Of a stretch of DNA of 64,000 nucleotides, positions 1 to 64,000 are shown piece by piece. The notes beneath the pieces are model-generated. The model saw only the letters and a program-made list of their open reading frames with translations. It was not told the DNA's origin and did not search any database. The translations under genes were made by a program, and so were the position numbers. Source of the DNA: Albimonas marina (lineage in GTDB: Bacteria > Pseudomonadota > Alphaproteobacteria > Rhodobacterales > Rhodobacteraceae). Location: assembly GCF_029223255.1 (NCBI RefSeq), contig NZ_JARHUC010000012.1, positions 1 through 64,000 of the forward strand, written 5' to 3'. Every line of letters starts with the position of its first letter. Within the stretch, counting starts at the first letter, position 1.

Positions 1-1
1 C

Positions 2-82
2 GAGCCCATAGGCAATGTGCCGCCCGCAGAAGCCGAAGCCGCATTCCACGCTGCGCTGGAAACGCGCGATGTGGCCGCGTAG
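2..82 (+). pseudogene. IS3-family transposase OrfB, C-terminal fragment
   Basis: The first 27 codons of the window read E-P-I-G-N-V-P-P-A-E-A-E-A and end at TAG (80-82). This resembles the conserved C-terminus of IS3-family (IS51/IS407-like) OrfB integrases. The rest of the gene lies before the window, so it is unknown whether the element is intact. The following bases, up to about 121, look like the terminal inverted repeat of that element. It is a different copy from the complete IS3 element at 697-1925, whose OrfB ends in another sequence. Confidence 0.6.
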
Positions 83-96
83 CTAACGAACATCGG

Positions 97-121
97 CCTC
101 CGGCAGACCCGGAGCGGTTCA
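97..121. repeat. Probable right end of the IS3-type element
   Basis: The sequence cctccggcagacccggagcg followed by gttca reads, on the minus strand, as TGAACCGCTCCGGG..., which from memory resembles IS51/IS407-type inverted-repeat tips. It lies just after the OrfB stop codon. The last three bases (119-121) also form the TGA stop of the XRE gene on the opposite strand. The partner repeat is outside the window, so the assignment rests on position and recall. Confidence 0.45.
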
Positions 122-397
122 GTCCACGATGCGGCGACCCGAGTTGGTCGGAACCAGGACCACTTCATCGGGCGACTTCTGCTCGCGCTCGAAGAGTTCC
201 ATCTGACTGCCCCGCAGCGACGCCGCAGGAACGCCAATCGCTTCCGCGATGAAAGCCGCGGTTTCAACGGCGACGGACTCGCCGCGCTCCGCCCGCTGAA
301 TGGTGCGCTTGTTTACGCTTGCCATCAGAGCGAGCTTTTCCTGCGAAATACCTTTTGACTGCCGAATACGGCGGAGTTTCTCACCATCAAGTGCCAT
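119..397 (-). CDS. XRE-family DNA-binding regulator
   Basis: A 92-residue protein with one helix-turn-helix of the lambda repressor/XRE type: residues about 4-57 contain LRRIRQSKGISQEKLA and a second helix around NKRTIQRAERGE. After this comes a short charged tail. The ATG at 397 (start MALDGEKL) is preferred over one 11 codons upstream because the domain begins immediately there. The stop codon coincides with the end of an IS element (119-121), so the original C-terminus may have been replaced. Its target cannot be told from the sequence; it sits beside an integrase remnant and may be left over from a mobile element. Confidence 0.75.
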   Translation of the reverse strand: MALDGEKLRRIRQSKGISQEKLALMASVNKRTIQRAERGESVAVETAAFIAEAIGVPAASLRGSQMELFEREQKSPDEVVLVPTNSGRRIVD

Positions 398-571
398 CGT
401 AGGCCTCCGTGTTGCTGGTGATCTACTCATCGCATTCGTTCCGAAGTGCGCCGACGAATTGGAGGCGGCTTGGACTGGACAGTATGGCGACAGGAGCCCG
501 CCATGAGGCGACAGTCAAGCGACGGCCCGGCGACAGAAGGTGGACAGCGGGTGCAGGCGCGACGCGACGGG

Positions 572-696
572 CTAGCCGCCGAGCGCCGCGCGCCCCTCCT
601 TCACCAGCGCCTCGATGTGATCGGCCACCTTCTGCGCGTCCCCGCGAACCGCCTCGGCCCTGACGCTCAGGTAGCGGTCGGTCGCGTTCGATGACC
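572..696 (-). pseudogene. Tyrosine integrase, C-terminal remnant
   Basis: About 41 codons reading SSNATDRYLSVRAEAVR and then a helical tail with VADHIEALVKEG. This resembles the end of phage-type tyrosine recombinases, where a Tyr in a T-[DE]-R-Y context is the catalytic nucleophile. The catalytic Tyr would be the Y of DRYL. Everything upstream is cut off at the left end of the IS3 element at 697. No matching N-terminal part is seen on the far side of that element, so the gene is dead. The family call rests on a short stretch. Confidence 0.5.
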
Positions 697-764
697 TGGA
701 GTGCCCCCCGCGAAGTGGTCCACCTGCCGGGATAGGATGATCCCGATTTGAGGAGGACCCGAGG

Positions 765-1043
765 ATGGCTGGGAAGCGAGACAAGCCTGAAGAGATCGTA
801 TCGAAGCTGCGCCAGGTGGAGGTGCTGCAGGGCCAGGGAATGTCGGTCGCGGAAGCGGTGCGCCAGATCGGCGTGACGCAGCAGACCGACTACCGCTGGC
901 GGCGTCTCTACGGCGGCATGGGGCGTGAACAGCTCAAGCGGCTCCAGGAGCTGGAGAAAGAGAACCAGCGGCTTCGACGCGCGGTGTCGGACCTGACGCT
1001 GGACAAGCTGATCCTGACCGAGGCGACGCGGGGAAACGACTGA
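765..1043 (+). CDS. IS3 transposase OrfA
   Basis: A 92-residue protein starting MAGKRDKPEE. Its N-terminal helix-turn-helix (about residues 8-55, with RQIGVTQQTDYRWRR) binds the terminal repeats, and a leucine-rich coiled coil follows (about 58-85). This is the usual OrfA layout of the IS3 family. The ATG at 765 follows an aggagg-type ribosome site. The frame closes at TGA 1041-1043, while the OrfB frame is already open from about 1022, so a -1 ribosomal frameshift in between would give the active OrfAB fusion. Confidence 0.88.
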   Translation: MAGKRDKPEEIVSKLRQVEVLQGQGMSVAEAVRQIGVTQQTDYRWRRLYGGMGREQLKRLQELEKENQRLRRAVSDLTLDKLILTEATRGND

Positions 1044-1075
1044 GCCCTTCGCGCCGCCGTCGATGCATCGACCAC

Positions 1076-1891
1076 GTGCGGCAGGCCACCGGCGTTTCGG
1101 AACGCCGCGCCTGCCGCACGCTGGGGCAGCATCGCTCCACCCAGCGCCGGGTTCCGCGCAGCCGGCCGGACGAGGATCTCCTCACCGAGGACATCATCGC
1201 GCTGGCGAAGGAGCACGGCCGCTACGGATATCGCATGATCACCGGCCTGCTGAACAACGCCGGCTGGCATGTGAACCCCAAGCGGGTGGAGCGCATCTGG
1301 CGGCGCGAAGGGCTCAAGGTTCCCGCCAAGCAACCGAAGAAGGGCCGCCTCCGGCTCAACGACGGCTCCTGCGTCCGGCTGCGCCCGGAGCGGCCCAATC
1401 ATGTGTGGTCCTACGACTTCGTCCAGGACCGCACCCATGACGGGCGCGTCTTCCGGACGCTCAACATCATCGACGAGTTCACCAAGGAGGCGCTGATGAT
1501 CCGCGTCGACCGCAAGCTCAAATCCGTCGACGTGGTCGACGCCCTCACGGATCTCTTCATCCTCAGAGGTCCCCCGGCCTACGTCCGCTCCGACAACGGC
1601 CCCGAATTCATCGCCCAGAAGGTCAGGAGCTGGATCTCAGCCGTCGGCGCGAAGACGGCCTTCATCGAGCCAGGCTCGCCCTGGGAGAACGGCTACGTCG
1701 AGAGCTTCAACGCCCGCTTCCGCGACGAGCTGCTCGATCGCGAGATCTTCTTCTCGCTCCGCGAGGCGCAGATCCTCATCGAGCGATGGCGCGTCCACTA
1801 CAACACCGTCCGGCCGCACAGCGCCCTTGGCTACCGGCCGCCCGCCCCGGAGGTCATCGTTCCCGTCGACCAAAGACCCGTCATGCACTAA
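1076..1891 (+). CDS. IS3 transposase OrfB (DDE integrase)
   Basis: The catalytic half of the transposase. An HTH_21-like region (TEDIIALAKEHGRYGYR) precedes an rve integrase core with the DDE triad in its usual settings: D in YDFVQDR, D in RSDNGPEF, and E in NGYVESFNARFRDE. The C-terminus ends HSALGYRPPAPE, typical of the family. The annotated GTG start is nominal: the same frame is open upstream through SPSRRRRC, so the natural product is probably OrfAB made by a -1 frameshift near 1030-1040. The gene appears intact. Confidence 0.88.
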   Translation: MRQATGVSERRACRTLGQHRSTQRRVPRSRPDEDLLTEDIIALAKEHGRYGYRMITGLLNNAGWHVNPKRVERIWRREGLKVPAKQPKKGRLRLNDGSCVRLRPERPNHVWSYDFVQDRTHDGRVFRTLNIIDEFTKEALMIRVDRKLKSVDVVDALTDLFILRGPPAYVRSDNGPEFIAQKVRSWISAVGAKTAFIEPGSPWENGYVESFNARFRDELLDREIFFSLREAQILIERWRVHYNTVRPHSALGYRPPAPEVIVPVDQRPVMH

Positions 1892-1929
1892 CAATTCGTT
1901 CGGACCACTCGGTGGGGGCAGTCCAGACC

Positions 1930-2128
1930 GTCGCTCGCTTCCGCCACTTCGACACCGTCTTGGGGTTGATGCCGTAGGTGCGGCTCAGCTCCGCGGCCGA
2001 AGCCTGCGATCGCTGTATCGCAGCTCGGATGGCGTGCGTGGTCGTGGCGCTTCCGTGGCGAACCTGGCCCATAGTGCCTCCTTCCATTCGCTGGACAGGA
2101 TCACACCATCAAAACCCGGGACCAAACA
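1930..2128 (-). pseudogene. IS481-family transposase, N-terminal remnant
   Basis: From an ATG at 2070-2072 with a good upstream AAGGAGG, the minus strand encodes MGQVRHGSATTT and an HTH reading ELSRTYGINPKTVSKWRKR. This matches the start of IS481-type transposases. Coding is cut after ATV by the right end of the IS3 element (1925); the last 14 in-frame residues come from that element. The stretch up to about 2128, reading TGTTTGGTCCCGGG on the minus strand, may be the outer end of the IS481 element. The catalytic core is absent. Confidence 0.65.
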
Positions 2129-2145
2129 CGACATAGGACCCGTCC

Positions 2146-2300
2146 TTAGGCGGCGACGATCTCGCGCCAGGTCGCGAAGGCGTCTGCCCGGACGCTGTTC
2201 ATGGTTCAGCGGGAGAGGAAGTGACGCTGGATGTTGAAATGGTTGTAGGCGGCGGCGTGGGGCGAGAGGAAACGCTGGGCCGAGCCGGGAGAGCGATGAA
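2146..2300 (-). pseudogene. IS6-family transposase, C-terminal remnant
   Basis: On the minus strand this reads SAQRFLSPHAAAYNHFNIQR, then HFLSR, an in-frame TGA (2206-2208), then MNSVRADAFATWREIVAA and TAA at 2146-2148. The same protein end, without the internal stop, is found on the plus strand at 58705-58841. It is therefore the tail of an IS6-type transposase with a nonsense mutation. Similarity to the other copy fades at about 2300, where an oppositely oriented IS6 tail begins. Confidence 0.7.
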
Positions 2301-2352
2301 GAAGCTCCGAGCAGATGCCTTCGCAGCCCGGCGCGAGGTCGCCGCAGCTTGA
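2296..2352 (+). pseudogene. Second IS6-family transposase tail, opposite strand
   Basis: The plus strand reads MKKLRADAFAARREVAAA and stops at TGA 2350-2352. This is nearly the same C-terminus as in the IS6 copies at 2146-2300 (minus) and 58786-58841 (plus). It abuts the minus-strand copy head to head, so two IS6-like elements were joined and largely deleted here. The fragment is short, but the match in both protein and DNA is clear. Confidence 0.6.
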
Positions 2353-2394
2353 GCCGCCGCGGCGTAGCCGTATCAATTCGTCGCTCGACAAGGT

Positions 2395-3257
2395 GAGAGC
2401 GCCCTCGAGGCGCCCTAGGGCCCGGCCCCATAAACGGGATCCCCATGTTGGCGCGGATTTGCTTCAACCTCCGGACGGAGGAGGTTTGATGCGCCGTCAC
2501 GAACTGAGCGACCGGGAGTGGTCGATTATCCAGCCGCTGCTGCCGCAGAAGTCGCGGGGCGTGCCGCGGGTCGACGATCGTCGGGTGATCAACGGCATCC
2601 TGTGGCGCTTCCGCGCCGGAACGCCGTGGCGGGACGTGCCCGAGCGCTATGGCCCGCGGACCACGCTCTACAATCGTTTCACGCGGTGGCGGGCGGCCGG
2701 GGTCTGGGATCGCATTCTGGCAGCGATCTCAGCGGCCTATGACGGGGACATCGTGATGATCGACAGCTCCTGCGTCCGCGTCCACCAGCACGGGGCCGCG
2801 GGAAAAAGGGGGCTGAGGACCATGGCTGCATGGGACATTCCCGCGGCGGCCTGACCACGAAGATCCATGCGCTGGTCGACGCTGCAGGCCGTCCCATCCG
2901 CCTGAAGCTGACGCCCGGCCAGGCGGGCGATGCGCCGGTGGGGACCGAGTTCGTCGCCGATCTGGATCCCGGCGCGACCCTGATCGCGGACCGCGCCTAC
3001 GACACCAACTCGATCCGCGAGGGCGCGGCGCCCCGCCGCGTCTGGGCCAACATCCCGCCCCGTGTGATCCGCAAGCACGCTTTCAGCTTCAGCCCGTGGG
3101 TCTATCGCCAGCGCAATCTCGTCGAGCGCTTCTTCAACCGCATCAAGCAGTTCCGCGGCCTCGCCACGCGCTATGACCGCAGGCCCGACAACTACCTGGC
3201 CGCCTTCAAGCTCGCAGCCATCCGCTTCTGGATCGCGAGCTTATGAGTCCGCTCTCT
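2395..3257 (+). mobile_element. IS5-family (IS427-like) insertion sequence
   Basis: An element of about 863 bp carrying a two-frame DDE transposase. GAGAGCG at 2395-2401 and its inverted counterpart CGCTCTC at 3250-3256 mark the ends, followed inwards by a partly matching CTC. AGGT lies outside both ends (2391-2394 and 3258-3261) and may be the target duplication. The right end abuts the alcohol dehydrogenase gene and overlaps its stop codon (3256-3258). The exact boundaries are uncertain by one or two bases. Confidence 0.75.
2489..3246 (+). CDS. IS5-type transposase made by -1 frameshifting
   Basis: The first frame starts MRRHELSDREW after a GGAGGAGG ribosome site. It runs through an N-terminal DNA-binding region (IIQPLLP, NGILWRFRAGTPWRD) and the first catalytic Asp (MIDSSCVRVHQHG). 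At 2803-2807 a run of five A (GGA AAA AGG) would allow a -1 slip to GGA AAA AAG GGG GCT, giving GKKGAEDHGCMGHSRGG and continuing into the second frame to 3246. The second frame has the other catalytic residues: D in LIADRAYD and E in RNLVERFFNRIKQ. This is the usual arrangement of IS427-group IS5 elements, so the element is probably active. Confidence 0.85.
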
Positions 3258-4302
3258 AGGTCAACACGATGCGGCCGGTGACCTGGCCACCCTCGAGCCT
3301 CCGCATCGCCTCGTTGGCCTCGTCCTTGGCCATCCGCTCGACCGGCACCGGGGCCAGCTTTCCCTCGTTGGCGAGCTTGATCACAGCTTCGAGGTCCTTC
3401 ATGCCGCCCGTCATCGAGCCGACGATGGTCCGCGCGCGGAAGATCATCATCGCGGTCGAGAGCATGAAGTCCCCCCCGCCGACGCCCACCAGGATCAGTT
3501 TTCCGCCGCGGCCCAGCATCTCGAGCCCGGCCTCGGCCGTCCTGCCGGTGTTCACGAAGTCGATCACCACGCGGGGCGCGCCGCCGGCGGCCTCGTGCAC
3601 CTCGGCGAGCTGGTCGGGGCCCGCGGCGATGAAGGCCGTCGCGCCGGCGTCGAGCGCAGCCTGGCGCTTGGACTCGTTCACGTCGGTCATCAGCACGTTG
3701 GTCCAGCCCAGCGCGTGCAGCATCGACAGCGCTGCGAAGCCCAAGCCGCCTGCGCCGATCAGCAGGATCGGCGCATCCTTCTCGACCTCCGCCATCTTCG
3801 AGATCGCGCTGTAGACCGTGATCGCCGAGCAGGGGAAGGTCGCGGCCACCGCCGGGTCGACGTTCCCGTAGTCGAAGAGATAGCGCGGATGCGGCAGCAG
3901 CACGTGGCTGCCGAAGCCGCCGTGGTGGATCACGCCCACCGCGTGGGGCTTGTCGCAGACGTTCTCGTCGCCGGCGAGGCAGGTCGGGCACTCGCCGCAG
4001 CCCATCCAGGGATAGATCACCCGGCTGTCGCCGACCTCGACCCCCTGCGCGTCGGGCCCGACGGCGACGACCTCGCCCAGCACCTCGTGGCCCGGCGCGC
4101 GCGGCAGGGTCACGCCGCGGTCCAGGATGTTCAGCCGCCGGCCCCCGCCCAGGTCGTAGCCGCCGTGCCAGAGATGCAGGTCCGAATGGCACACGCCCGC
4201 ATGGGTGACCTTGACCAAAACCTCGCTCCCCCTCGGCGCGGGGTCGGGCTCCTCGATCTTCTGCAAGGGCTTGCCGGGTTCTACGATGGCCCACAGTTGC
4301 AT
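3256..4302 (-). CDS. Zinc-dependent alcohol dehydrogenase
   Basis: A 348-residue medium-chain dehydrogenase that oxidises a primary or secondary alcohol with NAD(P)+. Catalytic zinc ligands are Cys38 (GVCHSD) and the HE pair at 72-73 (GHE). Four structural-zinc cysteines stand at 102, 105, 108 and 116. The Rossmann motif is GAGGLG. The start at 4302 follows GGAGGAAAG. It is the last gene of the CoA-transferase/MDR/TRAP operon of module A, 35 bp after dctM. The stop codon overlaps the right end of the IS5 element, so the native C-terminus may have been trimmed after GRIVLT, although this is close to where the family normally ends. Confidence 0.9.
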   Translation of the reverse strand: MQLWAIVEPGKPLQKIEEPDPAPRGSEVLVKVTHAGVCHSDLHLWHGGYDLGGGRRLNILDRGVTLPRAPGHEVLGEVVAVGPDAQGVEVGDSRVIYPWMGCGECPTCLAGDENVCDKPHAVGVIHHGGFGSHVLLPHPRYLFDYGNVDPAVAATFPCSAITVYSAISKMAEVEKDAPILLIGAGGLGFAALSMLHALGWTNVLMTDVNESKRQAALDAGATAFIAAGPDQLAEVHEAAGGAPRVVIDFVNTGRTAEAGLEMLGRGGKLILVGVGGGDFMLSTAMMIFRARTIVGSMTGGMKDLEAVIKLANEGKLAPVPVERMAKDEANEAMRRLEGGQVTGRIVLT

Positions 4303-4337
4303 GACTTTCCTCCGGTTTCTTTCGGCCCGCGCCGCGG

Positions 4338-5645
4338 TCACTTCGACAGCGAGGGCAGGAACAAGACGATGGCCGGGAAGACCATCAGCAGGATCACCAC
4401 CGCGAAATCGGCGATCAGGAACCGCGAGACGCCCTGGAAGATGCGCCCCAGCCCGATGCGGTCGCCCACCACGTTCTTGATGACGAAGACGTTCAGCCCG
4501 ATGGGCGGCGTGATCATCCCGATCTCGAGCAGCTTGGCGAGGATCACCCCGAACCACAGCAGGTCGATCCCGGTCGCCCGCGCCACCGGCAGCAGGATCG
4601 GCAGGGTCAGCAGCATCGCCCCCAGCGGGTCGAGGAACATGCCCAGCACCAGGTACAGAAGCACGATCCCGGTCAGCAGCAGCGCCCGGTCGGCGGCCAG
4701 CCGCTGGATGCCGTCCGCGATGTAGTCGTCCGCCCCGCTCAGCGTCACGAAGCGTCCCAGCAGGTTGGCGCCGATGGCGATGACGAAGATCGCGGCCGAG
4801 GTCGTGAAGCTCTCGACCAGCGAGCGTCGGAACCGCCGCCAGGTCAGCTGCCGCGAGCCCGCCGCGATCAGCGTGCACAGCACCGCGCCGACCGCCCCGG
4901 CCTCGGTCGGGGTGAAGATGCCGGCGAAGAGCCCGCCGAAGACCAGGATCGCCAGCAGCAGCGTGGGCGCGACCTGCGCGAGGACGCGCAGCCGCTCGCC
5001 CAGCGAGTGGCGCTCGGCGACGGCCGGGGCGACCTCCGGGCGCAGGCTAGCCCAGACCACCACGACCGCGCAGTAGCCGACCGCGGTCAGCACCCCGGCC
5101 CCGACGCCGCCCAGGAACAGCTGGCTGATCGGCACCTGGGCGATGATCCCGTAGAGGATCAGCAGGATCGAGGGCGGGATCAGCGCGCCGATGGTGCCGG
5201 CCGCGGCCACCGCGCCCGTCGCGAGCCGGTCGTCGTAGCCCGCCCGCATCATCTCGGGCACCGCGATCCGCCCCATCGCCGCGGCGCAGGCGACCGACGA
5301 GCCGGTGACCGAGGCGAAGCCCGCCGCGCCGAAGATGCTCGCCACCGCCAGACCTCCGGGCAGGCGCGCGAGCCAGACCCGCGCCGCCTGGAAGAGGCCG
5401 CGGGTGATGCCGGTGTGATAGGCGAGGAAGCCCATCATCAGGAACATCGGCACCGAGCTGAGCTGCCAGTTGGCCGCGAAGCTGAAGGGGATGGCCTTCA
5501 GCGCGCCCACGGCGGGCCGCCAGCCGAACAGCCACCAGATGCCGATGAAGGGCACGGCGACCAGCGCCGCCCCGATCGGCAGGCGCAGCGCGATCAGGAC
5601 CAGCAGGACGCCGATCAGCAGGACGCCGACCTGGGGATCAGTCAT
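4338..5645 (-). CDS. TRAP transporter large permease (DctM-like), module A
   Basis: A 435-residue inner-membrane protein with about 12 hydrophobic segments. This is the conducting subunit of a sodium-driven TRAP importer for organic acids. Family signatures are SSVPMFLMMGFLAY near residues 65-80, GSSVACAAAMGRIAVPEM, GTIGALIPPSI and LEIGMITPPIGLNVFVI. It overlaps the small permease gene by 8 bp. The closest relative in this window is the module G permease (40243-41553), with the same motifs almost residue for residue. Confidence 0.93.
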   Translation of the reverse strand: MTDPQVGVLLIGVLLVLIALRLPIGAALVAVPFIGIWWLFGWRPAVGALKAIPFSFAANWQLSSVPMFLMMGFLAYHTGITRGLFQAARVWLARLPGGLAVASIFGAAGFASVTGSSVACAAAMGRIAVPEMMRAGYDDRLATGAVAAAGTIGALIPPSILLILYGIIAQVPISQLFLGGVGAGVLTAVGYCAVVVVWASLRPEVAPAVAERHSLGERLRVLAQVAPTLLLAILVFGGLFAGIFTPTEAGAVGAVLCTLIAAGSRQLTWRRFRRSLVESFTTSAAIFVIAIGANLLGRFVTLSGADDYIADGIQRLAADRALLLTGIVLLYLVLGMFLDPLGAMLLTLPILLPVARATGIDLLWFGVILAKLLEIGMITPPIGLNVFVIKNVVGDRIGLGRIFQGVSRFLIADFAVVILLMVFPAIVLFLPSLSK

Positions 5646-6198
5646 GGATCGCCCCCCCCGTCGTCCCGTCGGGCCAGTCGTCCTCGGCGTCGACGGCGAG
5701 CGGAGGCAGCGGCTCGCCCGCCACATAGGCCGCGAACTTCAGCAGCAGCATCGCCGACAGCAGCCCGTAGCCGATCGGCAGGGCGAAATAGCCGAACCAG
5801 ATGGGGATGGTCAGCCCGTCCTCGATGATGAAGGTGCCGAGCCGCCACTTCGAGACGGCCTCCAGCCAGGTCGCGTAGGCGGTCACCGCGAAGATCACGG
5901 CCGTCGCCGGGTAGGTGCAGCCGTAGAGATGCCGGCGCAGGCCCGGGGGGAAGGTCTCGGTCAGGACCTCGACCGCGATGTGCCCGTCCAGCCGCTCGAC
6001 GAAGGCCAGCGGCAGGCAGACCAGGAACACCATGTACCAGTTGGCCACGAAGATGATCGTGCCGCTGAGCGGCATGTCGAGGAAGGCGCGGCACACGACT
6101 TCGAGCGCCACGTGGATCATCATCGCCACGATGCAGAGCGAGGCGACGACGGCGGTCAGCCTTGCGGCGCCGTCGAGGAGCATGCGGAGAAGGGTCAT
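5638..6198 (-). CDS. TRAP transporter small permease (DctQ-like), module A
   Basis: A 186-residue protein with four predicted transmembrane helices (about 14-36, 48-68, 95-117 and 135-157). The DctQ-type motif LPLAFVERLDGHIAVEVL lies after the second helix. It pairs with the large permease, and the two genes overlap by 8 bp. A GC-rich stem-loop (6221-6263) separates it from the binding-protein gene upstream. Soluble ends are short and charged. Confidence 0.9.
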   Translation of the reverse strand: MTLLRMLLDGAARLTAVVASLCIVAMMIHVALEVVCRAFLDMPLSGTIIFVANWYMVFLVCLPLAFVERLDGHIAVEVLTETFPPGLRRHLYGCTYPATAVIFAVTAYATWLEAVSKWRLGTFIIEDGLTIPIWFGYFALPIGYGLLSAMLLLKFAAYVAGEPLPPLAVDAEDDWPDGTTGGAIHD

Positions 6199-6220
6199 GT
6201 CGGTGCTGCGAAGCGGGGCC

Positions 6221-6263
6221 GGCCGGCGCCCGCCGTCCCTGGCGGAACGGACGGGCGCCGGCC
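6221..6263 (-). promoter_or_regulatory. Stem-loop between dctP and dctQ, module A
   Basis: GGCCGGCGCCCG (6221-6232) pairs perfectly with CGGGCGCCGGCC (6252-6263). On the minus strand the hairpin begins 8 bases after the dctP stop. No T-run follows, so it is more likely an mRNA-stabilising or attenuating hairpin than a full terminator. It would favour excess of the binding protein over the permeases. Confidence 0.6.
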
Positions 6264-6270
6264 GCGCGCC

Positions 6271-7437
6271 TCAGTCCATCGCGTAGGTCTTGGGATCGAC
6301 CTTGGAGAGGACCTCGGTCCAGTAGAGGTCGGCGAGCGCGTCGGCGTCGCCCTCCCCGAGCCCCGCGGTCAGGCCCTTCCACTTCTCCATCAGGCCGGTG
6401 AAGGTCTCGATCTTGGCGTCCACGTCCGCGACCTTGAACTTGTCGCGGAACTGCTCGGCGATGGTGGCGAGGTCGCCGCTGACGAAGGCGGCGGTGGCCT
6501 CCTTCAGGCTGTCGTCGCCGTCGATGATCTCGACCCCCTTCTCCTTCGCCGCCGCCAGCCCTTCGGCGTCGTCCGCGACATAGGCGTAGACCGCCGAGGC
6601 CGCGAGACGGGCGCCGGCCTTGAGCACCGCGGCGCGCTGCTCTTCGTTCAGGTCCATCCAGACGTCGCGGTTGAAGTTCGCCGCCCCCAGGCCCGGGAAG
6701 GTGCCGCCCGGCGCGTTCAGCGTGACATGGGTGGTGACGTCGACGAAGCGGCCGCCGATCAGGTCGCCGAGCGGGGTCATGGTGCAGTCCACGACGCCCT
6801 GGCTCAGCGCGTCGTAGATCTCGTTGCCCGGCACCGAGACCGACGAGCCGCCCAGCGCCTCGGCCCAGCGCGCGAAGTTGGCGGCGCCGGCGCGGAACTT
6901 GCCGCCCTTCACGTCCTCGGCCGAGGTGATCGGCTTGGTGCACAGCAGCCGGTAGGGCGGGGTCGAGGCGCCGGCGATGTAGACTTGGTTGTTGGCCTTC
7001 ATCTGCTCCAGGCAGTCCGGGCAGTTCAGCAGCGTGTATTCCATCGAGGCGCCGGCCGCGGCCGCGCCGGGCATCGGAACCTGCGTGCCGGTGGTGGCGA
7101 GCATCGAGAGGTTCGCCGCGAGGTTCACCTCCGAGAACTCGACCGGGTGGTAGGGGAAGACCACGAAGCCCACGTCCGCCAGCCCGTCGCGCACGCCGCC
7201 CGCCGTCTCGGCCAGCGTCAGCAGCGACATGGGGTAGACCTTGCTCTCGAGGCCCGCGGTCGTTTCGAGCGCCTCGGCGAATTCGACCAGCGGCTCGTAG
7301 GCGGCGTAGATATCCGGCAGGCCCAGCGCGATGCGCAGGTCCGACGCCTGGGCCGGGCCGCCGCCCAGCGCGGCGACGGCGAGGGCCGCGCCGGCGGCCG
7401 AGGTCCGGGCGACGCGCCCGATGAACGTGTGGGTCAT
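6271..7437 (-). CDS. TRAP transporter substrate-binding protein (DctP-like), module A
   Basis: A 388-residue periplasmic binding protein with a signal peptide of about 31 residues (cleavage after AQA). It captures the substrate and delivers it to the DctQM permease. The body matches the DctP fold (TLAETAGGVRDGLADVGFV; FRAGAANFARWAEALG). An unusual cysteine set (C139 and C142 in NCPDC, and C166) is shared with the module G protein at 42254-43417, but not with the other two TRAP binding proteins here. The ATG at 7437 was chosen because the signal peptide starts there. The ligand is unknown; a carboxylate is usual for the family. Confidence 0.9.
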   Translation of the reverse strand: MTHTFIGRVARTSAAGAALAVAALGGGPAQASDLRIALGLPDIYAAYEPLVEFAEALETTAGLESKVYPMSLLTLAETAGGVRDGLADVGFVVFPYHPVEFSEVNLAANLSMLATTGTQVPMPGAAAAGASMEYTLLNCPDCLEQMKANNQVYIAGASTPPYRLLCTKPITSAEDVKGGKFRAGAANFARWAEALGGSSVSVPGNEIYDALSQGVVDCTMTPLGDLIGGRFVDVTTHVTLNAPGGTFPGLGAANFNRDVWMDLNEEQRAAVLKAGARLAASAVYAYVADDAEGLAAAKEKGVEIIDGDDSLKEATAAFVSGDLATIAEQFRDKFKVADVDAKIETFTGLMEKWKGLTAGLGEGDADALADLYWTEVLSKVDPKTYAMD

Positions 7438-7553
7438 CTCATCCTCCCTGTCTGCGACGGGTCCCCGGACATGTCCTCGTCCGGTTCGACCCGAGTCGCT
7501 GCGCCGGACCTGCGAAGGCGGTCCAGCGCGGAGCCATACTGCCGTCTTTTTAA

Positions 7554-7564
7554 TTGTCAGTCCA
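7554..7564. promoter_or_regulatory. Possible GntR (FadR-type) operator before dctP, module A
   Basis: TTGTCAGTCCA is close to the FadR-subfamily palindrome TGGTNNNACCA, with two mismatches. It lies in an AT-rich patch 117 bp upstream of dctP. Related sites occur at 9913, 21171, 35272, 38029 and 43464. On its own this site is weak; the recurrence across the window supports it. Confidence 0.4.
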
Positions 7565-7597
7565 TTGGATATTTGCATCGGCCGGGCCAGAGGCCCG

Positions 7598-8611
7598 TCA
7601 CGCGCCCTCGGCCCCGCACAGCGTGGGGTCGACGACCAGCACGCTCTTGCCGATGTGGCGGCGGGCGAGGATGTCGGCGTAGCCCTGCAGGGCCGCCTCG
7701 AACGGGTAGACGCGCCCGACATGGGGCCTCAGGCGCCCCTCGGCGAAGGCGTCCAGCATCCGCTGGAAGGAGGCGAGGCCCTGGCCCCCGGTGGTCTCGA
7801 TCGCCAGCCGCGCCTCGACCCCGATGACCGAGATCATCTTGACCAGCAGCACGTTGGTCCGCGCCACGGCCCATTCGCCCGAGGTGAAGCCGACCGTCAG
7901 GACCCGGCCCCCCGGAGCGATGCAGCGCAGCGACTGCTCGAAGACCGCGCCGCCCACCGGGTCGACGAAGACGTCGGCGCCGCGCCCGTCGGTCAGCGCC
8001 TTGACCGCCTCGCGCAGGTCTTGGTCGCGCAGGTTGATCGCGTGGTCGGCGCCCAGCGCCTGCACCTGCGCCAGGCGCGCGTCGTCGCTTCCCGTGGCGA
8101 TCACCCGCGCGCCCAGCGCCTTGCCGACCGAAACGGCGGCGACGCCGACCCCGCCGGTGGCGCCATGCACCACGAGCGTCTCGTCCCGGCGCAGCGCGCC
8201 GCGGTCGACCAGCGCGTTCCACGCCGTCCAGAAGTTCATCGGATAGGCGGCGGCCTCGACCAGGCCCATGCCGGCGGGGACGGGGAAGACATAGGTCTCG
8301 GGCAGCGTCGCCACCTCGCCCAGCCCCCCGCCGGCGAGCTCGAAGGAGAAGGCCGAGACCCGGTCGCCGACGCGGACGCGGCTCACGCCCTCGCCGACGG
8401 CCGCCACCAGGCCCGACATCTCGCTGACCGGGATGTAGGGCAGCGGCGGGGTCTTCTGGTAGGCGCCCTTCAGCACCAGCGTCTCGCCGAAGGCGAGGCC
8501 GGCGGCGGCGACCCGGAGCTGGACCTCGCCCGGCCCCGGCGAGGGCTCGGGCATCTCCTCGATCGCCATGTCGTAGGGATCGCGGTATTCCCGGCAGACC
8601 CAGGCCTTCAT
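7598..8611 (-). CDS. NADPH:quinone oxidoreductase-like MDR protein
   Basis: A 337-residue zinc-free medium-chain dehydrogenase/reductase. The N-terminal GroES-like domain (FGETLVLKGAYQ; PYIPVSEMSGLVAAVG) is followed by a nucleotide-binding domain with GATGGVGVAA near residues 150-160. It lacks the zinc-binding GHE motif seen in the alcohol dehydrogenase of the same module. Such proteins reduce quinones or alpha,beta-unsaturated carbonyl/CoA compounds with NADPH. The gene overlaps the CoA-transferase gene by 4 bp (ATGA), so the two are translationally coupled and may act in succession on a CoA ester. Confidence 0.85.
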   Translation of the reverse strand: MKAWVCREYRDPYDMAIEEMPEPSPGPGEVQLRVAAAGLAFGETLVLKGAYQKTPPLPYIPVSEMSGLVAAVGEGVSRVRVGDRVSAFSFELAGGGLGEVATLPETYVFPVPAGMGLVEAAAYPMNFWTAWNALVDRGALRRDETLVVHGATGGVGVAAVSVGKALGARVIATGSDDARLAQVQALGADHAINLRDQDLREAVKALTDGRGADVFVDPVGGAVFEQSLRCIAPGGRVLTVGFTSGEWAVARTNVLLVKMISVIGVEARLAIETTGGQGLASFQRMLDAFAEGRLRPHVGRVYPFEAALQGYADILARRHIGKSVLVVDPTLCGAEGA

Positions 8612-9801
8612 GCGCCCGCTCCCGTTCCGGACGCGCCGGCGCCCTGGTCGATCTCCGAGAGCACCTCGTCGGTATGCTCGCCCAGCGCCGGCGCATGACG
8701 CCGATGGCCTGCAGGGCTGGCCGAGAAGACGACGGGGTGGCGCGGCGCCCGGTAGGCGCCGCACAGCGGGTGATCGTGATCGACCAGCGCGCCGGTCGCG
8801 CGGATCACGGGATCCTCCGCGATGGTTTCGGCGGTGTTGATCGGGGCGAAGACGGCGTCCTCCGCCTCCAGCCGGGCGAGCCATTCGGCGGTCGGGCGGG
8901 CGGCCAGCGCCTCGGCGAAGATGGCGTTCAGCTCGGCCGCGTTGCGGAACCGTCCGCCGATCTGGGCGAAGCGCGGATCCTCGAGGCACCACTCGATCTC
9001 GAGCGCCCGGCAGCAGCCGGCGAATTCCTCGTTCGAGACGTGGCCCACCAGGATGTGCCCGTCGAGCGTGGCGTAGACGTACTGCACCCCCGCCAGCGTA
9101 CCGCCCGCGGTCACGCCCGGGCCGCGCAGGGTGGCGGCGGGCATCGACTCCGGCCACAGGAACGACAGGGCCGAGGACAGCATGTCCACCTTCAGGTGCT
9201 GCCCCTCGCCCCCGCGGCGCAGCCGGTGCAGAAGCGCCGCCGTCACCCCCTGCCAGACGACCATCGAGGCGATCTTGTCGGTGACGGCGTTCTGCACCGT
9301 GCGCGGCTCTCCGCTCACCCGGTCGGCCTGGATCGCGCAGAACCCGGCGAGCCCCTGGCTGACGATGTCGTAGACCCGCCGGCCGCGGACCGACGGATCC
9401 TCGCCCAGGCCGCTGATCGAGACGTAGACCAGCCCCGGGTTGGCCTCGCGCAGCGCCTCGTAGCCCAGGCCCAGCCGGTCCATCACCCCGGGGCGGTAGT
9501 TCTGCACCACCACGTCCGCGCGTTCCGCCAGCGCCCGGGCGCGGGCCTGCCCCTCGGAGCTGCGCAGGTCCAGCACGACCGAGCGCTTGTTGCGGTTGAT
9601 GTTGAGGAACATCGTCGCCATGCCGGCGACCCCGTCGCGGTTGGCGCCGATCTGGCGCGACTGGTCGCCGCCCGGCGCCTCGATCTTCACCACGTCCGCG
9701 CCCTGGTCGGCAAGCAGCATGGTCGCGAAGGGACCCGAGAGGGTCGAGCAGAATTCCAGCACCCGAAAGCCCGTCAGCGGACCGTCCTGCGCAGAGTCCA
9801 T
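8608..9801 (-). CDS. Type III CoA-transferase (CaiB/BaiF family), module A
   Basis: A 397-residue family III CoA-transferase moving CoA from an acyl-CoA donor to a carboxylic acid through an enzyme aspartyl anhydride. The probable catalytic Asp is D145 in VYDIVSQ, where the family has [RY]xYDxxxQxxxG. The N-terminal signature GPFATMLLADQGADVVKIE (23-41) is typical. It is the first gene of the module A operon; an operator-like site and the divergent GntR gene lie upstream. It probably activates the acid imported by the TRAP system downstream. The specific acid is not identifiable. Confidence 0.9.
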   Translation of the reverse strand: MDSAQDGPLTGFRVLEFCSTLSGPFATMLLADQGADVVKIEAPGGDQSRQIGANRDGVAGMATMFLNINRNKRSVVLDLRSSEGQARARALAERADVVVQNYRPGVMDRLGLGYEALREANPGLVYVSISGLGEDPSVRGRRVYDIVSQGLAGFCAIQADRVSGEPRTVQNAVTDKIASMVVWQGVTAALLHRLRRGGEGQHLKVDMLSSALSFLWPESMPAATLRGPGVTAGGTLAGVQYVYATLDGHILVGHVSNEEFAGCCRALEIEWCLEDPRFAQIGGRFRNAAELNAIFAEALAARPTAEWLARLEAEDAVFAPINTAETIAEDPVIRATGALVDHDHPLCGAYRAPRHPVVFSASPAGHRRHAPALGEHTDEVLSEIDQGAGASGTGAGA

Positions 9802-9906
9802 GGTTTCCTCCCCTCGAAAGGACGCGCCGCGGGTCTTTTCGCGCCCGCGATGCGCGTCGGGCCTGGATTGCGGCCTCAGGCTAAGCGAGTCGCGAACGTC
9901 GGGTCA

Positions 9907-9937
9907 ATTAAAAGGTCAAACCATAACGTCTTTTAAT
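9907..9937. promoter_or_regulatory. Divergent promoter/operator region of GntR and CoA-transferase
   Basis: AGGTCAAACCA (9913-9923) matches TGGTNNNACCA at all but the first base. It is nested inside a larger perfect inverted repeat, ATTAAAAG (9907-9914) with CTTTTAAT (9930-9937). The site lies between the divergent genes 8608-9801 (minus) and 10049-10750 (plus), as expected for an autoregulating GntR repressor. It is the strongest operator candidate of this group together with 38029-38039. Confidence 0.6.
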
Positions 9938-10048
9938 GCCGCCCTGCCCCGGCCTCGGCATTGGCATGGACGCGCGGCCGGAGTATCGACGGGGCCGCCG
10001 GATCCGCGGCCCCGGCGCGACGCCGGCCGCCTGTCCAAGGAGGGCGAC

Positions 10049-10750
10049 TTGGTCAAACTGAACCCGATCGCCCTGTCCCGACCGGCGGAGCAGCTGGCGA
10101 ACGCGCTCAAGGAGCGGATCGTCGGGGGGGCGATTCCGCAGGGCCACAGCTTCACGGAACAGGAGCTGGTGGACCTGTCGGGCCTCAGCCGCAGCTCGGT
10201 GCGCGAGGCGATGCGGCTGCTGGAGAGCTGGGGGCTGGTGGAGAGCCGGCGGGGCCGCAACGGCGGCTACGTCGCCACCCGCGGCGGGATCGAACCGCTG
10301 GCCGCCTCGCTCGACATCTACATGCGCAGCGGCGAGGCGGAGGTCGCCGAGCTGATGGAGATCCTGGAGATCATCGAGCCGGGCCTCGCGGCGCTGGCCG
10401 CGCGGCGGCGCACGGAAGCGGATCTCGCGGCGATGCGCGAGGCGCTGGCGGAGCTGGCGACGGAGACCGACTCCGAGCGGTTCGTGCGCAAGAACCACGC
10501 CTGGCACATGGCCCTGGCGCGCGCCAGCCGCAACGCCGTGCTGGGCGCGGTCCACGAGGCGCTCGGCCCCGCCCTGATCGACCCCCGGCTGGAGGGCTTT
10601 GCGGACGCCGGCATCCGCAGCCAGGTGCTGCACATCGCCCGACGGATCATCGAGGCGATCGAGGCCGGAGACGAGGAGGCGGCCCGCCGCCGCATGGCCC
10701 GCCACGTGACCGCCTATCGCGAGACGGTCGAGGCGCGGCTGCTCAGCTGA
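10049..10750 (+). CDS. GntR-family regulator (FadR/FCD type), module A
   Basis: A 233-residue regulator with an N-terminal winged helix (about 12-75; FTEQELVDLSGLSRSSVREAM) and a C-terminal all-helical FCD effector domain (about 95-225) with the metal/ligand histidines of the family (HAWHMALA, and H near the end in ARHV). The start is read as TTG at 10049 because it follows AAGGAGG at good spacing and begins MVKLNPI; no ATG fits. The gene is divergent from the module A operon with an operator between them. Such regulators usually repress until an acid or acyl-CoA binds. Confidence 0.88.
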   Translation: MVKLNPIALSRPAEQLANALKERIVGGAIPQGHSFTEQELVDLSGLSRSSVREAMRLLESWGLVESRRGRNGGYVATRGGIEPLAASLDIYMRSGEAEVAELMEILEIIEPGLAALAARRRTEADLAAMREALAELATETDSERFVRKNHAWHMALARASRNAVLGAVHEALGPALIDPRLEGFADAGIRSQVLHIARRIIEAIEAGDEEAARRRMARHVTAYRETVEARLLS

Positions 10751-10755
10751 GCGAC

Positions 10756-12009
10756 TCAGGCCTCGCCCGCGACCACGCCGTCGCGGATGAACGCCGCGCG
10801 CTCGGCCGCGTCGAAGCCCAGCGCCTCGAGGACCTCGGCCCCATCGCGGCCGAGCGCAGGCGCGCTCTGCGCGGGCGCGGCTCCGGCCGGCAGGCGAAGC
10901 AGCGGGCCGGGGACCCGGACGCGGCCCAGGTCGGGCGTCTCGACCTCCCGCAGCCAGCCGCCCCGCGCCAGGTCGGGATCGGCGGCGACCTCGTCCAGCG
11001 GGCGGATCGCGGCGGCGGGGATGCCGGTCTCGCGGCCGATGCGGATCCAGGTCTCGGTGTCCCGGGTCAGGAGGATCCCGGCCAGCGCGGCGTAGAGCTC
11101 GGCGACCTCGGCGTTGCGGCGAACGGGGTCGACGACCCGGGGATGCTCGGCCAGCTCCGGCGCCCCCGCCGCGCGCAGGAAGGCCTGCCAGTCGCGTTTC
11201 GTGTAGGGGGTCAGCGCGACGTATCCGTCCCGGGTGCGGAACGGCCGGCGGTGCGGAGTCAGCAGGCGGCCGTAGCCGGCGGGTCCGTCCGGGGCGCGGT
11301 CGGGGAAGGCGGCGGCGCCCATGTGCTCGAGCAGGACGAAGGCCGACATCGTCTCGGCCATCGGGATCTCGACGGCCATGCCCTGCCCGGTCGTCTCGCG
11401 CTGGAACAGGCCGGCGAGGATCGCCTGGCCCATCAGCAGCCCGCAGACCTTGTCGGCGATCACGCTGGGCACGTAGCGGGGCGCGTCTCCCGCCCGTCCG
11501 AACAGGTCGGCGAGGCCCGAGGCGGCCTGGATCACGTCGTCCACCGCCGGGTCGTCCGCCCGCGGCCCGTCCTGGGCGAAACCGGAGGCGGAGCAGTGGA
11601 TCAGCCGCGGGTTCGCGGTCGTCATCGTCGCCGCGTCCAGCCCCAGCGCCCGCGCCGAGGCGGGGCGCATGTTGTGCACGGCGACGTCCGCCCACGCCGT
11701 CAGGCGACGCAGGATCTCTTGCGCGCCGGGGGCCTTCAGGTCGAGCGCGATCGACTTCTTGCCGCTGTTCAGCGCCATGTAGATCGAGCCCATGCCCGGC
11801 GCGGGCACGGCGGCGGAATGGCGGATGCCGTCGCCGGCCGGCCCCTCGACCTTCACCACCTCGGCCCCGAGGTCGGCCAGGCATCGGGTGGCGAGGGGAC
11901 CGAGGACGATGGCGGTGAAATCCAGCACCCGCACCCCGGCCAGCGGACGCGCCGGCGAGGGGCGGGGCCGCGCCTCCGCGCCACCGGCGCCCGCGGCCGC
12001 CCCGCTCAT
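10756..12009 (-). CDS. Type III CoA-transferase (CaiB/BaiF family), module C
   Basis: A 417-residue family III CoA-transferase with a proline-rich N-terminal extension. Its N-terminal motif is GPLATRCLADLGAEVVKVEG, and the probable catalytic Asp is D157 in VDDVIQAASG, four residues before the Gln as in the other two copies. It is the last gene of the TRAP/cupin operon, overlapping the cupin gene by ATGA at 12006-12009. It ends 5 bp from the convergent GntR gene. It probably activates the acid imported by the 12385-15244 TRAP system. Confidence 0.9.
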   Translation of the reverse strand: MSGAAAGAGGAEARPRPSPARPLAGVRVLDFTAIVLGPLATRCLADLGAEVVKVEGPAGDGIRHSAAVPAPGMGSIYMALNSGKKSIALDLKAPGAQEILRRLTAWADVAVHNMRPASARALGLDAATMTTANPRLIHCSASGFAQDGPRADDPAVDDVIQAASGLADLFGRAGDAPRYVPSVIADKVCGLLMGQAILAGLFQRETTGQGMAVEIPMAETMSAFVLLEHMGAAAFPDRAPDGPAGYGRLLTPHRRPFRTRDGYVALTPYTKRDWQAFLRAAGAPELAEHPRVVDPVRRNAEVAELYAALAGILLTRDTETWIRIGRETGIPAAAIRPLDEVAADPDLARGGWLREVETPDLGRVRVPGPLLRLPAGAAPAQSAPALGRDGAEVLEALGFDAAERAAFIRDGVVAGEA

Positions 12010-12380
12010 GCCGGCACGAAGCCGTCGGGGCCGAGCGGGGGCGAGTAGATCACCAGCACCTTCGCCGGCACGTCGCCGGTGACGTCGAACAGGTGCGGGG
12101 TGCCCGGGGGGATGCGCACCATGTCGCCGGCCGCGAGCGGACGGCGCGGCTCGCCCCCGATCTCCAGCTCGGCGGTTCCCTCGAGCATGTAGATCACCTG
12201 CCACTCGCTCCGGTGCAGGTGGCGCGAGGCCGATCCGCCCGGCGCCAGCGTGCCGTGCGCCATCTCGAAGCCCGCGCCGAGGTCGGCGGGCAGCAGGCGT
12301 CGGTTCACCGTCCCCTCGTGCAGAGGCGGGGAGTAGGGCTCGAGCTCGTCGAGGGAGACGACGTACGGCATGTCGGTCAT
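12006..12380 (-). CDS. Small cupin-domain protein
   Basis: A 124-residue single-domain cupin. Motif 1 is visible as HLHRSEWQVIYMLEG (metal ligands H, H and E) and motif 2 as PPGTPHLFDV (the fourth ligand, H). Such proteins bind a metal and act as small isomerases, oxygenases or sensors. Four-base overlaps and spacings place it between dctM and the CoA-transferase in one operon, so it likely handles the imported substrate or its product. The reaction cannot be deduced. Confidence 0.85.
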   Translation of the reverse strand: MTDMPYVVSLDELEPYSPPLHEGTVNRRLLPADLGAGFEMAHGTLAPGGSASRHLHRSEWQVIYMLEGTAELEIGGEPRRPLAAGDMVRIPPGTPHLFDVTGDVPAKVLVIYSPPLGPDGFVPA

Positions 12381-12384
12381 CGGG

Positions 12385-13674
12385 TCAGTTTCCAGCTTGC
12401 GACAGGCTCGGCAGCCAGGTCGCGATCGCGGGGAAGGCGACGAGCAGGCCCAGCAGGACCAGCTCCGCCGCGACGAAGGGGACCACGCCGCGCGCCACGG
12501 TGGCGACCGGCACGCGCGAGGAGCCGCTGACGATGAACAGGTTAAGCCCGACCGGCGGGGTCAGGAGCCCGATCTCGGCGGTCTTGACCACCAGCACGCC
12601 CAGCCAGATCTCGTCGTAGCCGAGCCCCGTCAGCAGCGGATGCACCAGCGGCAGGGTGATGATCAGGATCGCGATCTGGTCGAGGAAGATCCCCAGCACC
12701 AGCAGCAGCGCGATCACCAGCAGCAGCACCGGCAGCGGGCCGAGGCCCGACTCCTGCACCGCCTGCAGCAGCGCCTGCGGCGTGCCCGACAGCGACAGGA
12801 ACACCGCGAAGACCGAGCTGAAGGCGATGATCGCGAGGATCATGGCCGAGCTGCGCGTCGCCCGCCCCAGCGCGCCCGCGATCGCCGCGCGGTCCATGCG
12901 CATCATCGCGAAGCCGATGGCGAAGGCGAAGAGCGCGCCCAGCGCCCCGACCTCGGTCGGGGTGGCGATGCCCGAGTAGATCATCACCAGCATCGCCGCG
13001 AGCAGCACGATCATCGGCAGCGCCGGCAGGCTGGCGCGCACCCGCCGGCCCATCGGCTGGCGCGGCTGCACGCCCACGTCCGAGCGGCGCAGCACCCGCC
13101 AGATCACCAGCCCGTAGGTCAGCGCCGTCATCAGCCCCGGCACGACGCCCGCGATCAGCAGCTTGCCGACCGAGACCTCGGTCAGGATGCCGTAGAAGAT
13201 CAGCGCGATGGAGGGCGGGATCATGATCGAGAGCGTGCCCACCGCCGCCAGCGCCCCGGTCGAGAACGCCTCGCCGTAGCCGTACTTGCGCAGCTCGGGA
13301 TAGATCGCCGAGCTGAGCGTCGCCGCCGCCGCCGAGGACGATCCGCAGGCCGCCGCCAGCAGGGTGCCGCCGAAGACCGCCGCGTAGGCGAGCCCGCCGC
13401 GCAGGTGGCCCACCCAGCCGTTCGCGGCGCGGAACAGGTCGCCGGTGATGCGGGTCGCCCCCATCACCTCGGCCATCAGCACGAACATCGGGAAGGTGGT
13501 CAGGGTGTAGCTGGCCGCCGCCTGGTAGGGCGCGGTCTTCAGCACCCCCAGCGCGACATGCCAGCCGCCTTCCCACCACAGCCCCACGATGCCCGCCACG
13601 AACATCGCGAAGCTGACCGGCATGGCCAGGAAGATCAGCCCGAACAGCAGGGCGATGACGAGGGCGGCGGTCAT
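12385..13674 (-). CDS. TRAP transporter large permease (DctM-like), module C
   Basis: A 429-residue membrane protein with about 12 transmembrane segments. Motifs are TTFPMFVLMAEVM, the GSSSAAAATLSS region, GTLSIMIPPSIALIFYG and VKTAEIGLLTPPVGLNLFIV. It belongs to a different TRAP branch from the module A and G permeases: GSSVACAAAMGR is replaced by GSSSAAAATLSS. It overlaps dctQ by ATGA (13671-13674). Confidence 0.93.
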   Translation of the reverse strand: MTAALVIALLFGLIFLAMPVSFAMFVAGIVGLWWEGGWHVALGVLKTAPYQAAASYTLTTFPMFVLMAEVMGATRITGDLFRAANGWVGHLRGGLAYAAVFGGTLLAAACGSSSAAAATLSSAIYPELRKYGYGEAFSTGALAAVGTLSIMIPPSIALIFYGILTEVSVGKLLIAGVVPGLMTALTYGLVIWRVLRRSDVGVQPRQPMGRRVRASLPALPMIVLLAAMLVMIYSGIATPTEVGALGALFAFAIGFAMMRMDRAAIAGALGRATRSSAMILAIIAFSSVFAVFLSLSGTPQALLQAVQESGLGPLPVLLLVIALLLVLGIFLDQIAILIITLPLVHPLLTGLGYDEIWLGVLVVKTAEIGLLTPPVGLNLFIVSGSSRVPVATVARGVVPFVAAELVLLGLLVAFPAIATWLPSLSQAGN

Positions 13675-14189
13675 ATCGCCTCCGTCCCCTGCGCATCCGC
13701 GCCCGGCGGCGTCTCGGCCGGCGACGGGCGGACCACCTCGTAGGCGAGCCGCACGCAGAGCAGCGCGACGCCGACCGGCGCCCAGACGTAGCTGAGGTAG
13801 AGCGGCCACTGCACCAGCCCGAAGCTGGTCTCGCGGTCCGCGAACTTCTGCGCCGCCTCGGGCACGCAGACCCACAGCAGCATCCCGAAGGCCCCCAGCG
13901 CCAGCGCCATGGTCAGGCGATGCACCGCCCGGCCCGGGATCCGTTCCAGCACCGGGGCGAACAGCTCCATGCGCACCTGCCCGCCGGTGGCGAGACTGCG
14001 CGCCAGCGGCAGGAAGGCGATCAGCACCATCAGGTAGAGCTCGGAGAACTCATAGGCGCCCTGCAGCGGGGCGCCCAGGAAGCGGCCGATCGCGTCGACC
14101 GAGATCGTGAACATCATCACGATCAGGCACAGGGCCGCCACGCCGTCGCCGGCGCGCTCGACCCTGGCCAGGATGCGGCCGAAGCTCAT
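13671..14189 (-). CDS. TRAP transporter small permease (DctQ-like), module C
   Basis: A 172-residue protein with four predicted membrane helices (about 15-35, 50-70, 90-110 and 135-155). The conserved DctQ stretch ELYLMVLIAFLPLARS is present. It is coupled on both sides: its ATG overlaps the stop of dctP (TGATG) and its stop overlaps the dctM start (ATGA). Unlike the other three TRAP sets in this window, it has no gap or stem-loop after the binding-protein gene. Confidence 0.9.
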   Translation of the reverse strand: MSFGRILARVERAGDGVAALCLIVMMFTISVDAIGRFLGAPLQGAYEFSELYLMVLIAFLPLARSLATGGQVRMELFAPVLERIPGRAVHRLTMALALGAFGMLLWVCVPEAAQKFADRETSFGLVQWPLYLSYVWAPVGVALLCVRLAYEVVRPSPAETPPGADAQGTEAI

Positions 14190-15244
14190 CAGGCGCCGCA
14201 CTCTTTCGCGGCGGCCTCGATGGAGCCGTCCGCACGCATCTTCTCCTGCGTGGCCTTGAACACGTCGAGCATCTGCGAACCGGCGATGCCGCGCTCGTCC
14301 ATGGTCTTGCGCCAGTCGGCCGACACGCTCTCGAGCGCCGAGACGAACTGAGCCTGGGTGGCCTCGTCCAGCTCGTAGACGGTCTTGCCCATGCCCTCGA
14401 GCTCGTCGATCGTGGCCTGCTCGTTCCTGGCCAGCGCGCAGGCGGTGGCGAAGCCTGCGGCGTCCCCGGCGTCCTCGAGCAGGGCCTGCTGCTCGGGCGT
14501 CAGGCTCTGCCAGACGTCCTCGTTGATGAAGCCCATGAAGGCGACGCCGCCCAGCGCGGCGTTGGAGGTGTAGGAGTTCGTCACCTCCTCCAGCTTGTAG
14601 GACTTGAGCACCGACAGCGAGTAGATCGCCGCGTCCAGCGTCCCGCGCTCGAGCGCCACGTAGAGGTCGGGGGCGGGCATGCGCACCGGCGTCATGCCCA
14701 GCGCCGAGGCGACCAGCTCGGCCGTCGCGCCGGCGACGCGGGCCTTGACGCCAGAGAGATCCTCGATCCCCGAGATCGGCTCGTCGCGGGTCAGCAGCAG
14801 CTGATACTGCGGGGTGACGATGACCCACAGCGGCCGGATGCCGGCCTTCTTGAACTCCGCCTCGTTCAGCTCGTTCTTCATCAGGTGCTGGATCGGCACG
14901 TAGCCGTCGAAGCTGTCGCCGTAGAGCTGCGGCAGCTCCATCATCGTGGACAGTGGCAGACGTTCGGGCACGTAGGAGATGCCCACCACCGCGATCTCGG
15001 CGATCCGGTCCTTCACCACGTCGAGCTGGGCTGTCGGCTTGCCGAGCTGGCCGGCGGGAAAGTGCTTGATGGTCAGATCCGCGTCCGGGTTCGCGGCGAT
15101 CGTGTCGAAGAAGGCCTTGGTGCCCTGCGTCGTGATCGTGTGCTGCACCGGGAACTGGTCCGAGAGCTTCAGCTCGGTGGCCTGCGCGGCGCCGGCCCCG
15201 GCGATCAGGACCGCGGCGGCCGCGATGGTCTTGGTGGTGGTCAT
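14189..15244 (-). CDS. TRAP transporter substrate-binding protein (DctP-like), module C
   Basis: A 351-residue periplasmic protein with a signal peptide of about 22 residues (AGAAQA-TELKL). DctP features include FPAGQLGKPTAQLDVVKDRIAEI and the substrate-carboxylate arginine region GVKARVAGATAELV. It is the first transporter gene of the operon, 40 bp downstream of the HutC-type GntR gene on the same strand. The ligand is unknown. Confidence 0.9.
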   Translation of the reverse strand: MTTTKTIAAAAVLIAGAGAAQATELKLSDQFPVQHTITTQGTKAFFDTIAANPDADLTIKHFPAGQLGKPTAQLDVVKDRIAEIAVVGISYVPERLPLSTMMELPQLYGDSFDGYVPIQHLMKNELNEAEFKKAGIRPLWVIVTPQYQLLLTRDEPISGIEDLSGVKARVAGATAELVASALGMTPVRMPAPDLYVALERGTLDAAIYSLSVLKSYKLEEVTNSYTSNAALGGVAFMGFINEDVWQSLTPEQQALLEDAGDAAGFATACALARNEQATIDELEGMGKTVYELDEATQAQFVSALESVSADWRKTMDERGIAGSQMLDVFKATQEKMRADGSIEAAAKECGA

Positions 15245-15284
15245 GGTGTCTCCTCCCTTTCTCGCCCGCCTTGCGCGGGCCGCT

Positions 15285-16061
15285 TCAGCCGTTCTCCGAC
15301 GGCAGCCACATTCCCAGTCCGTCCAGGATCTCGTCGATCGGCTGGTCGATGACCTGCCGGAACACCCCGCCCGGGTAACGATGGCGCCCGCCCCCCAGGA
15401 CCCGCCCTTCGGCGTCGGTGAACAGCCGCGCCACCGACACGATCGGCGAGGCCGGCGGGGTTTCGAGCAGGGCCGCGTCCTCGTGCGAGGCGGCGCCCAC
15501 GGTGACGATCTGGCGGCCGCGCGCGCAGCGCGGCTCGGCCTTGGTCATCAGCAGCAGGCCGACCTTGAACTGCCCGTCGATCCCCGGGGGCAGCGACCGG
15601 TAGGCCTCGGTCGCGATGTAGAAGTCGACCAGGCAGACCGGCTTGCCGCCGCTCAGGTGCAGGCGGCGCAGGAACACGTAGTCCGGCAGGCAGGGCCGCC
15701 CCTCGGCGATGTCGGGGGGGAAGGCCGCGCCCTCGGTCTTCTCCAGGACCTGGACCTCCTGCGAGGGGCCCACGATCCAGGCGTCGAAATAACCCTGGTC
15801 GAGCGTGCGCGAGGCGTCCTGCGCCGCGGCGTCGCCCGCCTCGGCCGCGACGAAGGTGCCCCGGCCCTGGCGCGCGTGGATCAGCCCCTGCTTCGAGAGC
15901 ACCCCCAGCGCCGAGCGCACGGTGGCGGGCGAGACGTCGAAGCTCTCGGCCATCTGCACGACGGTCGGCAGCCGCTGGCCCGGCCGCCACTCGCCGCTGG
16001 CGATCCGCCGCCAGAGCTCGTTCGCAAGCCGCCCGTAGGCCGTCAGCCCGTCCTGCCCCAC
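15285..16061 (-). CDS. GntR-family regulator (HutC/UTRA type), module C
   Basis: A 258-residue regulator. The N-terminal winged helix (about 8-72; QRLPTVVQMAESFDVSPATVRSAL) is followed by a UTRA ligand-binding domain (about 85-245; FLRRLHLSGGKPVCLVDFYI). It stands upstream of, and in line with, the TRAP-cupin-CoA-transferase genes, so it probably controls them and itself. A perfect TGATAC-N8-GTATCA palindrome lies 23 bp before the start codon. The UTRA fold senses small organic ligands, here presumably the imported acid or a CoA derivative. Confidence 0.9.
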   Translation of the reverse strand: MGQDGLTAYGRLANELWRRIASGEWRPGQRLPTVVQMAESFDVSPATVRSALGVLSKQGLIHARQGRGTFVAAEAGDAAAQDASRTLDQGYFDAWIVGPSQEVQVLEKTEGAAFPPDIAEGRPCLPDYVFLRRLHLSGGKPVCLVDFYIATEAYRSLPPGIDGQFKVGLLLMTKAEPRCARGRQIVTVGAASHEDAALLETPPASPIVSVARLFTDAEGRVLGGGRHRYPGGVFRQVIDQPIDEILDGLGMWLPSENG

Positions 16062-16083
16062 GCCGTCGCTCCATCGACTCGAT

Positions 16084-16103
16084 TGATACGTAAAACTGTA
16101 TCA
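16084..16103. promoter_or_regulatory. Operator of the module C GntR(HutC) regulator
   Basis: TGATAC (16084-16089) and GTATCA (16098-16103) form a perfect inverted repeat with an 8-base AT-rich spacer. It sits directly upstream of the regulator gene in an AT-rich gap. HutC-type regulators bind palindromes of about this size, often GT-N(1)-TA-N(n)-AC-like. Position and symmetry make it a strong autoregulatory site. Confidence 0.75.
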
Positions 16104-16162
16104 TTAGCTCAATCGGGTCAAGCGGCGTTGCGTCAGCTCGACGAGCCCTGCGGCGCGCGACC

Positions 16163-17095
16163 TCAGAACCCGACGTGCTTCGGCCCCTTGGTCTGGAGCA
16201 TCGCGCGCGCCTCGTCCGGCGTCGCGATCGGCAGGCTGAGCTCGTCGAGGATGCGGCGGATCTTGGCGACCTGCTGGGCGTTGCTCTCGGCCATCTTGCC
16301 CTTGCCGATGAACAGGCTGTCCTCGAGCCCCACCCGGCAGTTGCCGCCCAGGATCGCGCCCATCGTGACGAACGGCATCTGGTGGCGGCCGGCGGCGAGG
16401 ATCGAGAGGTAGTAGTCCTCGCCAAACAGGCGGTCGGCGGTCGCCTTCATGTGCATCAGGTTCTCGGGCTCCGGACCGATGCCGCCCAGGATGCCGAAGA
16501 TCGCCTGCACGAAGAACGGCGGCTCGACCAGGCCGCGGTCGGCGAAATGGGCGAGGTTGTAGAGGTGCCCGACATCGTAGCACTCGTATTCGAAGCGGGT
16601 CCCGAATTCGGTCAGCCGGCGCATCGCCGCCTCGATCTGGGCGAAGGTGTTCGAGAGGATGAAGTCCTTCGTCATCGCCAGGTATTCCGGCTCCCAGGCA
16701 TGCTTGAACTCGGGCACCCGGCCGGCGGCGCCGGAGATGTTGAAGTTGAAGCTGCCCATGTTCATCGAGGCGATCTCGGGCTGCGCCCAGGTCGCGGCGG
16801 CCAGCCGCTGGTCCATGGTCATGCCCAGGCCGCCGCCGGTCGTGATGTTGATGATGGCGTCGGTGCGGTCGCGGATCTCGGGCAGGAAGGCCTTGAACAG
16901 CTCGGGGTCCTGGCTGGGGCGGCCGGTCTCGGGCTCACGGGCGTGAAGGTGCAGGATCGCGGCCCCGGCCTCGGCGGCGGCCACCGCCTGGTCGGCGATC
17001 TGGCGCGCGGTGACCGGCAGCGCCTCGGACATCGAGGGCGTGTGGATCGAGCCGGTTATGGCGCAGCTGACGATGACCTTTTCGGCGCGTCTCAT
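16163..17095 (-). CDS. Beta-keto acid cleavage enzyme (BKACE, DUF849 family)
   Basis: A 310-residue TIM-barrel enzyme of the Kce-like family. These zinc enzymes condense a beta-keto acid with acetyl-CoA and split it to acetoacetate and a new CoA ester. The zinc-binding HLHARE motif is present (H49, H51). GGGLGMTMDQRL, INITTGGG and GGNCRVGLEDS are further family blocks. It is the last gene of the module D operon, 3 bp after the CitE-like lyase. The exact keto acid cannot be read from the sequence; the monooxygenase and lyase upstream suggest it works late in degradation of a ketone or branched acid. Confidence 0.88.
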   Translation of the reverse strand: MRRAEKVIVSCAITGSIHTPSMSEALPVTARQIADQAVAAAEAGAAILHLHAREPETGRPSQDPELFKAFLPEIRDRTDAIINITTGGGLGMTMDQRLAAATWAQPEIASMNMGSFNFNISGAAGRVPEFKHAWEPEYLAMTKDFILSNTFAQIEAAMRRLTEFGTRFEYECYDVGHLYNLAHFADRGLVEPPFFVQAIFGILGGIGPEPENLMHMKATADRLFGEDYYLSILAAGRHQMPFVTMGAILGGNCRVGLEDSLFIGKGKMAESNAQQVAKIRRILDELSLPIATPDEARAMLQTKGPKHVGF

Positions 17096-17098
17096 GGG

Positions 17099-18028
17099 TC
17101 AGGCTCCTGAGGCGTGGGGGGACCTGGCCGCGGCGCGCGCGGCGAGGGCGTCGTGCAGGCCCAGCACGTGGCGGGCCTGGCGCAGGTGGGGGATGTCGAT
17201 CATCTTGCCGTCGAGCCCCACCGTCCCGGCGCCGGGATTGGCCGCGAAGGCCTCCACAACCCGGCGGGCATGGGCGAGCGCGGCCTCCGACGGCGCGAAG
17301 GCGTCGTTGATGCCGGCGACCTGGGCGGGGTGGATGGCGATGCGCCCCTCGAACCCCTCGTCCGCCGCGGCGGAGGAGCTGGCGCGCAGGCCCGCGTCGT
17401 CGCGGAAGTCGACGTAGAGCGTGTCGATCGCCGCCACCCCCGCCGCCTTCGCCGCCAGCAGGCAGTTCGAGCGCGCGATGCGGTAGGTCAGCGCCCATCC
17501 GCCGTCGGGCCCGAGGTTGGTCGAGGCGCCGAGCGCGGCCGACAGGTCCTCCGCCCCCCAGGTCAGGCCGATCAGCCGCGGCAGCGGCGTGTCGGCGAAG
17601 GTCGCCAGCCGCAGCGCGCCCTTCGCGGTTTCGGTCGCCACCGGCAGGATCTTCGTGCGTCCGGCCTCGATCCCGTGGGCCGCCTCGAAGGCGTCGAGCC
17701 AGTTCGACAGCCTCGCCACGTCCTCGGCCCCGTCGGTCTTGGGGATCATGATCCCGTCCGGCGCGCCCGGCATCACCGCGGCGAGATCCTCGAGCGCCGA
17801 GACGTCGAGCGGGTTGACCCGCACGTAGAGCAGCGGATCGCGGGCGCCCGTCCTGGCGGCGAGATGCGCGCGCACCAGGCGCCGCGCCTCCGCCTTGCGC
17901 TCGGGCGCCACCGAATCCTCGAGGTCGAGGATCAGCGCGTCGGCGCCCGAGGCGTCGGCCTTGCCCAGCTTCTTCTCGCTGTCGCCGGGGATGAACAGCC
18001 AGCTTCGGGGCGTGAGCTTCGGGGTCAT
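17099..18028 (-). CDS. HpcH/HpaI-CitE family CoA-ester lyase
   Basis: A 309-residue TIM-barrel lyase of the citrate lyase beta/malyl-CoA lyase group. It cleaves a beta-hydroxyacyl-CoA such as malyl-CoA or citramalyl-CoA to acetyl-CoA and a 2-oxo acid. Signatures: [16 protein letters not shown] at the N-terminus, [19 protein letters not shown] (substrate Arg), and the Mg2+-site acids in the ATETAKGAL and [10 protein letters not shown] regions. It overlaps the MaoC gene by ATGA (18025-18028). A MaoC hydratase and CitE-like lyase pair is also the core of itaconate and mesaconate routes, so a citramalyl-CoA-type substrate is plausible but unproven. Confidence 0.85.
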
Positions 18029-18492
18029 GCCGCCGCCCCCCGCGGGCGCTTCAGCTGCAGGCCGGAGCGCTTGCAGATCGCGACCAGCTCGCCCTTCTGG
18101 TTGAAGGCGCGGTGCTCGAAGGTGACGATGCCCTGGGTGGGGCGGGACTTGCTCTCGCGCAGCTCCAGCACCTCGGTCTCCACCCGGATCGTGTCGCCGT
18201 GGAACAGGGGCTTGGGAAAGCGGACCTCGTCCCAGCCGAGATTGGCGACCGCGGTGCCCAGCGTGGTGTCGTTGACCGAGATCCCCACCATCAGCGCCAG
18301 CGTGAAGCAGGAGTTCACCAGCCGCTGGCCGAACTCGGTCTGGGTCCGGCAGTATTCCTCGTCCAGGTGCAGCAGCGCCGGGTTGTGGGTCATGGTGGTG
18401 AACAGGACGTTGTCCGTCTCGGTCACCGTGCGCCGGATGGGGTGGTCGAAGACCTGGCCCACCGTCAGTTCGTCGAAGTAAACGCCGGGCAT
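18025..18492 (-). CDS. MaoC-like dehydratase/hydratase, module D
   Basis: A 155-residue single hot-dog-fold protein. The active-site region reads [16 protein letters not shown], the place of the usual D-x-N-P-x-H motif; His stands where Asp is usual and the terminal His is kept. [22 protein letters not shown] is the other family block. Such proteins add water to enoyl-CoA esters; in this operon it would feed the CitE-like lyase with a beta-hydroxyacyl-CoA. The start at 18492 follows a GGGAGGG ribosome site. Confidence 0.85.
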
Positions 18493-18574
18493 ACGCCCTC
18501 CCTCGCGCGGATCGGCCGCTCGCCGCCGCGTCGTTCTGGCTTGCGGAAATCGGGGGCGCGGGGCCCCCGGGGGA

Positions 18575-20254
18575 TCAGGCCTGCGCCGCCTCGGACGCCG
18601 GCGCCGAGGCCGGCGCGGGGGGCGCGAAGCGGAAGCCGCGCCAGCCGTCGGCGACGGCCGCCTCGCAGGCTTCGCGGTAGGTGGAGACGCCGAGATAGGG
18701 CATGAACACCCGCGGCTTGCCGGGGATGTTGGCGCCCATGTACCAGCTCGCGGCCCTGGGCAGCAGCGTGGCGGCGGCGACCTCGTTGACATGGGCGACC
18801 CAGGCGTCCTCGGCCGCGCGGTCCGCCTCGACCGTCGCCGCGCCGCGGGCGCGCGCCTCCTCGAGGATGCGCGAGATCAGGTCCACGTGCTGCTCGATCG
18901 AGACCACCATGTTCGACAGGACCGAGGGGCTGCCGGGCCCGGTGACGGCGAAGAGGTTCGGGAACCCCTCCAGCATCAGGCCCAGGTAGGCCCGCGGACC
19001 CTCCTTCCACTTCTCGGGGATGGTCCGGCCGTCCCTGCCGCGGATGTCGATGGCGGTGATCGCGCCGGTGATCGCGTCGAAGCCGGTGGCGTAGACGATC
19101 GCGTCGACCTCGTGCAGCCCGGCCGAGGTACGCACGCCGGTCGGCTCGATCCCCTCCAGCGGCGTTTCCCTGAGGTTGACCAGCGTGACGTTGGGGCGGT
19201 TGTAGGTGGCGAAGTAGTTGTCGTCGACGCAGATGCGCTTGGTGAAGATCGGGTAGGACGTCGGGCACAGCGCCTCGGCCGTCTGGGGATCCTTCACGAT
19301 CTCCCGGATGCGGTCGCGCACGAAGTCGGCGGCGGTGGCGTTCGCCTCCTCGGAGATCACCAGGTCGTTGAAGGCGTGCATGAAGTTCGCGCCGCCCTTC
19401 TCCCAGCGCCAGCGATACTCGCGCTCGCGCTCCTCGGGGGTCGCCTCCAGCGCGCCGCGCTCGGGGAAGTCGTAGATCGTGCCCGAGCGGGTCTCCTCCC
19501 GCGCCCGGCGGCGCAGTTCGGGGTAGCGCGATTTCCAGCCGTGGACGTAGTTGTCGTCCAGCGGCTGGTTGCGCGCGGGCACCGAGAAGTTGGGCGTGCG
19601 CTGGAACACGGTCAGGTGGGCGGCCTGCTTGGCGATCTCGGGGATCGCCTGGATGCCGGAGGAGCCGGTGCCGATCACCGCGACCCGCTTGCCGGTGAAG
19701 TCCACGCCCTCATGCGGCCAGTCGCCGGTGTGGTAGGCCGCGCCCTCGAAGGAGTCGCGCCCGGGCAGGTCGGGCGCCCGCGCCGCCGACAGGCAGCCGG
19801 TGGCGAGCACCAGGTTGCGCGCCCCGACCCGCTCGCCGGTCGAGAGCGTCACGCGCCAGCGCGCCGCGTCCGCGTCCCACTCGGCCGCGTCGACGCGCGT
19901 CTCGAAGGTGATGTCGCGCTTGAGGTCGTGGCGCTCGGCGACGTGGCGGATGTAGCTCAGGATCTCGGGCTGGGTGGCGAACCGCTCGCTCCAGGTCCAC
20001 TCCTGCTGCAGGTCCTCGTCCCAGGAATAGGAGTACTGCATGCTCTCGACGTCGCAGCGCGCGCCGGGGTAGCGGTTCCACCACCAGGTGCCGCCGACGT
20101 CCGAAGCGACCTCGATCACCCGCGCGCTCAGGCCCATGCCGCGGGCGCGGTGAAGCATGTAGAGGCCGGCGAACCCCGCCCCGACGATCAGCAGGTCAAG
20201 GTCGGACGCACCGGGCGCACGTCTTCCGTGCGCCGCCGAAGCGGTCGCTGTCAT
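18575..20254 (-). CDS. Baeyer-Villiger flavin monooxygenase
   Basis: A 559-residue FAD/NADPH enzyme that converts ketones to esters or lactones with O2. The FAD-binding motif is GAGFAG (25-30), the NADPH motif GTGSSG (195-200), and between them lies the Baeyer-Villiger fingerprint FxGxxxHTxxWP as [12 protein letters not shown] (169-180). Length and motifs match cyclohexanone/phenylacetone-type monooxygenases rather than the shorter FMO group. It lies 82 bp upstream of the MaoC gene and about 100 bp downstream of its GntR regulator, all on one strand. A ketone or cyclic ketone entry step for module D is inferred. Confidence 0.93.
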
Positions 20255-20355
20255 GGGTCTTTCCTCCTGTGGGCGCCGGCCTTGGCGCGCCATGCGCGGG
20301 GCCGGTTCCGGCGTCGATCGTCGGGCGTCGATCGCCTGGGTTCAGTCGTGTGAAG

Positions 20356-21114
20356 TCACTCGTCCGGCTCGCCGATCTCCAGCTCCGAGTCCTCGAGATC
20401 GGTGGTATGGGCGCGGGTGGCGCGCACGTGGCGCTCCATCCGCCGGCGGGCGGCGTCGCCGTCGCGGGCGGCGATCGCCTCGATCACCCGCGCGTGGGCG
20501 GCGTGGACCGCTGCGCGGATCTCGGCGCTGTCGTAGACCTCCTCGGAGGTGGCGGCCACGACGCCGTGGTTCATGGCGTAGAGCAGCGCGGTCAGCAGGT
20601 CGTTGCGGCTCGCCTCGGCCACCGCGTTGTGCCAGCGGATGTTCATCTCGGCGAAGGCCCGGCGGTCGAGCGCGGGGTCGGCCAGCGCCTCGTTCAGCTC
20701 GATGATGGCGGCGAGCTCCTCGTCGGTGCGGTGCATCGCGGCGTAGCGGGCCAGCGCCGGCTCGATCGTCTCGCGCGCCTCCTGGATCACGCGCAGCGGC
20801 ATCCGGCGGGAGCGGACGAACTGCCCCACCATCCGCGCCATCGAGCTGTTGTCGGGCTGGGTGACGGTGATCCCGCCGTAGCGGCCGGGGCGGGAGCGGA
20901 TCAGCCCCTCGACCTCGAGGATCCTGAGCGCCTCGCGCACCGAGCCCCGCGACAGGCCGGTCTGCTCGACCAGCTCGCGCTCCGAAGGCAGGCGGTCGCC
21001 GACGTCGATGTCGCCGGCGAGGATCGTGTCCCGCAGCTGGTCCGCCAGCAGGTCGTAGGACTTCTGGACCGAGATACGTTCGATCAACGGCGGGGACTTC
21101 TGGGTTTCCTGCAC
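20356..21114 (-). CDS. GntR-family regulator (FadR/FCD type), module D
   Basis: A 252-residue regulator. The winged helix (about 17-85) contains RLPSERELVEQTGLSRGSVREAL, the classical FadR-like motif. An FCD domain follows (about 100-235) with NIRWHNAVAEAS and HAAHARVIEAI supplying the usual metal-site residues. It heads the monooxygenase operon, and an operator-like TGGTATAACAT lies 57 bp upstream of its start, so autoregulation is likely. Confidence 0.9.
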   Translation of the reverse strand: MQETQKSPPLIERISVQKSYDLLADQLRDTILAGDIDVGDRLPSERELVEQTGLSRGSVREALRILEVEGLIRSRPGRYGGITVTQPDNSSMARMVGQFVRSRRMPLRVIQEARETIEPALARYAAMHRTDEELAAIIELNEALADPALDRRAFAEMNIRWHNAVAEASRNDLLTALLYAMNHGVVAATSEEVYDSAEIRAAVHAAHARVIEAIAARDGDAARRRMERHVRATRAHTTDLEDSELEIGEPDE

Positions 21115-21170
21115 AGGCGACGACCTCCATTCACCACGGTCAGACTGCCGCTCCGAGAGGGGCCTGTCAA

Positions 21171-21181
21171 TGGTATAACAT
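21171..21181. promoter_or_regulatory. Possible GntR operator before module D
   Basis: TGGTATAACAT matches TGGTNNNACCA at 9 of 11 positions and lies in an AT-rich gap upstream of the module D GntR gene. It is also 24 bp or less from the stop of the oppositely placed end of module E (21205), so it probably serves module D only. Confidence 0.5.
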
Positions 21182-21204
21182 TTAAAATGACACGCCGCGG
21201 CGCC

Positions 21205-22221
21205 TCACAGGCGCACCAGCTGCTTGCCCATGTTCCGCCCGGCCATCATGCGCACGTAGGCCTCGGGCACGCGCTCGAACCCCTCCAGCACGTCTTCGCG
21301 GAACCGCAGCCGGCCGTCGCGGTGCAGGGCGGCGAGCCGGGCCATCGCCTCTTCGCGCCGGTGCCACCAGTCGAAGACCACCAGGCCGTGGATGCTGGCG
21401 CGGGTGACGATCAGGCGGGCGGAGGCGCGCAGGCCGACGTCCTCCTCCGGCGCCTTGTCGACCACGGCGATGCGCCCGCAGATCACCACCCGGGCGTGGG
21501 TCGCGAGGTTGGCCATGGCCGCGTCGTGGATCGGGCCGCCGGTGTTGTCGAAGAACACGTCGACGCCGTTCGGGCAGGCCTCGGCGATGGCGGCCTTCAT
21601 GTCGCTCGTGGCGCGGTGGTCGATGCCGGCCGCGCAGCCGAGATCGCGGCAATGCTCGAGCTTCTCGGGCGAGCCGGCGATCGCCACCACGCGCGCGCCC
21701 ATCGCGACCGCGATCTGGCACACCAGCTGCCCCACCGCGCCCGAGGCGGCCGAGACCAGCACCGTGTCGCCGGGCCGCGGGCGGCCCATCTCGGTCAGCC
21801 CGATCCAGGCGGTCAGGCCGGGCATGCCCAGCCACGACAGCATCGCCTGGGGCGGCGCGAGCTCGGGGTCGACCCGGTTCGCGCGCGCCGCGCCCGGCAG
21901 GTCGGGGGTCAGCACGGCATGTTCGCGCCAGCCCACCGTCATCGCCTCGATCAGGTCGCCGGGCTTCCAGTCGGGGTGCCGGCTCTCGATCACCTCGCCG
22001 ACGCCGCCGCCGTGCATCGCCTCGCCGGGCTTCACGCCGGCGGTGTAGTTGGCGGCCGGGCTGATCCTCCCGCGCATGTAGGGATCGAGCGACAGCCACT
22101 GGGTGCGCACCAGCACCTGGCGGGGCCCGGGTTCGGGCATCGGCGCCTCCTCCAGGCGCCAGGTCGCCTCGGTGGCGGGGCCGTCGGGATAGGCGTCGAG
22201 CACCCATTGGCGGTTGGTCAT
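21205..22221 (-). CDS. NADPH-dependent alkenal/enone reductase-like MDR protein
   Basis: A 338-residue protein of the leukotriene B4 12-hydroxydehydrogenase/CurA branch. Marks are WLSLDPYMRGRISP near residues 43-56, VSAASGAVGQLV (AASGAVG nucleotide motif) and the tail DVLEGFERVPEAYVRMMAGRNMGK. These enzymes reduce carbon-carbon double bonds of enones or enoyl compounds with NADPH. It is the last gene of module E, overlapping the GntR gene by ATGA (22218-22221). Confidence 0.87.
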   Translation of the reverse strand: MTNRQWVLDAYPDGPATEATWRLEEAPMPEPGPRQVLVRTQWLSLDPYMRGRISPAANYTAGVKPGEAMHGGGVGEVIESRHPDWKPGDLIEAMTVGWREHAVLTPDLPGAARANRVDPELAPPQAMLSWLGMPGLTAWIGLTEMGRPRPGDTVLVSAASGAVGQLVCQIAVAMGARVVAIAGSPEKLEHCRDLGCAAGIDHRATSDMKAAIAEACPNGVDVFFDNTGGPIHDAAMANLATHARVVICGRIAVVDKAPEEDVGLRASARLIVTRASIHGLVVFDWWHRREEAMARLAALHRDGRLRFREDVLEGFERVPEAYVRMMAGRNMGKQLVRL

Positions 22222-23000
22222 GCGTCGTCTCCGGTGAGGCGGGCGGGCGCGGCGGCCGCGCCGACGGCGTCGTCCGCGACCTCCTCGCGCCGCAGGGCGA
22301 TGTCGCGGTAGGCGCCGACATGGCGCTCCATCCGCTTGAAGGCGGCCTCGCCGTCGCCGGCGGCGATGGCCTCGAGGATCACGGAATGGGCGCGCACGGC
22401 GCCGCGGCGAAGCTCGGGCGTGGTGACGTGCCGGTATTCCTGCGCGTCGCGGATCGGGGCGGCCACCGCCTCCATCAGGGCCATCAGCGGCTCGTTGCCG
22501 CTCGCCCGCGCCACCGCGAGGTGCCAGTCGAGGTTGATGCGCTTGTAGGCGGGGACCTTGTCGACCGAGGCCTCGAAGCGCGCATGGATCTCGGCGATCT
22601 CGGCGAGCTGCGCCTCGGTCCGGTTGCAGGCGGCCAGCCGCGCCAGCATCGGCTCGACCGCCAGCCGGCAGTCGAGCAACGCCCCCAGCCGCATACCGTG
22701 CGCGCGCACGAAGAGCTCGACCGAGCGGGCGATCGAGTCGCGCCCCGGCCGGGTCACGACCGAGCCGCCGGCCCGCCCGGCGCGGGTGGTCAGCAGCCCC
22801 TCGGTCTCCAGCAGCCGCAGCGCCTCGCGCACGGAGCTGCGCGAGAGGCCCGACTCGGCGGCCAGCTCCCGCTCCGGCGGCAGCGCCTCGCCGGGCAGGA
22901 AGCGGCCGGCGACGATCAGGTCGCGCAGCCGGTCGGCGAGCACGTCCGAGGCCTTGGGCACCACGACGGGCGCGATGCGCACGCGGTCGGCGTCGCTCAT
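22218..23000 (-). CDS. GntR-family regulator (FadR/FCD type), module E
   Basis: A 260-residue regulator with a winged helix (about 15-80; ALPPERELAAESGLSRSSVREAL) and an FCD domain (INLDWHLAVARAS; RAHSVILEAIAAGDGEAAFKRMERHV). It is encoded inside the operon, after the ABC transporter genes and before the reductase. It most likely acts at the promoter 12 kb upstream, where TTGTTTGACCT lies at 35272-35282. The long, weakly ordered C-terminus is unusual for the family. Confidence 0.88.
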   Translation of the reverse strand: MSDADRVRIAPVVVPKASDVLADRLRDLIVAGRFLPGEALPPERELAAESGLSRSSVREALRLLETEGLLTTRAGRAGGSVVTRPGRDSIARSVELFVRAHGMRLGALLDCRLAVEPMLARLAACNRTEAQLAEIAEIHARFEASVDKVPAYKRINLDWHLAVARASGNEPLMALMEAVAAPIRDAQEYRHVTTPELRRGAVRAHSVILEAIAAGDGEAAFKRMERHVGAYRDIALRREEVADDAVGAAAAPARLTGDDA

Positions 23001-23031
23001 GGTCTTCTCCTGCGCGGTCGCGGCCGGTCCA

Positions 23032-23750
23032 TCACAGCCCCATGTAGGCTTCGCGCACCTGCGGATCGCCCTTCAGCGCGGCCGCGGCCCCGCTGAGCGA
23101 GATCCGGCCGTGGTCGAGCACATGCGCCTCGTCCGCGATCTCCAGCACCTCGGTCACCCGCTGCTCGACGATCAGGACGGTCAGGCCCTCGTCGCGGGCG
23201 AGCTGGGAGACCGTCTCCAGCACCGTCTCGGCCATCAGCGGCGAGAGCCCGACCGAGGGTTCGTCCAGCAGCAGCAGGCGCGGCCGGCACATCAGCGCGC
23301 GGGCGATGGCGCACATCTGCCGCTCCCCGCCCGAGAGCCGGCCGGCGAGCTGCCGGCGGCGGTCGCGCAGGACCGGGAAGCGGGTCATCGCGGCCTCGAG
23401 CATCGCGGCCGCGCCGCCGCGCGCGCCGGCGGAATAGGCCCCCAGCTCCAGGTTCTCCTGCACCGACATGAAGGGGAACAGGCGACCGCCCTCGGGCACC
23501 AGCGTCATGCCGCGGGCCGCGCGCCGGTCGGCGGGCAGGCGGGTGACGTCGTCGCCCAGCAGGCGCACGGTCCCCGCGCGCGGCGGGATGAGGCCGATCA
23601 GGGCCGAGAGCAGCGTGGTCTTGCCCGCCCCGTTGGCCCCCACCACCGCCGCCACCCGCCCCACGGGCAGGGCGAGGGTCACGTCGAACAGCACCTCCGC
23701 GTCGCCGTAGCCGGCGCGCAGGCCCTCGACCTCGAGCATCATGGCCTGGC

Positions 23751-23754
<4 letters not shown>
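23032..23754 (-). CDS. livF: Branched-chain amino-acid-type ABC transporter ATPase (LivF-like)
   Basis: A 240-residue cytoplasmic ATPase. Walker A GANGAGKTT (39-47), signature LSGGERQ (140-146), Walker B LLLDEP (160-165). Its length and the PEGGRLFPFMSVQENL block identify the LivF subunit. It overlaps livG by ATGA (23751-23754). The substrate is set by the binding protein and may be something other than leucine, since the operon also encodes hydantoinase-type enzymes. Confidence 0.93.
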
Positions 23755-24469
<715 letters not shown>

Positions 24470-24473
<4 letters not shown>

Positions 24474-25537
24474 CGCGCGCCCTCCCCGGCCGGCCGCAGG
24501 CGGCGCGGCGCCAGGCCCGGCAGACGCAGGTCGCGCGCCGCCCCCACGATGCCGCGGCGCAGGAACAGGGCGGTGAAGATCAGCACGAGCCCCAGCACCG
24601 CGAGGTTCATGCCCGGCAGCGAGCCGCCCAGCTCGGCCCGCAGCCAGCTTTCCAGCGGGATCACCAGCAGCGCCCCCAGCAGCGGCCCGTAGGTCGTGCC
24701 GATGCCCCCGATCAGCGCCAGCAGCGCCACCTTCACCCCGATGTCGAAGAGGGAATAGAGCGCCGGCGGATCCACCACCCGCACCTGCATCAGGAACAGC
24801 GCGCCCCCGATCCCGGTCAGCGCGGCCGAGACGGCCATGCCCAGGAGCTTCACCCGAAGCACGTCGATGCCCGCGGCCTGGGCCGCGTCCTCGTTGTCGC
24901 GCACCGCCCGCAGGCGATAGCCGAGCCGGCTGCGCGAGACGACGATCATCGCCAGCAGGCAGACCGCGAGGAAGCCCAGCATCAGCAACGCATAGCTCAT
25001 CCGGTCCACGAAGATCATGTTCCACAGGCCGCGGCGGAACGGGATCGACAGCCCCTGCGAGCCGCCGGTGATCCCGTCGAAATAGATCGACAGCGACAGC
25101 ATCACCTCGGTCACCGCCAGGGTGGCGATGGCGAAGAACGGGCCCTTGAGCCGGAACACCGGCCACGAGACCAGCGCCGCCGCCCCCGCCGCCAGCGCCG
25201 CCGCCGGCAGCAGCGCAAGCCACGGCGAGACGCCCGCGTGCAGCACCAGGTTGGCGGTCAGGTAGGCGCCCAGCGCGAAGAACACCGAGTGGCCGAGCGA
25301 GAACTGCCCGCCGAGCCCCCCAATGATGTTCCAGGCGGTGGCGACGCCGCCCAGCAGGAAGGCGGTCGCCAGGATGTTCAGCGCGAAGCTGTCGCCGGCG
25401 AAGGCCCAGGTCAGCGCCAGCAGCGCGAGGATCACGCCCGCCAGCAGCGGCGCCTCCTGGCGCAGCCCGCGCGAGGCGGCGGCGACGGCCGCGGCGCGCG
25501 CGTCCGCCGCCCGGGGATCGGGGTCACGAGGTTTCAC
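24470..25537 (-). CDS. livM: Branched-chain amino-acid-type ABC permease (LivM-like)
   Basis: A 355-residue inner-membrane protein with about ten hydrophobic segments and the LivM blocks NIIGGLGGQFSLGHSVFFALGAY and RAVRDNEDAAQAAGI. The GTG at 25537 (start VKPRDPDP) is preferred. It overlaps the last 14 bases of livH, the usual coupling, and an upstream ATG would bury the gene in livH. A charged N-terminal stretch of about 30 residues precedes the first helix. Confidence 0.88.
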
Positions 25538-26414
25538 GAAGTCCCACCTCCTCTGCGCCGGCATGGCCGAACAGGCCCTGCGGGCGGATGACGAGCACCA
25601 CGATGAACACGACGAACAGCACCGCATGCTTCAGCGCCGGGTCGAGGTAGTAGCCCGAGAACGCCTCGGTCAGCCCCACCACGAAGCCGCCCAGGTAGGC
25701 GCCCGCGACGCTGCCCAGGCCCCCCAGCACCACCACGGCGAAGGCCGGCAGGATGAAGTTGATCCCGATCTGCGGGGTCATCGAGTAGAGCGGCGCGAGC
25801 AGGCAGCCGGCGAGGCCGGCCAGCGCGGCGCCGATGCCGAAGCTGATCGTGTAGATGCGCTGCACGTTCACGCCCATCAGCTTCGCCGCGGCCCGGTCCT
25901 GGGCCACCGCCCGGATCGCCTTGCCGTGCCAGGTGGCGCGCAGGTACCAGGCGAGCCCGCCGGTCACCACGGTGGCCGCGATCAGCACGATCAGCCGCCC
26001 CGTGCCCACCTGCACCGGCCCCAGCGACACCGAGCCGACGGCGAGCGAGGAGTTGACGCTGAACGCCACGCCCCCCGTCGCCGCCAGCACCGCGTTCTGG
26101 ATCAGCATCAGCAGGCCGAAGGTGGCGAAGATCTGCATCATCGGCTCGCCCTGCAGCGGCCGCAGGATCAGCCAGTAGACCCCGCAGCCCAGCGCGAACA
26201 GCGCCGGCAGGATCAGCAACGCCCCCACGTAGGGGTCGAAGCCCAGCGCCAGCTGCGCGGCCAGCGCCCCGTACATGCCCAGCATGACGAACTCGCCCTG
26301 GGCGAAGTTCACCACCCGGATCACGCCGAAGATCAGGTTCAGCCCCACGCTGACCAGCGCGTAGATGCCGCCCAGGAGCAGCCCCACCGCCAGGATGTTG
26401 AGGATCTCGGTCAT
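25524..26414 (-). CDS. livH: Branched-chain amino-acid-type ABC permease (LivH-like)
   Basis: A 296-residue membrane protein, about eight transmembrane segments, with the LivH signatures GGIYALVSVGLNLIFGVIRVVNFAQGEF (split here as positions 15-42) and GGLGSVAGAYLGGFVVGL. It follows the binding-protein gene after a 67-bp gap that contains a stem-loop (26442-26465), and its 3' end overlaps livM. Confidence 0.92.
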   Translation of the reverse strand: MTEILNILAVGLLLGGIYALVSVGLNLIFGVIRVVNFAQGEFVMLGMYGALAAQLALGFDPYVGALLILPALFALGCGVYWLILRPLQGEPMMQIFATFGLLMLIQNAVLAATGGVAFSVNSSLAVGSVSLGPVQVGTGRLIVLIAATVVTGGLAWYLRATWHGKAIRAVAQDRAAAKLMGVNVQRIYTISFGIGAALAGLAGCLLAPLYSMTPQIGINFILPAFAVVVLGGLGSVAGAYLGGFVVGLTEAFSGYYLDPALKHAVLFVVFIVVLVIRPQGLFGHAGAEEVGLRETS

Positions 26415-26441
26415 CGCTCGCAGTTCCTTGCAGGACCGCGC

Positions 26442-26465
26442 CGCCGGACCGTCGAGGGTCCGGCG
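26442..26465 (-). promoter_or_regulatory. Stem-loop between binding-protein and permease genes, module E
   Basis: CGCCGGACC (26442-26450) pairs with GGTCCGGCG (26457-26465) over a 6-base loop. It occupies the livK-livH gap, as the stem-loops at 6221, 42189 and 51394 do in the TRAP operons. There is no T-run. Confidence 0.55.
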
Positions 26466-26481
26466 ACGCGGGCCGCCGGCC

Positions 26482-27708
26482 TCAGGCCCGCGGCAGGTTC
26501 AGCACCTCGGACGAGGCGGCCTCGGGCGGGAACACCGCCTTCACCTGGCCGGACTGCCACTGGGCGATGATCGGCACGGCGCGGGTGTTCTGCAGGGTCT
26601 CGTCGAACTTGGCGCCGTAGCCGGTCTCGTAGCTGCCGAAGGGCCGGTCCATCGCCCGCGCGGCCTCGGCCACGGCGTCGAACTCGACCGAGCCGGCGGC
26701 CTCCACCGCCTCGAACAGGATCTTGGCGCCGACGAAGGCCGCCATGCCCTGGGGCGCGACGGGATCGCGGCCGAACTCGGCCTTGTAGAGCTCGAGGAAG
26801 GCGTCCGATCCCGGCCCGTAGCTCTCGGAGATGTCGGCCCGCGGGAAGGAGACCAGCAGCACACCCTCGAGGTACTCGGCCCCCAGCGCGTCGAGCGTCT
26901 CGGCCGTGTCGCCCACGCCCACGGACATGATCGCCGGCGGCGCGAAGCCCTGGTCGCGGGCCGCGCGCAGCAGCAGGTTGGTGTCGCCGACGTAGCCGGT
27001 CGAGATCCACAGGTCCGGCGCCGCCGCCTTGGCGCGCAGGATCGAGTCGGTGACGTCGATCGACTTGAAGCTGTGCGCGCCCACGCCGACGGTCACGCCC
27101 GCCTCTTCCAGCAGGCGCTGCTGGGCCTCGGCGATCGAGGTCCCGTAGGCCGAGTCCTCGTGCTCCAGCCAGACGCTCATCTCGGAGGGCGCCTTGTCGA
27201 GCCGCTTGGCGACCAGCTCCAGCGCCCCCTCGACCGAGCGCCGGCCGAAATCGTCGGCGGCCAGCCCCGCCCGGATGAAGTTGGGCAGCCCCCGCTCGGT
27301 CAGGTTCGAGGCGACGGCGTTGGTCTCCCAGTAGAGCTTGCCGTAGTTCAGCGCGGCCTCCGAGGCGGCGTTGGAGATCGAGGAGGCGTAGGTCCCCATC
27401 AGGATCTCGACCCCGTCGCGGCCCACCAGCTGCTCGACCGCCGCGATGCCTTCCTGCGCCGAGGTGGCGTTGCCGCGCACGATCTCGACGGGGCGGCCCA
27501 GCAGCCCGCCCTTGGCGGCGTTGAGCTGCTTGGCGGCGAGCTCGTAGCAGCGGGTCACCTCGTCCCCGTAGAGGGCCATGCCCCCGGAATAGGGGTTCAC
27601 GGCCCCGATCCTGAGCGGCTCGGCCGCGCGGGCCCGTCCGCCCACGCCTGCGGCGGTCAGGGCGGCTGCGCTTGCGGCCATCGCCGCGAAAGTGCGTCTC
27701 GTCAGCAT
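26482..27708 (-). CDS. ABC transporter substrate-binding protein (LivK-like)
   Basis: A 408-residue periplasmic binding protein of the Leu/Ile/Val type I fold. The N-terminus carries a twin-arginine-like signal (TRRTFAAMAASAAALTAAG), so Tat export is possible; cleavage is expected near ARA-AEP (about residue 29). The body shows IGAVNPYSGGMALYGDE and the hinge region of the family. It is coded upstream of the permeases and just after the hydantoinase genes, which suggests the ligand is the hydantoinase-pathway substrate. Confidence 0.9.
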   Translation of the reverse strand: MLTRRTFAAMAASAAALTAAGVGGRARAAEPLRIGAVNPYSGGMALYGDEVTRCYELAAKQLNAAKGGLLGRPVEIVRGNATSAQEGIAAVEQLVGRDGVEILMGTYASSISNAASEAALNYGKLYWETNAVASNLTERGLPNFIRAGLAADDFGRRSVEGALELVAKRLDKAPSEMSVWLEHEDSAYGTSIAEAQQRLLEEAGVTVGVGAHSFKSIDVTDSILRAKAAAPDLWISTGYVGDTNLLLRAARDQGFAPPAIMSVGVGDTAETLDALGAEYLEGVLLVSFPRADISESYGPGSDAFLELYKAEFGRDPVAPQGMAAFVGAKILFEAVEAAGSVEFDAVAEAARAMDRPFGSYETGYGAKFDETLQNTRAVPIIAQWQSGQVKAVFPPEAASSEVLNLPRA

Positions 27709-27724
27709 CTTCTTCTCCTCCCGG

Positions 27725-29554
27725 TCAGGTGTTGGGCGCCGTTCGCCGGCGCTCGTCCTCGCTTGGGTCTGCTCTCTCGGGGGCGGCCCGGGCCGCGCGC
27801 AGACGCGCGGTGGCCGCCCGGTCGATCTCGTGCACGTCGCGGTCGAGGATCCGGCGCGCCACGCGGACGACGACGCCGTGGGCGGCCTCGGCCGTCGCGC
27901 GGTCGATGAGGCCGGCGTCGAGATCCTCGCGCACCGCCTCGGGGTCGCGCTCCAGCGGATCGCCGAAGCCGCCGCCGCCGGGGGAGCCCAGGTGCAGGGC
28001 GTCGCCGGCGCGGAAGCGCACCTTCTCGGCCTTCGAGCGCATGGGCGGCGTCCAGTCCCGGCCGTCCAGCGTCAGGCGCACGTGGTTGGGCGCGGCGGCC
28101 AAGCCGCCGGCGACGCCGAAGGGCGGCGCGTCCACCCGGTCGCCGAGGATCGAGACGACGCTGTCGCCCAGCGTCTCGATCCCGTAGCGGGAGCCATGTC
28201 CGCCGCGGTGGCGCCCCGGTCCGCCGGAGCCCTCGCGGATGCCGAAGTAGGCGAAGCGGACGGGGTAGCGGTGCTCCGACATCTCGACCGACATGAAGCG
28301 GGCCATCGAGCCCGGCGGCGTGCCGTGCACCAGCCCGTCGGAGACGGCCGAGCCGCCGTAGCCGCCCGGATAGGGATAGACGGCGACGTAGTAGCGCCCG
28401 GTCTCGGGATGCATGCCGGAGACGGTGGCTACGCCGGTGGTGCCGAACATGGCGGCCGGCGTCCGCTCGGGGATCGCCTGGGCGAGCGCGCCGAAGACCA
28501 CGTCGGTCAGGCGCGGGGCCACGTCGGTCGTGCCCCCCACCGCGACCGGGTATTCGGCCGCGAGGATCGAACCCTTGGGGATCGTGAACCGGCAGGGCCG
28601 GAAGGCGCCGCCGGAGACGGGAACGTCGGGGAAGATGTGCTTCAGCGCGACGAAGCACAGCGACTTGGCAGTGCAGTCGGCGATGTTCATCGGCCCCGTC
28701 GCGGCCGGCGAGGTGCCGGTGAAGTCGAAATGCAGCTCCGAGCCCTCGACCGTCAGCGCCAGCTTCACCGGCAGCGGTGCATCCACCACGCCGTCGTTGT
28801 CGAAGCTGTCCTCGACCCGGTAGGTCCCGTCGGGGATGTCGGAGATCCAGGCCCGCATCTCCGCCTCGGCCCGCGCGGTCATCTCGGCGATGCAGGCGCG
28901 AAGCGTGTCGGCGCCGTAGCGCGCGACCAGCGCGTCGAGGCCCCGGCGCCCGACCGCGAAGACGTTGGTCATCGCCTCGAGGTCGCCCAGCAGCTGCTGC
29001 GGCAGGCGGGAGTTGGCGGCGATCATCGCGATCAGGGGGGCGTTGCGCACGCCCTCCGCCTCCAGCCGCACCGGCGGGATGATCACGCCCTCCTGGTGGA
29101 TCTCGCGGGCCGAGGGGGACCAGCCGCCGGGCGAGCCGCCGCCCATGTCCATCCAGTGCCCGGTGTTGGCGAGCAGCGCGAAGAGCTCGCCGTCCACGAA
29201 ATGCGGCGCGACCATCACCACGTCGTTGAGGTGCGTGCCAGAGCGGTAGGGGTCGTTGAGGATCCACACGTCCCCGGGCCGGAAGCCGCCCTGCCCCTTC
29301 GCCACCTCCAGCACGTGCTGGACCGAGAACTGCATGTTGGCGAGGAACTGCGGCAGGCCCAGCTGGCCCTGGGCGATGGTCTCGCCGGTGACGGGATCGT
29401 AGATGCCGTGGGCGACGTCGTTGGTCTCGGAGATGATCGGGCTCAGGGCGGCCCGGATCAGGTGCAGGTCCATCTCGTCGCCGATCTGCTCCAGCGCGCC
29501 GCGCACGACGGCGAGCGTGACGGGATCGACGGCGGGGGCGACGGGTCCGTCCAT
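27725..29554 (-). CDS. Hydantoinase/oxoprolinase family subunit B (HyuB-like)
   Basis: A 609-residue HyuB-type subunit. Blocks seen: DPVTLAVVRGALEQIGDEM at the N-terminus, LSPIISETNDVAHGIYDPV, DVWILNDPYRSGTHLNDVV and GTSPAATGPMNI. With subunit A it forms ATP-dependent amidohydrolases (N-methylhydantoinase, 5-oxoprolinase) or, in related sets, ATP-dependent ketone carboxylases. The start overlaps the hyuA stop (TGATG). The C-terminal 30 residues are Arg/Ala-rich with little conservation to be expected. Confidence 0.9.
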   Translation of the reverse strand: MDGPVAPAVDPVTLAVVRGALEQIGDEMDLHLIRAALSPIISETNDVAHGIYDPVTGETIAQGQLGLPQFLANMQFSVQHVLEVAKGQGGFRPGDVWILNDPYRSGTHLNDVVMVAPHFVDGELFALLANTGHWMDMGGGSPGGWSPSAREIHQEGVIIPPVRLEAEGVRNAPLIAMIAANSRLPQQLLGDLEAMTNVFAVGRRGLDALVARYGADTLRACIAEMTARAEAEMRAWISDIPDGTYRVEDSFDNDGVVDAPLPVKLALTVEGSELHFDFTGTSPAATGPMNIADCTAKSLCFVALKHIFPDVPVSGGAFRPCRFTIPKGSILAAEYPVAVGGTTDVAPRLTDVVFGALAQAIPERTPAAMFGTTGVATVSGMHPETGRYYVAVYPYPGGYGGSAVSDGLVHGTPPGSMARFMSVEMSEHRYPVRFAYFGIREGSGGPGRHRGGHGSRYGIETLGDSVVSILGDRVDAPPFGVAGGLAAAPNHVRLTLDGRDWTPPMRSKAEKVRFRAGDALHLGSPGGGGFGDPLERDPEAVREDLDAGLIDRATAEAAHGVVVRVARRILDRDVHEIDRAATARLRAARAAPERADPSEDERRRTAPNT

Positions 29555-31572
29555 CACGCGGCCTCCACGATGATGTTGCCGCGGGAGTCGACCCGGGCCG
29601 TGCAGCCCGGCTCGACCACGCAGGTGGTGTCGGGCTGCTCGACGATCGCGGGCCCCTCGAAGCGCTGCCCGGGGGAGAGGGCGCCGCGGTCGTAGATCGG
29701 AACCTCCAGCCATCGGCCGAAATGGGCGCGGCGGCGGGCGACGGGCGTCGGGGCGGCGTCGGAGCCCGGGCGCGGCGCCGCGGCCTCGGGCGCCGCGCGG
29801 CGGCCCTCGACGGCGGTCTTCAGGCCCACCAGCACCGCGGGCATGTCGAGCGTGGCGCCGAACTCGGCGCGGTAGGCGCGCTCGAAGGCGGCGACGATGC
29901 GGTCCATCGGCCAGTCGGGCTCGATCGCGACCCGCAGGGAGTGGATCTGGCCGAGATAGGACATCTCGGCGGCATGGCGCGTCTCGATGGAGATCAGCGC
30001 CGCGCCCGAGGCCGCAAGCTGCGCCTCCCCGTCGGCCTTCTGGGCGCCGAGCACCTCGCGCACCATGGCGGGGTCGACGTCGGCGGCGGGGGTCTCGACG
30101 GTCTGGGCGAAGTCGCAGCGCAGGTCGGCCACCGCGCAGCCCAGCGCGCAGAGCACGCCCGGATGCGGGGGCAGCAGCATCGAGCGGATGCCGACCTCGC
30201 GCATGATGGCGCAGCCGTGCAGGGGCCCGGCGCCGCCGAAGGCGACGAGGCAGAAGTCGCGCGGGTCGTGGCCCTGCTCGACCGACATCAGGCGGGTGCG
30301 GCGGGCCATGATGTGGTTCACCACCGTCAGGATCGCCTCGGCCGTCTCCTCGACGCCCAGGCCCAGGCGCGCGCCCAGCGCCCCGATGGCCTCGCGCGCG
30401 GCCTCGATGTCGAGGCGGTCGATATGGGTCAGGCCGATGGGGTTCTCGGGCTTGATGCGTCCCAGCACGGCGTTGGCGTCGGTGACGGTGGGATGGATCC
30501 CGCCGCGGCCGAAGCAGATCGGCCCGGGCACGGCGCCCGCGCTCTCGGGCCCCACCTGCAGCACGCCGCCGCGGTCGATCCAGGCGATCGAGCCGCCGCC
30601 CGCGCCGATCGTGTGCACGTCGATCATCGGCAGGCGCAGGGGGATGCGGAAGTCGAGCTCGGTGGTCTCGGCGATCCTGGGCGCGCCCTTCACCACCACG
30701 GCGACGTCGTAGGAGGTGCCGCCCATGTCCCCGGTGATGACGTTCTCGAACCCCGCCTCGGCCGCGATCCGCGCCGCCGCGGTGACCCCCGCCGAGGGGC
30801 CGGAGCGCACGATGTTCGCGGCCTTGGTCGGCAGCTGCGACAGCGGCGCGAGCCCGCCGTTCGACTGCATCACCAGGGTCTGGCGCCGGAACCCCATCTC
30901 CTCCAGCCGCCGGGTCAGGCTGCGGGCGTAGCGGGAGACGAGGGGCTGCAGGTAGCCCTGCACGGCGGCGGTCGAGGTCCGCTCGAACTCGCACCATTCG
31001 CGCACCACGTCGGTGGCCAGCACCACCTCCCAGTCGGGATTGGCGTCGAGCAGGATCTCGCGGGCGCGGCGCTCGTGGGCGGGGTTGGCGTAGGCGTGCA
31101 GGAACGCGACGACCACGGCCTCGATCCCCTCGTCGGCGAGCGCGCGGGCGAGCGCGCCCAGCGCCGCCTCGTCCAGCGGGACCAGCACCTGGCCGCGATG
31201 GTCGAGGCGCTCGGCCACCTCCCAGCGCATCAGGCGGGGGATCAGGGGGACGTGGGCGCCGGTCAGGCCGTACATGCGCTGGCGGTCGCGGCGGCCCAGC
31301 TCCAGCACGTCGCGGAAGCCCTGGGTGGTGACCAGGGCGCAGCGGGCGCCCTTGCGCTCGATCACCGCGTTGGTGGCGATGGTGGTGCCGTGCAGGATCA
31401 GCTCAAGCGCGCCGGGATCGACCTCGGCCGCGCGCAGGGCGTCCACCAGGCCCCGGCTGGGGTCGTCCGGGGTGGACGGAACCTTCAGGACCCGAGGGGC
31501 CGCGCCGGGCGCGCCGGCGTGGAACAGGTCGGTGAAGGTGCCGCCGACATCGATGCCGACGATGCCTGACAT
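29554..31572 (-). CDS. Hydantoinase/oxoprolinase family subunit A (HyuA-like)
   Basis: A 672-residue subunit with an ASKHA-type ATPase fold. The N-terminal phosphate loop is VGIDVGGTFTDL (5-16), followed by LILHGTTIATNAVIERKG. GDMGGTSYDVAV and the glycine-rich GAGGGSIAWIDRGG are the second and third nucleotide-binding blocks. The C-terminus carries GPAIVEQPDTTCVVEPG. It pairs with HyuB. The family members that hydrolyse hydantoins or 5-oxoproline and those that carboxylate ketones cannot be told apart from sequence alone. Confidence 0.9.
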   Translation of the reverse strand: MSGIVGIDVGGTFTDLFHAGAPGAAPRVLKVPSTPDDPSRGLVDALRAAEVDPGALELILHGTTIATNAVIERKGARCALVTTQGFRDVLELGRRDRQRMYGLTGAHVPLIPRLMRWEVAERLDHRGQVLVPLDEAALGALARALADEGIEAVVVAFLHAYANPAHERRAREILLDANPDWEVVLATDVVREWCEFERTSTAAVQGYLQPLVSRYARSLTRRLEEMGFRRQTLVMQSNGGLAPLSQLPTKAANIVRSGPSAGVTAAARIAAEAGFENVITGDMGGTSYDVAVVVKGAPRIAETTELDFRIPLRLPMIDVHTIGAGGGSIAWIDRGGVLQVGPESAGAVPGPICFGRGGIHPTVTDANAVLGRIKPENPIGLTHIDRLDIEAAREAIGALGARLGLGVEETAEAILTVVNHIMARRTRLMSVEQGHDPRDFCLVAFGGAGPLHGCAIMREVGIRSMLLPPHPGVLCALGCAVADLRCDFAQTVETPAADVDPAMVREVLGAQKADGEAQLAASGAALISIETRHAAEMSYLGQIHSLRVAIEPDWPMDRIVAAFERAYRAEFGATLDMPAVLVGLKTAVEGRRAAPEAAAPRPGSDAAPTPVARRRAHFGRWLEVPIYDRGALSPGQRFEGPAIVEQPDTTCVVEPGCTARVDSRGNIIVEAA

Positions 31573-31650
31573 GAGCGTTTCTCTCCCGTTCGGCGTCGTG
31601 TCGCGCCGGTCTCGCTTGCGGCCTCCGGCGCGTGCGCCGGGAGCCGGATC

Positions 31651-32841
31651 TCAGGCCGTTCCGTCCGCGCGGGCGGCGATCTCGGCCAGCACCGCCTCGG
31701 TGTCCGCGCCCAGCGTCCGGCTGGGCGCGAGCGGGCGCGCCTCGACGCCGGCGAAGCGCAGGGGCGAGGCCATCAGCACCACGCGGCCGAACTCGGGATG
31801 CTCCTCCCAGCGGAGCGACCCGCGGGCGTGCATGTTGGGGTCGTCCATGACCTCCTCGAGGTCGCGGACCGGGGCGCAGGGGACGCGGGCGGCCATCAGC
31901 GCCTGGAAGGCCTCTTCCTTCGGGCGCTTGCCGGTCCAGTCGGCGACCAGCGCGTCGATCTCGTCGATCGCGGCCACGCGCTTGCCCAGCGTGTCGAAGC
32001 GCGGATCCTCGGCGAGCTCCGGCCGGCCCATCACCCTGACCAGGTTCTGCCAGTGCGCGTCGCGCACGCAGATGATCGCGAGCCACCCGTCCGAGGTCGG
32101 GTAGACGTTGTAAGGCGCCTCGGCGAGGCCGCCGTGGCGGTTGCCGGTGCGCGGCGGCGGCGCGTCCTCGCGCCCCTGCATCCCCCAGGCCATGCCCAGC
32201 GAGGAAGCGAGCGCGGGATAGACCGCGTCCTGCATGGTCACGTGCACCTTGCGGGCGACCCCGGTGCGCTCGCGTTCGAACAGCGCCGTGGCGATGGCGG
32301 CGTAGAGATGCGTGCCGGCGAAGAAATCGCACAGCGCAGGCCCGGCCTTCACCGGCGGGCGATCCGGAAAGCCGGTGGTCGCCATCACCCCGCACATCGC
32401 CTGCATGGTCAGGTCCATCGCCGGGTATTCGCGATAGGGCCCGTCCGTGCCGAAACCGGAGGAGGAGGCGTAGATCAGCCGCGGATTGGCGGCCTGCAGG
32501 CGATCCGCGCCCAGGCCCAGGCGGTCCATCACCCCCGGCGCGAAGTTCTCGACCAGCACGTCGGCGTCGCGCGCCAGCGCCTCGAGCGCGGCCTTCCCCT
32601 CGGGGTCCTTGAGGTTCAGCACCACCGAGCGCTTGCCCCCGTTGAGCATCGCGAAGGGCAGCGCGGCGCCTCCGACCACGCCGCGGCGGCGCAGGGACTC
32701 GCCGCCCTCGGGCTCGACCTTGATCACCTCGGCGCCGGCCGAGGCCATCAGGAAGGTCGCGTAGGGGCCGTTGTAGATCTGGCTGAGGTCGAGGACCTTC
32801 ACCCCGGCCATCGGCCCGGCGGAGTTCGCAGCCTCGGTCAT
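31651..32841 (-). CDS. Type III CoA-transferase (CaiB/BaiF family), module E
   Basis: A 396-residue family III CoA-transferase. N-terminal signature NGPYATFLMASAGAEVIKVEP; probable catalytic Asp D143 in YPAMDLTMQAMCG. It overlaps the uncharacterised gene upstream by ATGA (32838-32841) and is followed after 78 bp by hyuA. A role in giving CoA to the acid imported or made by module E is inferred. Confidence 0.9.
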   Translation of the reverse strand: MTEAANSAGPMAGVKVLDLSQIYNGPYATFLMASAGAEVIKVEPEGGESLRRRGVVGGAALPFAMLNGGKRSVVLNLKDPEGKAALEALARDADVLVENFAPGVMDRLGLGADRLQAANPRLIYASSSGFGTDGPYREYPAMDLTMQAMCGVMATTGFPDRPPVKAGPALCDFFAGTHLYAAIATALFERERTGVARKVHVTMQDAVYPALASSLGMAWGMQGREDAPPPRTGNRHGGLAEAPYNVYPTSDGWLAIICVRDAHWQNLVRVMGRPELAEDPRFDTLGKRVAAIDEIDALVADWTGKRPKEEAFQALMAARVPCAPVRDLEEVMDDPNMHARGSLRWEEHPEFGRVVLMASPLRFAGVEARPLAPSRTLGADTEAVLAEIAARADGTA

Positions 32842-33809
32842 TCCCCGCCTCCCGCGCGCACACGCCGCCGGAAGTCGCCCCAGACGTTCACCGGCCACAT
32901 GTCCTGGTCCTCGCCATGGCCCTGCTTGCCGTTGATCGACCAGGCGATCAGGCTGTTGGAGTCGATGAAGGAATGGCGGTTGATGGTGATCGAGCTCAGC
33001 CGCTCCCCCTCGGCCAGCATCTCGCGGCCCAGGTTGTCCTTCGCCTCGATCACGATCTTCGAGACGTAGCCGTGTTCGCGGTCCCGCTCGACGATGCGGC
33101 GGCCCTCCACGATGTCGCCGAGCTCCCCGTCCAGCGTCTGGAACCCGTAGGCGAGCGCGCCCGAGGGGTCGTTCCACTTCGTCGTGCACAGGAAGCAGTC
33201 GTCGGGCGAGGCGATCCCCGAGACATAGGCGCTCTTGCCCGGGCGATGCTCGGGGCGCGGGCCCCAGGAGCGGTCGCGCATCGCGTGGCAGTCGATCTCG
33301 ATCCGCTCCCCGTCCAGCACGATATGGCCGCGGGCGCGCATGAACTGGTCGAAATGGGTCAGGTTCTTGAAGGAGGAGTTCGGCTTGCGCAGGGCGCGCG
33401 GGGCCATCACGGCCTCGTACTCGAGGTCCACCGTCAGGCGCCCGTCCTCGTCCTCGAAGCCCAGATGGTAGCGGGTCAGAGGCTCCAGCACCTTGATCGA
33501 GACGCCCGTGCGCAGGGTCGTGTCGGTCAGGTCGCCCTGCGGCATCGGCATGACGGTGTAGTTGCGGTAGTAGCGCGTCTCCCACGGTATATGGGCGCTG
33601 TCGTCCCAGACCCAGACGCCGCCGGAGTTCACCCCGATGTTGGGGCGGAACATGGAATAGAGCCAGCCGCCCAGCTTGCGCTCCGGCGCGCAGAAGCTGA
33701 ACCAGGCGGTCTCGGTCATCCACCAGCGGTCGCCCATCACGTCGGTGTGGAAGCCGTCGTCCTTCGCGGTGAAGTCGGACTTGGCGGCGAGGGCGTGGTC
33801 ATGGGGCAT
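32838..33809 (-). CDS. Uncharacterised protein, possible DUF7064/DUF7065 type
   Basis: A 323-residue soluble protein without signal peptide, rich in Trp, His and aromatic residues. Conserved-looking parts: DRWWMTETAWFSFCAPERKLGG (positions 26-47), FRPNIGVNSGGVWVWDD, and CHAMRDRSWGPRPEHRPG. From memory it resembles proteins annotated DUF7064/DUF7065, thought to have a beta-rich CrtC/AttH-like fold, which often lie beside an aminoglycoside-phosphotransferase-like gene, as here. No function is established. The ATG at 33809 was chosen; a short in-frame extension exists. It is coupled to the CoA-transferase by overlap. Confidence 0.7.
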   Translation of the reverse strand: MPHDHALAAKSDFTAKDDGFHTDVMGDRWWMTETAWFSFCAPERKLGGWLYSMFRPNIGVNSGGVWVWDDSAHIPWETRYYRNYTVMPMPQGDLTDTTLRTGVSIKVLEPLTRYHLGFEDEDGRLTVDLEYEAVMAPRALRKPNSSFKNLTHFDQFMRARGHIVLDGERIEIDCHAMRDRSWGPRPEHRPGKSAYVSGIASPDDCFLCTTKWNDPSGALAYGFQTLDGELGDIVEGRRIVERDREHGYVSKIVIEAKDNLGREMLAEGERLSSITINRHSFIDSNSLIAWSINGKQGHGEDQDMWPVNVWGDFRRRVRAGGGE

Positions 33810-33820
33810 GGTCGGCTCCG

Positions 33821-35209
33821 TCACAGGGCGTGAGGAAGGTCGGGAAAGCCGCGGCGGGCCATCCCGCCCGAGGCGAGCGCGGCCAGCTGGGCGTCCCAGG
33901 CGGCGGCGGCGGCGAAATAGGGCAGCGCCTGCGCGAAGCGCACGCGGCCCGTGGCGTGGAGGGCGAGCAGCTCCGCCTCCCCCTCGGCGACCGCGTCGGG
34001 CGCGTCGCCCAGCAGGGCCGCGAGGGCGGCGCGCTTGCGCGCCTCGACGGCGGGGCCCAGGCGGTCGACCTCGCGCAGGTACTTCAGCACGCGGGCGGCG
34101 TTCTTGGCGGCGGAGACGGCCTCGGCGTCCTCCACCCGCTCGGCGATGCGCGCGCGCAGGTCGTCGATGACGCCGTCGTGGAAGCCGGTCTGCGGGGTCT
34201 CGGGCGCCTCGACGGCCGGCGGAGGCGTCAGCGCCAGCCCCGAGGCCTCGGCCAGCGCGCCCACCAGCAGCCGGCGGTTCAGCGCCCGCGAGATGATCGA
34301 GGCGCCCGGCTCCCCGGTCACGTTGCGATGGCGGATGATCACCACCCGCGCCGAGACGAAGACCCGGTGATAGAGGATCCGCGCCGGATCCAGCGGCGCG
34401 CCCCCGGCGGCGGCGTAGTCGCGCACCCGGGCCGCGAAATCGGGCGTCGGCTCCATCACCGAGCGCATCGAGTACCAGGCGAGGTCCTCCATCGGATCGC
34501 CGGCATGGGCCAGCTCCCAGTCCAGCAGGGCGGTCATGCGGCCGTCCTGGAACAGGAAGTTGCCGGGGCCCGCGTCGCCATGGACGAAGACCGGGGCGCC
34601 CGGGGTTTCGGGCAGGCGGTCTTCCAGCCAGCCCAGCGCCAGTTCCGCCAGGGGATCGCGCCGGCCGGTCTCGGCGTACATGCCGCGCCAGATCTCGAGC
34701 TCGCGGGCCACGCAGGTGCGCATGTCGCCCGCCGGGGCCACGTCCGGCCCCGCCAGCCGCTCGCCCGGCAGAGCGTGCAGGCGGGCCAGGGCGGCGACGA
34801 AGTCCTTCGCCACCGCCGTCTTCTCCGCGTCCGAGCCGATGCGCCGATAGTCGGAGCGGCCCGGCGCGCGCTCGGTCAGGATCGCCTCGTGACGCGCATG
34901 CTCGGCCAGCAGCCGCGGCGCCGGCACGTCGGTCCCGTCGAGCGCGCGGTAGACCTGCGCCTCCCGGCGCACGGTGTAGGGCTCGACGCTGGGCGGGCGG
35001 GGCGGGGCGTAGCGCAGGTAGAGGGGCCGGAGGCCGGCGCCCGTCTCGACGTCCACCGCCCAGGAGCGGCAGCGATTGCCGCCGGAGATCTGGGTGCAGC
35101 CCGCAAGCCGCCCGCCGGCCGCCTCGGCGGCCCAGGCGGTCAGCGCCTCGGTCGTGGCGGCGGGCCCGAGCGGGTGGGCGAGGGAACGGTCTGCGGCTTG
35201 GAACGTCAC
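33821..35209 (-). CDS. Aminoglycoside-phosphotransferase-like (APH) kinase family protein
   Basis: A 462-residue protein with an APH/choline-kinase-type fold (about residues 20-330). The Brenner motif HGDAGPGNFLF and the metal-binding DWELAHAGDP (kinase D-F-x equivalent) are intact. A helical C-terminal domain of about 120 residues follows. In related acyl-CoA dehydrogenase ACAD10/11-like systems such kinases phosphorylate hydroxy-acyl compounds. The GTG at 35209 is preferred over an ATG at 35299 because the latter would place the operator (35272-35282) inside the gene. It is the first gene of module E. Confidence 0.82.
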   Translation of the reverse strand: MTFQAADRSLAHPLGPAATTEALTAWAAEAAGGRLAGCTQISGGNRCRSWAVDVETGAGLRPLYLRYAPPRPPSVEPYTVRREAQVYRALDGTDVPAPRLLAEHARHEAILTERAPGRSDYRRIGSDAEKTAVAKDFVAALARLHALPGERLAGPDVAPAGDMRTCVARELEIWRGMYAETGRRDPLAELALGWLEDRLPETPGAPVFVHGDAGPGNFLFQDGRMTALLDWELAHAGDPMEDLAWYSMRSVMEPTPDFAARVRDYAAAGGAPLDPARILYHRVFVSARVVIIRHRNVTGEPGASIISRALNRRLLVGALAEASGLALTPPPAVEAPETPQTGFHDGVIDDLRARIAERVEDAEAVSAAKNAARVLKYLREVDRLGPAVEARKRAALAALLGDAPDAVAEGEAELLALHATGRVRFAQALPYFAAAAAWDAQLAALASGGMARRGFPDLPHAL

Positions 35210-35271
35210 GGGTCGGCGGCTCCTGTCTTCGCAGCCACAATGGGGCGAGTCGGACCACAAGCGCAAGTCAA

Positions 35272-35282
35272 TTGTTTGACCT
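35272..35282. promoter_or_regulatory. Possible GntR operator between modules E and F
   Basis: TTGTTTGACCT resembles TGGTNNNACCA (9 of 11). It lies in an AT-rich gap between the divergent phosphotransferase gene (minus) and the acetyl-CoA hydrolase gene (plus), and may control both. The likely partner is the GntR encoded at 22218-23000. Confidence 0.5.
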
Positions 35283-35361
35283 TTAGCTTGGGCTGCCATT
35301 AAACCATTCGGAGGCCACCCCTCCGCCCGCCGACTCGGGCGTCGTCCGACAGGGAGATCCC

Positions 35362-36654
35362 ATGTCCACGCCCCCGCCCCCGCCCGCGCCGCGGAGCCCG
35401 GCGCTCCGGCGCCTCCGCGCCCTGCCCGCCGAGCGGTTCCCCGAGCTGCTTTCGCCGGGCGAGCGCCTGTTCCTCCCCGGCTCCGCCGCCGAGGTCCCGG
35501 CCTTGCTGGAGGCGTTGCAGGCGCGGGGCGGCCCGGCGCTGCGGATCACCTCCAGCTTCGTGCCGGGGATCAACCCGACGCCGCTGGAGCGCCTGCCGCC
35601 GGGGACGGAGTATTCCGCGCTCTTCGCCCAGGCGTCGGCGCCGGGGGACCAGGCGCGCGGGGCGCTGCGCCACCTGCCGCTGTCCTACGGCGCGGCCGCG
35701 CGCTGGATCGGCCAGGTCGCGCGCTTCGACGCCTGCGTGATGACCGTGGCGCCGCCGGACGCCGCCGGGCGCTGCTCGCTGGGGCTGGCGGTGGAGTTCG
35801 CGCCGCTGGCGCGGCGACGCTCTTCCCGGCTGATCCTGGTGGTGAACCCGGCCATGCCCGCGATCCCCGGCGCGGCCTCGGTCGCGCTGGACGAGGCCGA
35901 CGCGGTGATCGAGGCGGAGGCCGCGCCGCGCGAATACGACGTCGGCGCCCCCTCCGCGGCCGCGGGCGCCATCGCCGCGCGGATCGCCGCGCTGGTCGAG
36001 GACGGCGCCGCGATCCAGATCGGGCTGGGCAAGGTGCCCGACGCGCTGATGGGCCTGCTGACCGACCGGCGGAACCTGCGCCTGCATTCAGGCATGCTGT
36101 CGGACGGCGCGCGGCGGCTGGTCGAGGCCGGCGCCCTCGCGCCCGGCCATCGCCCGGTGAGCTGCGTCCATGTGGGCACGCGGGCCTATTACGACTGGCT
36201 CGCCGGCCGCGACGGCTTCGACGTGGTCGACTGCGAGGCCACCCACACGCCCCAGGCGCTGGCCCGCGTGCCCGGACTGGTCGCGGTGAACTCGGCGCTG
36301 GAGGTGGACCTGTTCGGCCAGGCGAACCTGGAGCTGCTGGGCGCCCGCGCGATCAGCGGCGTCGGCGGCGCCCCCGACTTCGCCCGGGCCGCGGCGCTGG
36401 ATCCGGGCGGCGTCAGCGTCGTCGCCCTGCCCGCCACGTCGGGGCGCGGCGCGGTCTCGCGCATCGTGCCGCGGCTCTCGGGCCTCGCCTCGCTGCCGCG
36501 CGGCGACGTCGAAGTCGTGGTCACCGAGCACGGGCTGGCGGATCTGCGGGGCCTGTCGACCATCGAGCGCGCCGAGCGGCTGATCGAGGTCGCCGCCCCG
36601 GATCACCGGCCGGCGCTGGCCGAGGCCTGGCGGGCGATGGCCGCCGCGCTCTGA
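35362..36654 (+). CDS. Acetyl-CoA hydrolase/transferase (class I CoA-transferase)
   Basis: A 430-residue protein of the acetyl-CoA hydrolase/4-hydroxybutyrate CoA-transferase family. The catalytic Glu is in AVNSALEVDLFGQAN, and the oxyanion-type loop reads GIGLGKVPDAL-like (QIGLGKVPDALMGLL). GVGGAPDFARAA and TEHGLADLRG are the C-terminal blocks. It moves CoA between acids or hydrolyses acetyl-CoA. The ATG follows GGGAG, and the gene is divergent from the module E operon with a shared operator. The N-terminal 12 residues are proline-rich. Confidence 0.88.
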   Translation: MSTPPPPPAPRSPALRRLRALPAERFPELLSPGERLFLPGSAAEVPALLEALQARGGPALRITSSFVPGINPTPLERLPPGTEYSALFAQASAPGDQARGALRHLPLSYGAAARWIGQVARFDACVMTVAPPDAAGRCSLGLAVEFAPLARRRSSRLILVVNPAMPAIPGAASVALDEADAVIEAEAAPREYDVGAPSAAAGAIAARIAALVEDGAAIQIGLGKVPDALMGLLTDRRNLRLHSGMLSDGARRLVEAGALAPGHRPVSCVHVGTRAYYDWLAGRDGFDVVDCEATHTPQALARVPGLVAVNSALEVDLFGQANLELLGARAISGVGGAPDFARAAALDPGGVSVVALPATSGRGAVSRIVPRLSGLASLPRGDVEVVVTEHGLADLRGLSTIERAERLIEVAAPDHRPALAEAWRAMAAAL

Positions 36655-36670
36655 GCCCCCGTCCAGCGGA

Positions 36671-36710
36671 AGAAAACCCCGGCGTCGCGCCTCTGACGGT
36701 CGACGCCGGG
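36671..36710 (-). terminator. Rho-independent terminator of module G
   Basis: On the minus strand a 10-bp perfect stem (CCCGGCGTCG 36701-36710 with CGACGCCGGG 36678-36687 read on the plus strand in mirror order) is followed by TTTTCTT (36671-36677). It ends the acyl-CoA dehydrogenase transcript. The convergent acetyl-CoA hydrolase gene ends just before it on the other strand, but that side has no T-run. Confidence 0.75.
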
Positions 36711-36789
36711 AAGCCGGCGCGGCAGGCGCCGCGCCGCGGACGCCGCGACGGTCGGGAGAGGCTGCGCGGCGTCGAGGTTCGAGGCAGGC

Positions 36790-37953
36790 TCAGTAGGACT
36801 TGGGCAGCCCCAGCACCCGCTCGGCCAGGAACGACAGCACCAGCTGTTCCGAGACCGGGGCGAGGCGGGTGACCAGCACCTCGCGCAGCAGGCGTTCCAC
36901 CACGTATTCCTTGGCATAGCCCATGCCGCCGTGGGTGAAGACCGCCTGCTGGCAGGCGGCGTGGCCGGCGCGCGCGCCCAGCAGCTTGGCCGCGTTCGCC
37001 TCGGCCCCGCAGGGGCGGCCGGCGTCGTAGAGCTCGGCCGCCTTCTCGGCCATCAGCATGGCCGCCTCCAGGTTCGCCCAGCACTCCGCCAGCGGATGCT
37101 GGATGCCCTGGTTCTTGCCGATGGGCCGGCCGAACACCACCCGGTCGCGGGCGTATTTCGCGGCGCGCGCCAGCGCGTCCTGGCCGATGGCGATGGCCTC
37201 CACCGCGATCAGCACCCGCTCGGGGTTCAGGCTGTCGAGCAGGTAGTGGAAGCCGCGCCCGACCTCGCCGATCACGTGGTGGTCGGGGATGAAATAGTCG
37301 TCGTAGTAGACGAGGTTGGAATCCACCGCCGCGCGCCCGTGCTTGGGGATCTTCTTCACCTCGGCCCGGGTCCGGTCGAGGTCGGTGTAGAACACCGTGA
37401 TCCCGTCCGTGGGCTTGCGGCAGTCCTCCTTGGGCGTCGTGCGGGTCAGCAGCAGCACCTTGTTGGCCACCTGCGCGGTCGAGGTCCAGATCTTGCGCCC
37501 CGTCACCGACCAGCCGCCGTCGACCTTCTTCGCGAAGGTCTTGATCGAGGTGGTGTCGAGGCCCGCGTCCGGCTCGGTCACCCCGAAGCAGACCTGATCC
37601 TCGCCCGAGACCAGGCGGGGGGTCCATTCCGCCTTCTGCTCGGGCGTGCCGTGGACCACCAGCGGGTGCGGGCCGAACATGTTGATGTGGATCGAGGAGG
37701 CGGCCGCCATGCCGCCGCCGTGGCGGGCGACCTCGTGCATCACCGCGGCCGCGGCCTGCACGCCCAGGCCCGCGCCGCCGTATTCCTCGGGCATGGTCAC
37801 GCCCAGCCAGCCGCCCTCGGCCATGGCGCGGTGAAACTCGTGCGGAAACTCGCCGGCGTCGTCCTTGGCGTTCCAGTAGTCGTCGCCGAACCGTGCGCAG
37901 ACCGCGGCGACGCCGTCGCGCAGGGCCTGGAGGTCGTCCTGGGAGTCGAGCAT
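36790..37953 (-). CDS. Acyl-CoA dehydrogenase, module G
   Basis: A 387-residue FAD flavoenzyme introducing a double bond into an acyl-CoA. FAD/acyl blocks: FGVTEPDAGLDTTSIKT (about 123-139) and RKIWTSTAQVANKVLL. C-terminal region: HGGMGYAKEYVVERLLREV. A catalytic base in the usual C-terminal position (E before or after GT) is not obvious, as in some short-branched or aryl types. It follows the AtuA-like genes after a 70-bp gap with its own operator-like site, and a terminator closes the operon. Confidence 0.87.
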   Translation of the reverse strand: MLDSQDDLQALRDGVAAVCARFGDDYWNAKDDAGEFPHEFHRAMAEGGWLGVTMPEEYGGAGLGVQAAAAVMHEVARHGGGMAAASSIHINMFGPHPLVVHGTPEQKAEWTPRLVSGEDQVCFGVTEPDAGLDTTSIKTFAKKVDGGWSVTGRKIWTSTAQVANKVLLLTRTTPKEDCRKPTDGITVFYTDLDRTRAEVKKIPKHGRAAVDSNLVYYDDYFIPDHHVIGEVGRGFHYLLDSLNPERVLIAVEAIAIGQDALARAAKYARDRVVFGRPIGKNQGIQHPLAECWANLEAAMLMAEKAAELYDAGRPCGAEANAAKLLGARAGHAACQQAVFTHGGMGYAKEYVVERLLREVLVTRLAPVSEQLVLSFLAERVLGLPKSY

Positions 37954-38023
37954 GGATCGGGTCCTTTCCTGGGTCGCGAAGCGCGGCGGCCTCAGGGGAA
38001 GATGCCGGCGCGCCGCGTTTTTG

Positions 38024-38398
38024 TCAAATGGTTAGACCTTTAATCTTCGCCGTCTGGTCCCCGCCGTCGGCCGGGATCTCGATCTCGAGCGAAAGCAGCA
38101 GGAAGCTGAACGACTTGCCGTGCGCGTCGAGGTTCAGCGAGGCGTTCACGCCCCCCGCCAGCGCACGCTGGAAGACGAAGTTCAGCCCGTGCAGGTCCGG
38201 CAGCTCGTAGCGGCGCGCCTCGCCCCGGAAGACCTCGGGGAAGGCTTCGCGGACCCGCTCGGCGGTCAGCTGCTCGCGGATCGCGGGATACCACCGCGGC
38301 TCCAGCGCCCAGACCGAGACGTTGAGCGCGTCGCCCTTGTCGCCCGCGCGGGCGGAGGCGACGGCGCGCAGCGGAACCGTGCGCGTCGCGGCGGTCAT
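38024..38398 (-). CDS. AtuA C-terminal-domain-like small subunit
   Basis: A 124-residue protein corresponding to the C-terminal (ferredoxin-fold-like) domain of AtuA-type proteins. Recognisable blocks: RAVASARAGDKGDALNVSVW at the start and ALAGGVNASLNLDAHGKSFSF near the end. It is a separate gene here, overlapping the large part by ATGA (38395-38398). Its last codons overlap the operator-like site at 38029-38039. Confidence 0.8.
   Translation of the reverse strand: MTAATRTVPLRAVASARAGDKGDALNVSVWALEPRWYPAIREQLTAERVREAFPEVFRGEARRYELPDLHGLNFVFQRALAGGVNASLNLDAHGKSFSFLLLSLEIEIPADGGDQTAKIKGLTI
38029..38039. promoter_or_regulatory. Possible GntR operator before the acyl-CoA dehydrogenase
   Basis: TGGTTAGACCT matches TGGTNNNACCA at 10 of 11 positions, one of the two best matches. 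It lies at the end of the AtuA small-subunit gene, 76 bp upstream of the dehydrogenase gene, and could allow separate control of that gene within the operon. Confidence 0.55.
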
Positions 38399-39720
38399 GG
38401 CGCGATCCAGTTCACGCGGGTGGGGACCTGGGCGCGGTCGATGTAGATCGCGCGGGTGAAGACGCTTTCGGTGATGCGCCCGCGGAAGCCGCCGCCGCCG
38501 GCGGGGCCCGCCATCCACAGGCCCTCGATCTCCTCCAGCAGGCGCTCGGCCCAGGCGCGGTCGTGGCTGCGCAGGGCGCCGCGCAGCCGCACGTCCTGCG
38601 AGCCCTGCTCGGCCCGGCCGCCGTCGAGATGCAGCGAGGCGACGCCGATCAGCTCCAGCCGCAGCGGGCCGTTGAAGCCGAAGCGCTCGACCATGCGCCG
38701 GCGCACGATCTCGCGCGCCAGCTCCCCGCGGTCCTGCGCGCCGGGGCCGGCCCAGGAGATCTCGCCCTCGGCCAGGTATCCGCCGTCGAAGGCGACCAGC
38801 GCCTTGAGCGTCTGCGGCCGGGCCCGCCCGCCGGCGCCCGAGACGCGGACCCGGTCGGGGCCGACGGACTCGATCCGGGTGGTCGAGAAATCCGCGGTCA
38901 CGTCGGGGGTAAGGTAGGCGGCGGGGTCGTGGACCTCGTAGAGCATCTGCTCCTTCACCGTCAGCGGCGAGACCAGCCCGCCGGTCCCCGCCAGCTTGCC
39001 GATCACCGCCGAGCCGTCGGGCGAGATCTCGGCGATCGGATAGCCAAGGTCGTCGATCCCCGGCACCTCCTTGAAGCCCGGATCCGCGAAGTAGCCGCCC
39101 GTCACCTGGGTCGAGCATTCCAGCAGGTGGCCGGCGAGCGTCCCCGCCCCCAGCCGCGCCCAGTCGTCGGGCGCGACGCCGTTGGCGTGGACGAAGGGCG
39201 CGAGGAACAGCGACGGGTCCGCCGCCCGGCCCGCGATCACGATGTCCGCGCCGCCGTCGAGCGCCTCGACCAGCGGCTCGTGGCCGATATAGGCGTTGGC
39301 GGCGACGGGGGCGCCCAGGTCGCGCACCCGCTCACCGGTCTCGGGCAGCTCGGTTTCGGGACCGACCATCGGCAGGACGTCGTCGCCCTCGATCACCGCC
39401 ACCCGCAGCGTCAGCCCCAGCTCACGGGCGATGCGGGCGGTGGTCTCGCCGGCGGCGAGCGGGTCGGCGCCGCCCATGTTGGTCACGATCCGCACGCCCT
39501 GCGCCGCGCAGGCCGGCAGCACGGCGCGCATCCGCGCCTCCAGCTTCGGGCAGTGCCCCGGCCCCCGGCCCGAGCGCTTCGCGACATGACCCATGGCCAA
39601 CGTCCGTTCGGCCAGGGATTCGAAGCAGAGGAAATCGAGCTCCCCCCGCTCGGCCAGGGCCAGCGCGGGAGCGACCCGGTCGGGCGCCCCGCCCGAACCG
39701 CATCCGATCCGCAGGGTCAA
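38395..39720 (-). CDS. AtuA-family (DUF1446) protein, large part
   Basis: A 441-residue DUF1446/AtuA-type protein. The start is TTG at 39720, overlapping the stop of the VOC gene (TTGA); MTLRIGCGSGG then begins the domain. Blocks seen: FLCFESLAERTLAMG, TNMGGADPLAAGETTARIA, IAGRAADPSLFLAPFV and GHLLECSTQVTGGYFADPG. AtuA acts with other Atu proteins in acyclic terpene (citronellol/geraniol) breakdown in Pseudomonas, but the exact reaction is not settled. Here it would act on a product of the module G substrate. Confidence 0.82.
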   Translation of the reverse strand: MTLRIGCGSGGAPDRVAPALALAERGELDFLCFESLAERTLAMGHVAKRSGRGPGHCPKLEARMRAVLPACAAQGVRIVTNMGGADPLAAGETTARIARELGLTLRVAVIEGDDVLPMVGPETELPETGERVRDLGAPVAANAYIGHEPLVEALDGGADIVIAGRAADPSLFLAPFVHANGVAPDDWARLGAGTLAGHLLECSTQVTGGYFADPGFKEVPGIDDLGYPIAEISPDGSAVIGKLAGTGGLVSPLTVKEQMLYEVHDPAAYLTPDVTADFSTTRIESVGPDRVRVSGAGGRARPQTLKALVAFDGGYLAEGEISWAGPGAQDRGELAREIVRRRMVERFGFNGPLRLELIGVASLHLDGGRAEQGSQDVRLRGALRSHDRAWAERLLEEIEGLWMAGPAGGGGFRGRITESVFTRAIYIDRAQVPTRVNWIAP

Positions 39721-40232
39721 CGCGGCGCCCTCCCCAGCCCGGCGGGCAAGGTGTAGTCCGGGTCCGGCCGCACGAAGTCGGCGGGGCGGCGCACCACCTC
39801 GATCGCCATCTTCAGCGGGCCTTCGCCGTCGAGATAGGCGAACTGCGCCCCTGCCCAGGTCCCCTCCATCATCGGGGGAAGGCCGCGGGCCTCGGCCTGG
39901 GCGATCAGGGCGTCGTAGGCGCCCTCGCCCGCGTCGACGAGCACGTGGTGGATGCCCTCGCCGCGACGGTCGAGGAACTCGCGGTAGATGCTGGGGCCGT
40001 TCAGGGGCTGGATCACCTCCCACATCACGCCGTCGGGCGTCCAGGCGAGCGCCAGCTTCATGGAATAGGGGATCTCCCGGCCCCGGATGCGCATGCCGGT
40101 CAGCCGGGGGACCCAGACGTACCAGGGGCCGATGCCGGCGCGCTCCCAGTACTCGGCGATGGTCGCGTCCAGGTCCTCGACCACCACGCAGGTCTGCAGG
40201 ACGGAGCGGATCCAGGGGGCGGGGTCGGTCAT
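39717..40232 (-). CDS. VOC (glyoxalase/epimerase-like) protein
   Basis: A 171-residue vicinal-oxygen-chelate protein with two beta-alpha-beta modules. Metal-type ligands may be H at LQTCVVV-equivalent (here Q), E in MWEVIQP, H in GIHHVLVD and E in MAIEVV, similar to the methylmalonyl-CoA epimerase subfamily (IHHVL and MEVVxP-like blocks). It could racemise an acyl-CoA or act as a lyase or dioxygenase. It lies between the TRAP permease gene (10 bp) and the AtuA-like gene (overlap). Confidence 0.75.
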   Translation of the reverse strand: MTDPAPWIRSVLQTCVVVEDLDATIAEYWERAGIGPWYVWVPRLTGMRIRGREIPYSMKLALAWTPDGVMWEVIQPLNGPSIYREFLDRRGEGIHHVLVDAGEGAYDALIAQAEARGLPPMMEGTWAGAQFAYLDGEGPLKMAIEVVRRPADFVRPDPDYTLPAGLGRAPR

Positions 40233-40242
40233 CGCGTCCTCC

Positions 40243-41553
40243 TCAGCGCTGCATCAGGGCGGGCAGCCACAGGATGATGTCGGGAAAGACCACCAGCAGC
40301 GTCACCACGATCAGGTCGGCCAGCAGGAACCACAGGATCCCGCGGAAGATGCCGGCGACCGAGACGAGGTCGCCCACCACCGACTTGATGACGAAGACGT
40401 TGAGCCCGATGGGCGGCGTGATCATCCCGATCTCGAGGAACTTCGCCAGCACGATGCCGAACCACAGCAGGTCGTAGCCCGCCCCCGTCAGCACCGGCAG
40501 CAGCACCGGCAGGGTCAGCAGCATCGCCCCGATCGGCTCGAGGAACATGCCCAGCACCAGGTAGACCAGCGCGATCCCCACCAGCAGCAGGGTGGGATCG
40601 GCGCCCAGCGCGTCGATCAGCGCGGCGAGGTCCCGGCCCGCGCCGCTGATCGCCATGAACCGGGTCAGCATGTTGGCGCCGATGGCGATCACGAACAACG
40701 AGGCGGTGGTCTGCAGCGTCTCCATCAGGCTGTCATGGAAGCCCCGCCAGCAGAGCGAGCGCTTGATCAGCGCGATCAGCACCGCCATGCCGGCCCCGGC
40801 GCCGCCGGCCTCGGTCGGGGTGAAGACGCCGAAGAACAGGCCCCCCAGCACGCCGGCCATCAGCACCAGGACGGGCCAGGTCTCGACCAGCGCGCCCCAG
40901 CGCTCGGCGGCGGCGGGGTGCGCGTGCACCGGGGGCGCGAGCGACGGGGTCAGCCTGGCGCGGATCACCACGGTCAGCACGTAGCCCAGCGCCGTCAGCA
41001 GCCCCGCGCCGACGCCGCCCATGAACAGCGCGCCCACCGGCACCTGGGCGATGATGCCGTAGAGGATCAGCAGGATCGAGGGCGGGATCAGCGCGCCGAT
41101 GGTGCCGGCCGCGGCCACCGTGCCGGTGGCGAACTCGGGGTTGTAGCCGTTGCGCGTCATCTCGGGCACGGCGATCCGCCCCATCGCCGCCGCGCAGGCG
41201 ACGGAGGAGCCGGTGACCGCCGCGAAGCCCGAGGCGCCGAAGATCGAGGCGACCGCGATCCCCCCCGGCAGGCGCGACAGCCACAGCCGGGCCGCCTCGA
41301 AAAGGCCCTTGGTCAGGCCCGCGTGGTAGCACACGAACCCCATCAGCAGGAACATCGGCACCGAGCTCAGCTGCCAGGTCGCGGTGAACGTCCAGGGCAC
41401 GATGCCCATCGCGCCCCAGGCGGCGCGCGGCCCGACCATCGCCCAGATGCCGCAGAAGCTGACCCCGATCAGCGCCGCCCCGATGGGAATGCGCAGGGCG
41501 ATCAGGGCCAGCAGGATGGCGACGCCGGCGTATCCGATCTCGACGTTGCTCAC
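40243..41553 (-). CDS. TRAP transporter large permease (DctM-like), module G
   Basis: A 436-residue membrane protein, about 12 transmembrane segments. SSVPMFLLMGFVCYHAG, GSSVACAAAMGRIAVPEM, GTIGALIPPSILLILYG and FLEIGMITPPIGLNVFVI are shared nearly unchanged with the module A permease at 4338-5645, so the two transport systems are paralogues. It lies 31 bp after dctQ. Confidence 0.93.
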   Translation of the reverse strand: MSNVEIGYAGVAILLALIALRIPIGAALIGVSFCGIWAMVGPRAAWGAMGIVPWTFTATWQLSSVPMFLLMGFVCYHAGLTKGLFEAARLWLSRLPGGIAVASIFGASGFAAVTGSSVACAAAMGRIAVPEMTRNGYNPEFATGTVAAAGTIGALIPPSILLILYGIIAQVPVGALFMGGVGAGLLTALGYVLTVVIRARLTPSLAPPVHAHPAAAERWGALVETWPVLVLMAGVLGGLFFGVFTPTEAGGAGAGMAVLIALIKRSLCWRGFHDSLMETLQTTASLFVIAIGANMLTRFMAISGAGRDLAALIDALGADPTLLLVGIALVYLVLGMFLEPIGAMLLTLPVLLPVLTGAGYDLLWFGIVLAKFLEIGMITPPIGLNVFVIKSVVGDLVSVAGIFRGILWFLLADLIVVTLLVVFPDIILWLPALMQR

Positions 41554-41584
41554 GGGCGGGGCTCCGGTCCGGTTCGGGCGCGCA

Positions 41585-42151
41585 TCAGAAGACCCGCGCC
41601 TCGGGGTCCTGCGCGGGCCCGCGCAGCAGGGCCAGCGCGGCCTTGGCCAGCAGCGCCGCCGTCATCAGCCCGGCGCCCAGCGGCAGCAGGTAGCGGGCGG
41701 GCCAGGTCAGCAGCTTGACGCCGAACTCGATCTCGAAGGCGCCGATCTTCAGGGCGCGGCCGGCCTCGATCCACGACTGCCAGGTCAGCGCGGCGAAGAC
41801 CGCGGCGCAGAACAGCAGCGAGACGATGTGCAGGATTCGCTGTACGCGCGCAGGGAAGCGCGTGGTCAGCACCTCGACCCCGATGTGGCCGTTGCGCCGC
41901 TCGGCGAAGGCCAGCGGCAGGAAGGCGACCAGCACCATGTAGTAGTTCGAGACGATGGTGATCGTGCCCGGCAGCGGCGCGCGGAACAGGTATTTCGAGA
42001 TCACGTCGACCGAGATGTGGACCATCATCAGCACCGCCGCCGCCGCCGCGATCCAGGTCGCGCCCTGCACGACCCAGCCCAGCAGCCGCACGGCGGCGGG
42101 CGCAGGCGGCGCGCCGGCCGTCGGCCGGTCGACCTCGGGGGGCAGGCTCAT
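41585..42151 (-). CDS. TRAP transporter small permease (DctQ-like), module G
   Basis: A 188-residue protein with four membrane helices (about 30-50, 62-82, 108-128 and 152-172) after a proline-rich N-terminus. The motif LPLAFAERRNGHIGVEVL matches that of the module A protein. A stem-loop (42189-42221) lies between it and the binding-protein gene upstream. Confidence 0.9.
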   Translation of the reverse strand: MSLPPEVDRPTAGAPPAPAAVRLLGWVVQGATWIAAAAAVLMMVHISVDVISKYLFRAPLPGTITIVSNYYMVLVAFLPLAFAERRNGHIGVEVLTTRFPARVQRILHIVSLLFCAAVFAALTWQSWIEAGRALKIGAFEIEFGVKLLTWPARYLLPLGAGLMTAALLAKAALALLRGPAQDPEARVF

Positions 42152-42188
42152 CGGCAGGGGTCCTTCGAGCGGGAGGGGAGGCGAAGCC

Positions 42189-42221
42189 GCGCGCCCGGCC
42201 TGCGCCGGAGAGCGGGCGCGC
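42189..42221 (-). promoter_or_regulatory. Stem-loop between dctP and dctQ, module G
   Basis: GCGCGCCCG (42189-42197) pairs with CGGGCGCGC (42213-42221) over a 15-base loop, 33 bp after the dctP stop on the minus strand. No T-run. It matches the placement of the stem-loops in the other binding-protein/permease gaps. Confidence 0.5.
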
Positions 42222-42253
42222 CGCCCGTCCCCGACGCCGCCGGAGCGGACCGG

Positions 42254-43417
42254 TCAGTTCATGCCGTAGGAGGCGCGGTCGATCTTCGCGTAGATCTCGG
42301 CCTTCAGCAGGTCGCGGAAGCCCTCCAGGTCGGAGGGATCGACCTCGGCGACCTTGTCCTTCCACTTCTCGATCAGGCCGCGCATCGTCTCCATCTTCGC
42401 GGCGACGTTCTCGACGCCGTAGAGCTCTCCGAACTGCGTCTCGATGGTCTTCATGTCATCGGCCAGGAAGGCCTGCGTCGCCTCGGTGAAGCCCGCCTCG
42501 TCCGCGGTGACGATCGTGACCCCGGCCTCGGCCAACGTCTTCTCCGCCTTCACGCCCTGGCGGTAATATTCGACGGCCGTCGCCGCGGTCATCAGCGCGC
42601 CCGCGTCGAGCAGGACCGAGCGCTGGTCGGCGTCGAGCTCCCGCCAAAGATCGAGGTTCACGTCGAGCGAGGCCGCGCCCGCGAACACGCCGCCGGGCGC
42701 GTTCTTGACGATGTGGCTGGTGACGTCGGTGAGCTGGAAGTTGATCGCGTCCGGCAGGCCGACCATCGTGCACTGGACGACGTTCTGGGCCAGGGCCTCG
42801 TACATCTCGGACCCGGGGATGGCGACCTTGATCGCGCCGAAATGCTCCGCCCAGCGCCCGAAGACCGAGGCGCCCGAGCGCAGCGACAGCCCCTTGAGAT
42901 CGGCGGGAGACGTGATCGGCCGGTTGCAGACGAGGGAGTATTCGGTGCTGGCGCCGCCGCCGAGGAACACCTGGTTCTGCGCGAGGTACTCGGCCTGGCA
43001 GTCGGGGCAGTTCAGCAGCACGTATTCCGTCATCGCCGCGACCATCGCCAGCCCCGGCGCGTCGACGCCCTTCTGGACCAGCAGGGTCATGTCGGCGGCC
43101 ATGTTGGTCTCGGAATACTCGGCCGCGAAATAGGGCGTCAGCACGTAGCCCATGTCGGCGATGCCGTCGCGGATGCCCGGCGACATCTCGGCCAGCGTCA
43201 GCAGGCCCAGGCTCTGCACGTCGGCGCGCAGGTCGCTGTTGGCCTCGAGGAACTTCGCCACCTCGTGGTGGCCGTAGGGCGGCACGGCGGAGTCGGGAAA
43301 GCCCGAGGCCACGGTCAGCGTGCGCTCGGCGCCGACCGCGCCGGCGGAGGCCGCGAGCAGGACGGCCAGCGCCGCGGGCGCGCCGCGCCTGTGCATCTTC
43401 GCAAGGGTCATCATCAT
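42254..43417 (-). CDS. TRAP transporter substrate-binding protein (DctP-like), module G
   Basis: A 387-residue periplasmic protein with a signal peptide of about 30 residues (GAVGA-ERT). The cysteine set C137, C140 (NCPDC) and C164 matches the module A protein at 6271-7437, so the two are paralogues with a shared, unusual cysteine arrangement. The start is taken at the first of three ATG codons (43417), which follow a GGGAG site; the later two are alternatives. It heads the module G operon that ends at 36671. Confidence 0.9.
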   Translation of the reverse strand: MMMTLAKMHRRGAPAALAVLLAASAGAVGAERTLTVASGFPDSAVPPYGHHEVAKFLEANSDLRADVQSLGLLTLAEMSPGIRDGIADMGYVLTPYFAAEYSETNMAADMTLLVQKGVDAPGLAMVAAMTEYVLLNCPDCQAEYLAQNQVFLGGGASTEYSLVCNRPITSPADLKGLSLRSGASVFGRWAEHFGAIKVAIPGSEMYEALAQNVVQCTMVGLPDAINFQLTDVTSHIVKNAPGGVFAGAASLDVNLDLWRELDADQRSVLLDAGALMTAATAVEYYRQGVKAEKTLAEAGVTIVTADEAGFTEATQAFLADDMKTIETQFGELYGVENVAAKMETMRGLIEKWKDKVAEVDPSDLEGFRDLLKAEIYAKIDRASYGMN

Positions 43418-43463
43418 CTCTCCCTGTGGCGGGACCCATAGGTCCATTCTTCATTTTATTTAT

Positions 43464-43474
43464 TGGTCTATCCA
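43464..43474. promoter_or_regulatory. Possible GntR operator before module G
   Basis: TGGTCTATCCA matches TGGTNNNACCA at 10 of 11 positions, in an AT-rich patch 47 bp upstream of the dctP start. Module G encodes no GntR protein of its own, so one of the other regulators, or one outside the window, would have to act here. Confidence 0.5.
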
Positions 43475-43627
43475 TTAACGCATGGCAATCTGGCTGTAAA
43501 GCGCTCCGCACGCGTGCGACGGCGCGAAATGCGCCCTGGAGCCATCGGCGGGGCGTACCCGAAGAGGGAGGCGCAGACCTGTCGTGCGCGCCGCGCCAGC
43601 GGCCATGCCCGCCCGGAATAAAATGCA

Positions 43628-43640
43628 CTAGATTACTTTT
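43628..43640 (+). promoter_or_regulatory. Shared promoter motif before the module H operon
   Basis: The 13-base string CTAGATTACTTTT occurs here and again at 53729-53741, upstream of the acyl-CoA ligase gene, and was seen nowhere else while reading. The gap 43418-43727 (310 bp) otherwise holds the divergent promoters of dctP (minus) and the synthase gene (plus) and no gene. GTATATAATTTG at 43648-43659 could supply a -10 region (TATAAT). Confidence 0.5.
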
Positions 43641-43727
43641 AGCTTGCGTATATAATTTGAGCCATACAAAGGGAGTCGCAGCCGGGCGCCGGCCGCGGCG
43701 CACGACCACGACGACCCGGGAGGAGAC

Positions 43728-45173
43728 ATGGACTTCGGCATCACGGCCGTGGGCGCCTACGCGCCGCGGCTACGCCTTTCGCGCGCCGCCATCGCCGCGG
43801 CGCACCGCTGGATGGCGCCGGCGCTGGCGTCGAGCGCGAAGGGCGAGCGGGCCTTCTGCAGCTGGGACGAAGACGCGATAACCATGGCTGTCGAGGCCGC
43901 GCGCGACTGCGTGCCGCCCGAAGGGCGCGCGGCGGTGAGTTCCCTGATCCTTGCGTCGACCACGCTGCCCTACGCGGACATGTCGAACGCCTCCGTCGTA
44001 GCCGGCGCGCTCGACCTTCGCGAGAGCGCGCGCACGGCCGAGGCGACGGGGTCTCAGCGGGCGGCGACCTCGGCCCTGGCGCAGGCGATCAAGGCGCGCG
44101 CCGAGGGCGCCCTTCTGGTGGCGACCGAGCGGCCGACCGCCAGGCCCGCCAGCATCCAGGAGATGCAGCAGGGCGCCGGCGCCGCTGCCTTGCAGCTCGG
44201 CACGGGCGACCTGATCGCGAAAGTCCTCGGCGTCGCCTCGGTCAACGCGGCCTTCGCCGACCACGTGCGCGCGGCCGGGGCGACCGCCGACTACGCCTGG
44301 GAGGAGCGGTGGATCCGCGACGAGGGCTACGCGAAGATCATCCCGCGCGCCATTTCCGCGGCGCTGATCGAAGCCGGGATCGCAGCGGGCGAGCTGGGGC
44401 GGTTCGTGATGCCCTCGCCGATCCGCGGCGCGGCGGCCTCGGTCGCGCGGACGGTCGGCTTTCGGGGCGAGGTGGCCGACGATCTCGCGGCAGGGTGCGG
44501 ACTGACCGGCGCCGCGCATCCGTTCCTGATGCTCGCGAAGGTTCTGGAGACGGCGGAGGCCGGGGAGAAGATCCTGCTGGTCGGGTTCGGCCAAGGCGCG
44601 GACGCCATCGTGCTGGAGGCGACCGGCCGCCGCCCGGCGGGCCGCGGCGTGACGGGCGCGCTCGCCGACCGGGTTCCGACCGAGGACTACCTGCGGATGC
44701 TGTCCTTCTACGGGCGCATCGAGCTTGAGTGGGGGATGCGGGCCGAGGCGGCGGACAAGGCCGCGCTGACCGCCGCCTGGCGCGAGGCCGAGCAGTTGTC
44801 GGCCTTCAAGGCCGGACGCTGCCCCGACTGCGGAACGATCCAGTTCCCCCAGCTCGCCTACTGCGTGACGCCCGGCTGCGGCGCCCATGCCGAGCGGTTC
44901 GAACAGGTCTCGCTCGCCGACGCGCCCGCGAAGGTGCTGACCTATACCGCCGACTGGCTCAGCTACCACCCCGCCCCGCCGCTGGTGGTGGGCTTCGTGC
45001 AGTTCGAGAACGGCGCGCGCCTGCTGATGGAGACGGTGGACGCCGACCCCGCCGCGGTCGACGTGGGCCTGCCGCTGCGCATGGTGTTCCGCCTGAAGAA
45101 GATCGACGCGAGGAGCGGCTTCCGCCGCTATTTCTGGAAAGCCACGCCCGACATCGCCGCGGCGACGGGCTGA
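43728..45173 (+). CDS. HMG-CoA-synthase-like protein fused to a DUF35 OB/zinc-ribbon domain
   Basis: A 481-residue two-domain protein. Residues 1 to about 340 have the HMG-CoA synthase/thiolase-superfamily fold. From about 350 there is a DUF35 zinc ribbon (Cys365, Cys368, Cys379, Cys384) and an OB-fold that binds acyl-CoA. In the position where HMG-CoA synthases keep the nucleophilic Cys, the sequence reads TGSQRAATSA (107-116) with no Cys, so classical catalysis is unlikely. Combined with the SCP2-type thiolase gene 10 bp downstream, it resembles archaeal HMGS/thiolase/DUF35 complexes in fused form. It starts the H operon. Confidence 0.8.
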   Translation: MDFGITAVGAYAPRLRLSRAAIAAAHRWMAPALASSAKGERAFCSWDEDAITMAVEAARDCVPPEGRAAVSSLILASTTLPYADMSNASVVAGALDLRESARTAEATGSQRAATSALAQAIKARAEGALLVATERPTARPASIQEMQQGAGAAALQLGTGDLIAKVLGVASVNAAFADHVRAAGATADYAWEERWIRDEGYAKIIPRAISAALIEAGIAAGELGRFVMPSPIRGAAASVARTVGFRGEVADDLAAGCGLTGAAHPFLMLAKVLETAEAGEKILLVGFGQGADAIVLEATGRRPAGRGVTGALADRVPTEDYLRMLSFYGRIELEWGMRAEAADKAALTAAWREAEQLSAFKAGRCPDCGTIQFPQLAYCVTPGCGAHAERFEQVSLADAPAKVLTYTADWLSYHPAPPLVVGFVQFENGARLLMETVDADPAAVDVGLPLRMVFRLKKIDARSGFRRYFWKATPDIAAATG

Positions 45174-45183
45174 GGAGAGAACC

Positions 45184-46386
45184 ATGGCCACCGGCATCAA
45201 GGACAAGGTCGCCATCATCGGCATGGGCTGCTCGCGCTTCGGCGAACGCTGGGACGCGAGCGAGGAGGATCTGCTGGCCGAAGCCTTCGACGAGGCGCTG
45301 GCCGACGCGGGGATCGAACGGTCGCAGATCGGGGCCGCCTGGTTCGGCTCGGGCGTGGACGGGGTGAACGTCGGAAATTCCGCGATCCCCGCATCGACGG
45401 CGCTGCGGCTGGACGGCATCCCGGTCAGCCGGGTCGAGAACATGTGCGCCACCGGCACGGAGGCGCTTCGCGGGGCGGCCTACGCCGTCGCCTCGGGCGC
45501 GGTCGACATCGCGCTGGCGGTCGGGGCGGAGAAGCTGAAGGACACCGGCTACGGCGGCCTTCCCACCCCGTTCAAGGGCGCCTTCAACGACCTGTGGCTG
45601 CCGCTGGGCTCGGCTCCCGCGGGCTTCGCCCAGCTGGCGGCGGGGTATCGCACCAAGCACCAGGTCTCGAAGCAGGACCTGAAACGGGCCATCGCCCATG
45701 TCTCGTGGAAGAGCCACCAGAACGGCGTGCTCTCGCCCAAGGCGCACCTGCGCAAGGAGGTGTCGATGGACGCCATCCTGAACGCGCCGATGATCGCGGA
45801 GCCGCTGGGCCTGTACGACTGCTGCGGCGTCTCGGACGGGGCCGCGGCGGCCATCGTGACCACGCCCGAGATCGCGCGGGCAATGGGCCACGGCGACTTC
45901 GTGACCATCAAGGCGATCCAGCTCTCGATCAGCTCAGGCGTCGAATCCACGACCGACGCCTGGGACGGCAGCCACGTGCGCAACACCCGCAACGCCGCGA
46001 AGCGCGCCTATGCGGAGGCCGGGATCGAAGATCCCCGCCGGCAGCTCTCGCTGATGGAGGTGCACGACTGCTTCTCGATCACCGAGCTGGTGACGATGGA
46101 GGACCTGTTCGTCTCCGGCGAGGGCGAGGCGGTGCGCGACGTGCTCGACGGCTTCTACGACCGCGAGGGCGGCGGCGTGCCCTGCCAGGTGGACGGGGGC
46201 TTGAAATGCTTCGGCCATCCGATCGGCGCCTCGGGCCTGCGCATGGCCTACGAGAACTACACCCAGCTTCTGGGCCGGGCCGGGGCGCGGCAGATCCCGA
46301 ACGCCTCGCTGGGCCTGTCGCACAATCTCGGCGGCGTGCCCTATCTGGGCATCGCCGCGATCTCGATCCTGGGCCTGCATTCCTGA
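45184..46386 (+). CDS. SCP2-type thiolase/lipid-transfer-like acyl-CoA thiolase
   Basis: A 400-residue thiolase. The acylation cysteine is C88 in NMCATGTEAL. CFGHPIGASG near the end provides the second Cys and the His, and HDCFSITELV the third block. These enzymes split beta-ketoacyl-CoA or, in steroid pathways (Ltp2-like with a DUF35 partner), carry out retro-aldol cleavage. The fused DUF35 protein upstream would be its partner. A perfect 14-bp stem-loop (46435-46466) separates it from the next gene. Confidence 0.88.
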   Translation: MATGIKDKVAIIGMGCSRFGERWDASEEDLLAEAFDEALADAGIERSQIGAAWFGSGVDGVNVGNSAIPASTALRLDGIPVSRVENMCATGTEALRGAAYAVASGAVDIALAVGAEKLKDTGYGGLPTPFKGAFNDLWLPLGSAPAGFAQLAAGYRTKHQVSKQDLKRAIAHVSWKSHQNGVLSPKAHLRKEVSMDAILNAPMIAEPLGLYDCCGVSDGAAAAIVTTPEIARAMGHGDFVTIKAIQLSISSGVESTTDAWDGSHVRNTRNAAKRAYAEAGIEDPRRQLSLMEVHDCFSITELVTMEDLFVSGEGEAVRDVLDGFYDREGGGVPCQVDGGLKCFGHPIGASGLRMAYENYTQLLGRAGARQIPNASLGLSHNLGGVPYLGIAAISILGLHS

Positions 46387-46434
46387 TCGCGGGACCGCAC
46401 CCCGGGGCGGGCCCCTCACGCCGCCCCGGACCCT

Positions 46435-46466
46435 GCCGCGCCGCGCCGCCTCCGGCGCGGCGCGGC
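46435..46466 (+). promoter_or_regulatory. Stem-loop between thiolase and acyl-CoA dehydrogenase genes
   Basis: A 14-bp perfect inverted repeat (arms 46435-46448 and 46453-46466, 4-base loop CCTC) in the 107-bp gap. It has no T-run, so partial termination or mRNA processing within the operon is more likely than an operon end. Confidence 0.55.
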
Positions 46467-46493
46467 CCATGACAGACGCCACGAGGAAGCGCC

Positions 46494-47651
<1,158 letters not shown>

Positions 47652-47722
47652 TCCGGGAGCGGGGGGAGGCAGGGCCTCTCCCCGCGCCCCCTGCCATCCA
47701 GAACAAAGAACGGGAGGACGAG

Positions 47723-48577
47723 ATGGATCTCGAAACCGTGCGCGCGCACCGCTTCGACCCGATCGAGCATGCCTACACGGCGAAGGACACGATGCTCTAC
47801 GCCCTGGGCATCGGCTACGGGTCGGACCCGCTGGACCCCGCCCAGCTCGCGTTCGTCTACGAGGAGGACCTGAAGGCCGTCCCCTCGATCTGCAACGTGC
47901 TGGCCCATCCGGGCTTCTGGGCGAAGGATCCGAAGTTCGGGATCTCCTGGATGAAGATCCTGCATGGCGAGCAGGAATACGAGATCCGCGCCCCGATCCC
48001 GCCCGAAGGGCGCGTGCGGGGCGAATACGAGATCCAGGCCGTCGAGGACCGGGGCGAGGGCAAGGGCGCACGGCTGCACCAGCTCAAGCGGCTCTTCGAC
48101 CAGGACGGGACGCTGCTGGCCACCGTCCGCTCGGTCATCGTGATGCGCGGCGACGGCGGCTGCGGGGGCTTCGGGGATCCCGTCCAGCCCCCGGGCGCGC
48201 TGCCCGACGCCACGCCGGACGAGGTGGTGGAGCTGCCGACCCTGCCGCAGCAGGCGCTGATCTATCGACTTTCGGGCGACTACAACCCCATCCACGCCGA
48301 TCCGAAGGCGGCGGAGGGGGGCGGGTTCGACGCGCCGATCCTGCATGGCCTGTGCACGCTGGGGCTCGCGACCCGCTCGCTCCTGCAGGCCTGTGCGCCG
48401 GGCCGGCCGGAGGCGCTGACCTCGATGTTCGTGCGCTTCTCGAGCCCGGTGTTCCCCGGCGAGACCATCGTCACCGAGATCTTCCGCGGCGCCGACGACG
48501 AGATCCGCTTCCGCTGCCGGGCGAAGGAGCGCGACGTGGTGGTTCTGGACCGGGGGCGCGCCCGGATCGCGTCATGA
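47723..48577 (+). CDS. MaoC-type 2-enoyl-CoA hydratase (hydratase-2 like)
   Basis: A 284-residue double hot-dog protein. The hydratase-2 motif is complete: LSGDYNPIHADPKAAEGGGF with D186 and H191 as catalytic residues. The N-terminal half is the non-catalytic hot-dog repeat, as in peroxisomal MFE-2. It adds water to trans-2-enoyl-CoA to give the (3R)-hydroxyacyl-CoA. It overlaps the crotonase gene by ATGA (48574-48577). Paired with the MFE-like SDRs at 52559 and 56364, it suggests an R-specific spiral. Confidence 0.9.
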   Translation: MDLETVRAHRFDPIEHAYTAKDTMLYALGIGYGSDPLDPAQLAFVYEEDLKAVPSICNVLAHPGFWAKDPKFGISWMKILHGEQEYEIRAPIPPEGRVRGEYEIQAVEDRGEGKGARLHQLKRLFDQDGTLLATVRSVIVMRGDGGCGGFGDPVQPPGALPDATPDEVVELPTLPQQALIYRLSGDYNPIHADPKAAEGGGFDAPILHGLCTLGLATRSLLQACAPGRPEALTSMFVRFSSPVFPGETIVTEIFRGADDEIRFRCRAKERDVVVLDRGRARIAS

Positions 48578-49386
48578 GCGGGCTCGGGCGGGAGGGGCCG
48601 GGCTTCGCGACCGCGCTCGACGCCGGCGTGCTGACCCTGACCCTGAACCGGCCGGAGGCGCGCAACCCGTTCGTGCCCGGGATGCCGGCGGCCCTGCGCG
48701 ACTTGTTGGAAGAGGCGCAGGCCGACCCGGGGGTGCGCTGCCTGATGGTGCGCGGGGCGGGCGACCACCTGTCGGCCGGGGGCGACGTCGCGAGCTTTGC
48801 GCGCAGCCTGGCCGAGTCGACCGACGCCGAGCGGCAGGCGGAGTTCCGCGGGCGCATGGGCGTGGCGAAGATGCTGGCGCTGGCGCTGGCCGCCTTCGAC
48901 CGTCCGGTCGTGGTGCGCCACAGGGGGGCCGTCGCGGGAGCCGGCCTGATGTTCCCTCTCGCGGCCGATCTCGTGGTGGCCGACGAAACGGCGCGCTTGA
49001 TCTTCGCCTATCGGCGACTGGCGCTGTCGCCCGACGGAGGCGTCTCCTGGCTGCTGGCCCGCGCGGTGGGCGCACGCCAGGCGCGACGGCTGATGCTGAC
49101 CGCAGCCGTGGTCGAGGCAGCCGAGGCGCAGCGGCTCGGCCTGATCGACCTCCTGGTCCCGGCCGAGGAGCTGGACGCGGCGGCGGCGCGGGCCGCCGCC
49201 GACTTCGCCGCCGCGCCGCAGGGGTCGCTGTCGCGCATCAAGCGGCTGGCGAACGCGGCGCCGGGACAGGACTACGCCGCGCATCTCTCCGCCGAAGGCG
49301 AGGCGATCGTCGAGGGCGTGGTCGACCCCGACTTCGCCGAAGGCGTCGCCGCCTTCCTGGAGAAGCGCCCTCCCCGCTTCGCCTGA
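48574..49386 (+). CDS. Enoyl-CoA hydratase/isomerase (crotonase) family protein
   Basis: A 270-residue crotonase. Oxyanion-hole blocks: DHLSAGGDVASFA (64-76) and HRGAVAGAGLMFPLAADLV (116-134). In the active site the second acid is Asp (SPDGG, D154) and the first Glu of classical hydratases is not obvious. The SPDGG form is typical of delta3-delta2 enoyl-CoA isomerases such as PaaG-type, so isomerisation is at least as likely as hydration. It is the last gene of the H operon. Confidence 0.87.
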   Translation: MSGLGREGPGFATALDAGVLTLTLNRPEARNPFVPGMPAALRDLLEEAQADPGVRCLMVRGAGDHLSAGGDVASFARSLAESTDAERQAEFRGRMGVAKMLALALAAFDRPVVVRHRGAVAGAGLMFPLAADLVVADETARLIFAYRRLALSPDGGVSWLLARAVGARQARRLMLTAAVVEAAEAQRLGLIDLLVPAEELDAAAARAAADFAAAPQGSLSRIKRLANAAPGQDYAAHLSAEGEAIVEGVVDPDFAEGVAAFLEKRPPRFA

Positions 49387-49404
49387 GGCGCGCCCGGGAC
49401 GCGC

Positions 49405-49440
49405 GCCCCCCCGGGCGCCGGCGCGCCGGGGGGATTTTCT
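49405..49440 (+). terminator. Rho-independent terminator of module H
   Basis: A GC-rich hairpin (runs of C from 49406 pair with the GGGGGG run ending at 49433) is followed by ATTTTCT. It ends the plus-strand operon. It lies in the 68-bp gap between convergent genes, and the minus-strand TRAP operon ends on the other side. Confidence 0.7.
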
Positions 49441-49454
49441 GCTTGCGACGTCGG

Positions 49455-50795
49455 TCAGACCGCGTAGGCGAGGAACAGCGACAGGACCGGGAACACCAGC
49501 AGCAGCGTCAGCACCACCAGGTCCATGACGAAGAACGGCGTGACGCCCGCGAAGATCCGCCCCACGGGGACCTTCGGATCGGTCACCGAATGGATCACGA
49601 ACACGTTCAGTCCGACCGGCGGCGTCACCAGACCCATCTCCAGCAGCTTCACCACGATCACGCCGAACCAGATCAGGTCCATGCCGTGGCTCTCGACCAG
49701 CGGCAGGGTGAACGGCAGCGTCAGCAGCAGGATGCCCAGCGGATCGAGGAACATCCCCAGCAGGATGTAGATCGCCACGATCCCCACGAACAGCAGGACG
49801 ATGCCCGGCTCGGACGCCTGCACGACCGTCACCATCGCGTTCGCCACGCCGGTCAGCGAGACGAAGCTGACGAAGGTCTTGGCCGCGGCGGCGATAAGGA
49901 AGATCGCGGCGGTCTGCACCGCCGTCTCCTTCAGCGCCTCGCGCAGGCCATCGAGCTTGATCCGGCCGGTGACGACCGCGATCGCGCAGGCGGCGACGAA
50001 GCTGACCGCCGCCGCTTCCGTGGCGGTGAAGATCCCGCCGTAGATGCCGCCGATGATGATCGCGAAGATCAGCAGCGCCGGCCAGGCGGCGATCAGCGCG
50101 CGCAGGCGCTCGGCCAGCGAGTAGCGCTGATCGGAGGAGGGCGCATCCTGGGGGCGCAGGCTCGTCCAGATGCCGACCACGACCCAGTAGCCGACCATCG
50201 ACAGCAGCCCCGGCACCACCCCGGCCATGAACAGGCGGGAGATCGACTGCTCGGCGAAGATCCCGTAGAGGATGAACAGGATCGAGGGCGGGATCAGCGC
50301 CCCCAGGGTGCCGCCGGCCGCCACGCAGCCCGTCGACAACCGGTCCGAGTAGCCGAAGCGGTTCATCTCCGACACCGCCACGCGCCCCATGGTGGCCGCG
50401 CAGGCGATCGAGGAGCCCGAGATCGCCGCGAACCCCCCGCACCCTAGGATCGAGGCCATGGCGAGCCCGCCGGGAACCCGCGTCAGCCAGGCTCTCGCGG
50501 CGAAATAGATGTCGGAGGTGATGCCCGACCGGTAGCAGACATGCCCCAGCGCCACGAACATCGGGATCGCCGAGAGATCGTAGGAATAGAACAGCTCGAA
50601 GATGGTGGACGCCGCAAGCGTCAGGGTCGGGACCAGCGCCCGGTCGAGCGCGGGGGCCCCGCTCTGCGGAAAGGCGAAGTAGACGAAGATCGAGACCAGC
50701 GCCACGACTCCGAGCGCGAAGGCGATGGGGGTGCGCAGGATGATGAGGATCAGCGCAGCGCCCATGCCGAGCGCGCCGAGAACTGCCGGGTCCAT
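49455..50795 (-). CDS. TRAP transporter large permease (DctM-like), module I
   Basis: A 446-residue membrane protein with about 12 transmembrane segments. Blocks: SAIPMFVALGHVCYRSG, GSSIACAATMGRVAVSEM, GTLGALIPPSILFILYG and VKLLEMGLVTPPVGLNVFVI. Its N-terminal region contains an extra hydrophilic loop around residues 45-60 compared with the module A and G permeases. It ends the operon that starts with the SDR gene at 53470. Confidence 0.92.
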   Translation of the reverse strand: MDPAVLGALGMGAALILIILRTPIAFALGVVALVSIFVYFAFPQSGAPALDRALVPTLTLAASTIFELFYSYDLSAIPMFVALGHVCYRSGITSDIYFAARAWLTRVPGGLAMASILGCGGFAAISGSSIACAATMGRVAVSEMNRFGYSDRLSTGCVAAGGTLGALIPPSILFILYGIFAEQSISRLFMAGVVPGLLSMVGYWVVVGIWTSLRPQDAPSSDQRYSLAERLRALIAAWPALLIFAIIIGGIYGGIFTATEAAAVSFVAACAIAVVTGRIKLDGLREALKETAVQTAAIFLIAAAAKTFVSFVSLTGVANAMVTVVQASEPGIVLLFVGIVAIYILLGMFLDPLGILLLTLPFTLPLVESHGMDLIWFGVIVVKLLEMGLVTPPVGLNVFVIHSVTDPKVPVGRIFAGVTPFFVMDLVVLTLLLVFPVLSLFLAYAV

Positions 50796-50796
50796 G

Positions 50797-51330
50797 TCAG
50801 GAAGGCTCCGAGGCGTGAGGGTCGTCCGAGGGCGGCGCGCCCTCGACCAGATCGCGCGCCAGCAGGTGCACGAGCCGCAGCGTCATGCTGATCAGGCCCA
50901 GCGACAGCGCCGCGTAGGGCGGCCACTCCGGCAGGCGCAGCAGGCCGTAGAGCGTGCGGCCGGAGCCGATGTGCTCGGCCGTCTCGGCCGCGATCCACAG
51001 GCATGTCGGGATCATGAAGACCAGCGCCGCGATCAGGGCGAGCACCTCGCAGACGCGGCGCGTGCCGGGCCCCATCAGGTTGAACAGGATGTCGACGGCG
51101 ATATGGGCGCCCGTCGCGGTGGCGTGGCCCAGCGCGCAGGCGATGGCGGCGACCATCAGCATCTGCACCATGATCACGCCGTCGGGGATGGCGATTGCGG
51201 GCAGGCTTCGCGCCGCGATCTCCCAGCATACAAGGGCGGCGATGGCGGCCAACGCGGCCATCGAGAGGCCGAGCAGCACCCGCTCGATCCAGGTCAACGC
51301 CGCGTCGGCGGCAGTCAGAAAACCGGACAT
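50797..51330 (-). CDS. TRAP transporter small permease (DctQ-like), module I
   Basis: A 177-residue membrane protein with four helices (about 15-40, 50-70, 90-112 and 130-150). IACALGHATATGAHIAVDILF is the position of the DctQ signature. It lies 1 bp upstream of dctM and follows the stem-loop-containing dctP gap. Confidence 0.88.
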   Translation of the reverse strand: MSGFLTAADAALTWIERVLLGLSMAALAAIAALVCWEIAARSLPAIAIPDGVIMVQMLMVAAIACALGHATATGAHIAVDILFNLMGPGTRRVCEVLALIAALVFMIPTCLWIAAETAEHIGSGRTLYGLLRLPEWPPYAALSLGLISMTLRLVHLLARDLVEGAPPSDDPHASEPS

Positions 51331-51393
51331 GACGGCTCCCGAACAGAAAGGGGCGGCTGAGACCGTCGCGGCGAGGGCCGCGGCGGCCGAGGG

Positions 51394-51415
51394 GGCCGGG
51401 CGCGCACGCCCGGCC
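51394..51415 (-). promoter_or_regulatory. Stem-loop between dctP and dctQ, module I
   Basis: GGCCGGGCG (51394-51402) pairs with CGCCCGGCC (51407-51415) over a 4-base loop, starting 15 bp after the dctP stop on the minus strand. No T-run. It is the tightest of the four such stem-loops. Confidence 0.6.
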
Positions 51416-51429
51416 GGGAGAGCGGCGCC

Positions 51430-52476
51430 TCAGCTGCCCTGTTCGGCCAGGTGCTTGGCCAGCAGGTCGGTGTAGGTCTTCACCAGCACGGCGCCGTCCA
51501 GGCCCATCTTCTGCGCATCGGCGATCCAGGCCTCGATGATCGGCTTGCTGGCCTCGTCGAGCTTGGCGAGATCCGCCTCGGAGAACATGTGCACGGGCAT
51601 CTTCTTGCCCTCGAAGCCCTCGGGCAGCTGGGCAATGACCTCCTGGTTGCGCGCGCGCATCGCCTCGGCGGTCTTCCGGTTGTACTCGGCGCCCAGTTCG
51701 ATGATCATCTCCTGATCCTTGGGATCGAGGCCGTCGAACGACCGGCGGTTCATGAACATGCCGTTCGACTGGATGGTCGCGCCGTTGATGGCCGTGAAGC
51801 TGTCGGCGACCTCGTAGAGCTTGTAGCTCTCGACGATGTAGCCATAGGCCTGGCTGCAGTCGATCATGCCGGTGTCCAGCGCCTGGTAGGCCTTGGGCAG
51901 CGAGATCACCACCGCCGTCGCACCGAATTCGCCGTAGATCTCGCCGTAGTCCGAGGTGGCGCGGACCTTCTTGCCCGAGAAATCCTCGACGGATGTCAAC
52001 GCCCCGCCCTTGCACACCATCTGGATCGGGCCCACCGAGTAGTTCATCAGGTAGACGATGCCCAGCCGGTCCATCTCCTCCTGGAGCGCGGGGTGGGTGG
52101 TGGTCAGCTCGTAGAGCGCGGCGGCGCCGGCGACCTCGTTGGGGTTGCGCACCGGCAGGTCGCCGACCCCGTAGGCGAAGAGCTGGTCGCGCGGAGAATA
52201 GCCGGCGGTCACGGTGGCGATGTCGGCCACGCCGTTGCGCAGGCCCTCCAGCATCTTGGTCGCCGGCAGCAGGGCCTGAGCCCAGTGCCGCTCGATCTTG
52301 ATGCGGCCTTCCGAGCGGGTCTCGATCTCGTCGAGGTAGGCGGTGACGTAGTCCGCGCGGATGCCGCGGTTGCCGCCGTAGTCGGCATAGCGCAGCACGG
52401 TCTGGGCTGCGGCGGGCAGAGCGAGCCCGACCGCCAGCGCGGCGGTGGCAAGTACGGTTCCGAGTGCAAGGCGCAT
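51430..52476 (-). CDS. TRAP transporter substrate-binding protein (DctP-like), module I
   Basis: A 348-residue periplasmic protein with a signal peptide of about 24 residues (PAAAQ-TVL). Blocks: HWAQALLPATKMLEGLRNGVADIA and the substrate-Arg region GKKVRATSDYG. It lacks the NCPDC cysteines of the module A and G proteins and probably binds something different. The SDR gene at 52559 lies 82 bp upstream on the same strand. Confidence 0.9.
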   Translation of the reverse strand: MRLALGTVLATAALAVGLALPAAAQTVLRYADYGGNRGIRADYVTAYLDEIETRSEGRIKIERHWAQALLPATKMLEGLRNGVADIATVTAGYSPRDQLFAYGVGDLPVRNPNEVAGAAALYELTTTHPALQEEMDRLGIVYLMNYSVGPIQMVCKGGALTSVEDFSGKKVRATSDYGEIYGEFGATAVVISLPKAYQALDTGMIDCSQAYGYIVESYKLYEVADSFTAINGATIQSNGMFMNRRSFDGLDPKDQEMIIELGAEYNRKTAEAMRARNQEVIAQLPEGFEGKKMPVHMFSEADLAKLDEASKPIIEAWIADAQKMGLDGAVLVKTYTDLLAKHLAEQGS

Positions 52477-52558
52477 GTGGCCTCCTCCCTGGGTTGGAAG
52501 CGCCCATGGGGCGCATGACGCGGCTCTTCGCGGCCGCTGAATTCCGGGCGGGATCCGG

Positions 52559-53470
52559 TCAGACCGGATCCCAGGTGAAGACGTCGCCCGAGCGGGCGAG
52601 CGGGTAGGCCGAGGCCTCCAGCGCAGGGATCGCCCGGTCGATCACGCTCTGCGGCGTCCAGCCTTCCGAGGCATGGACAGAACGGATCGGGCGCGGCTGC
52701 GAGAACAGGAACACCTCATTGGCGCGGGTCCCGAACACCTGCCCGTTCATCGACGCGGCGGCGTCCGAGAGCAGCGCCACCGGGAAGGCCGCGATCAGCT
52801 CGGGCCTGAGCTTCTTGAGCCCCTCGACCCGCGCCTTCTCCTCGGGCGTCTTGTCGGGGATCGTGCCCACGAGCCGGGTCCAGGCGAAGGGCGCGATGCA
52901 GTTCGAGCGGACGTTGAACCGCTCCATGTCCAGCGCGATGGACTTCGAAAGCCCCACCACCCCCAGCTTCGCGGCGGCGTAGTTCGCCTGGCCGAAGTTG
53001 CCGATCAGGCCGGAAGTGGAGGTCATGTGGACGAAGGCGCCGGACATCTGCTTGCGGAACACGTCCGCGGCGGCGCGCGAGACGTAGAAGTAGCCCTTCA
53101 GGTGCACGTCCACGACCGACTCGAAGTCCTCCGGCGTCATCTTGTGGAAGATGCGGTCGCGCAGGATTCCGGCGTTGTTGACCACGCCGTCCAACCGCCC
53201 GAAGGCGTCCAGCGCCTTGGCGACCATCGCCTGCGCATCGTCCCAGGACGAGATCGAGCCGCCGTCGGGCACCGCGTGGCCGCCGGCGGCCACGATCTCC
53301 TCGGCGACCGCGCGGGCGGGGCCGATCTCGCCGCCCTCGCCGGTCTCGTCGCCGCCCAGGTCGTTGACCACCACCGCCGCGCCCTGCCTGGCGGCCTCGA
53401 GCGCGATGCAGCGGCCCACGCCGCGGCCCGCGCCCGTCACGATCACGACTTTGTCTTTCAGCAGCGCCAT
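52559..53470 (-). CDS. Short-chain dehydrogenase, MFE-2-like 3-hydroxyacyl-CoA dehydrogenase
   Basis: A 303-residue SDR. Cofactor motif TGAGRGVG (12-19), NNAG (98-101), and the catalytic Y164-x3-K168 in NYAAAK. The long insert VNDLGGDETGEGGEIGPAR and the GILRDRIFHKMT block are characteristic of the dehydrogenase domain of peroxisomal multifunctional enzyme 2, which acts on (3R)-hydroxyacyl-CoA. It shares this signature with the SDR at 56364. It is upstream of the module I TRAP genes. Confidence 0.88.
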   Translation of the reverse strand: MALLKDKVVIVTGAGRGVGRCIALEAARQGAAVVVNDLGGDETGEGGEIGPARAVAEEIVAAGGHAVPDGGSISSWDDAQAMVAKALDAFGRLDGVVNNAGILRDRIFHKMTPEDFESVVDVHLKGYFYVSRAAADVFRKQMSGAFVHMTSTSGLIGNFGQANYAAAKLGVVGLSKSIALDMERFNVRSNCIAPFAWTRLVGTIPDKTPEEKARVEGLKKLRPELIAAFPVALLSDAAASMNGQVFGTRANEVFLFSQPRPIRSVHASEGWTPQSVIDRAIPALEASAYPLARSGDVFTWDPV

Positions 53471-53721
53471 GCCTGCGCGCCTCCTTCGCTTGAATTCCGC
53501 GGCAGCGGGATCGGCCGGACATCGGCCGCCGCATTCCGCGCATGAGATCCGGGGGCCAGGCCTGGAAGCGCCGAAGGCCCGCGCGCCGCCCGCTCGCCGC
53601 CGCCGTCGGACGGCGCGGCCGACCGGGCGCGCATGGCTTCGAAGGGCGCGAACGCCTGCATCCTCATCGATCCTCCCCGTCGCGGCGTCGGTTCAAGCGC
53701 CGCATATCGTTAAGCTGAGTA

Positions 53722-53749
53722 TTGTGTGCTAGATTACTTTTTGCAAGCA
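53722..53749 (+). promoter_or_regulatory. Candidate MarR-regulon operator before the acyl-CoA ligase
   Basis: TTGTGT-N15-GCAAGCA, with the CTAGATTACTTTT string (53729-53741) shared with module H inside it. The reverse complement of 57318-57345 has the same two half-blocks at the same spacing. The gap 53471-53861 (391 bp) between divergent SDR and ligase genes holds no convincing gene; this motif is the main structure seen in it. Confidence 0.5.
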
Positions 53750-53861
53750 CAGAGTCGTGGCCGCGCCGAGGCCCGCGAAGATTGCGCTCGGCAAGGGACC
53801 CCAACGGTCATACCATAAAACGAGCGCCAAGTGACAATGGCGAACATGGGAGGAACCGATC

Positions 53862-55406
53862 ATGCGATACGGACTGCGGGATTGGGCGGAGCGCGAGCCG
53901 GACCGTCCGGCGCTGGAATTCGACGATCAGCCGGCGTTGAGCTATGCGGCGCTCGAGGCGCTGGCGAACCGCTTCGCGAATCTGTTCCGCGCGGCCGGGC
54001 TGAAGCGGGGCGACCACGTGGCGGGGGTGCTGCCGAACGGTCCCCATGTGATCGCGGCGGTCTGGGGCGCCTATCGCTCGGGCCTGTATTACACGCCCGT
54101 CGCGACCACCTTCTCGTCCCGCGAGGTCGCCTATGTCATCGCCAACTGCCAGGCGAAGCTGGTGCTGGGCGAGGCCCGCTACGCCGAGGCGCTGACCCTC
54201 GCCGCCGCCGGCCTGCCGGCCACACGGTTCCTGACGCTGGGCGGGGTGGAAGGGTGCGAGGATCTTGCGGACGCGCTCGCCGCCCAGCCCGACTCGCCGC
54301 GTCCGGACGAAACGCCTGGAATGCTGATGATGTATTCCTCCGGCACCACCGGCGCGCCCAAGGGCATCTGGCGCCCGCTTCCCGACCCCGCAGCCTTCGC
54401 CGAAGGACCGCCCGCCTTCGCCCGCGACCTGATCGAGATCTTCGACTTCTCGTCCGACACGCGCTACCTTTCGCCGGCGCCCCTCTATCACGCGGCGCCT
54501 CTGCGCTGGTCGCTCTCGATCACCGCGTCGGGAGGCACGGCGCTGATCATGCCGCGCTTCGACGCCGAGCGGGCGCTCGACCTACTGGAGACGCGCGGCG
54601 TCACCATGAGCCAGTGGGTCCCGACCATGTTCCGCCGCATGCTGGCCCTGCCCGAGGAGCGGCTGGCGCGGTTCAAGGCTCCGGCGCACAGGGTCGCCTG
54701 GCACGCCGCGGCGCCCTGCCCGCCGGACCTGAAACGCCGGATGATCGACTGGTGGGGGCCGATCATCCACGAGTACTATGCAGGCTCCGAAAGCGTCGGG
54801 CTGACGGCGCTGGACACCGAGGAATGGCTGGCCCATCCCGGCTCGGTCGGGCGGGCGCTGAAGGGGCGGATCCGGATTCTCGGCGACGACTGGCAGGAAC
54901 TGCCGGAAGGCGAGCAGGGGCGGGTCTATTTCTCCGACAGCTCCCTGTTCGAGTATTTCGGCGACCCCGAGAAGACCGCCGGCCGCCGCAGCCCCCAGGG
55001 CTGGCAGACTCTGGGCGAGATCGGCTGGGTCGAGCCGGGCGGCTGGCTGCACCTGGCCGACCGGCAGGACGACATGATCATCTCCGGCGGCGTGAACATC
55101 TACCCGCAGGAGCTGGAGCAGGCGCTCGAGGAGATGCCCGAGGTCGCCGAATGCGCGGTCTGCGCCATCCCCCACGAGGATTTCGGCGAGCGTCCCGTGG
55201 CCTTCCTGGTTCCGGCTCCCGGCGCCCCAGCCCCCGAGGCCCTGATAGAGGCGGCCCGCGAGTTCTGCCGCGGCCGGCTCGGCAGGACCAAGCAGCCCTG
55301 GCTGATCAGGGTGGTGGCGGAGCTGCCCCGATCCGAGACGGGCAAGCTCCTGCGCCGGGTCCTGCGCGACCAACTCAAGACGGAGGCTGCGTCCGACGCC
55401 GCCTGA
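53862..55406 (+). CDS. Acyl-CoA synthetase (AMP-forming)
   Basis: A 514-residue ANL-family ligase that joins a carboxylic acid to CoA using ATP. The phosphate loop is YSSGTTGAPKG (158-168), with YYAGSES-type adenylate recognition, DRQDDMIISGGVNIYP for the hinge, and a C-terminal Lys in ETGKLLRR. Such FadD3-like enzymes often activate ring-degradation or side-chain acids. It starts an operon with the dienoyl-CoA reductase-like SDR gene 54 bp downstream. Confidence 0.92.
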   Translation: MRYGLRDWAEREPDRPALEFDDQPALSYAALEALANRFANLFRAAGLKRGDHVAGVLPNGPHVIAAVWGAYRSGLYYTPVATTFSSREVAYVIANCQAKLVLGEARYAEALTLAAAGLPATRFLTLGGVEGCEDLADALAAQPDSPRPDETPGMLMMYSSGTTGAPKGIWRPLPDPAAFAEGPPAFARDLIEIFDFSSDTRYLSPAPLYHAAPLRWSLSITASGGTALIMPRFDAERALDLLETRGVTMSQWVPTMFRRMLALPEERLARFKAPAHRVAWHAAAPCPPDLKRRMIDWWGPIIHEYYAGSESVGLTALDTEEWLAHPGSVGRALKGRIRILGDDWQELPEGEQGRVYFSDSSLFEYFGDPEKTAGRRSPQGWQTLGEIGWVEPGGWLHLADRQDDMIISGGVNIYPQELEQALEEMPEVAECAVCAIPHEDFGERPVAFLVPAPGAPAPEALIEAAREFCRGRLGRTKQPWLIRVVAELPRSETGKLLRRVLRDQLKTEAASDAA

Positions 55407-55411
55407 ACTCC

Positions 55412-55437
55412 GCGACGGGGGCGGCCGCCCCCGTCGC
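55412..55437 (+). promoter_or_regulatory. Palindromic stem between ligase and reductase genes
   Basis: A 26-bp perfect palindrome (arms 55412-55424 and 55425-55437, no loop), in the gap between two co-directional genes. Like the other intergenic stems here, it has no T-run, so it may tune expression of the downstream gene. Confidence 0.45.
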
Positions 55438-55460
55438 CAACCGTCGACCAGGAGACCATC

Positions 55461-56330
55461 ATGAACGGACTGCCCGAACCGCCGCCGGAGGGGGCGGCGA
55501 TGTTGCCTGCGGGCTGCTTCTCCGGCCGAACGGTGCTCGTCACCGGCGGGGGAACGGGGCTCGGCCTGGCGATGGCCATCGAGTTCGCGCGCCTGGGCGC
55601 CTCCGTGGCTGTGGCCAGCCGTGGCGAGGCGCACCGCGCCGCGGGGGTCGCGGCGATCGAGGACGTGGGCGGGCGGGCGCTGGGCGTCCCGCTGGACGTG
55701 CGCGAGCCGGCGCAGGTCGAGGCCGCCTTCGACGCCGTCGAAGCGGCCCTGGGCCCGGTGGACGCGCTGATCAACAACGCCGCCGGCAACTTCCCGGTTC
55801 CGGCGGAGCGCCTGAGCCCCAACGGCTGGCGCGCGGTCACCGGCATCGTGCTCGACGGAACCTTCCTGTGCAGCCGCGCCTTCCATGCGCGCGCGAGGGC
55901 GAGGGGGGCGCCGGGCGCGATCCTCAACATCCTCGCCACCTACATCGACGGGGGCGCGCCGGGCCACGCCCATTCCGCCGCCGCCAAGTCCGGTGTGCGC
56001 AGCCTGACCGAGACCCTCGCCGTGGAATGGGCGCCCGACGGGATCCGCGTGAACGCCCTCGCGCCCGGCCTCTTCCCGCACGCGGATCACAGCCCCGACA
56101 TGCGCCGCAACCGCCCCGAGGGCTACGAGGCCGAGCGCATCCGCATCCCCGCCTTGCGGACCGGGCGCCTGCGGGAGCTGGGCTGGGCCGCGACCTGGCT
56201 CTGCTCCCCCTTCGCCGCCTACGTCACGGGGCATGTGCTGGTGGTGGACGGGGGCGACCGGCTGAACCGCTCGATCCGCAAGCCGATCTTCGAGCCGGTG
56301 CGCGATCTGTATCCCGAAGGCGGAAGCTGA
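55461..56330 (+). CDS. Short-chain dehydrogenase, 2,4-dienoyl-CoA-reductase-like
   Basis: A 289-residue SDR. Cofactor motif TGGGTGLG (28-35) and the NNAAGNF block (105-111), which is characteristic of dienoyl-CoA reductases. The usual YxxxK is replaced by HSAAAK (171-176): Lys is kept but no Tyr is present, as in peroxisomal dienoyl-CoA reductases. It would remove double bonds of unsaturated acyl-CoA with NADPH, so the pathway may handle unsaturated side chains. It is convergent with the SDR at 56364. Confidence 0.88.
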   Translation: MNGLPEPPPEGAAMLPAGCFSGRTVLVTGGGTGLGLAMAIEFARLGASVAVASRGEAHRAAGVAAIEDVGGRALGVPLDVREPAQVEAAFDAVEAALGPVDALINNAAGNFPVPAERLSPNGWRAVTGIVLDGTFLCSRAFHARARARGAPGAILNILATYIDGGAPGHAHSAAAKSGVRSLTETLAVEWAPDGIRVNALAPGLFPHADHSPDMRRNRPEGYEAERIRIPALRTGRLRELGWAATWLCSPFAAYVTGHVLVVDGGDRLNRSIRKPIFEPVRDLYPEGGS

Positions 56331-56355
56331 CCCCGCCCGGCGCCGCCGGGCGGGG
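56331..56355. terminator. Convergent-gene hairpin between the two SDRs
   Basis: Arms CCCCGCCCGGC (56331-56341) and GCCGGGCGGGG (56345-56355) with a 3-base loop form a very strong stem between the convergent genes ending at 56330 and 56364. Without a T-run on either side it is a likely bidirectional stop or 3'-end stabiliser rather than a textbook terminator. Confidence 0.55.
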
Positions 56356-56363
56356 CGGCGGCG

Positions 56364-57263
56364 TCAGGGATCGAGCTCGACCCCGTGGTCGATGCCGGCG
56401 TTCTTCCGCGACGCCGCATGGGCCGCGAGGATGCCCGGACCCAGGGCCGCGGGGTCGAGCGAGGCTTCGGCCGTGGCGCCGTGCTGCCAGCTTTCGGCGA
56501 TGGTGATGCCGTAGCCCCAAGCCTCGAACACCCGGCCGCTGACCGGGGCCGCCTCGGGGCTCGCGAGCCATGCGACGAGCGCGGAGACCCATTCGGGCTT
56601 GCGCTTCTCGAGCTGTTCGGGCGTCCACTCGCGCAGGCCCTCGGTCATCCGGGTCGTGGCGCGCGGGGCGATGGCGTTGACGGTGACGCCATAGCGCGAG
56701 AGCTCCCGCGCGGCCACGATCGAGAAGCTGGCGATGCCGGCCTTGGCGGCGGCGTAGTTCGCCTGCCCGATGTTGCAGAACAGGCCGGAATGCGAGGTGG
56801 TGTTGATCACCCGCGCGTCCGGCTGCTCGCCCTTCTTGGACATCAGCCGCCAATGGTTGGCCGCGTGATGGGTCACTGCGAAGGTCGACTTCAGGTGCAC
56901 TCGGGTGACCGAGTCCCATTCGTCCTCGGTCATGTTGATCAGCATCCGGTCGCGCAGGATGCCGGCGTTGTTGACCACGACGTCGAGCCGCCCGAACCGC
57001 TCGAGCGCCAGGTCCACCATCGCCTTCGCCCCGTCCCACGACGCCGCGTCCGAGGCGTCCGCGACCGCCTGGCCGCCCATCGCCTCGATCTCGGCCACCA
57101 CCTGGGCGGCCGGGCTGGCGTCGGCGCCCTCGCCCGTCGCCGCCGATCCCAGATCGTTGATGATCACCCTCGCGCCCTGCGCCGCCAGGGCCAGCGCATG
57201 CGCCCGCCCCAGGCCGCGGCCCGCTCCCGTCACGATCGCCACGCGGCCGTCGCAGATGCCCAT
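56364..57263 (-). CDS. Short-chain dehydrogenase, MFE-2-like (module J)
   Basis: A 299-residue SDR. Cofactor motif TGAGRGLG (12-19), NNAG (98-101), catalytic Y170-x3-K174 in NYAAAK. The NDLGS...GEGADASPAAQV insert and GILRDRMLINMT block mark the (3R)-hydroxyacyl-CoA dehydrogenase type, like the protein at 52559. The start at 57263 follows GAGGA. The gene is downstream of the MarR gene on the same strand, with an operator-like site in between. Confidence 0.87.
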   Translation of the reverse strand: MGICDGRVAIVTGAGRGLGRAHALALAAQGARVIINDLGSAATGEGADASPAAQVVAEIEAMGGQAVADASDAASWDGAKAMVDLALERFGRLDVVVNNAGILRDRMLINMTEDEWDSVTRVHLKSTFAVTHHAANHWRLMSKKGEQPDARVINTTSHSGLFCNIGQANYAAAKAGIASFSIVAARELSRYGVTVNAIAPRATTRMTEGLREWTPEQLEKRKPEWVSALVAWLASPEAAPVSGRVFEAWGYGITIAESWQHGATAEASLDPAALGPGILAAHAASRKNAGIDHGVELDP

Positions 57264-57317
57264 CGCCAAGTCCTCCCAGGATGACGCGACCCTGCGGTCG
57301 CCTTGAGGAACTTGGTA

Positions 57318-57345
57318 TGCTTGCTTATCATATGCCGCAACACAA
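57318..57345 (-). promoter_or_regulatory. Candidate MarR-regulon operator before the module J SDR
   Basis: On the minus strand: TTGTGT-N15-GCAAGCA, the same half-blocks and spacing as at 53722-53749 on the plus strand. The central TATCATATGC (57326-57335) also recurs at 57979-57988 near the MarR gene's own promoter. Confidence 0.5.
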
Positions 57346-57381
57346 AATCGGCGTCCGCGGCCGTCCGTAAGGACCGGCCGA

Positions 57382-57918
57382 TCAGTCCAGCGGCTCCGAT
57401 CCGCCGCCACGGACCCCGCCCTCGCTCTCGACTTCGAAGCTGCGCAGGATGTTGTCCTTCATCTGCGCCAGCACCTCCTCGGCGATGCGCATGCGCTCGA
57501 CCGGCACGCCCTCGAAGATCATGCCGTTCAGCTCGTGCCCGACCTCGGCCATGGTGGCGAGCACGTCGCGACCCTTGTCGGTGACGACGACCCGCTTGGC
57601 ACGTCGGTCCTTCGCGTCGGGACGTCGTTCGACGAATCCGCTCGCCTCAAGCCGGTCGATCAGCCCGCCGACCGCCACCTTGCCCACGTCGAGCCTCTTG
57701 GCGAGCTCGGTCTGCAGCATCCCCTCTTCCCCGTTTCGGCTCAGATAGCGCGACAGCTGCGCAAGCACCCACCATTGCGAGCGGGTGATCCCGTAGGGCT
57801 TCATCTTCAGGTCGAACAGCGTCCGCCGCACCCGGGAGACGTCATGGACGAGGAAGCCGATCCGGAAGGACTGACCCGCCGGTTCCTGGCCATCGCCGCT
57901 TGCAGCCTCGTCTTCCAT
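57382..57918 (-). CDS. MarR-family transcriptional regulator
   Basis: A 178-residue winged-helix regulator. The DNA-binding part (about 55-110) reads LQTELAKRLDVGKVAVGGLIDRLEASGFVERR, followed by the wing DAKDRRAKRVVVTDKG. The flanking helices form the dimer. MarR proteins of this type in beta-oxidation or aromatic clusters are usually released by an acyl-CoA or acid. It likely governs the module H-J genes through the sites at 43628, 53722, 57318 and its own promoter. The start at 57918 follows AAAGGAGC. Confidence 0.88.
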   Translation of the reverse strand: MEDEAASGDGQEPAGQSFRIGFLVHDVSRVRRTLFDLKMKPYGITRSQWWVLAQLSRYLSRNGEEGMLQTELAKRLDVGKVAVGGLIDRLEASGFVERRPDAKDRRAKRVVVTDKGRDVLATMAEVGHELNGMIFEGVPVERMRIAEEVLAQMKDNILRSFEVESEGGVRGGGSEPLD

Positions 57919-57950
57919 GGTGCTCCTTTCGCGATCGCCGCCGCCGAAAT

Positions 57951-57966
57951 GTAAGCGAAAACTTAC
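57951..57966. promoter_or_regulatory. Inverted repeat in the MarR promoter
   Basis: GTAAG (57951-57955) and CTTAC (57962-57966) form an inverted repeat, 33 bp upstream of the MarR start. TATCATATGC at 57979-57988 follows and is shared with the site at 57326. Either could be the autoregulatory site. The gap up to 58150 otherwise holds no gene. Confidence 0.45.
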
Positions 57967-58149
57967 CGTCACCTTCAATATCATATGCATGATGACAAGT
58001 CTCGGGCGTGGAACGGCTCCGTGCCGCGGCCCTCGGCCGCGAGCGCGCGACCGGCTGACATCGAGACGGACTCGCTGCACCAAACTCGCTCCCGGGCTTT
58101 GACACGTAAACCGGCTGCCGCCCCGAAGCGCGGCACGTTAGGTCTGGGC

Positions 58150-58841
58150 ATGCACTCCGTCTCCTACGCCCGCCATCGCTTCCCGCCGGTCATCATCCAG
58201 CACGCGGTCCGGCTCTGCCTCCGCTTCGCCCTGAGCTATCGCGATGTCGAGGATCTGCTGGCCGAGCGCGGCATCGACGGCTCCTACGAGACCGTCCGCC
58301 GTTGGACGCTCAAGTTCGGCGCCGCCTATGCGCAGCGGATCCGGGCGCGGCGCACGCGGCCCAGCAGCCGCTGGCATCTGGACGAGGTCTTCATCCGAAT
58401 CCAGGGCCGGATCCACTATCTCCGGCGCGCTTTCGACGACGAGGGAGAGGTGCTTGAGGTGATCGTTCAACCGCGACGTGACCGGAAGGCGGCGCTGAGA
58501 TTGCTGCGCAAACTTCTAAAGCGGCAGGGCTTCGTGCCCGACGCGATCGTCACAGACCGTCTGTACTCCTACGGCGCGGCCTTCGGGGATCTCGGCCTGG
58601 CGGACCGCCACATGACCGGCGGCCGGTCGAACAACGGGCCGAGGTCTCGCACCAGCCGACGCGCAAGAGGGAGCGCCAGAGGCGAGGAGTCCGCTCGCCG
58701 GGCTCGGCCCAGCGCTTCCTCTCGACCCACGCCGCCGCCTGCAACCATTTCAGCATCCAGCGTCACCTGATTTCCTGCCGAACCATGAAGAGGCTCCGGG
58801 CGGAGGCCCTCGCAACCTGGCGCGAGATCGCCGCCGCCTGA
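58150..58841 (+). pseudogene. IS6-family transposase, frameshifted
   Basis: From MHSVSYARHRFPPVI the sequence follows the IS6 transposase: N-terminal region ALSYRDVEDLLAERG, then catalytic Asp in HLDEVFI and in TDRLYSYG. After HMTGGRSNN one base is missing: AACAACGGGCCGAGG instead of the expected AACAACCGGGCCGAGG. This shifts out the frame that carries the catalytic Glu (RAE). The correct frame resumes to HLISCRTMKRLRAEALATWREIAAA and TGA at 58839-58841. Remnants with the same tail lie at 2146-2352. Confidence 0.82.
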
Positions 58842-58881
58842 GGTCGGGCCCCCTGTTGCTCGCGGGCGCCGCCGACTTCAT

Positions 58882-59301
58882 ATGTCAAAGCCCGCGCGAG
58901 AGATGGCGCAAGCATTGGAGATCAGCCGCCAGGCGGCGCCGATCTGCTACGTCGAACGTCATGATGAGCCGTTGGCGGCGATCTTCTCCTCCAAGGGCGC
59001 CGTGACCGGGCTCTCGCGGGGGTCTCGATTTCCGTGGATCAAACTCAAGCGCGGCGACCGGCCCGGCTCCCTCACGCAAGCGGGGCGCATCCTGGCGGGC
59101 GGACGCAGCGGACCGACGGAGATGCGGGAGGCGACGCCGGCGGCCTGGCTCTCGGAGCCGGACGTCGAGCTGTTCGAGCAGACCAGCGTTTCGGCGAGCG
59201 GGCGCGCGACCACCTTGCTCTGGACCAAGCTTCCGGACGCCGGTGACGATGAGGAAGACGAGGTGCATCGACCACTGAGCGCGCCACGGTTCCCTCGTTG
59301 A
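58882..59301 (+). CDS. Possible ImmA/IrrE-type C-terminal fragment
   Basis: A 139-residue reading frame (MAQALEISRQAAPICYVERHDEP, then IFSSKGAV, FPWIKLKRGDRP and TTLLWTKLP). From memory this resembles the C-terminal part of ImmA/IrrE-family (M78) proteins of mobile elements. The HExxH protease motif expected in the N-terminal part is absent, since the frame begins right after the IS6 remnant. It is probably a truncated gene whose front was deleted. The family call is tentative. Confidence 0.4.
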   Translation: MSKPAREMAQALEISRQAAPICYVERHDEPLAAIFSSKGAVTGLSRGSRFPWIKLKRGDRPGSLTQAGRILAGGRSGPTEMREATPAAWLSEPDVELFEQTSVSASGRATTLLWTKLPDAGDDEEDEVHRPLSAPRFPR

Positions 59302-59318
59302 GGCCCTTCGCCAGGAAC

Positions 59319-59501
59319 TCCCTGTTCCGACGAATGATTTCCCTGTTCCGTCCCTGCAAATTCTCTGCTCGCCCGGATTCATTTCCTTGTTCCGGGGAAC
59401 AGGGAAATCGCCTGCAAGCCCTTGCGAATGGGCAGGTTTCTGCGACGGATTCCGCTCGCAGCGCCCGAAGCAGCGTGGATTTCCCTGTAGATTCCCTGTT
59501 C
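59319..59501. repeat. TTCCCTGTTC repeat cluster
   Basis: Near-copies of TTCCCTGTTC occur at 59319-59329 (TCCCTGTTCCG), 59339-59350, 59383-59393 (TTCCTTGTTCC), 59396-59406 (inverted, with a 2-base centre against the previous one) and 59492-59501. TTCCCTGTAG lies at 59481-59490. The 437-bp stretch 59302-59738 holds this cluster and one hairpin, and no gene. Similar runs from memory accompany site-specific recombinase genes in alphaproteobacteria and may be recombination or regulatory sites. Confidence 0.55.
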
Positions 59502-59660
59502 TTGGCCCGGAGCAGGGTTCGCGCGGGACTGCGTCCACCACCACGCAGCCCCTCTCAAAACCACCGATCCAGCGCCGCTTCGGAAGTATTAGGCATTTCC
59601 GTAGGTTAGCCTCCCGCAGGCGCGACAGAACCTCGCGAGAGCACCGGAATCGGAGCGGAA

Positions 59661-59679
59661 ACGCCCCGCGAAGGGGCGT
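59661..59679. terminator. Hairpin downstream of the recombinase remnant
   Basis: ACGCCCC (59661-59667) and GGGGCGT (59673-59679) form a 7-bp stem with a 5-base loop, about 60 bp past the stop of the recombinase remnant (59739, minus strand). No strong T-run follows. It may stop transcription from that gene. Confidence 0.4.
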
Positions 59680-59738
59680 CTGCTCTGCGGCCGAGTTTCA
59701 GGTGAGGTCTTGAGGCGAGGGGCGTGCCGCGCGGCAAG

Positions 59739-61085
59739 TCAGATCCGGCGAGGCTCGAAGCCGAGGACGCGGCGCTGCTCGGTCCAATCCAACGGCAACT
59801 CGGGAAGCCGGCGCAGTTGGCCGACGGTCAATATGTTCGGCTGATCACCCGCAAGGATCGCCTCGGCGATGTCCGGCGCCAGGAAGGCCAGCGGGAGGAT
59901 GCGGCTGACCGATCCCTTCCGCCCGCCTTCCCGCCGTTCGATCTCCCCGACCGATGCGGTCGCGCCCGAGAGCAACTCGCCCGCCCACCGTCGCGCATCG
60001 GCGACCATCGCGATCAGCTCCACATCCGGCGTCCGCTCCCGGCGATCGAGCCCGATCACGATGGGCTTCGCCCGGCCAGCCTGGCGAGTGCGGAGGGGCG
60101 CCTCGATGCGAATCGATTCGCCTGGCCCATCGCGATCTGGATCCCCGGCGAGGGCGGCGGGCCGGATCATGATCGCCAGAGTCTCCCGGCCCAGCTCGAT
60201 CCGCTCGACCAGATCGAGCAGCGGCGCAATGCGGTCATCCGCGTCGGAGGCGAGGACGGCGGCACGATTCAGCGCGTCTATGATCGCCGCCGGCGGCACG
60301 CCAGCCTGATGCAGATCCGCGGCAAGACGATCCGCGTCGCCGAGATGGACCTTGAGGGTGCGCAAGACGAAGTCCTCCAGCGCCACGGCCGGCATCCGCA
60401 TCGCCGGCGCGTCGCCATCCGGCCGCGAGACGTAGTACCAGTAGCGCTTGCGCACGACGCCCTGCCCTGCCTTCACCGAGCGGGATGCATGCGTCGGCTT
60501 CATCGCGCGCCCCAGCGCATCGAACAGCAGCCCGTCGAGCGGCCGCGCCTATGAGCGAGGCGCGCCGGATCGCTTGCCGCCGCCGTTGTCGCAGAGCGCC
60601 GGCTGAACCGCGTCCCATGTCTCGCGATCCAGGATCGCCTCGTACATCCCCGGATGGCGCTCGCCCTTGTGTCGCGTCTCGCCGACATAGACCGGGTTGC
60701 GCAGGAGTTCGTAGAGCGCCCCACGGGAGATCGGCTTGCCGCCCGATCCCTTCGCGCGCCGCTTGCTCACCACGCCGGTCGCATTCAGATCGGCCTTCAG
60801 CGCCCGGACGCAACCGAGATCGAGGTACCGGCGGAAGATCATCCTGACAGTCTCGGCTTCGGCCTCGTTGACCGCCAGCGCCCGGTCCTTCAAGTCGTAG
60901 CCCAGCGGCGGCAACCCACCCACCCACATGCCCTTGCGCTTCGAGGCGGCGATCTTGTCCCGGATCCGCTCCGCCGTGACCTCCCGTTCGAACTGCGCGA
61001 AGGACAGCAGCACGCTAAGCGTCTGCCGCCCCATCGAGCTGGTGGTGTTGAACGCCTGGGTCACCGAGACGAAGGACACGCCCGC
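59739..61085 (-). pseudogene. Large serine recombinase, N-terminally truncated with internal stop
   Basis: The minus strand encodes the end of a resolvase domain (VSFVSVTQAFNTTSSMGRQ; FAQFEREVTAERIRDKIAASKRKG), a recombinase domain (ISRGALYELLRNPVYVGETRHKG) and a long C-terminal part (RYWYYVSRPDG to RRVLGFEPRRI). The first about 100 residues with the catalytic Ser are missing; the frame instead joins that of a kinase gene at about 61085-61105. An in-frame TAG at 60549-60551 splits the reading frame after GGGKRSGAPRS, with ARPLDGLLFDALGRAMKPTHA continuing in the same frame. The protein cannot recombine DNA. Confidence 0.8.
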
Positions 61086-61325
61086 CGCGGGCATTGTCAC
61101 GTAAAGGTGGCGGTGCCCGGTCTCGTCCAGCGCCTCCGGCACGGGGGCGAGGCGGGCGCGGGTGGCGACGACGGCGAGGGGGGCGCGGGGCGGCTCGGCC
61201 GCGGCGGCCTCGGCGCCGAGGATCACCGGGCAGGCGAGGCCGGCCTCCTCGAAGTAGCAGGCGACCAGCAGGCCGCCGGTCAGGTCGTCGGAGACGAAGC
61301 CCACCGCGGGCGCGGCTGGGGTCAT
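61086..61325 (-). pseudogene. DUF1537 four-carbon sugar-acid kinase, N-terminal fragment
   Basis: About 80 codons starting MTPAAPAVGFVSDDLTGGLLVA with a GGAGGA ribosome site. SDDLTG and the following GLACPVIL resemble the N-terminus of the DUF1537/OtnK/DtnK kinase family, which phosphorylates sugar acids such as threonate or erythronate. After GHRHLYV the frame runs directly into recombinase sequence, so the kinase is cut by the mobile element. It follows the Dpp operon (55 bp after dppF on the same strand) and may once have been its last gene. Confidence 0.6.
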
Positions 61326-61380
61326 GTCGGGTCCTCCCTGCGGGGGCGGGGCGGGCTCTGGCGGCCCGCCTCCGGATGGG

Positions 61381-62400
61381 TCAGGCCGGGCCGGGGTGGT
61401 GACAGGCGACGCGGCCGGCGCCGTCGGGGGCGGGGGCCAGGGCGGGCGCCTCGCGCCGGCACAGCTCGCTCGCCCGCGGGCAGCGGGTGTGGAAGTGGCA
61501 GCCCTGCGGCGGGTCGAGCGGCGAGGGCAGGTCCCCCTTCAGCACGATCCGCCGCCGCGCCCGCTCGGCCCGCGGATCGGGGCGCGGGATGGCGGACATC
61601 AGGGCCTGGGTGTAGGGATGCTGCGGCCGGGCGAAGAGGTCCGCGACCGGCGCCGTCTCGACGATCCGGCCCAGGTACATCACCGCCACCCGGTGCGAGA
61701 TGTGGCGCACCACGCCCAGGTCGTGGGCGATGAACAGGTAGGCGCAGCCCAGCTCCTGCTGCAGCTCCTGCAGCAGGTTCAGCACCCCCGCCTGGATCGA
61801 GACGTCGAGGGCCGAGACGGGCTCGTCCAGCACGATCAGCTTCGGGTTCAGCGACAGCGCGCGGGCGATGCCGATGCGCTGGCGCTGGCCGCCCGAAAGC
61901 TGGTGAGGATAGCGCGCGGCCGTGTCCGCGGGCAGGCGGACGAGGTCGATCAGCTCGGCGATCCGGGCGCGAAGCCGGTCGGGCGGCAACTCGGCCAGCC
62001 GCAGGCCCTCGGCCAGGATCTGCGCGACGGTCATGCGGGGATGCAGGCTCGCCATCGGGTCCTGGAAGACGATCTGCATCTCCTTGCGCAGGGCGCGCAG
62101 GCGGGCGGGATCGGCGGCGGCGACGTCCTCGCCCGCCAGGCGCACCTCGCCCCGCGTCGGCTCGATCAGGCGCAGGATGCAGCGGCCGAGCGTGGACTTG
62201 CCGCAGCCGGACTCGCCCACCAGGCCGAAGGTCTCCCCCGCATGGACGTCGAGATCGACGCCCGAGACGGCGCGGACGGTGGCCACATGGCGCCCGAGCA
62301 GCCCGCCCGAGATCGGGAATTCCTTGGCGAGGCCGCGGACCCTGAGCACCGGCTCGGCGGTCGCCGCGGGCGTGACGGGGTGCGGGTCCATCGCGGTCAT
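61381..62400 (-). CDS. Dipeptide/oligopeptide-type ABC transporter ATPase (DppF-like)
   Basis: A 339-residue ATPase. Walker [10 protein letters not shown], signature LSGGQRQR, Walker [11 protein letters not shown]. The C-terminus carries the oligopeptide-type extension with Cys residues ([16 protein letters not shown]), which in related proteins bind an iron-sulphur cluster. It overlaps the DppD-like gene by ATGA (62397-62400). The imported compound, perhaps a peptide, nickel chelate or opine, is unknown since the binding protein is outside the window. Confidence 0.92.
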
Positions 62401-63383
62401 GCCGGCGCCTCCTGCGGGGTGCGCACCGGGAAATGGCAGGCGCAGCGGCCGGCGCCGAGGCGGCGCAGGGGCGGATCCTCGGTCATGCAGATGGCCTGCG
62501 CGCGGCCGCAGCGCGGATGGAAGCTGCAGCCGGGGGGACGGGAGAAGATCGAGGGGGGCGTGCCCTCGATCTGGCGCAGCGGCCCGTCGGCGTCGAGCGT
62601 CGGCACCGCGTCGATCAGGCCGGCGGTGTAGGGGTGCGCGGTCTCGTAGAAGATCGGATCGGTGGGGCCCGTCTCGACCACGCGGCCGCCGTACATCACC
62701 GCGATGTCGTCGGCCATGCCGGCCACCACGCCGAGGTCGTGGGTGATCAGGATCAGGCCGATGCCGAGCTCCTTCCTCAGGTCCCCCAGCAGGTCGAGGA
62801 TCTGGGCCTGCACGGTGACGTCGAGCGCGGTGGTCGGCTCGTCCGCGATCAGCAGGTCGGGCGAGTTCGCCAGCGCCATCGCGATCATCGCCCGCTGGCG
62901 CATGCCGCCCGAGAACTCGTGCGGATGCTGGCGCACGCGGCGGGCGGGCTGGGGGATGGCGACCAGCTCGAACAGGCGCTCGGCCTCCTTCAGCGCGGCG
63001 CGGTAGGAGATCGAGCGGTCGTGCAGGCGGATCGCCTCGACGATCTGGTCGCCCAGCGTGATCACCGGATTGAAGGCCGACAGCGGATCCTGGAAGATGC
63101 AGCCCACCGCCTTGCCGCGGATCCGGCGGATCTTCGAGGGCGACATGCCGACCAGCTGCTCGCCCTTGAACCGGGCCGAGCCGGAGATGCGGGCCGTGGG
63201 CGGCAGCAGCTGCAGGAAGGCCATCATCGCGACCGACTTGCCCGAGCCGCTCTCGCCCACCACGCCCAGAACCTTGCCCGGCTCCAGCGTCAGGTCGACG
63301 CCGCGAAGAGCCTCGGCCTCCTCGCCCAGCTCGTTGCGGAAGCTCACGCGCAGGTCGGTGATTTCGAGCAGGGGCGCGCTCAT
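62397..63383 (-). CDS. Dipeptide/oligopeptide-type ABC transporter ATPase (DppD-like)
   Basis: A 328-residue ATPase. Walker [17 protein letters not shown] as signature, ADEPTTALD as Walker B. The C-terminal extension again has a Cys set ([17 protein letters not shown]). It overlaps the permease gene by ATGA (63380-63383). With DppF it forms the heterodimer that powers import. Confidence 0.93.
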
Positions 63384-64000
63384 GCGGACCTCCGGTCGAA
63401 CAGGTCGCGCAGGCCGTCGCCGAGGAAGGAGCTCGCCAGCACCACCGACAGGATCGCCATGCCGGGGCCGAAGGCGATCCACCACGAATAGAAGCGCGTC
63501 GCCCCTTCGGAGATCATCGAGCCCCATTCCGGCGACGGCGGCGTCGCGCCCAGCCCGATGAAGGACAGCGAGGCGGCCAGCAGCACCACCTGGCCGAAGT
63601 CCATGGTCGCGTTGATCAGCGTCGGCGTCCAGCACAGCGGCAGCACGTGCACCACGAGGATCCGGCCCGCCGGGGCGCCGCCGGCGACCGCGGCCTCGAC
63701 ATGCTCGCGCTCGCGCACTTCCAGCACCTGGGCGCGCATCAGGCGGGCGTAGATCGGCCACCAGACGATGATCATGGCGATCGAGGCGTTCAGCAGGCCC
63801 GGCCCCAGCATCGCGGCGACGGCCATGGCCAGCAGGATCGGGGGGAAGGAGACGGTGACGTCCACCAGCCGCATGATGATCGAATCCCACCAGCCGCCGA
63901 AGAACCCCGCCACCGCGCCCAGCGCCGAGCCGATGGCGACCGCGCAGGCGACCACCACGAAGGCGATGGGGATCGACCAGACCGCGCCGTGCAGGGTGCG
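63380..64000 (-). CDS. Dipeptide/oligopeptide-type ABC permease (DppC-like), partial
   Basis: At least 206 residues of a permease whose start lies beyond the window; the frame is open to the last base. Blocks: [29 protein letters not shown] and the EAA-type loop [18 protein letters not shown]. Several transmembrane segments are visible, and the [16 protein letters not shown]-terminus is typical of DppC/OppC. It precedes dppD in an operon reading leftwards. Confidence 0.9.

Follow-up and report, generated by a model that had tools for sequence, protein, structure and literature searches.

Several described complexes combine an HMG-CoA synthase (HMGS)-fold protein, a DUF35 protein and a thiolase. 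In the archaeal HMGS/thiolase/DUF35 complex (6ESQ), the HMGS is catalytic, with Cys114 and Glu82 as catalytic residues (PMC6392133). PhlABC, also known as PpATase (5M3K, 5MG5; CsATase, 9SKH), consists of the HMGS-fold PhlA, the DUF35 protein PhlB and the catalytic thiolase-fold PhlC; PhlA lacks both the catalytic Cys (Gly115) and the catalytic Glu (Cys83) (PMC6392133, PMC12955522), and the substrate contacts in PpATase come from PhlC residues only (PMC6392133). MucABC from Streptococcus macacae (9VBO) is a multi-component acyltransferase according to its PDB entry; in it, an HMGS-fold subunit forms a complex with a thiolase-fold chain and a protein of the PhlB family. In the steroid aldolases Sal/Shy and Ltp2/ChsH2, a thiolase-fold enzyme has a DUF35 partner that is fused to a MaoC hydratase domain (PMC12329534, PMC11321319). 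CtSal and TcLtp2 carry a YD[CH] motif with a catalytic Tyr, and in CtSal Gly replaces the nucleophilic Cys (PMC12329534).

An HMG-CoA synthase gene has also been noticed in a catabolic setting: the study of oestradiol degradation in Novosphingobium tardaugens left the gene EGO55_13555 unplaced, as a condensing enzyme made no sense in a degradative pathway, and its authors suggested another activity such as that of a thiolase (PMC7793797). Our literature search for DUF35 together with HMGS and thiolase returned the PpATase paper only, and for the fused family described below we found no paper beyond the N. tardaugens remark.

Here we analysed a 64,000-nucleotide stretch of the Albimonas marina genome (contig NZ_JARHUC010000012.1, positions 1 to 64,000; hereafter the window), which encodes a fused HMGS-like/DUF35 protein next to an SCP2-type thiolase. 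We propose, with a probability of roughly three in four, that the fused protein serves as the catalytically inactive HMGS-fold/DUF35 subunit of a heteromeric β-oxidation thiolase acting on 3-ketoacyl-CoA.

Results

The fused gene and its protein

The fused gene (43728..45173, plus strand) is an open reading frame with a coding GC3 signature and encodes 481 amino acids; a purine-rich ribosome-binding sequence precedes the start codon of both this gene and the thiolase gene. Residues 1-332 (43728..44723, plus strand) form an HMGS-like domain of the thiolase superfamily. The archaeal HMGS models match residues 2-297 with scores well under the curated cut-offs for a functional HMGS (NF003274, 117.6 versus 244 bits; TIGR00748, 68.3 versus 353 bits). 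The C-terminal part contains a zf-ChsH2 rubredoxin-like zinc ribbon (residues 356-387, 44793..44888, plus strand; Pfam, 29.2 bits versus a cut-off of 23.2) and an OB_ChsH2_C OB fold (residues 401-455, 44928..45092, plus strand; 32.2 versus 27.1 bits). Since both are above the Pfam gathering score and all four zinc ligands (Cys 365, 368, 379 and 384) are present, this part is of the DUF35/ChsH2 type, and the zinc ribbon is indeed intact, as an earlier note on this DNA had stated. Public annotations of the family's genes vary between HMG-CoA synthase, ketoacyl-ACP synthase III and OB-fold protein.

The DUF35 module is not uniform in the family, as 16 of 84 relatives retain only one of the four zinc Cys. 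This set is rich in Caulobacter (L005, L045, L046, L049, L051, L058, L062, L068-L071, L073, L079, L083, L088, L090); its members have, for example, CRETG...ISVAPN in the ribbon and retain the thiolase partner.

The synthase active site

The positions of the HMGS triad were assigned by profile alignment to the archaeal HMGS 6ESQ chain I. Cys114 of 6ESQ corresponds to Gln110 (44055..44057, plus strand), Glu82 to Thr78 (43959..43961, plus strand), and the His of the HQPN stretch to Pro229 (44412..44414, plus strand); the translated protein contains ARTAEATGSQRAATSALAQA at the old nucleophile stretch. The family alignment comprises 145 members of Pseudomonadota and Desulfobacterota. Its Cys column has Gln in 81, Leu in 35, Thr in 10 and Met in five sequences, plus others, and Cys in none. 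The Glu column has Thr in 131 and Ser in four members and never Glu, and the His column has Pro in 110 and His in one. As a positive control, a Cys-bearing HMGS-type protein (L162) found in the same search places its Cys in the Gln110 column. The absence of the nucleophilic Cys, which the earlier note had reported, is thus confirmed. Judged from this alignment, the entire triad is gone, not the Cys alone, and a large family shares this loss.

The earlier note had named a Cys elsewhere in the structural active site as evidence against its reading. Among the 145 relatives, the lost triad has no conserved substitute, be it Cys, Glu or His. Cys at column 109 was considered as a substitute nucleophile and rejected, as it is seen in only five of the 145, and the window protein has Ser there. 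The protein has the fold of HMGS, lacks the Glu/Cys/His that define a functional one, and is probably non-catalytic.

KSQ domains carry Gln in place of Cys, and the Gln of the window protein and of 81 of the 145 relatives raises the question of whether the HMGS-like domain is a KSQ-like decarboxylase that feeds an enolate to the thiolase. The remaining residues of this column (Leu, Thr, Met and others) show that Gln is dispensable. Decarboxylation is expected to need the catalytic His; its retention in a single relative argues against membership in the KSQ type, and we consider such a reaction extremely unlikely.

The thiolase partner

The thiolase gene (45184..46386, plus strand; 400 amino acids) starts 10 bases past the stop codon of the fused gene. 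The protein belongs to the SCP2-type thiolases PRK06157, as it scores 643.2 bits against the curated cut-off of 403 (NF004810) and contains Cys88, the HDCF motif (His294-Asp-Cys296-Phe), Cys342, His345 and the GHP motif. The earlier observation that the neighbouring thiolase retains its catalytic Cys holds beyond the window: Cys88 is present in 177 of 177 aligned thiolases, and His294, Cys296 and His345 each in 176 of 176. Of 84 loci, 83 carry a same-subfamily thiolase gene downstream of the fused gene, in the same orientation and mostly immediately next to it. Family-wide, then, one member of the pair is without catalytic residues throughout, whereas the other has them throughout.

One locus (L161; G534 C17 27800-36500) has an unfused Cys-less HMGS-like gene with an open frame of 346 residues; a thiolase gene adjoins it, and a DUF35-like match lies close by. 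This arrangement is possibly the ancestral state of the fused gene.

Gene neighbourhood and fusions

The thiolase gene is directly followed by genes for an acyl-CoA dehydrogenase (46494..47651; Pfam), a MaoC/MFE-2-type hydratase 2 (47726..48577; Pfam MaoC_dehydratas and MFE-2_hydrat-2_N) and an enoyl-CoA hydratase/isomerase family protein (48574..49386; Pfam ECH_1), all on the plus strand. An MFE-2-type (3R)-hydroxyacyl-CoA dehydrogenase of the SDR family is encoded on the minus strand (52559..53470; best PDB match 2et6, E 2.9e-97, then HSD17B4), and an acyl-CoA ligase gene is found nearby at 53862. The SDR is likely to be the pathway partner of the thiolase pair. Searches of the relatives with named query proteins revealed a recurrent gene order, SDR-MaoC-[HMGS/DUF35]-thiolase-acyl-CoA dehydrogenase.

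The SDR of the window is 43% identical to an SDR domain that is fused to the pseudo-HMGS in the locus L074. In 12 loci (L074, L081, L082, L086, L117-L123, L125), whose hosts are Desulfobacterota or are named as deltaproteobacteria, the open frame extends 330-460 residues beyond DUF35. Pfam scans of L074 (6001-8721) and L081 (1330-4050) identified the extension as SDR plus SCP2 domains, and L082 and L086 have SDR-like sequence in it; for the remaining eight, frame length was the only criterion. By its domain composition, the four-module HMGS-DUF35-SDR-SCP2 protein would resemble a thiolase partner merged with MFE-2. The SDR fusion connects the pair with the dehydrogenase reaction, whose product, 3-ketoacyl-CoA, is the substrate of a thiolase, and together, the neighbouring genes and the SDR/SCP2 fusions point to a β-oxidation thiolase.

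The earlier note had offered a new activity of the pair, retro-aldol cleavage, as an alternative, and a retro-aldolase acting on β-hydroxyacyl-CoA would have parallels: Sal/Ltp2 share with the window pair the thiolase-fold class and a DUF35 partner in fusion with a further enzyme domain, and DUF35-bound aldolases are known (PMC12329534). Their aldolase-type residues, however, are different. The window thiolase has HDCF and Cys88, both invariant, rather than the Y-D-[HC] with catalytic Tyr of Sal/Ltp2 or the Gly of CtSal, and is thus not a member of the steroid aldolases; moreover, the DUF35 part of the aldolases is fused to a MaoC hydratase domain and not to an HMGS fold. An SDR of the hydroxyacyl-CoA dehydrogenase type is located near the pair, or fused to it, in many relatives, and the edc-type cluster described below has a separate lipid-transfer/ChsH2-like pair beside the window-type pair. 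The HDCF motif, the retained Cys88 and the link to the SDR in a context of thiolytic β-oxidation are the main argument for regarding retro-aldol cleavage as quite improbable.

Several other genes surround the operon. Two TRAP transporter sets flank it on the opposite strand (40243-43447 and 49455-52476), and the Tistrella copy (L166) likewise has a TRAP set near. An acetyl-CoA hydrolase/transferase-family protein (35362-36654) is 43% identical to the product of the gene directly after the thiolase in Diaphorobacter (L167), and similarly annotated hydrolase/transferase genes follow the pair on Paraburkholderia and Azoarcus plasmids. The region 29554-40023 (minus strand) contains hydantoinase-like, CoA-transferase III, phosphotransferase, acyl-CoA dehydrogenase and AtuA genes, which suggests that it is part of a wider acyl-CoA degradation island; its CoA-transferase III has a long N-terminal extension, perhaps a start-site artefact.

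Predicted fold and packing with the thiolase

The fused protein was modelled with AlphaFold from 50 sequences (mean pLDDT 92.6, pTM 0.93). The best fold match of the HMGS part was 6ESQ chain I (VIA-align Z 42.6, rmsd 2.1 Å over 327 residues), followed by PhlA (Z 40-41) and MucA (Z 39). Each of these is a subunit of a thiolase/DUF35 complex, which supports the view of the window pair as a condensed version of the archaeal assembly. The pair has the three modules in common with the latter; the archaeal complex differs in having a catalytic HMGS, separate subunits and a role in the mevalonate pathway.

As the two window genes lie in different frames, the packing was modelled on a relative (L084) that has both genes in one frame. 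The 40-residue gap was included with the stop codon read as Gly, and 13 further paired and 55 unpaired rows were supplied. This read-through HMGS-DUF35/thiolase chain reached a pLDDT of 88.5 and a pTM of 0.87, values obtained without PAE or a negative control, with a disordered linker (pLDDT about 31-47). If the halves of about 480 and 395 residues had been placed without confidence, a pTM near 0.5 would be expected, so the arrangement appears to be confidently predicted; it has to be considered that homologous solved complexes (6ESQ, 5M3K) were in the training of the network and that AlphaFold may recall them. The model thus supports, and does not prove, that the fused protein packs with the thiolase. 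The mirror-tree correlations of the pair (0.81-0.89) cannot serve as proof of contact, because co-inheritance alone predicts such values.

By sequence, the nearest solved relative of the fused protein is PhlA. Like PhlA, it has an HMGS fold in which Cys and Glu are replaced, a DUF35 part encoded along with it, and an adjacent thiolase that keeps its Cys. This likeness, including the loss of catalytic residues on both sides, could mean that the window complex forms C-C bonds as PhlABC does, in acyl transfer or biosynthesis. The thiolase speaks against it, being far closer to SCP2 thiolases (162-173 bits) than to PhlC (52 bits over 118 residues), and so do the surrounding genes of acyl-CoA degradation; we therefore regard C-C bond formation as highly improbable. 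The organization is different as well. In PhlABC, an antibiotic biosynthesis system, the PhlA-like and PhlB-like parts are separate subunits and the thiolase is of the PhlC type, whereas here the two parts are fused and accompany a PRK06157/SCP2-type thiolase in a catabolic setting. MucABC, whose HMGS-fold subunit has Glu at the Cys position in the alignment, likewise differs from the window pair in its separate subunits. It is biosynthetic rather than catabolic.

Selection and distribution

Twelve locus pairs with both genes gave dN/dS values of 0.045-0.196 for the fused protein, compared with 0.011-0.079 for its thiolase; in all 12, the fused protein had the higher value. In one more pair (L056/L061), dN/dS was 0.29 for the fused protein, with the full thiolase absent for comparison. 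The fused protein is under purifying selection that is weaker than that on the thiolase, a pattern that fits, and does not prove, a constrained but non-catalytic subunit. A pseudogene or a sequencing error was ruled out by the intact open reading frames, the coding signature and dN/dS.

The invariant residues outside the old triad (WDED 46-49, W191-E-x-R-W195, R338 and E340) are numerous and could serve a function beyond scaffolding, which counts against a pure scaffold. The HMGS-like domain might have gained another catalytic or ligand-gating activity through the strongly conserved, invariant motifs WDED, DH 178-179 and WEERWxRDEG, which would also be in line with the purifying selection. Nevertheless, DED, D178, R181 and R194 occur in the aligned archaeal HMGS too and are possibly structural, and the synthase part changes at a higher rate than the thiolase; we consider a gained activity unlikely.

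Matches to the fused protein were found in 11 of 398 sampled Pseudomonadota genomes, in 68 of 198 genomes of the phylum Desulfobacterota, to which the host of L086 belongs (up to eight per genome), and in 48 of 398 genomes of the family of Novosphingobium marinum. The gene is single-copy in the genome of A. marina, and only four of 61 near-relative genomes, its own included, have a full copy; hence, the distribution is patchy. Plasmid-borne copies are present in Tistrella, Sphingobium, Azoarcus and others.

Oestrogen-degradation clusters

In six loci of Sphingomonadaceae (L246-L251), the gene order is acyl-CoA dehydrogenase, SDR, [HMGS/DUF35], thiolase, two enoyl-CoA hydratases and a thiolase-like lipid-transfer protein; in four of the six, the stretch read also includes a large divergent gene and a P450. 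For L249, the large gene was identified by Pfam and NCBIfam as indolepyruvate ferredoxin oxidoreductase, and the same searches recognized a P450, an extradiol dioxygenase and a DUF35 protein of the ChsH2 type. The gene order of these loci matches the published edc order. Like the window, they have a fused Cys-less HMGS/DUF35 gene, with Leu or Thr at the Cys position, immediately preceding a same-family thiolase that has Cys and HDCF; they differ in that their fused genes belong to another branch, with profile scores of about 300 as against 700 bits.

By gene order, rather than by comparison of its sequence, EGO55_13555 would belong to the fused family, and on the same grounds, it would be expected to act as a subunit of thiolase EGO55_13550 rather than as a thiolase in its own right. 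The HMGS/DUF35-thiolase pairing may thus explain the unplaced gene of the oestrogen-degradation clusters.

Discussion

The fused protein is neither a functional HMGS nor a PhlABC component; it is a fused catabolic variation on known complexes. In the proposed pathway, an acyl-CoA would be oxidized by the acyl-CoA dehydrogenase and processed by MaoC/hydratase 2 and the MFE-2-type (3R)-hydroxyacyl-CoA dehydrogenase, and the thiolase pair would catalyze the last, thiolytic step. Its chemistry would be done by the SCP2-type thiolase, with Cys88 taking the acyl group and His345, Cys296 and His294 assisting. The HMGS-like and DUF35 parts would build the oligomer, as PhlA/PhlB do around PhlC and HMGS/DUF35 do in the archaeal complex, and would probably complete the CoA/acyl-CoA site of the thiolase. 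In the edc-type clusters, the substrate of the pair would be a steroid-derived acyl-CoA. The earlier suggestion of a non-catalytic synthase fold serving as a DUF35 scaffold stands in its first half, given the loss of the triad, and needs rewording in its second: the HMGS-like and DUF35 parts would together scaffold the thiolase.

More tentatively, the fused protein could be the hub of a β-oxidation assembly, in which the dead HMGS fold and DUF35 hold the thiolase, Desulfobacterota also fuse the MFE-2-type dehydrogenase and SCP2 to it, and bulky or branched acyl-CoAs are passed from dehydrogenase to thiolase. We regard this as possible rather than probable; if true, it would make the protein a bacterial counterpart of peroxisomal MFE-2/SCPx.

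The annotation as an HMG-CoA synthase-type protein is misleading, since it makes a catabolic operon seem to hold a biosynthetic condensing enzyme. If the proposed subunit role is correct, the neighbouring thiolase should not work without the fused protein. The fused protein and its SDR/SCP2-extended form in Desulfobacterota are natural single-chain material for studying DUF35 thiolase assembly and possible substrate channelling.
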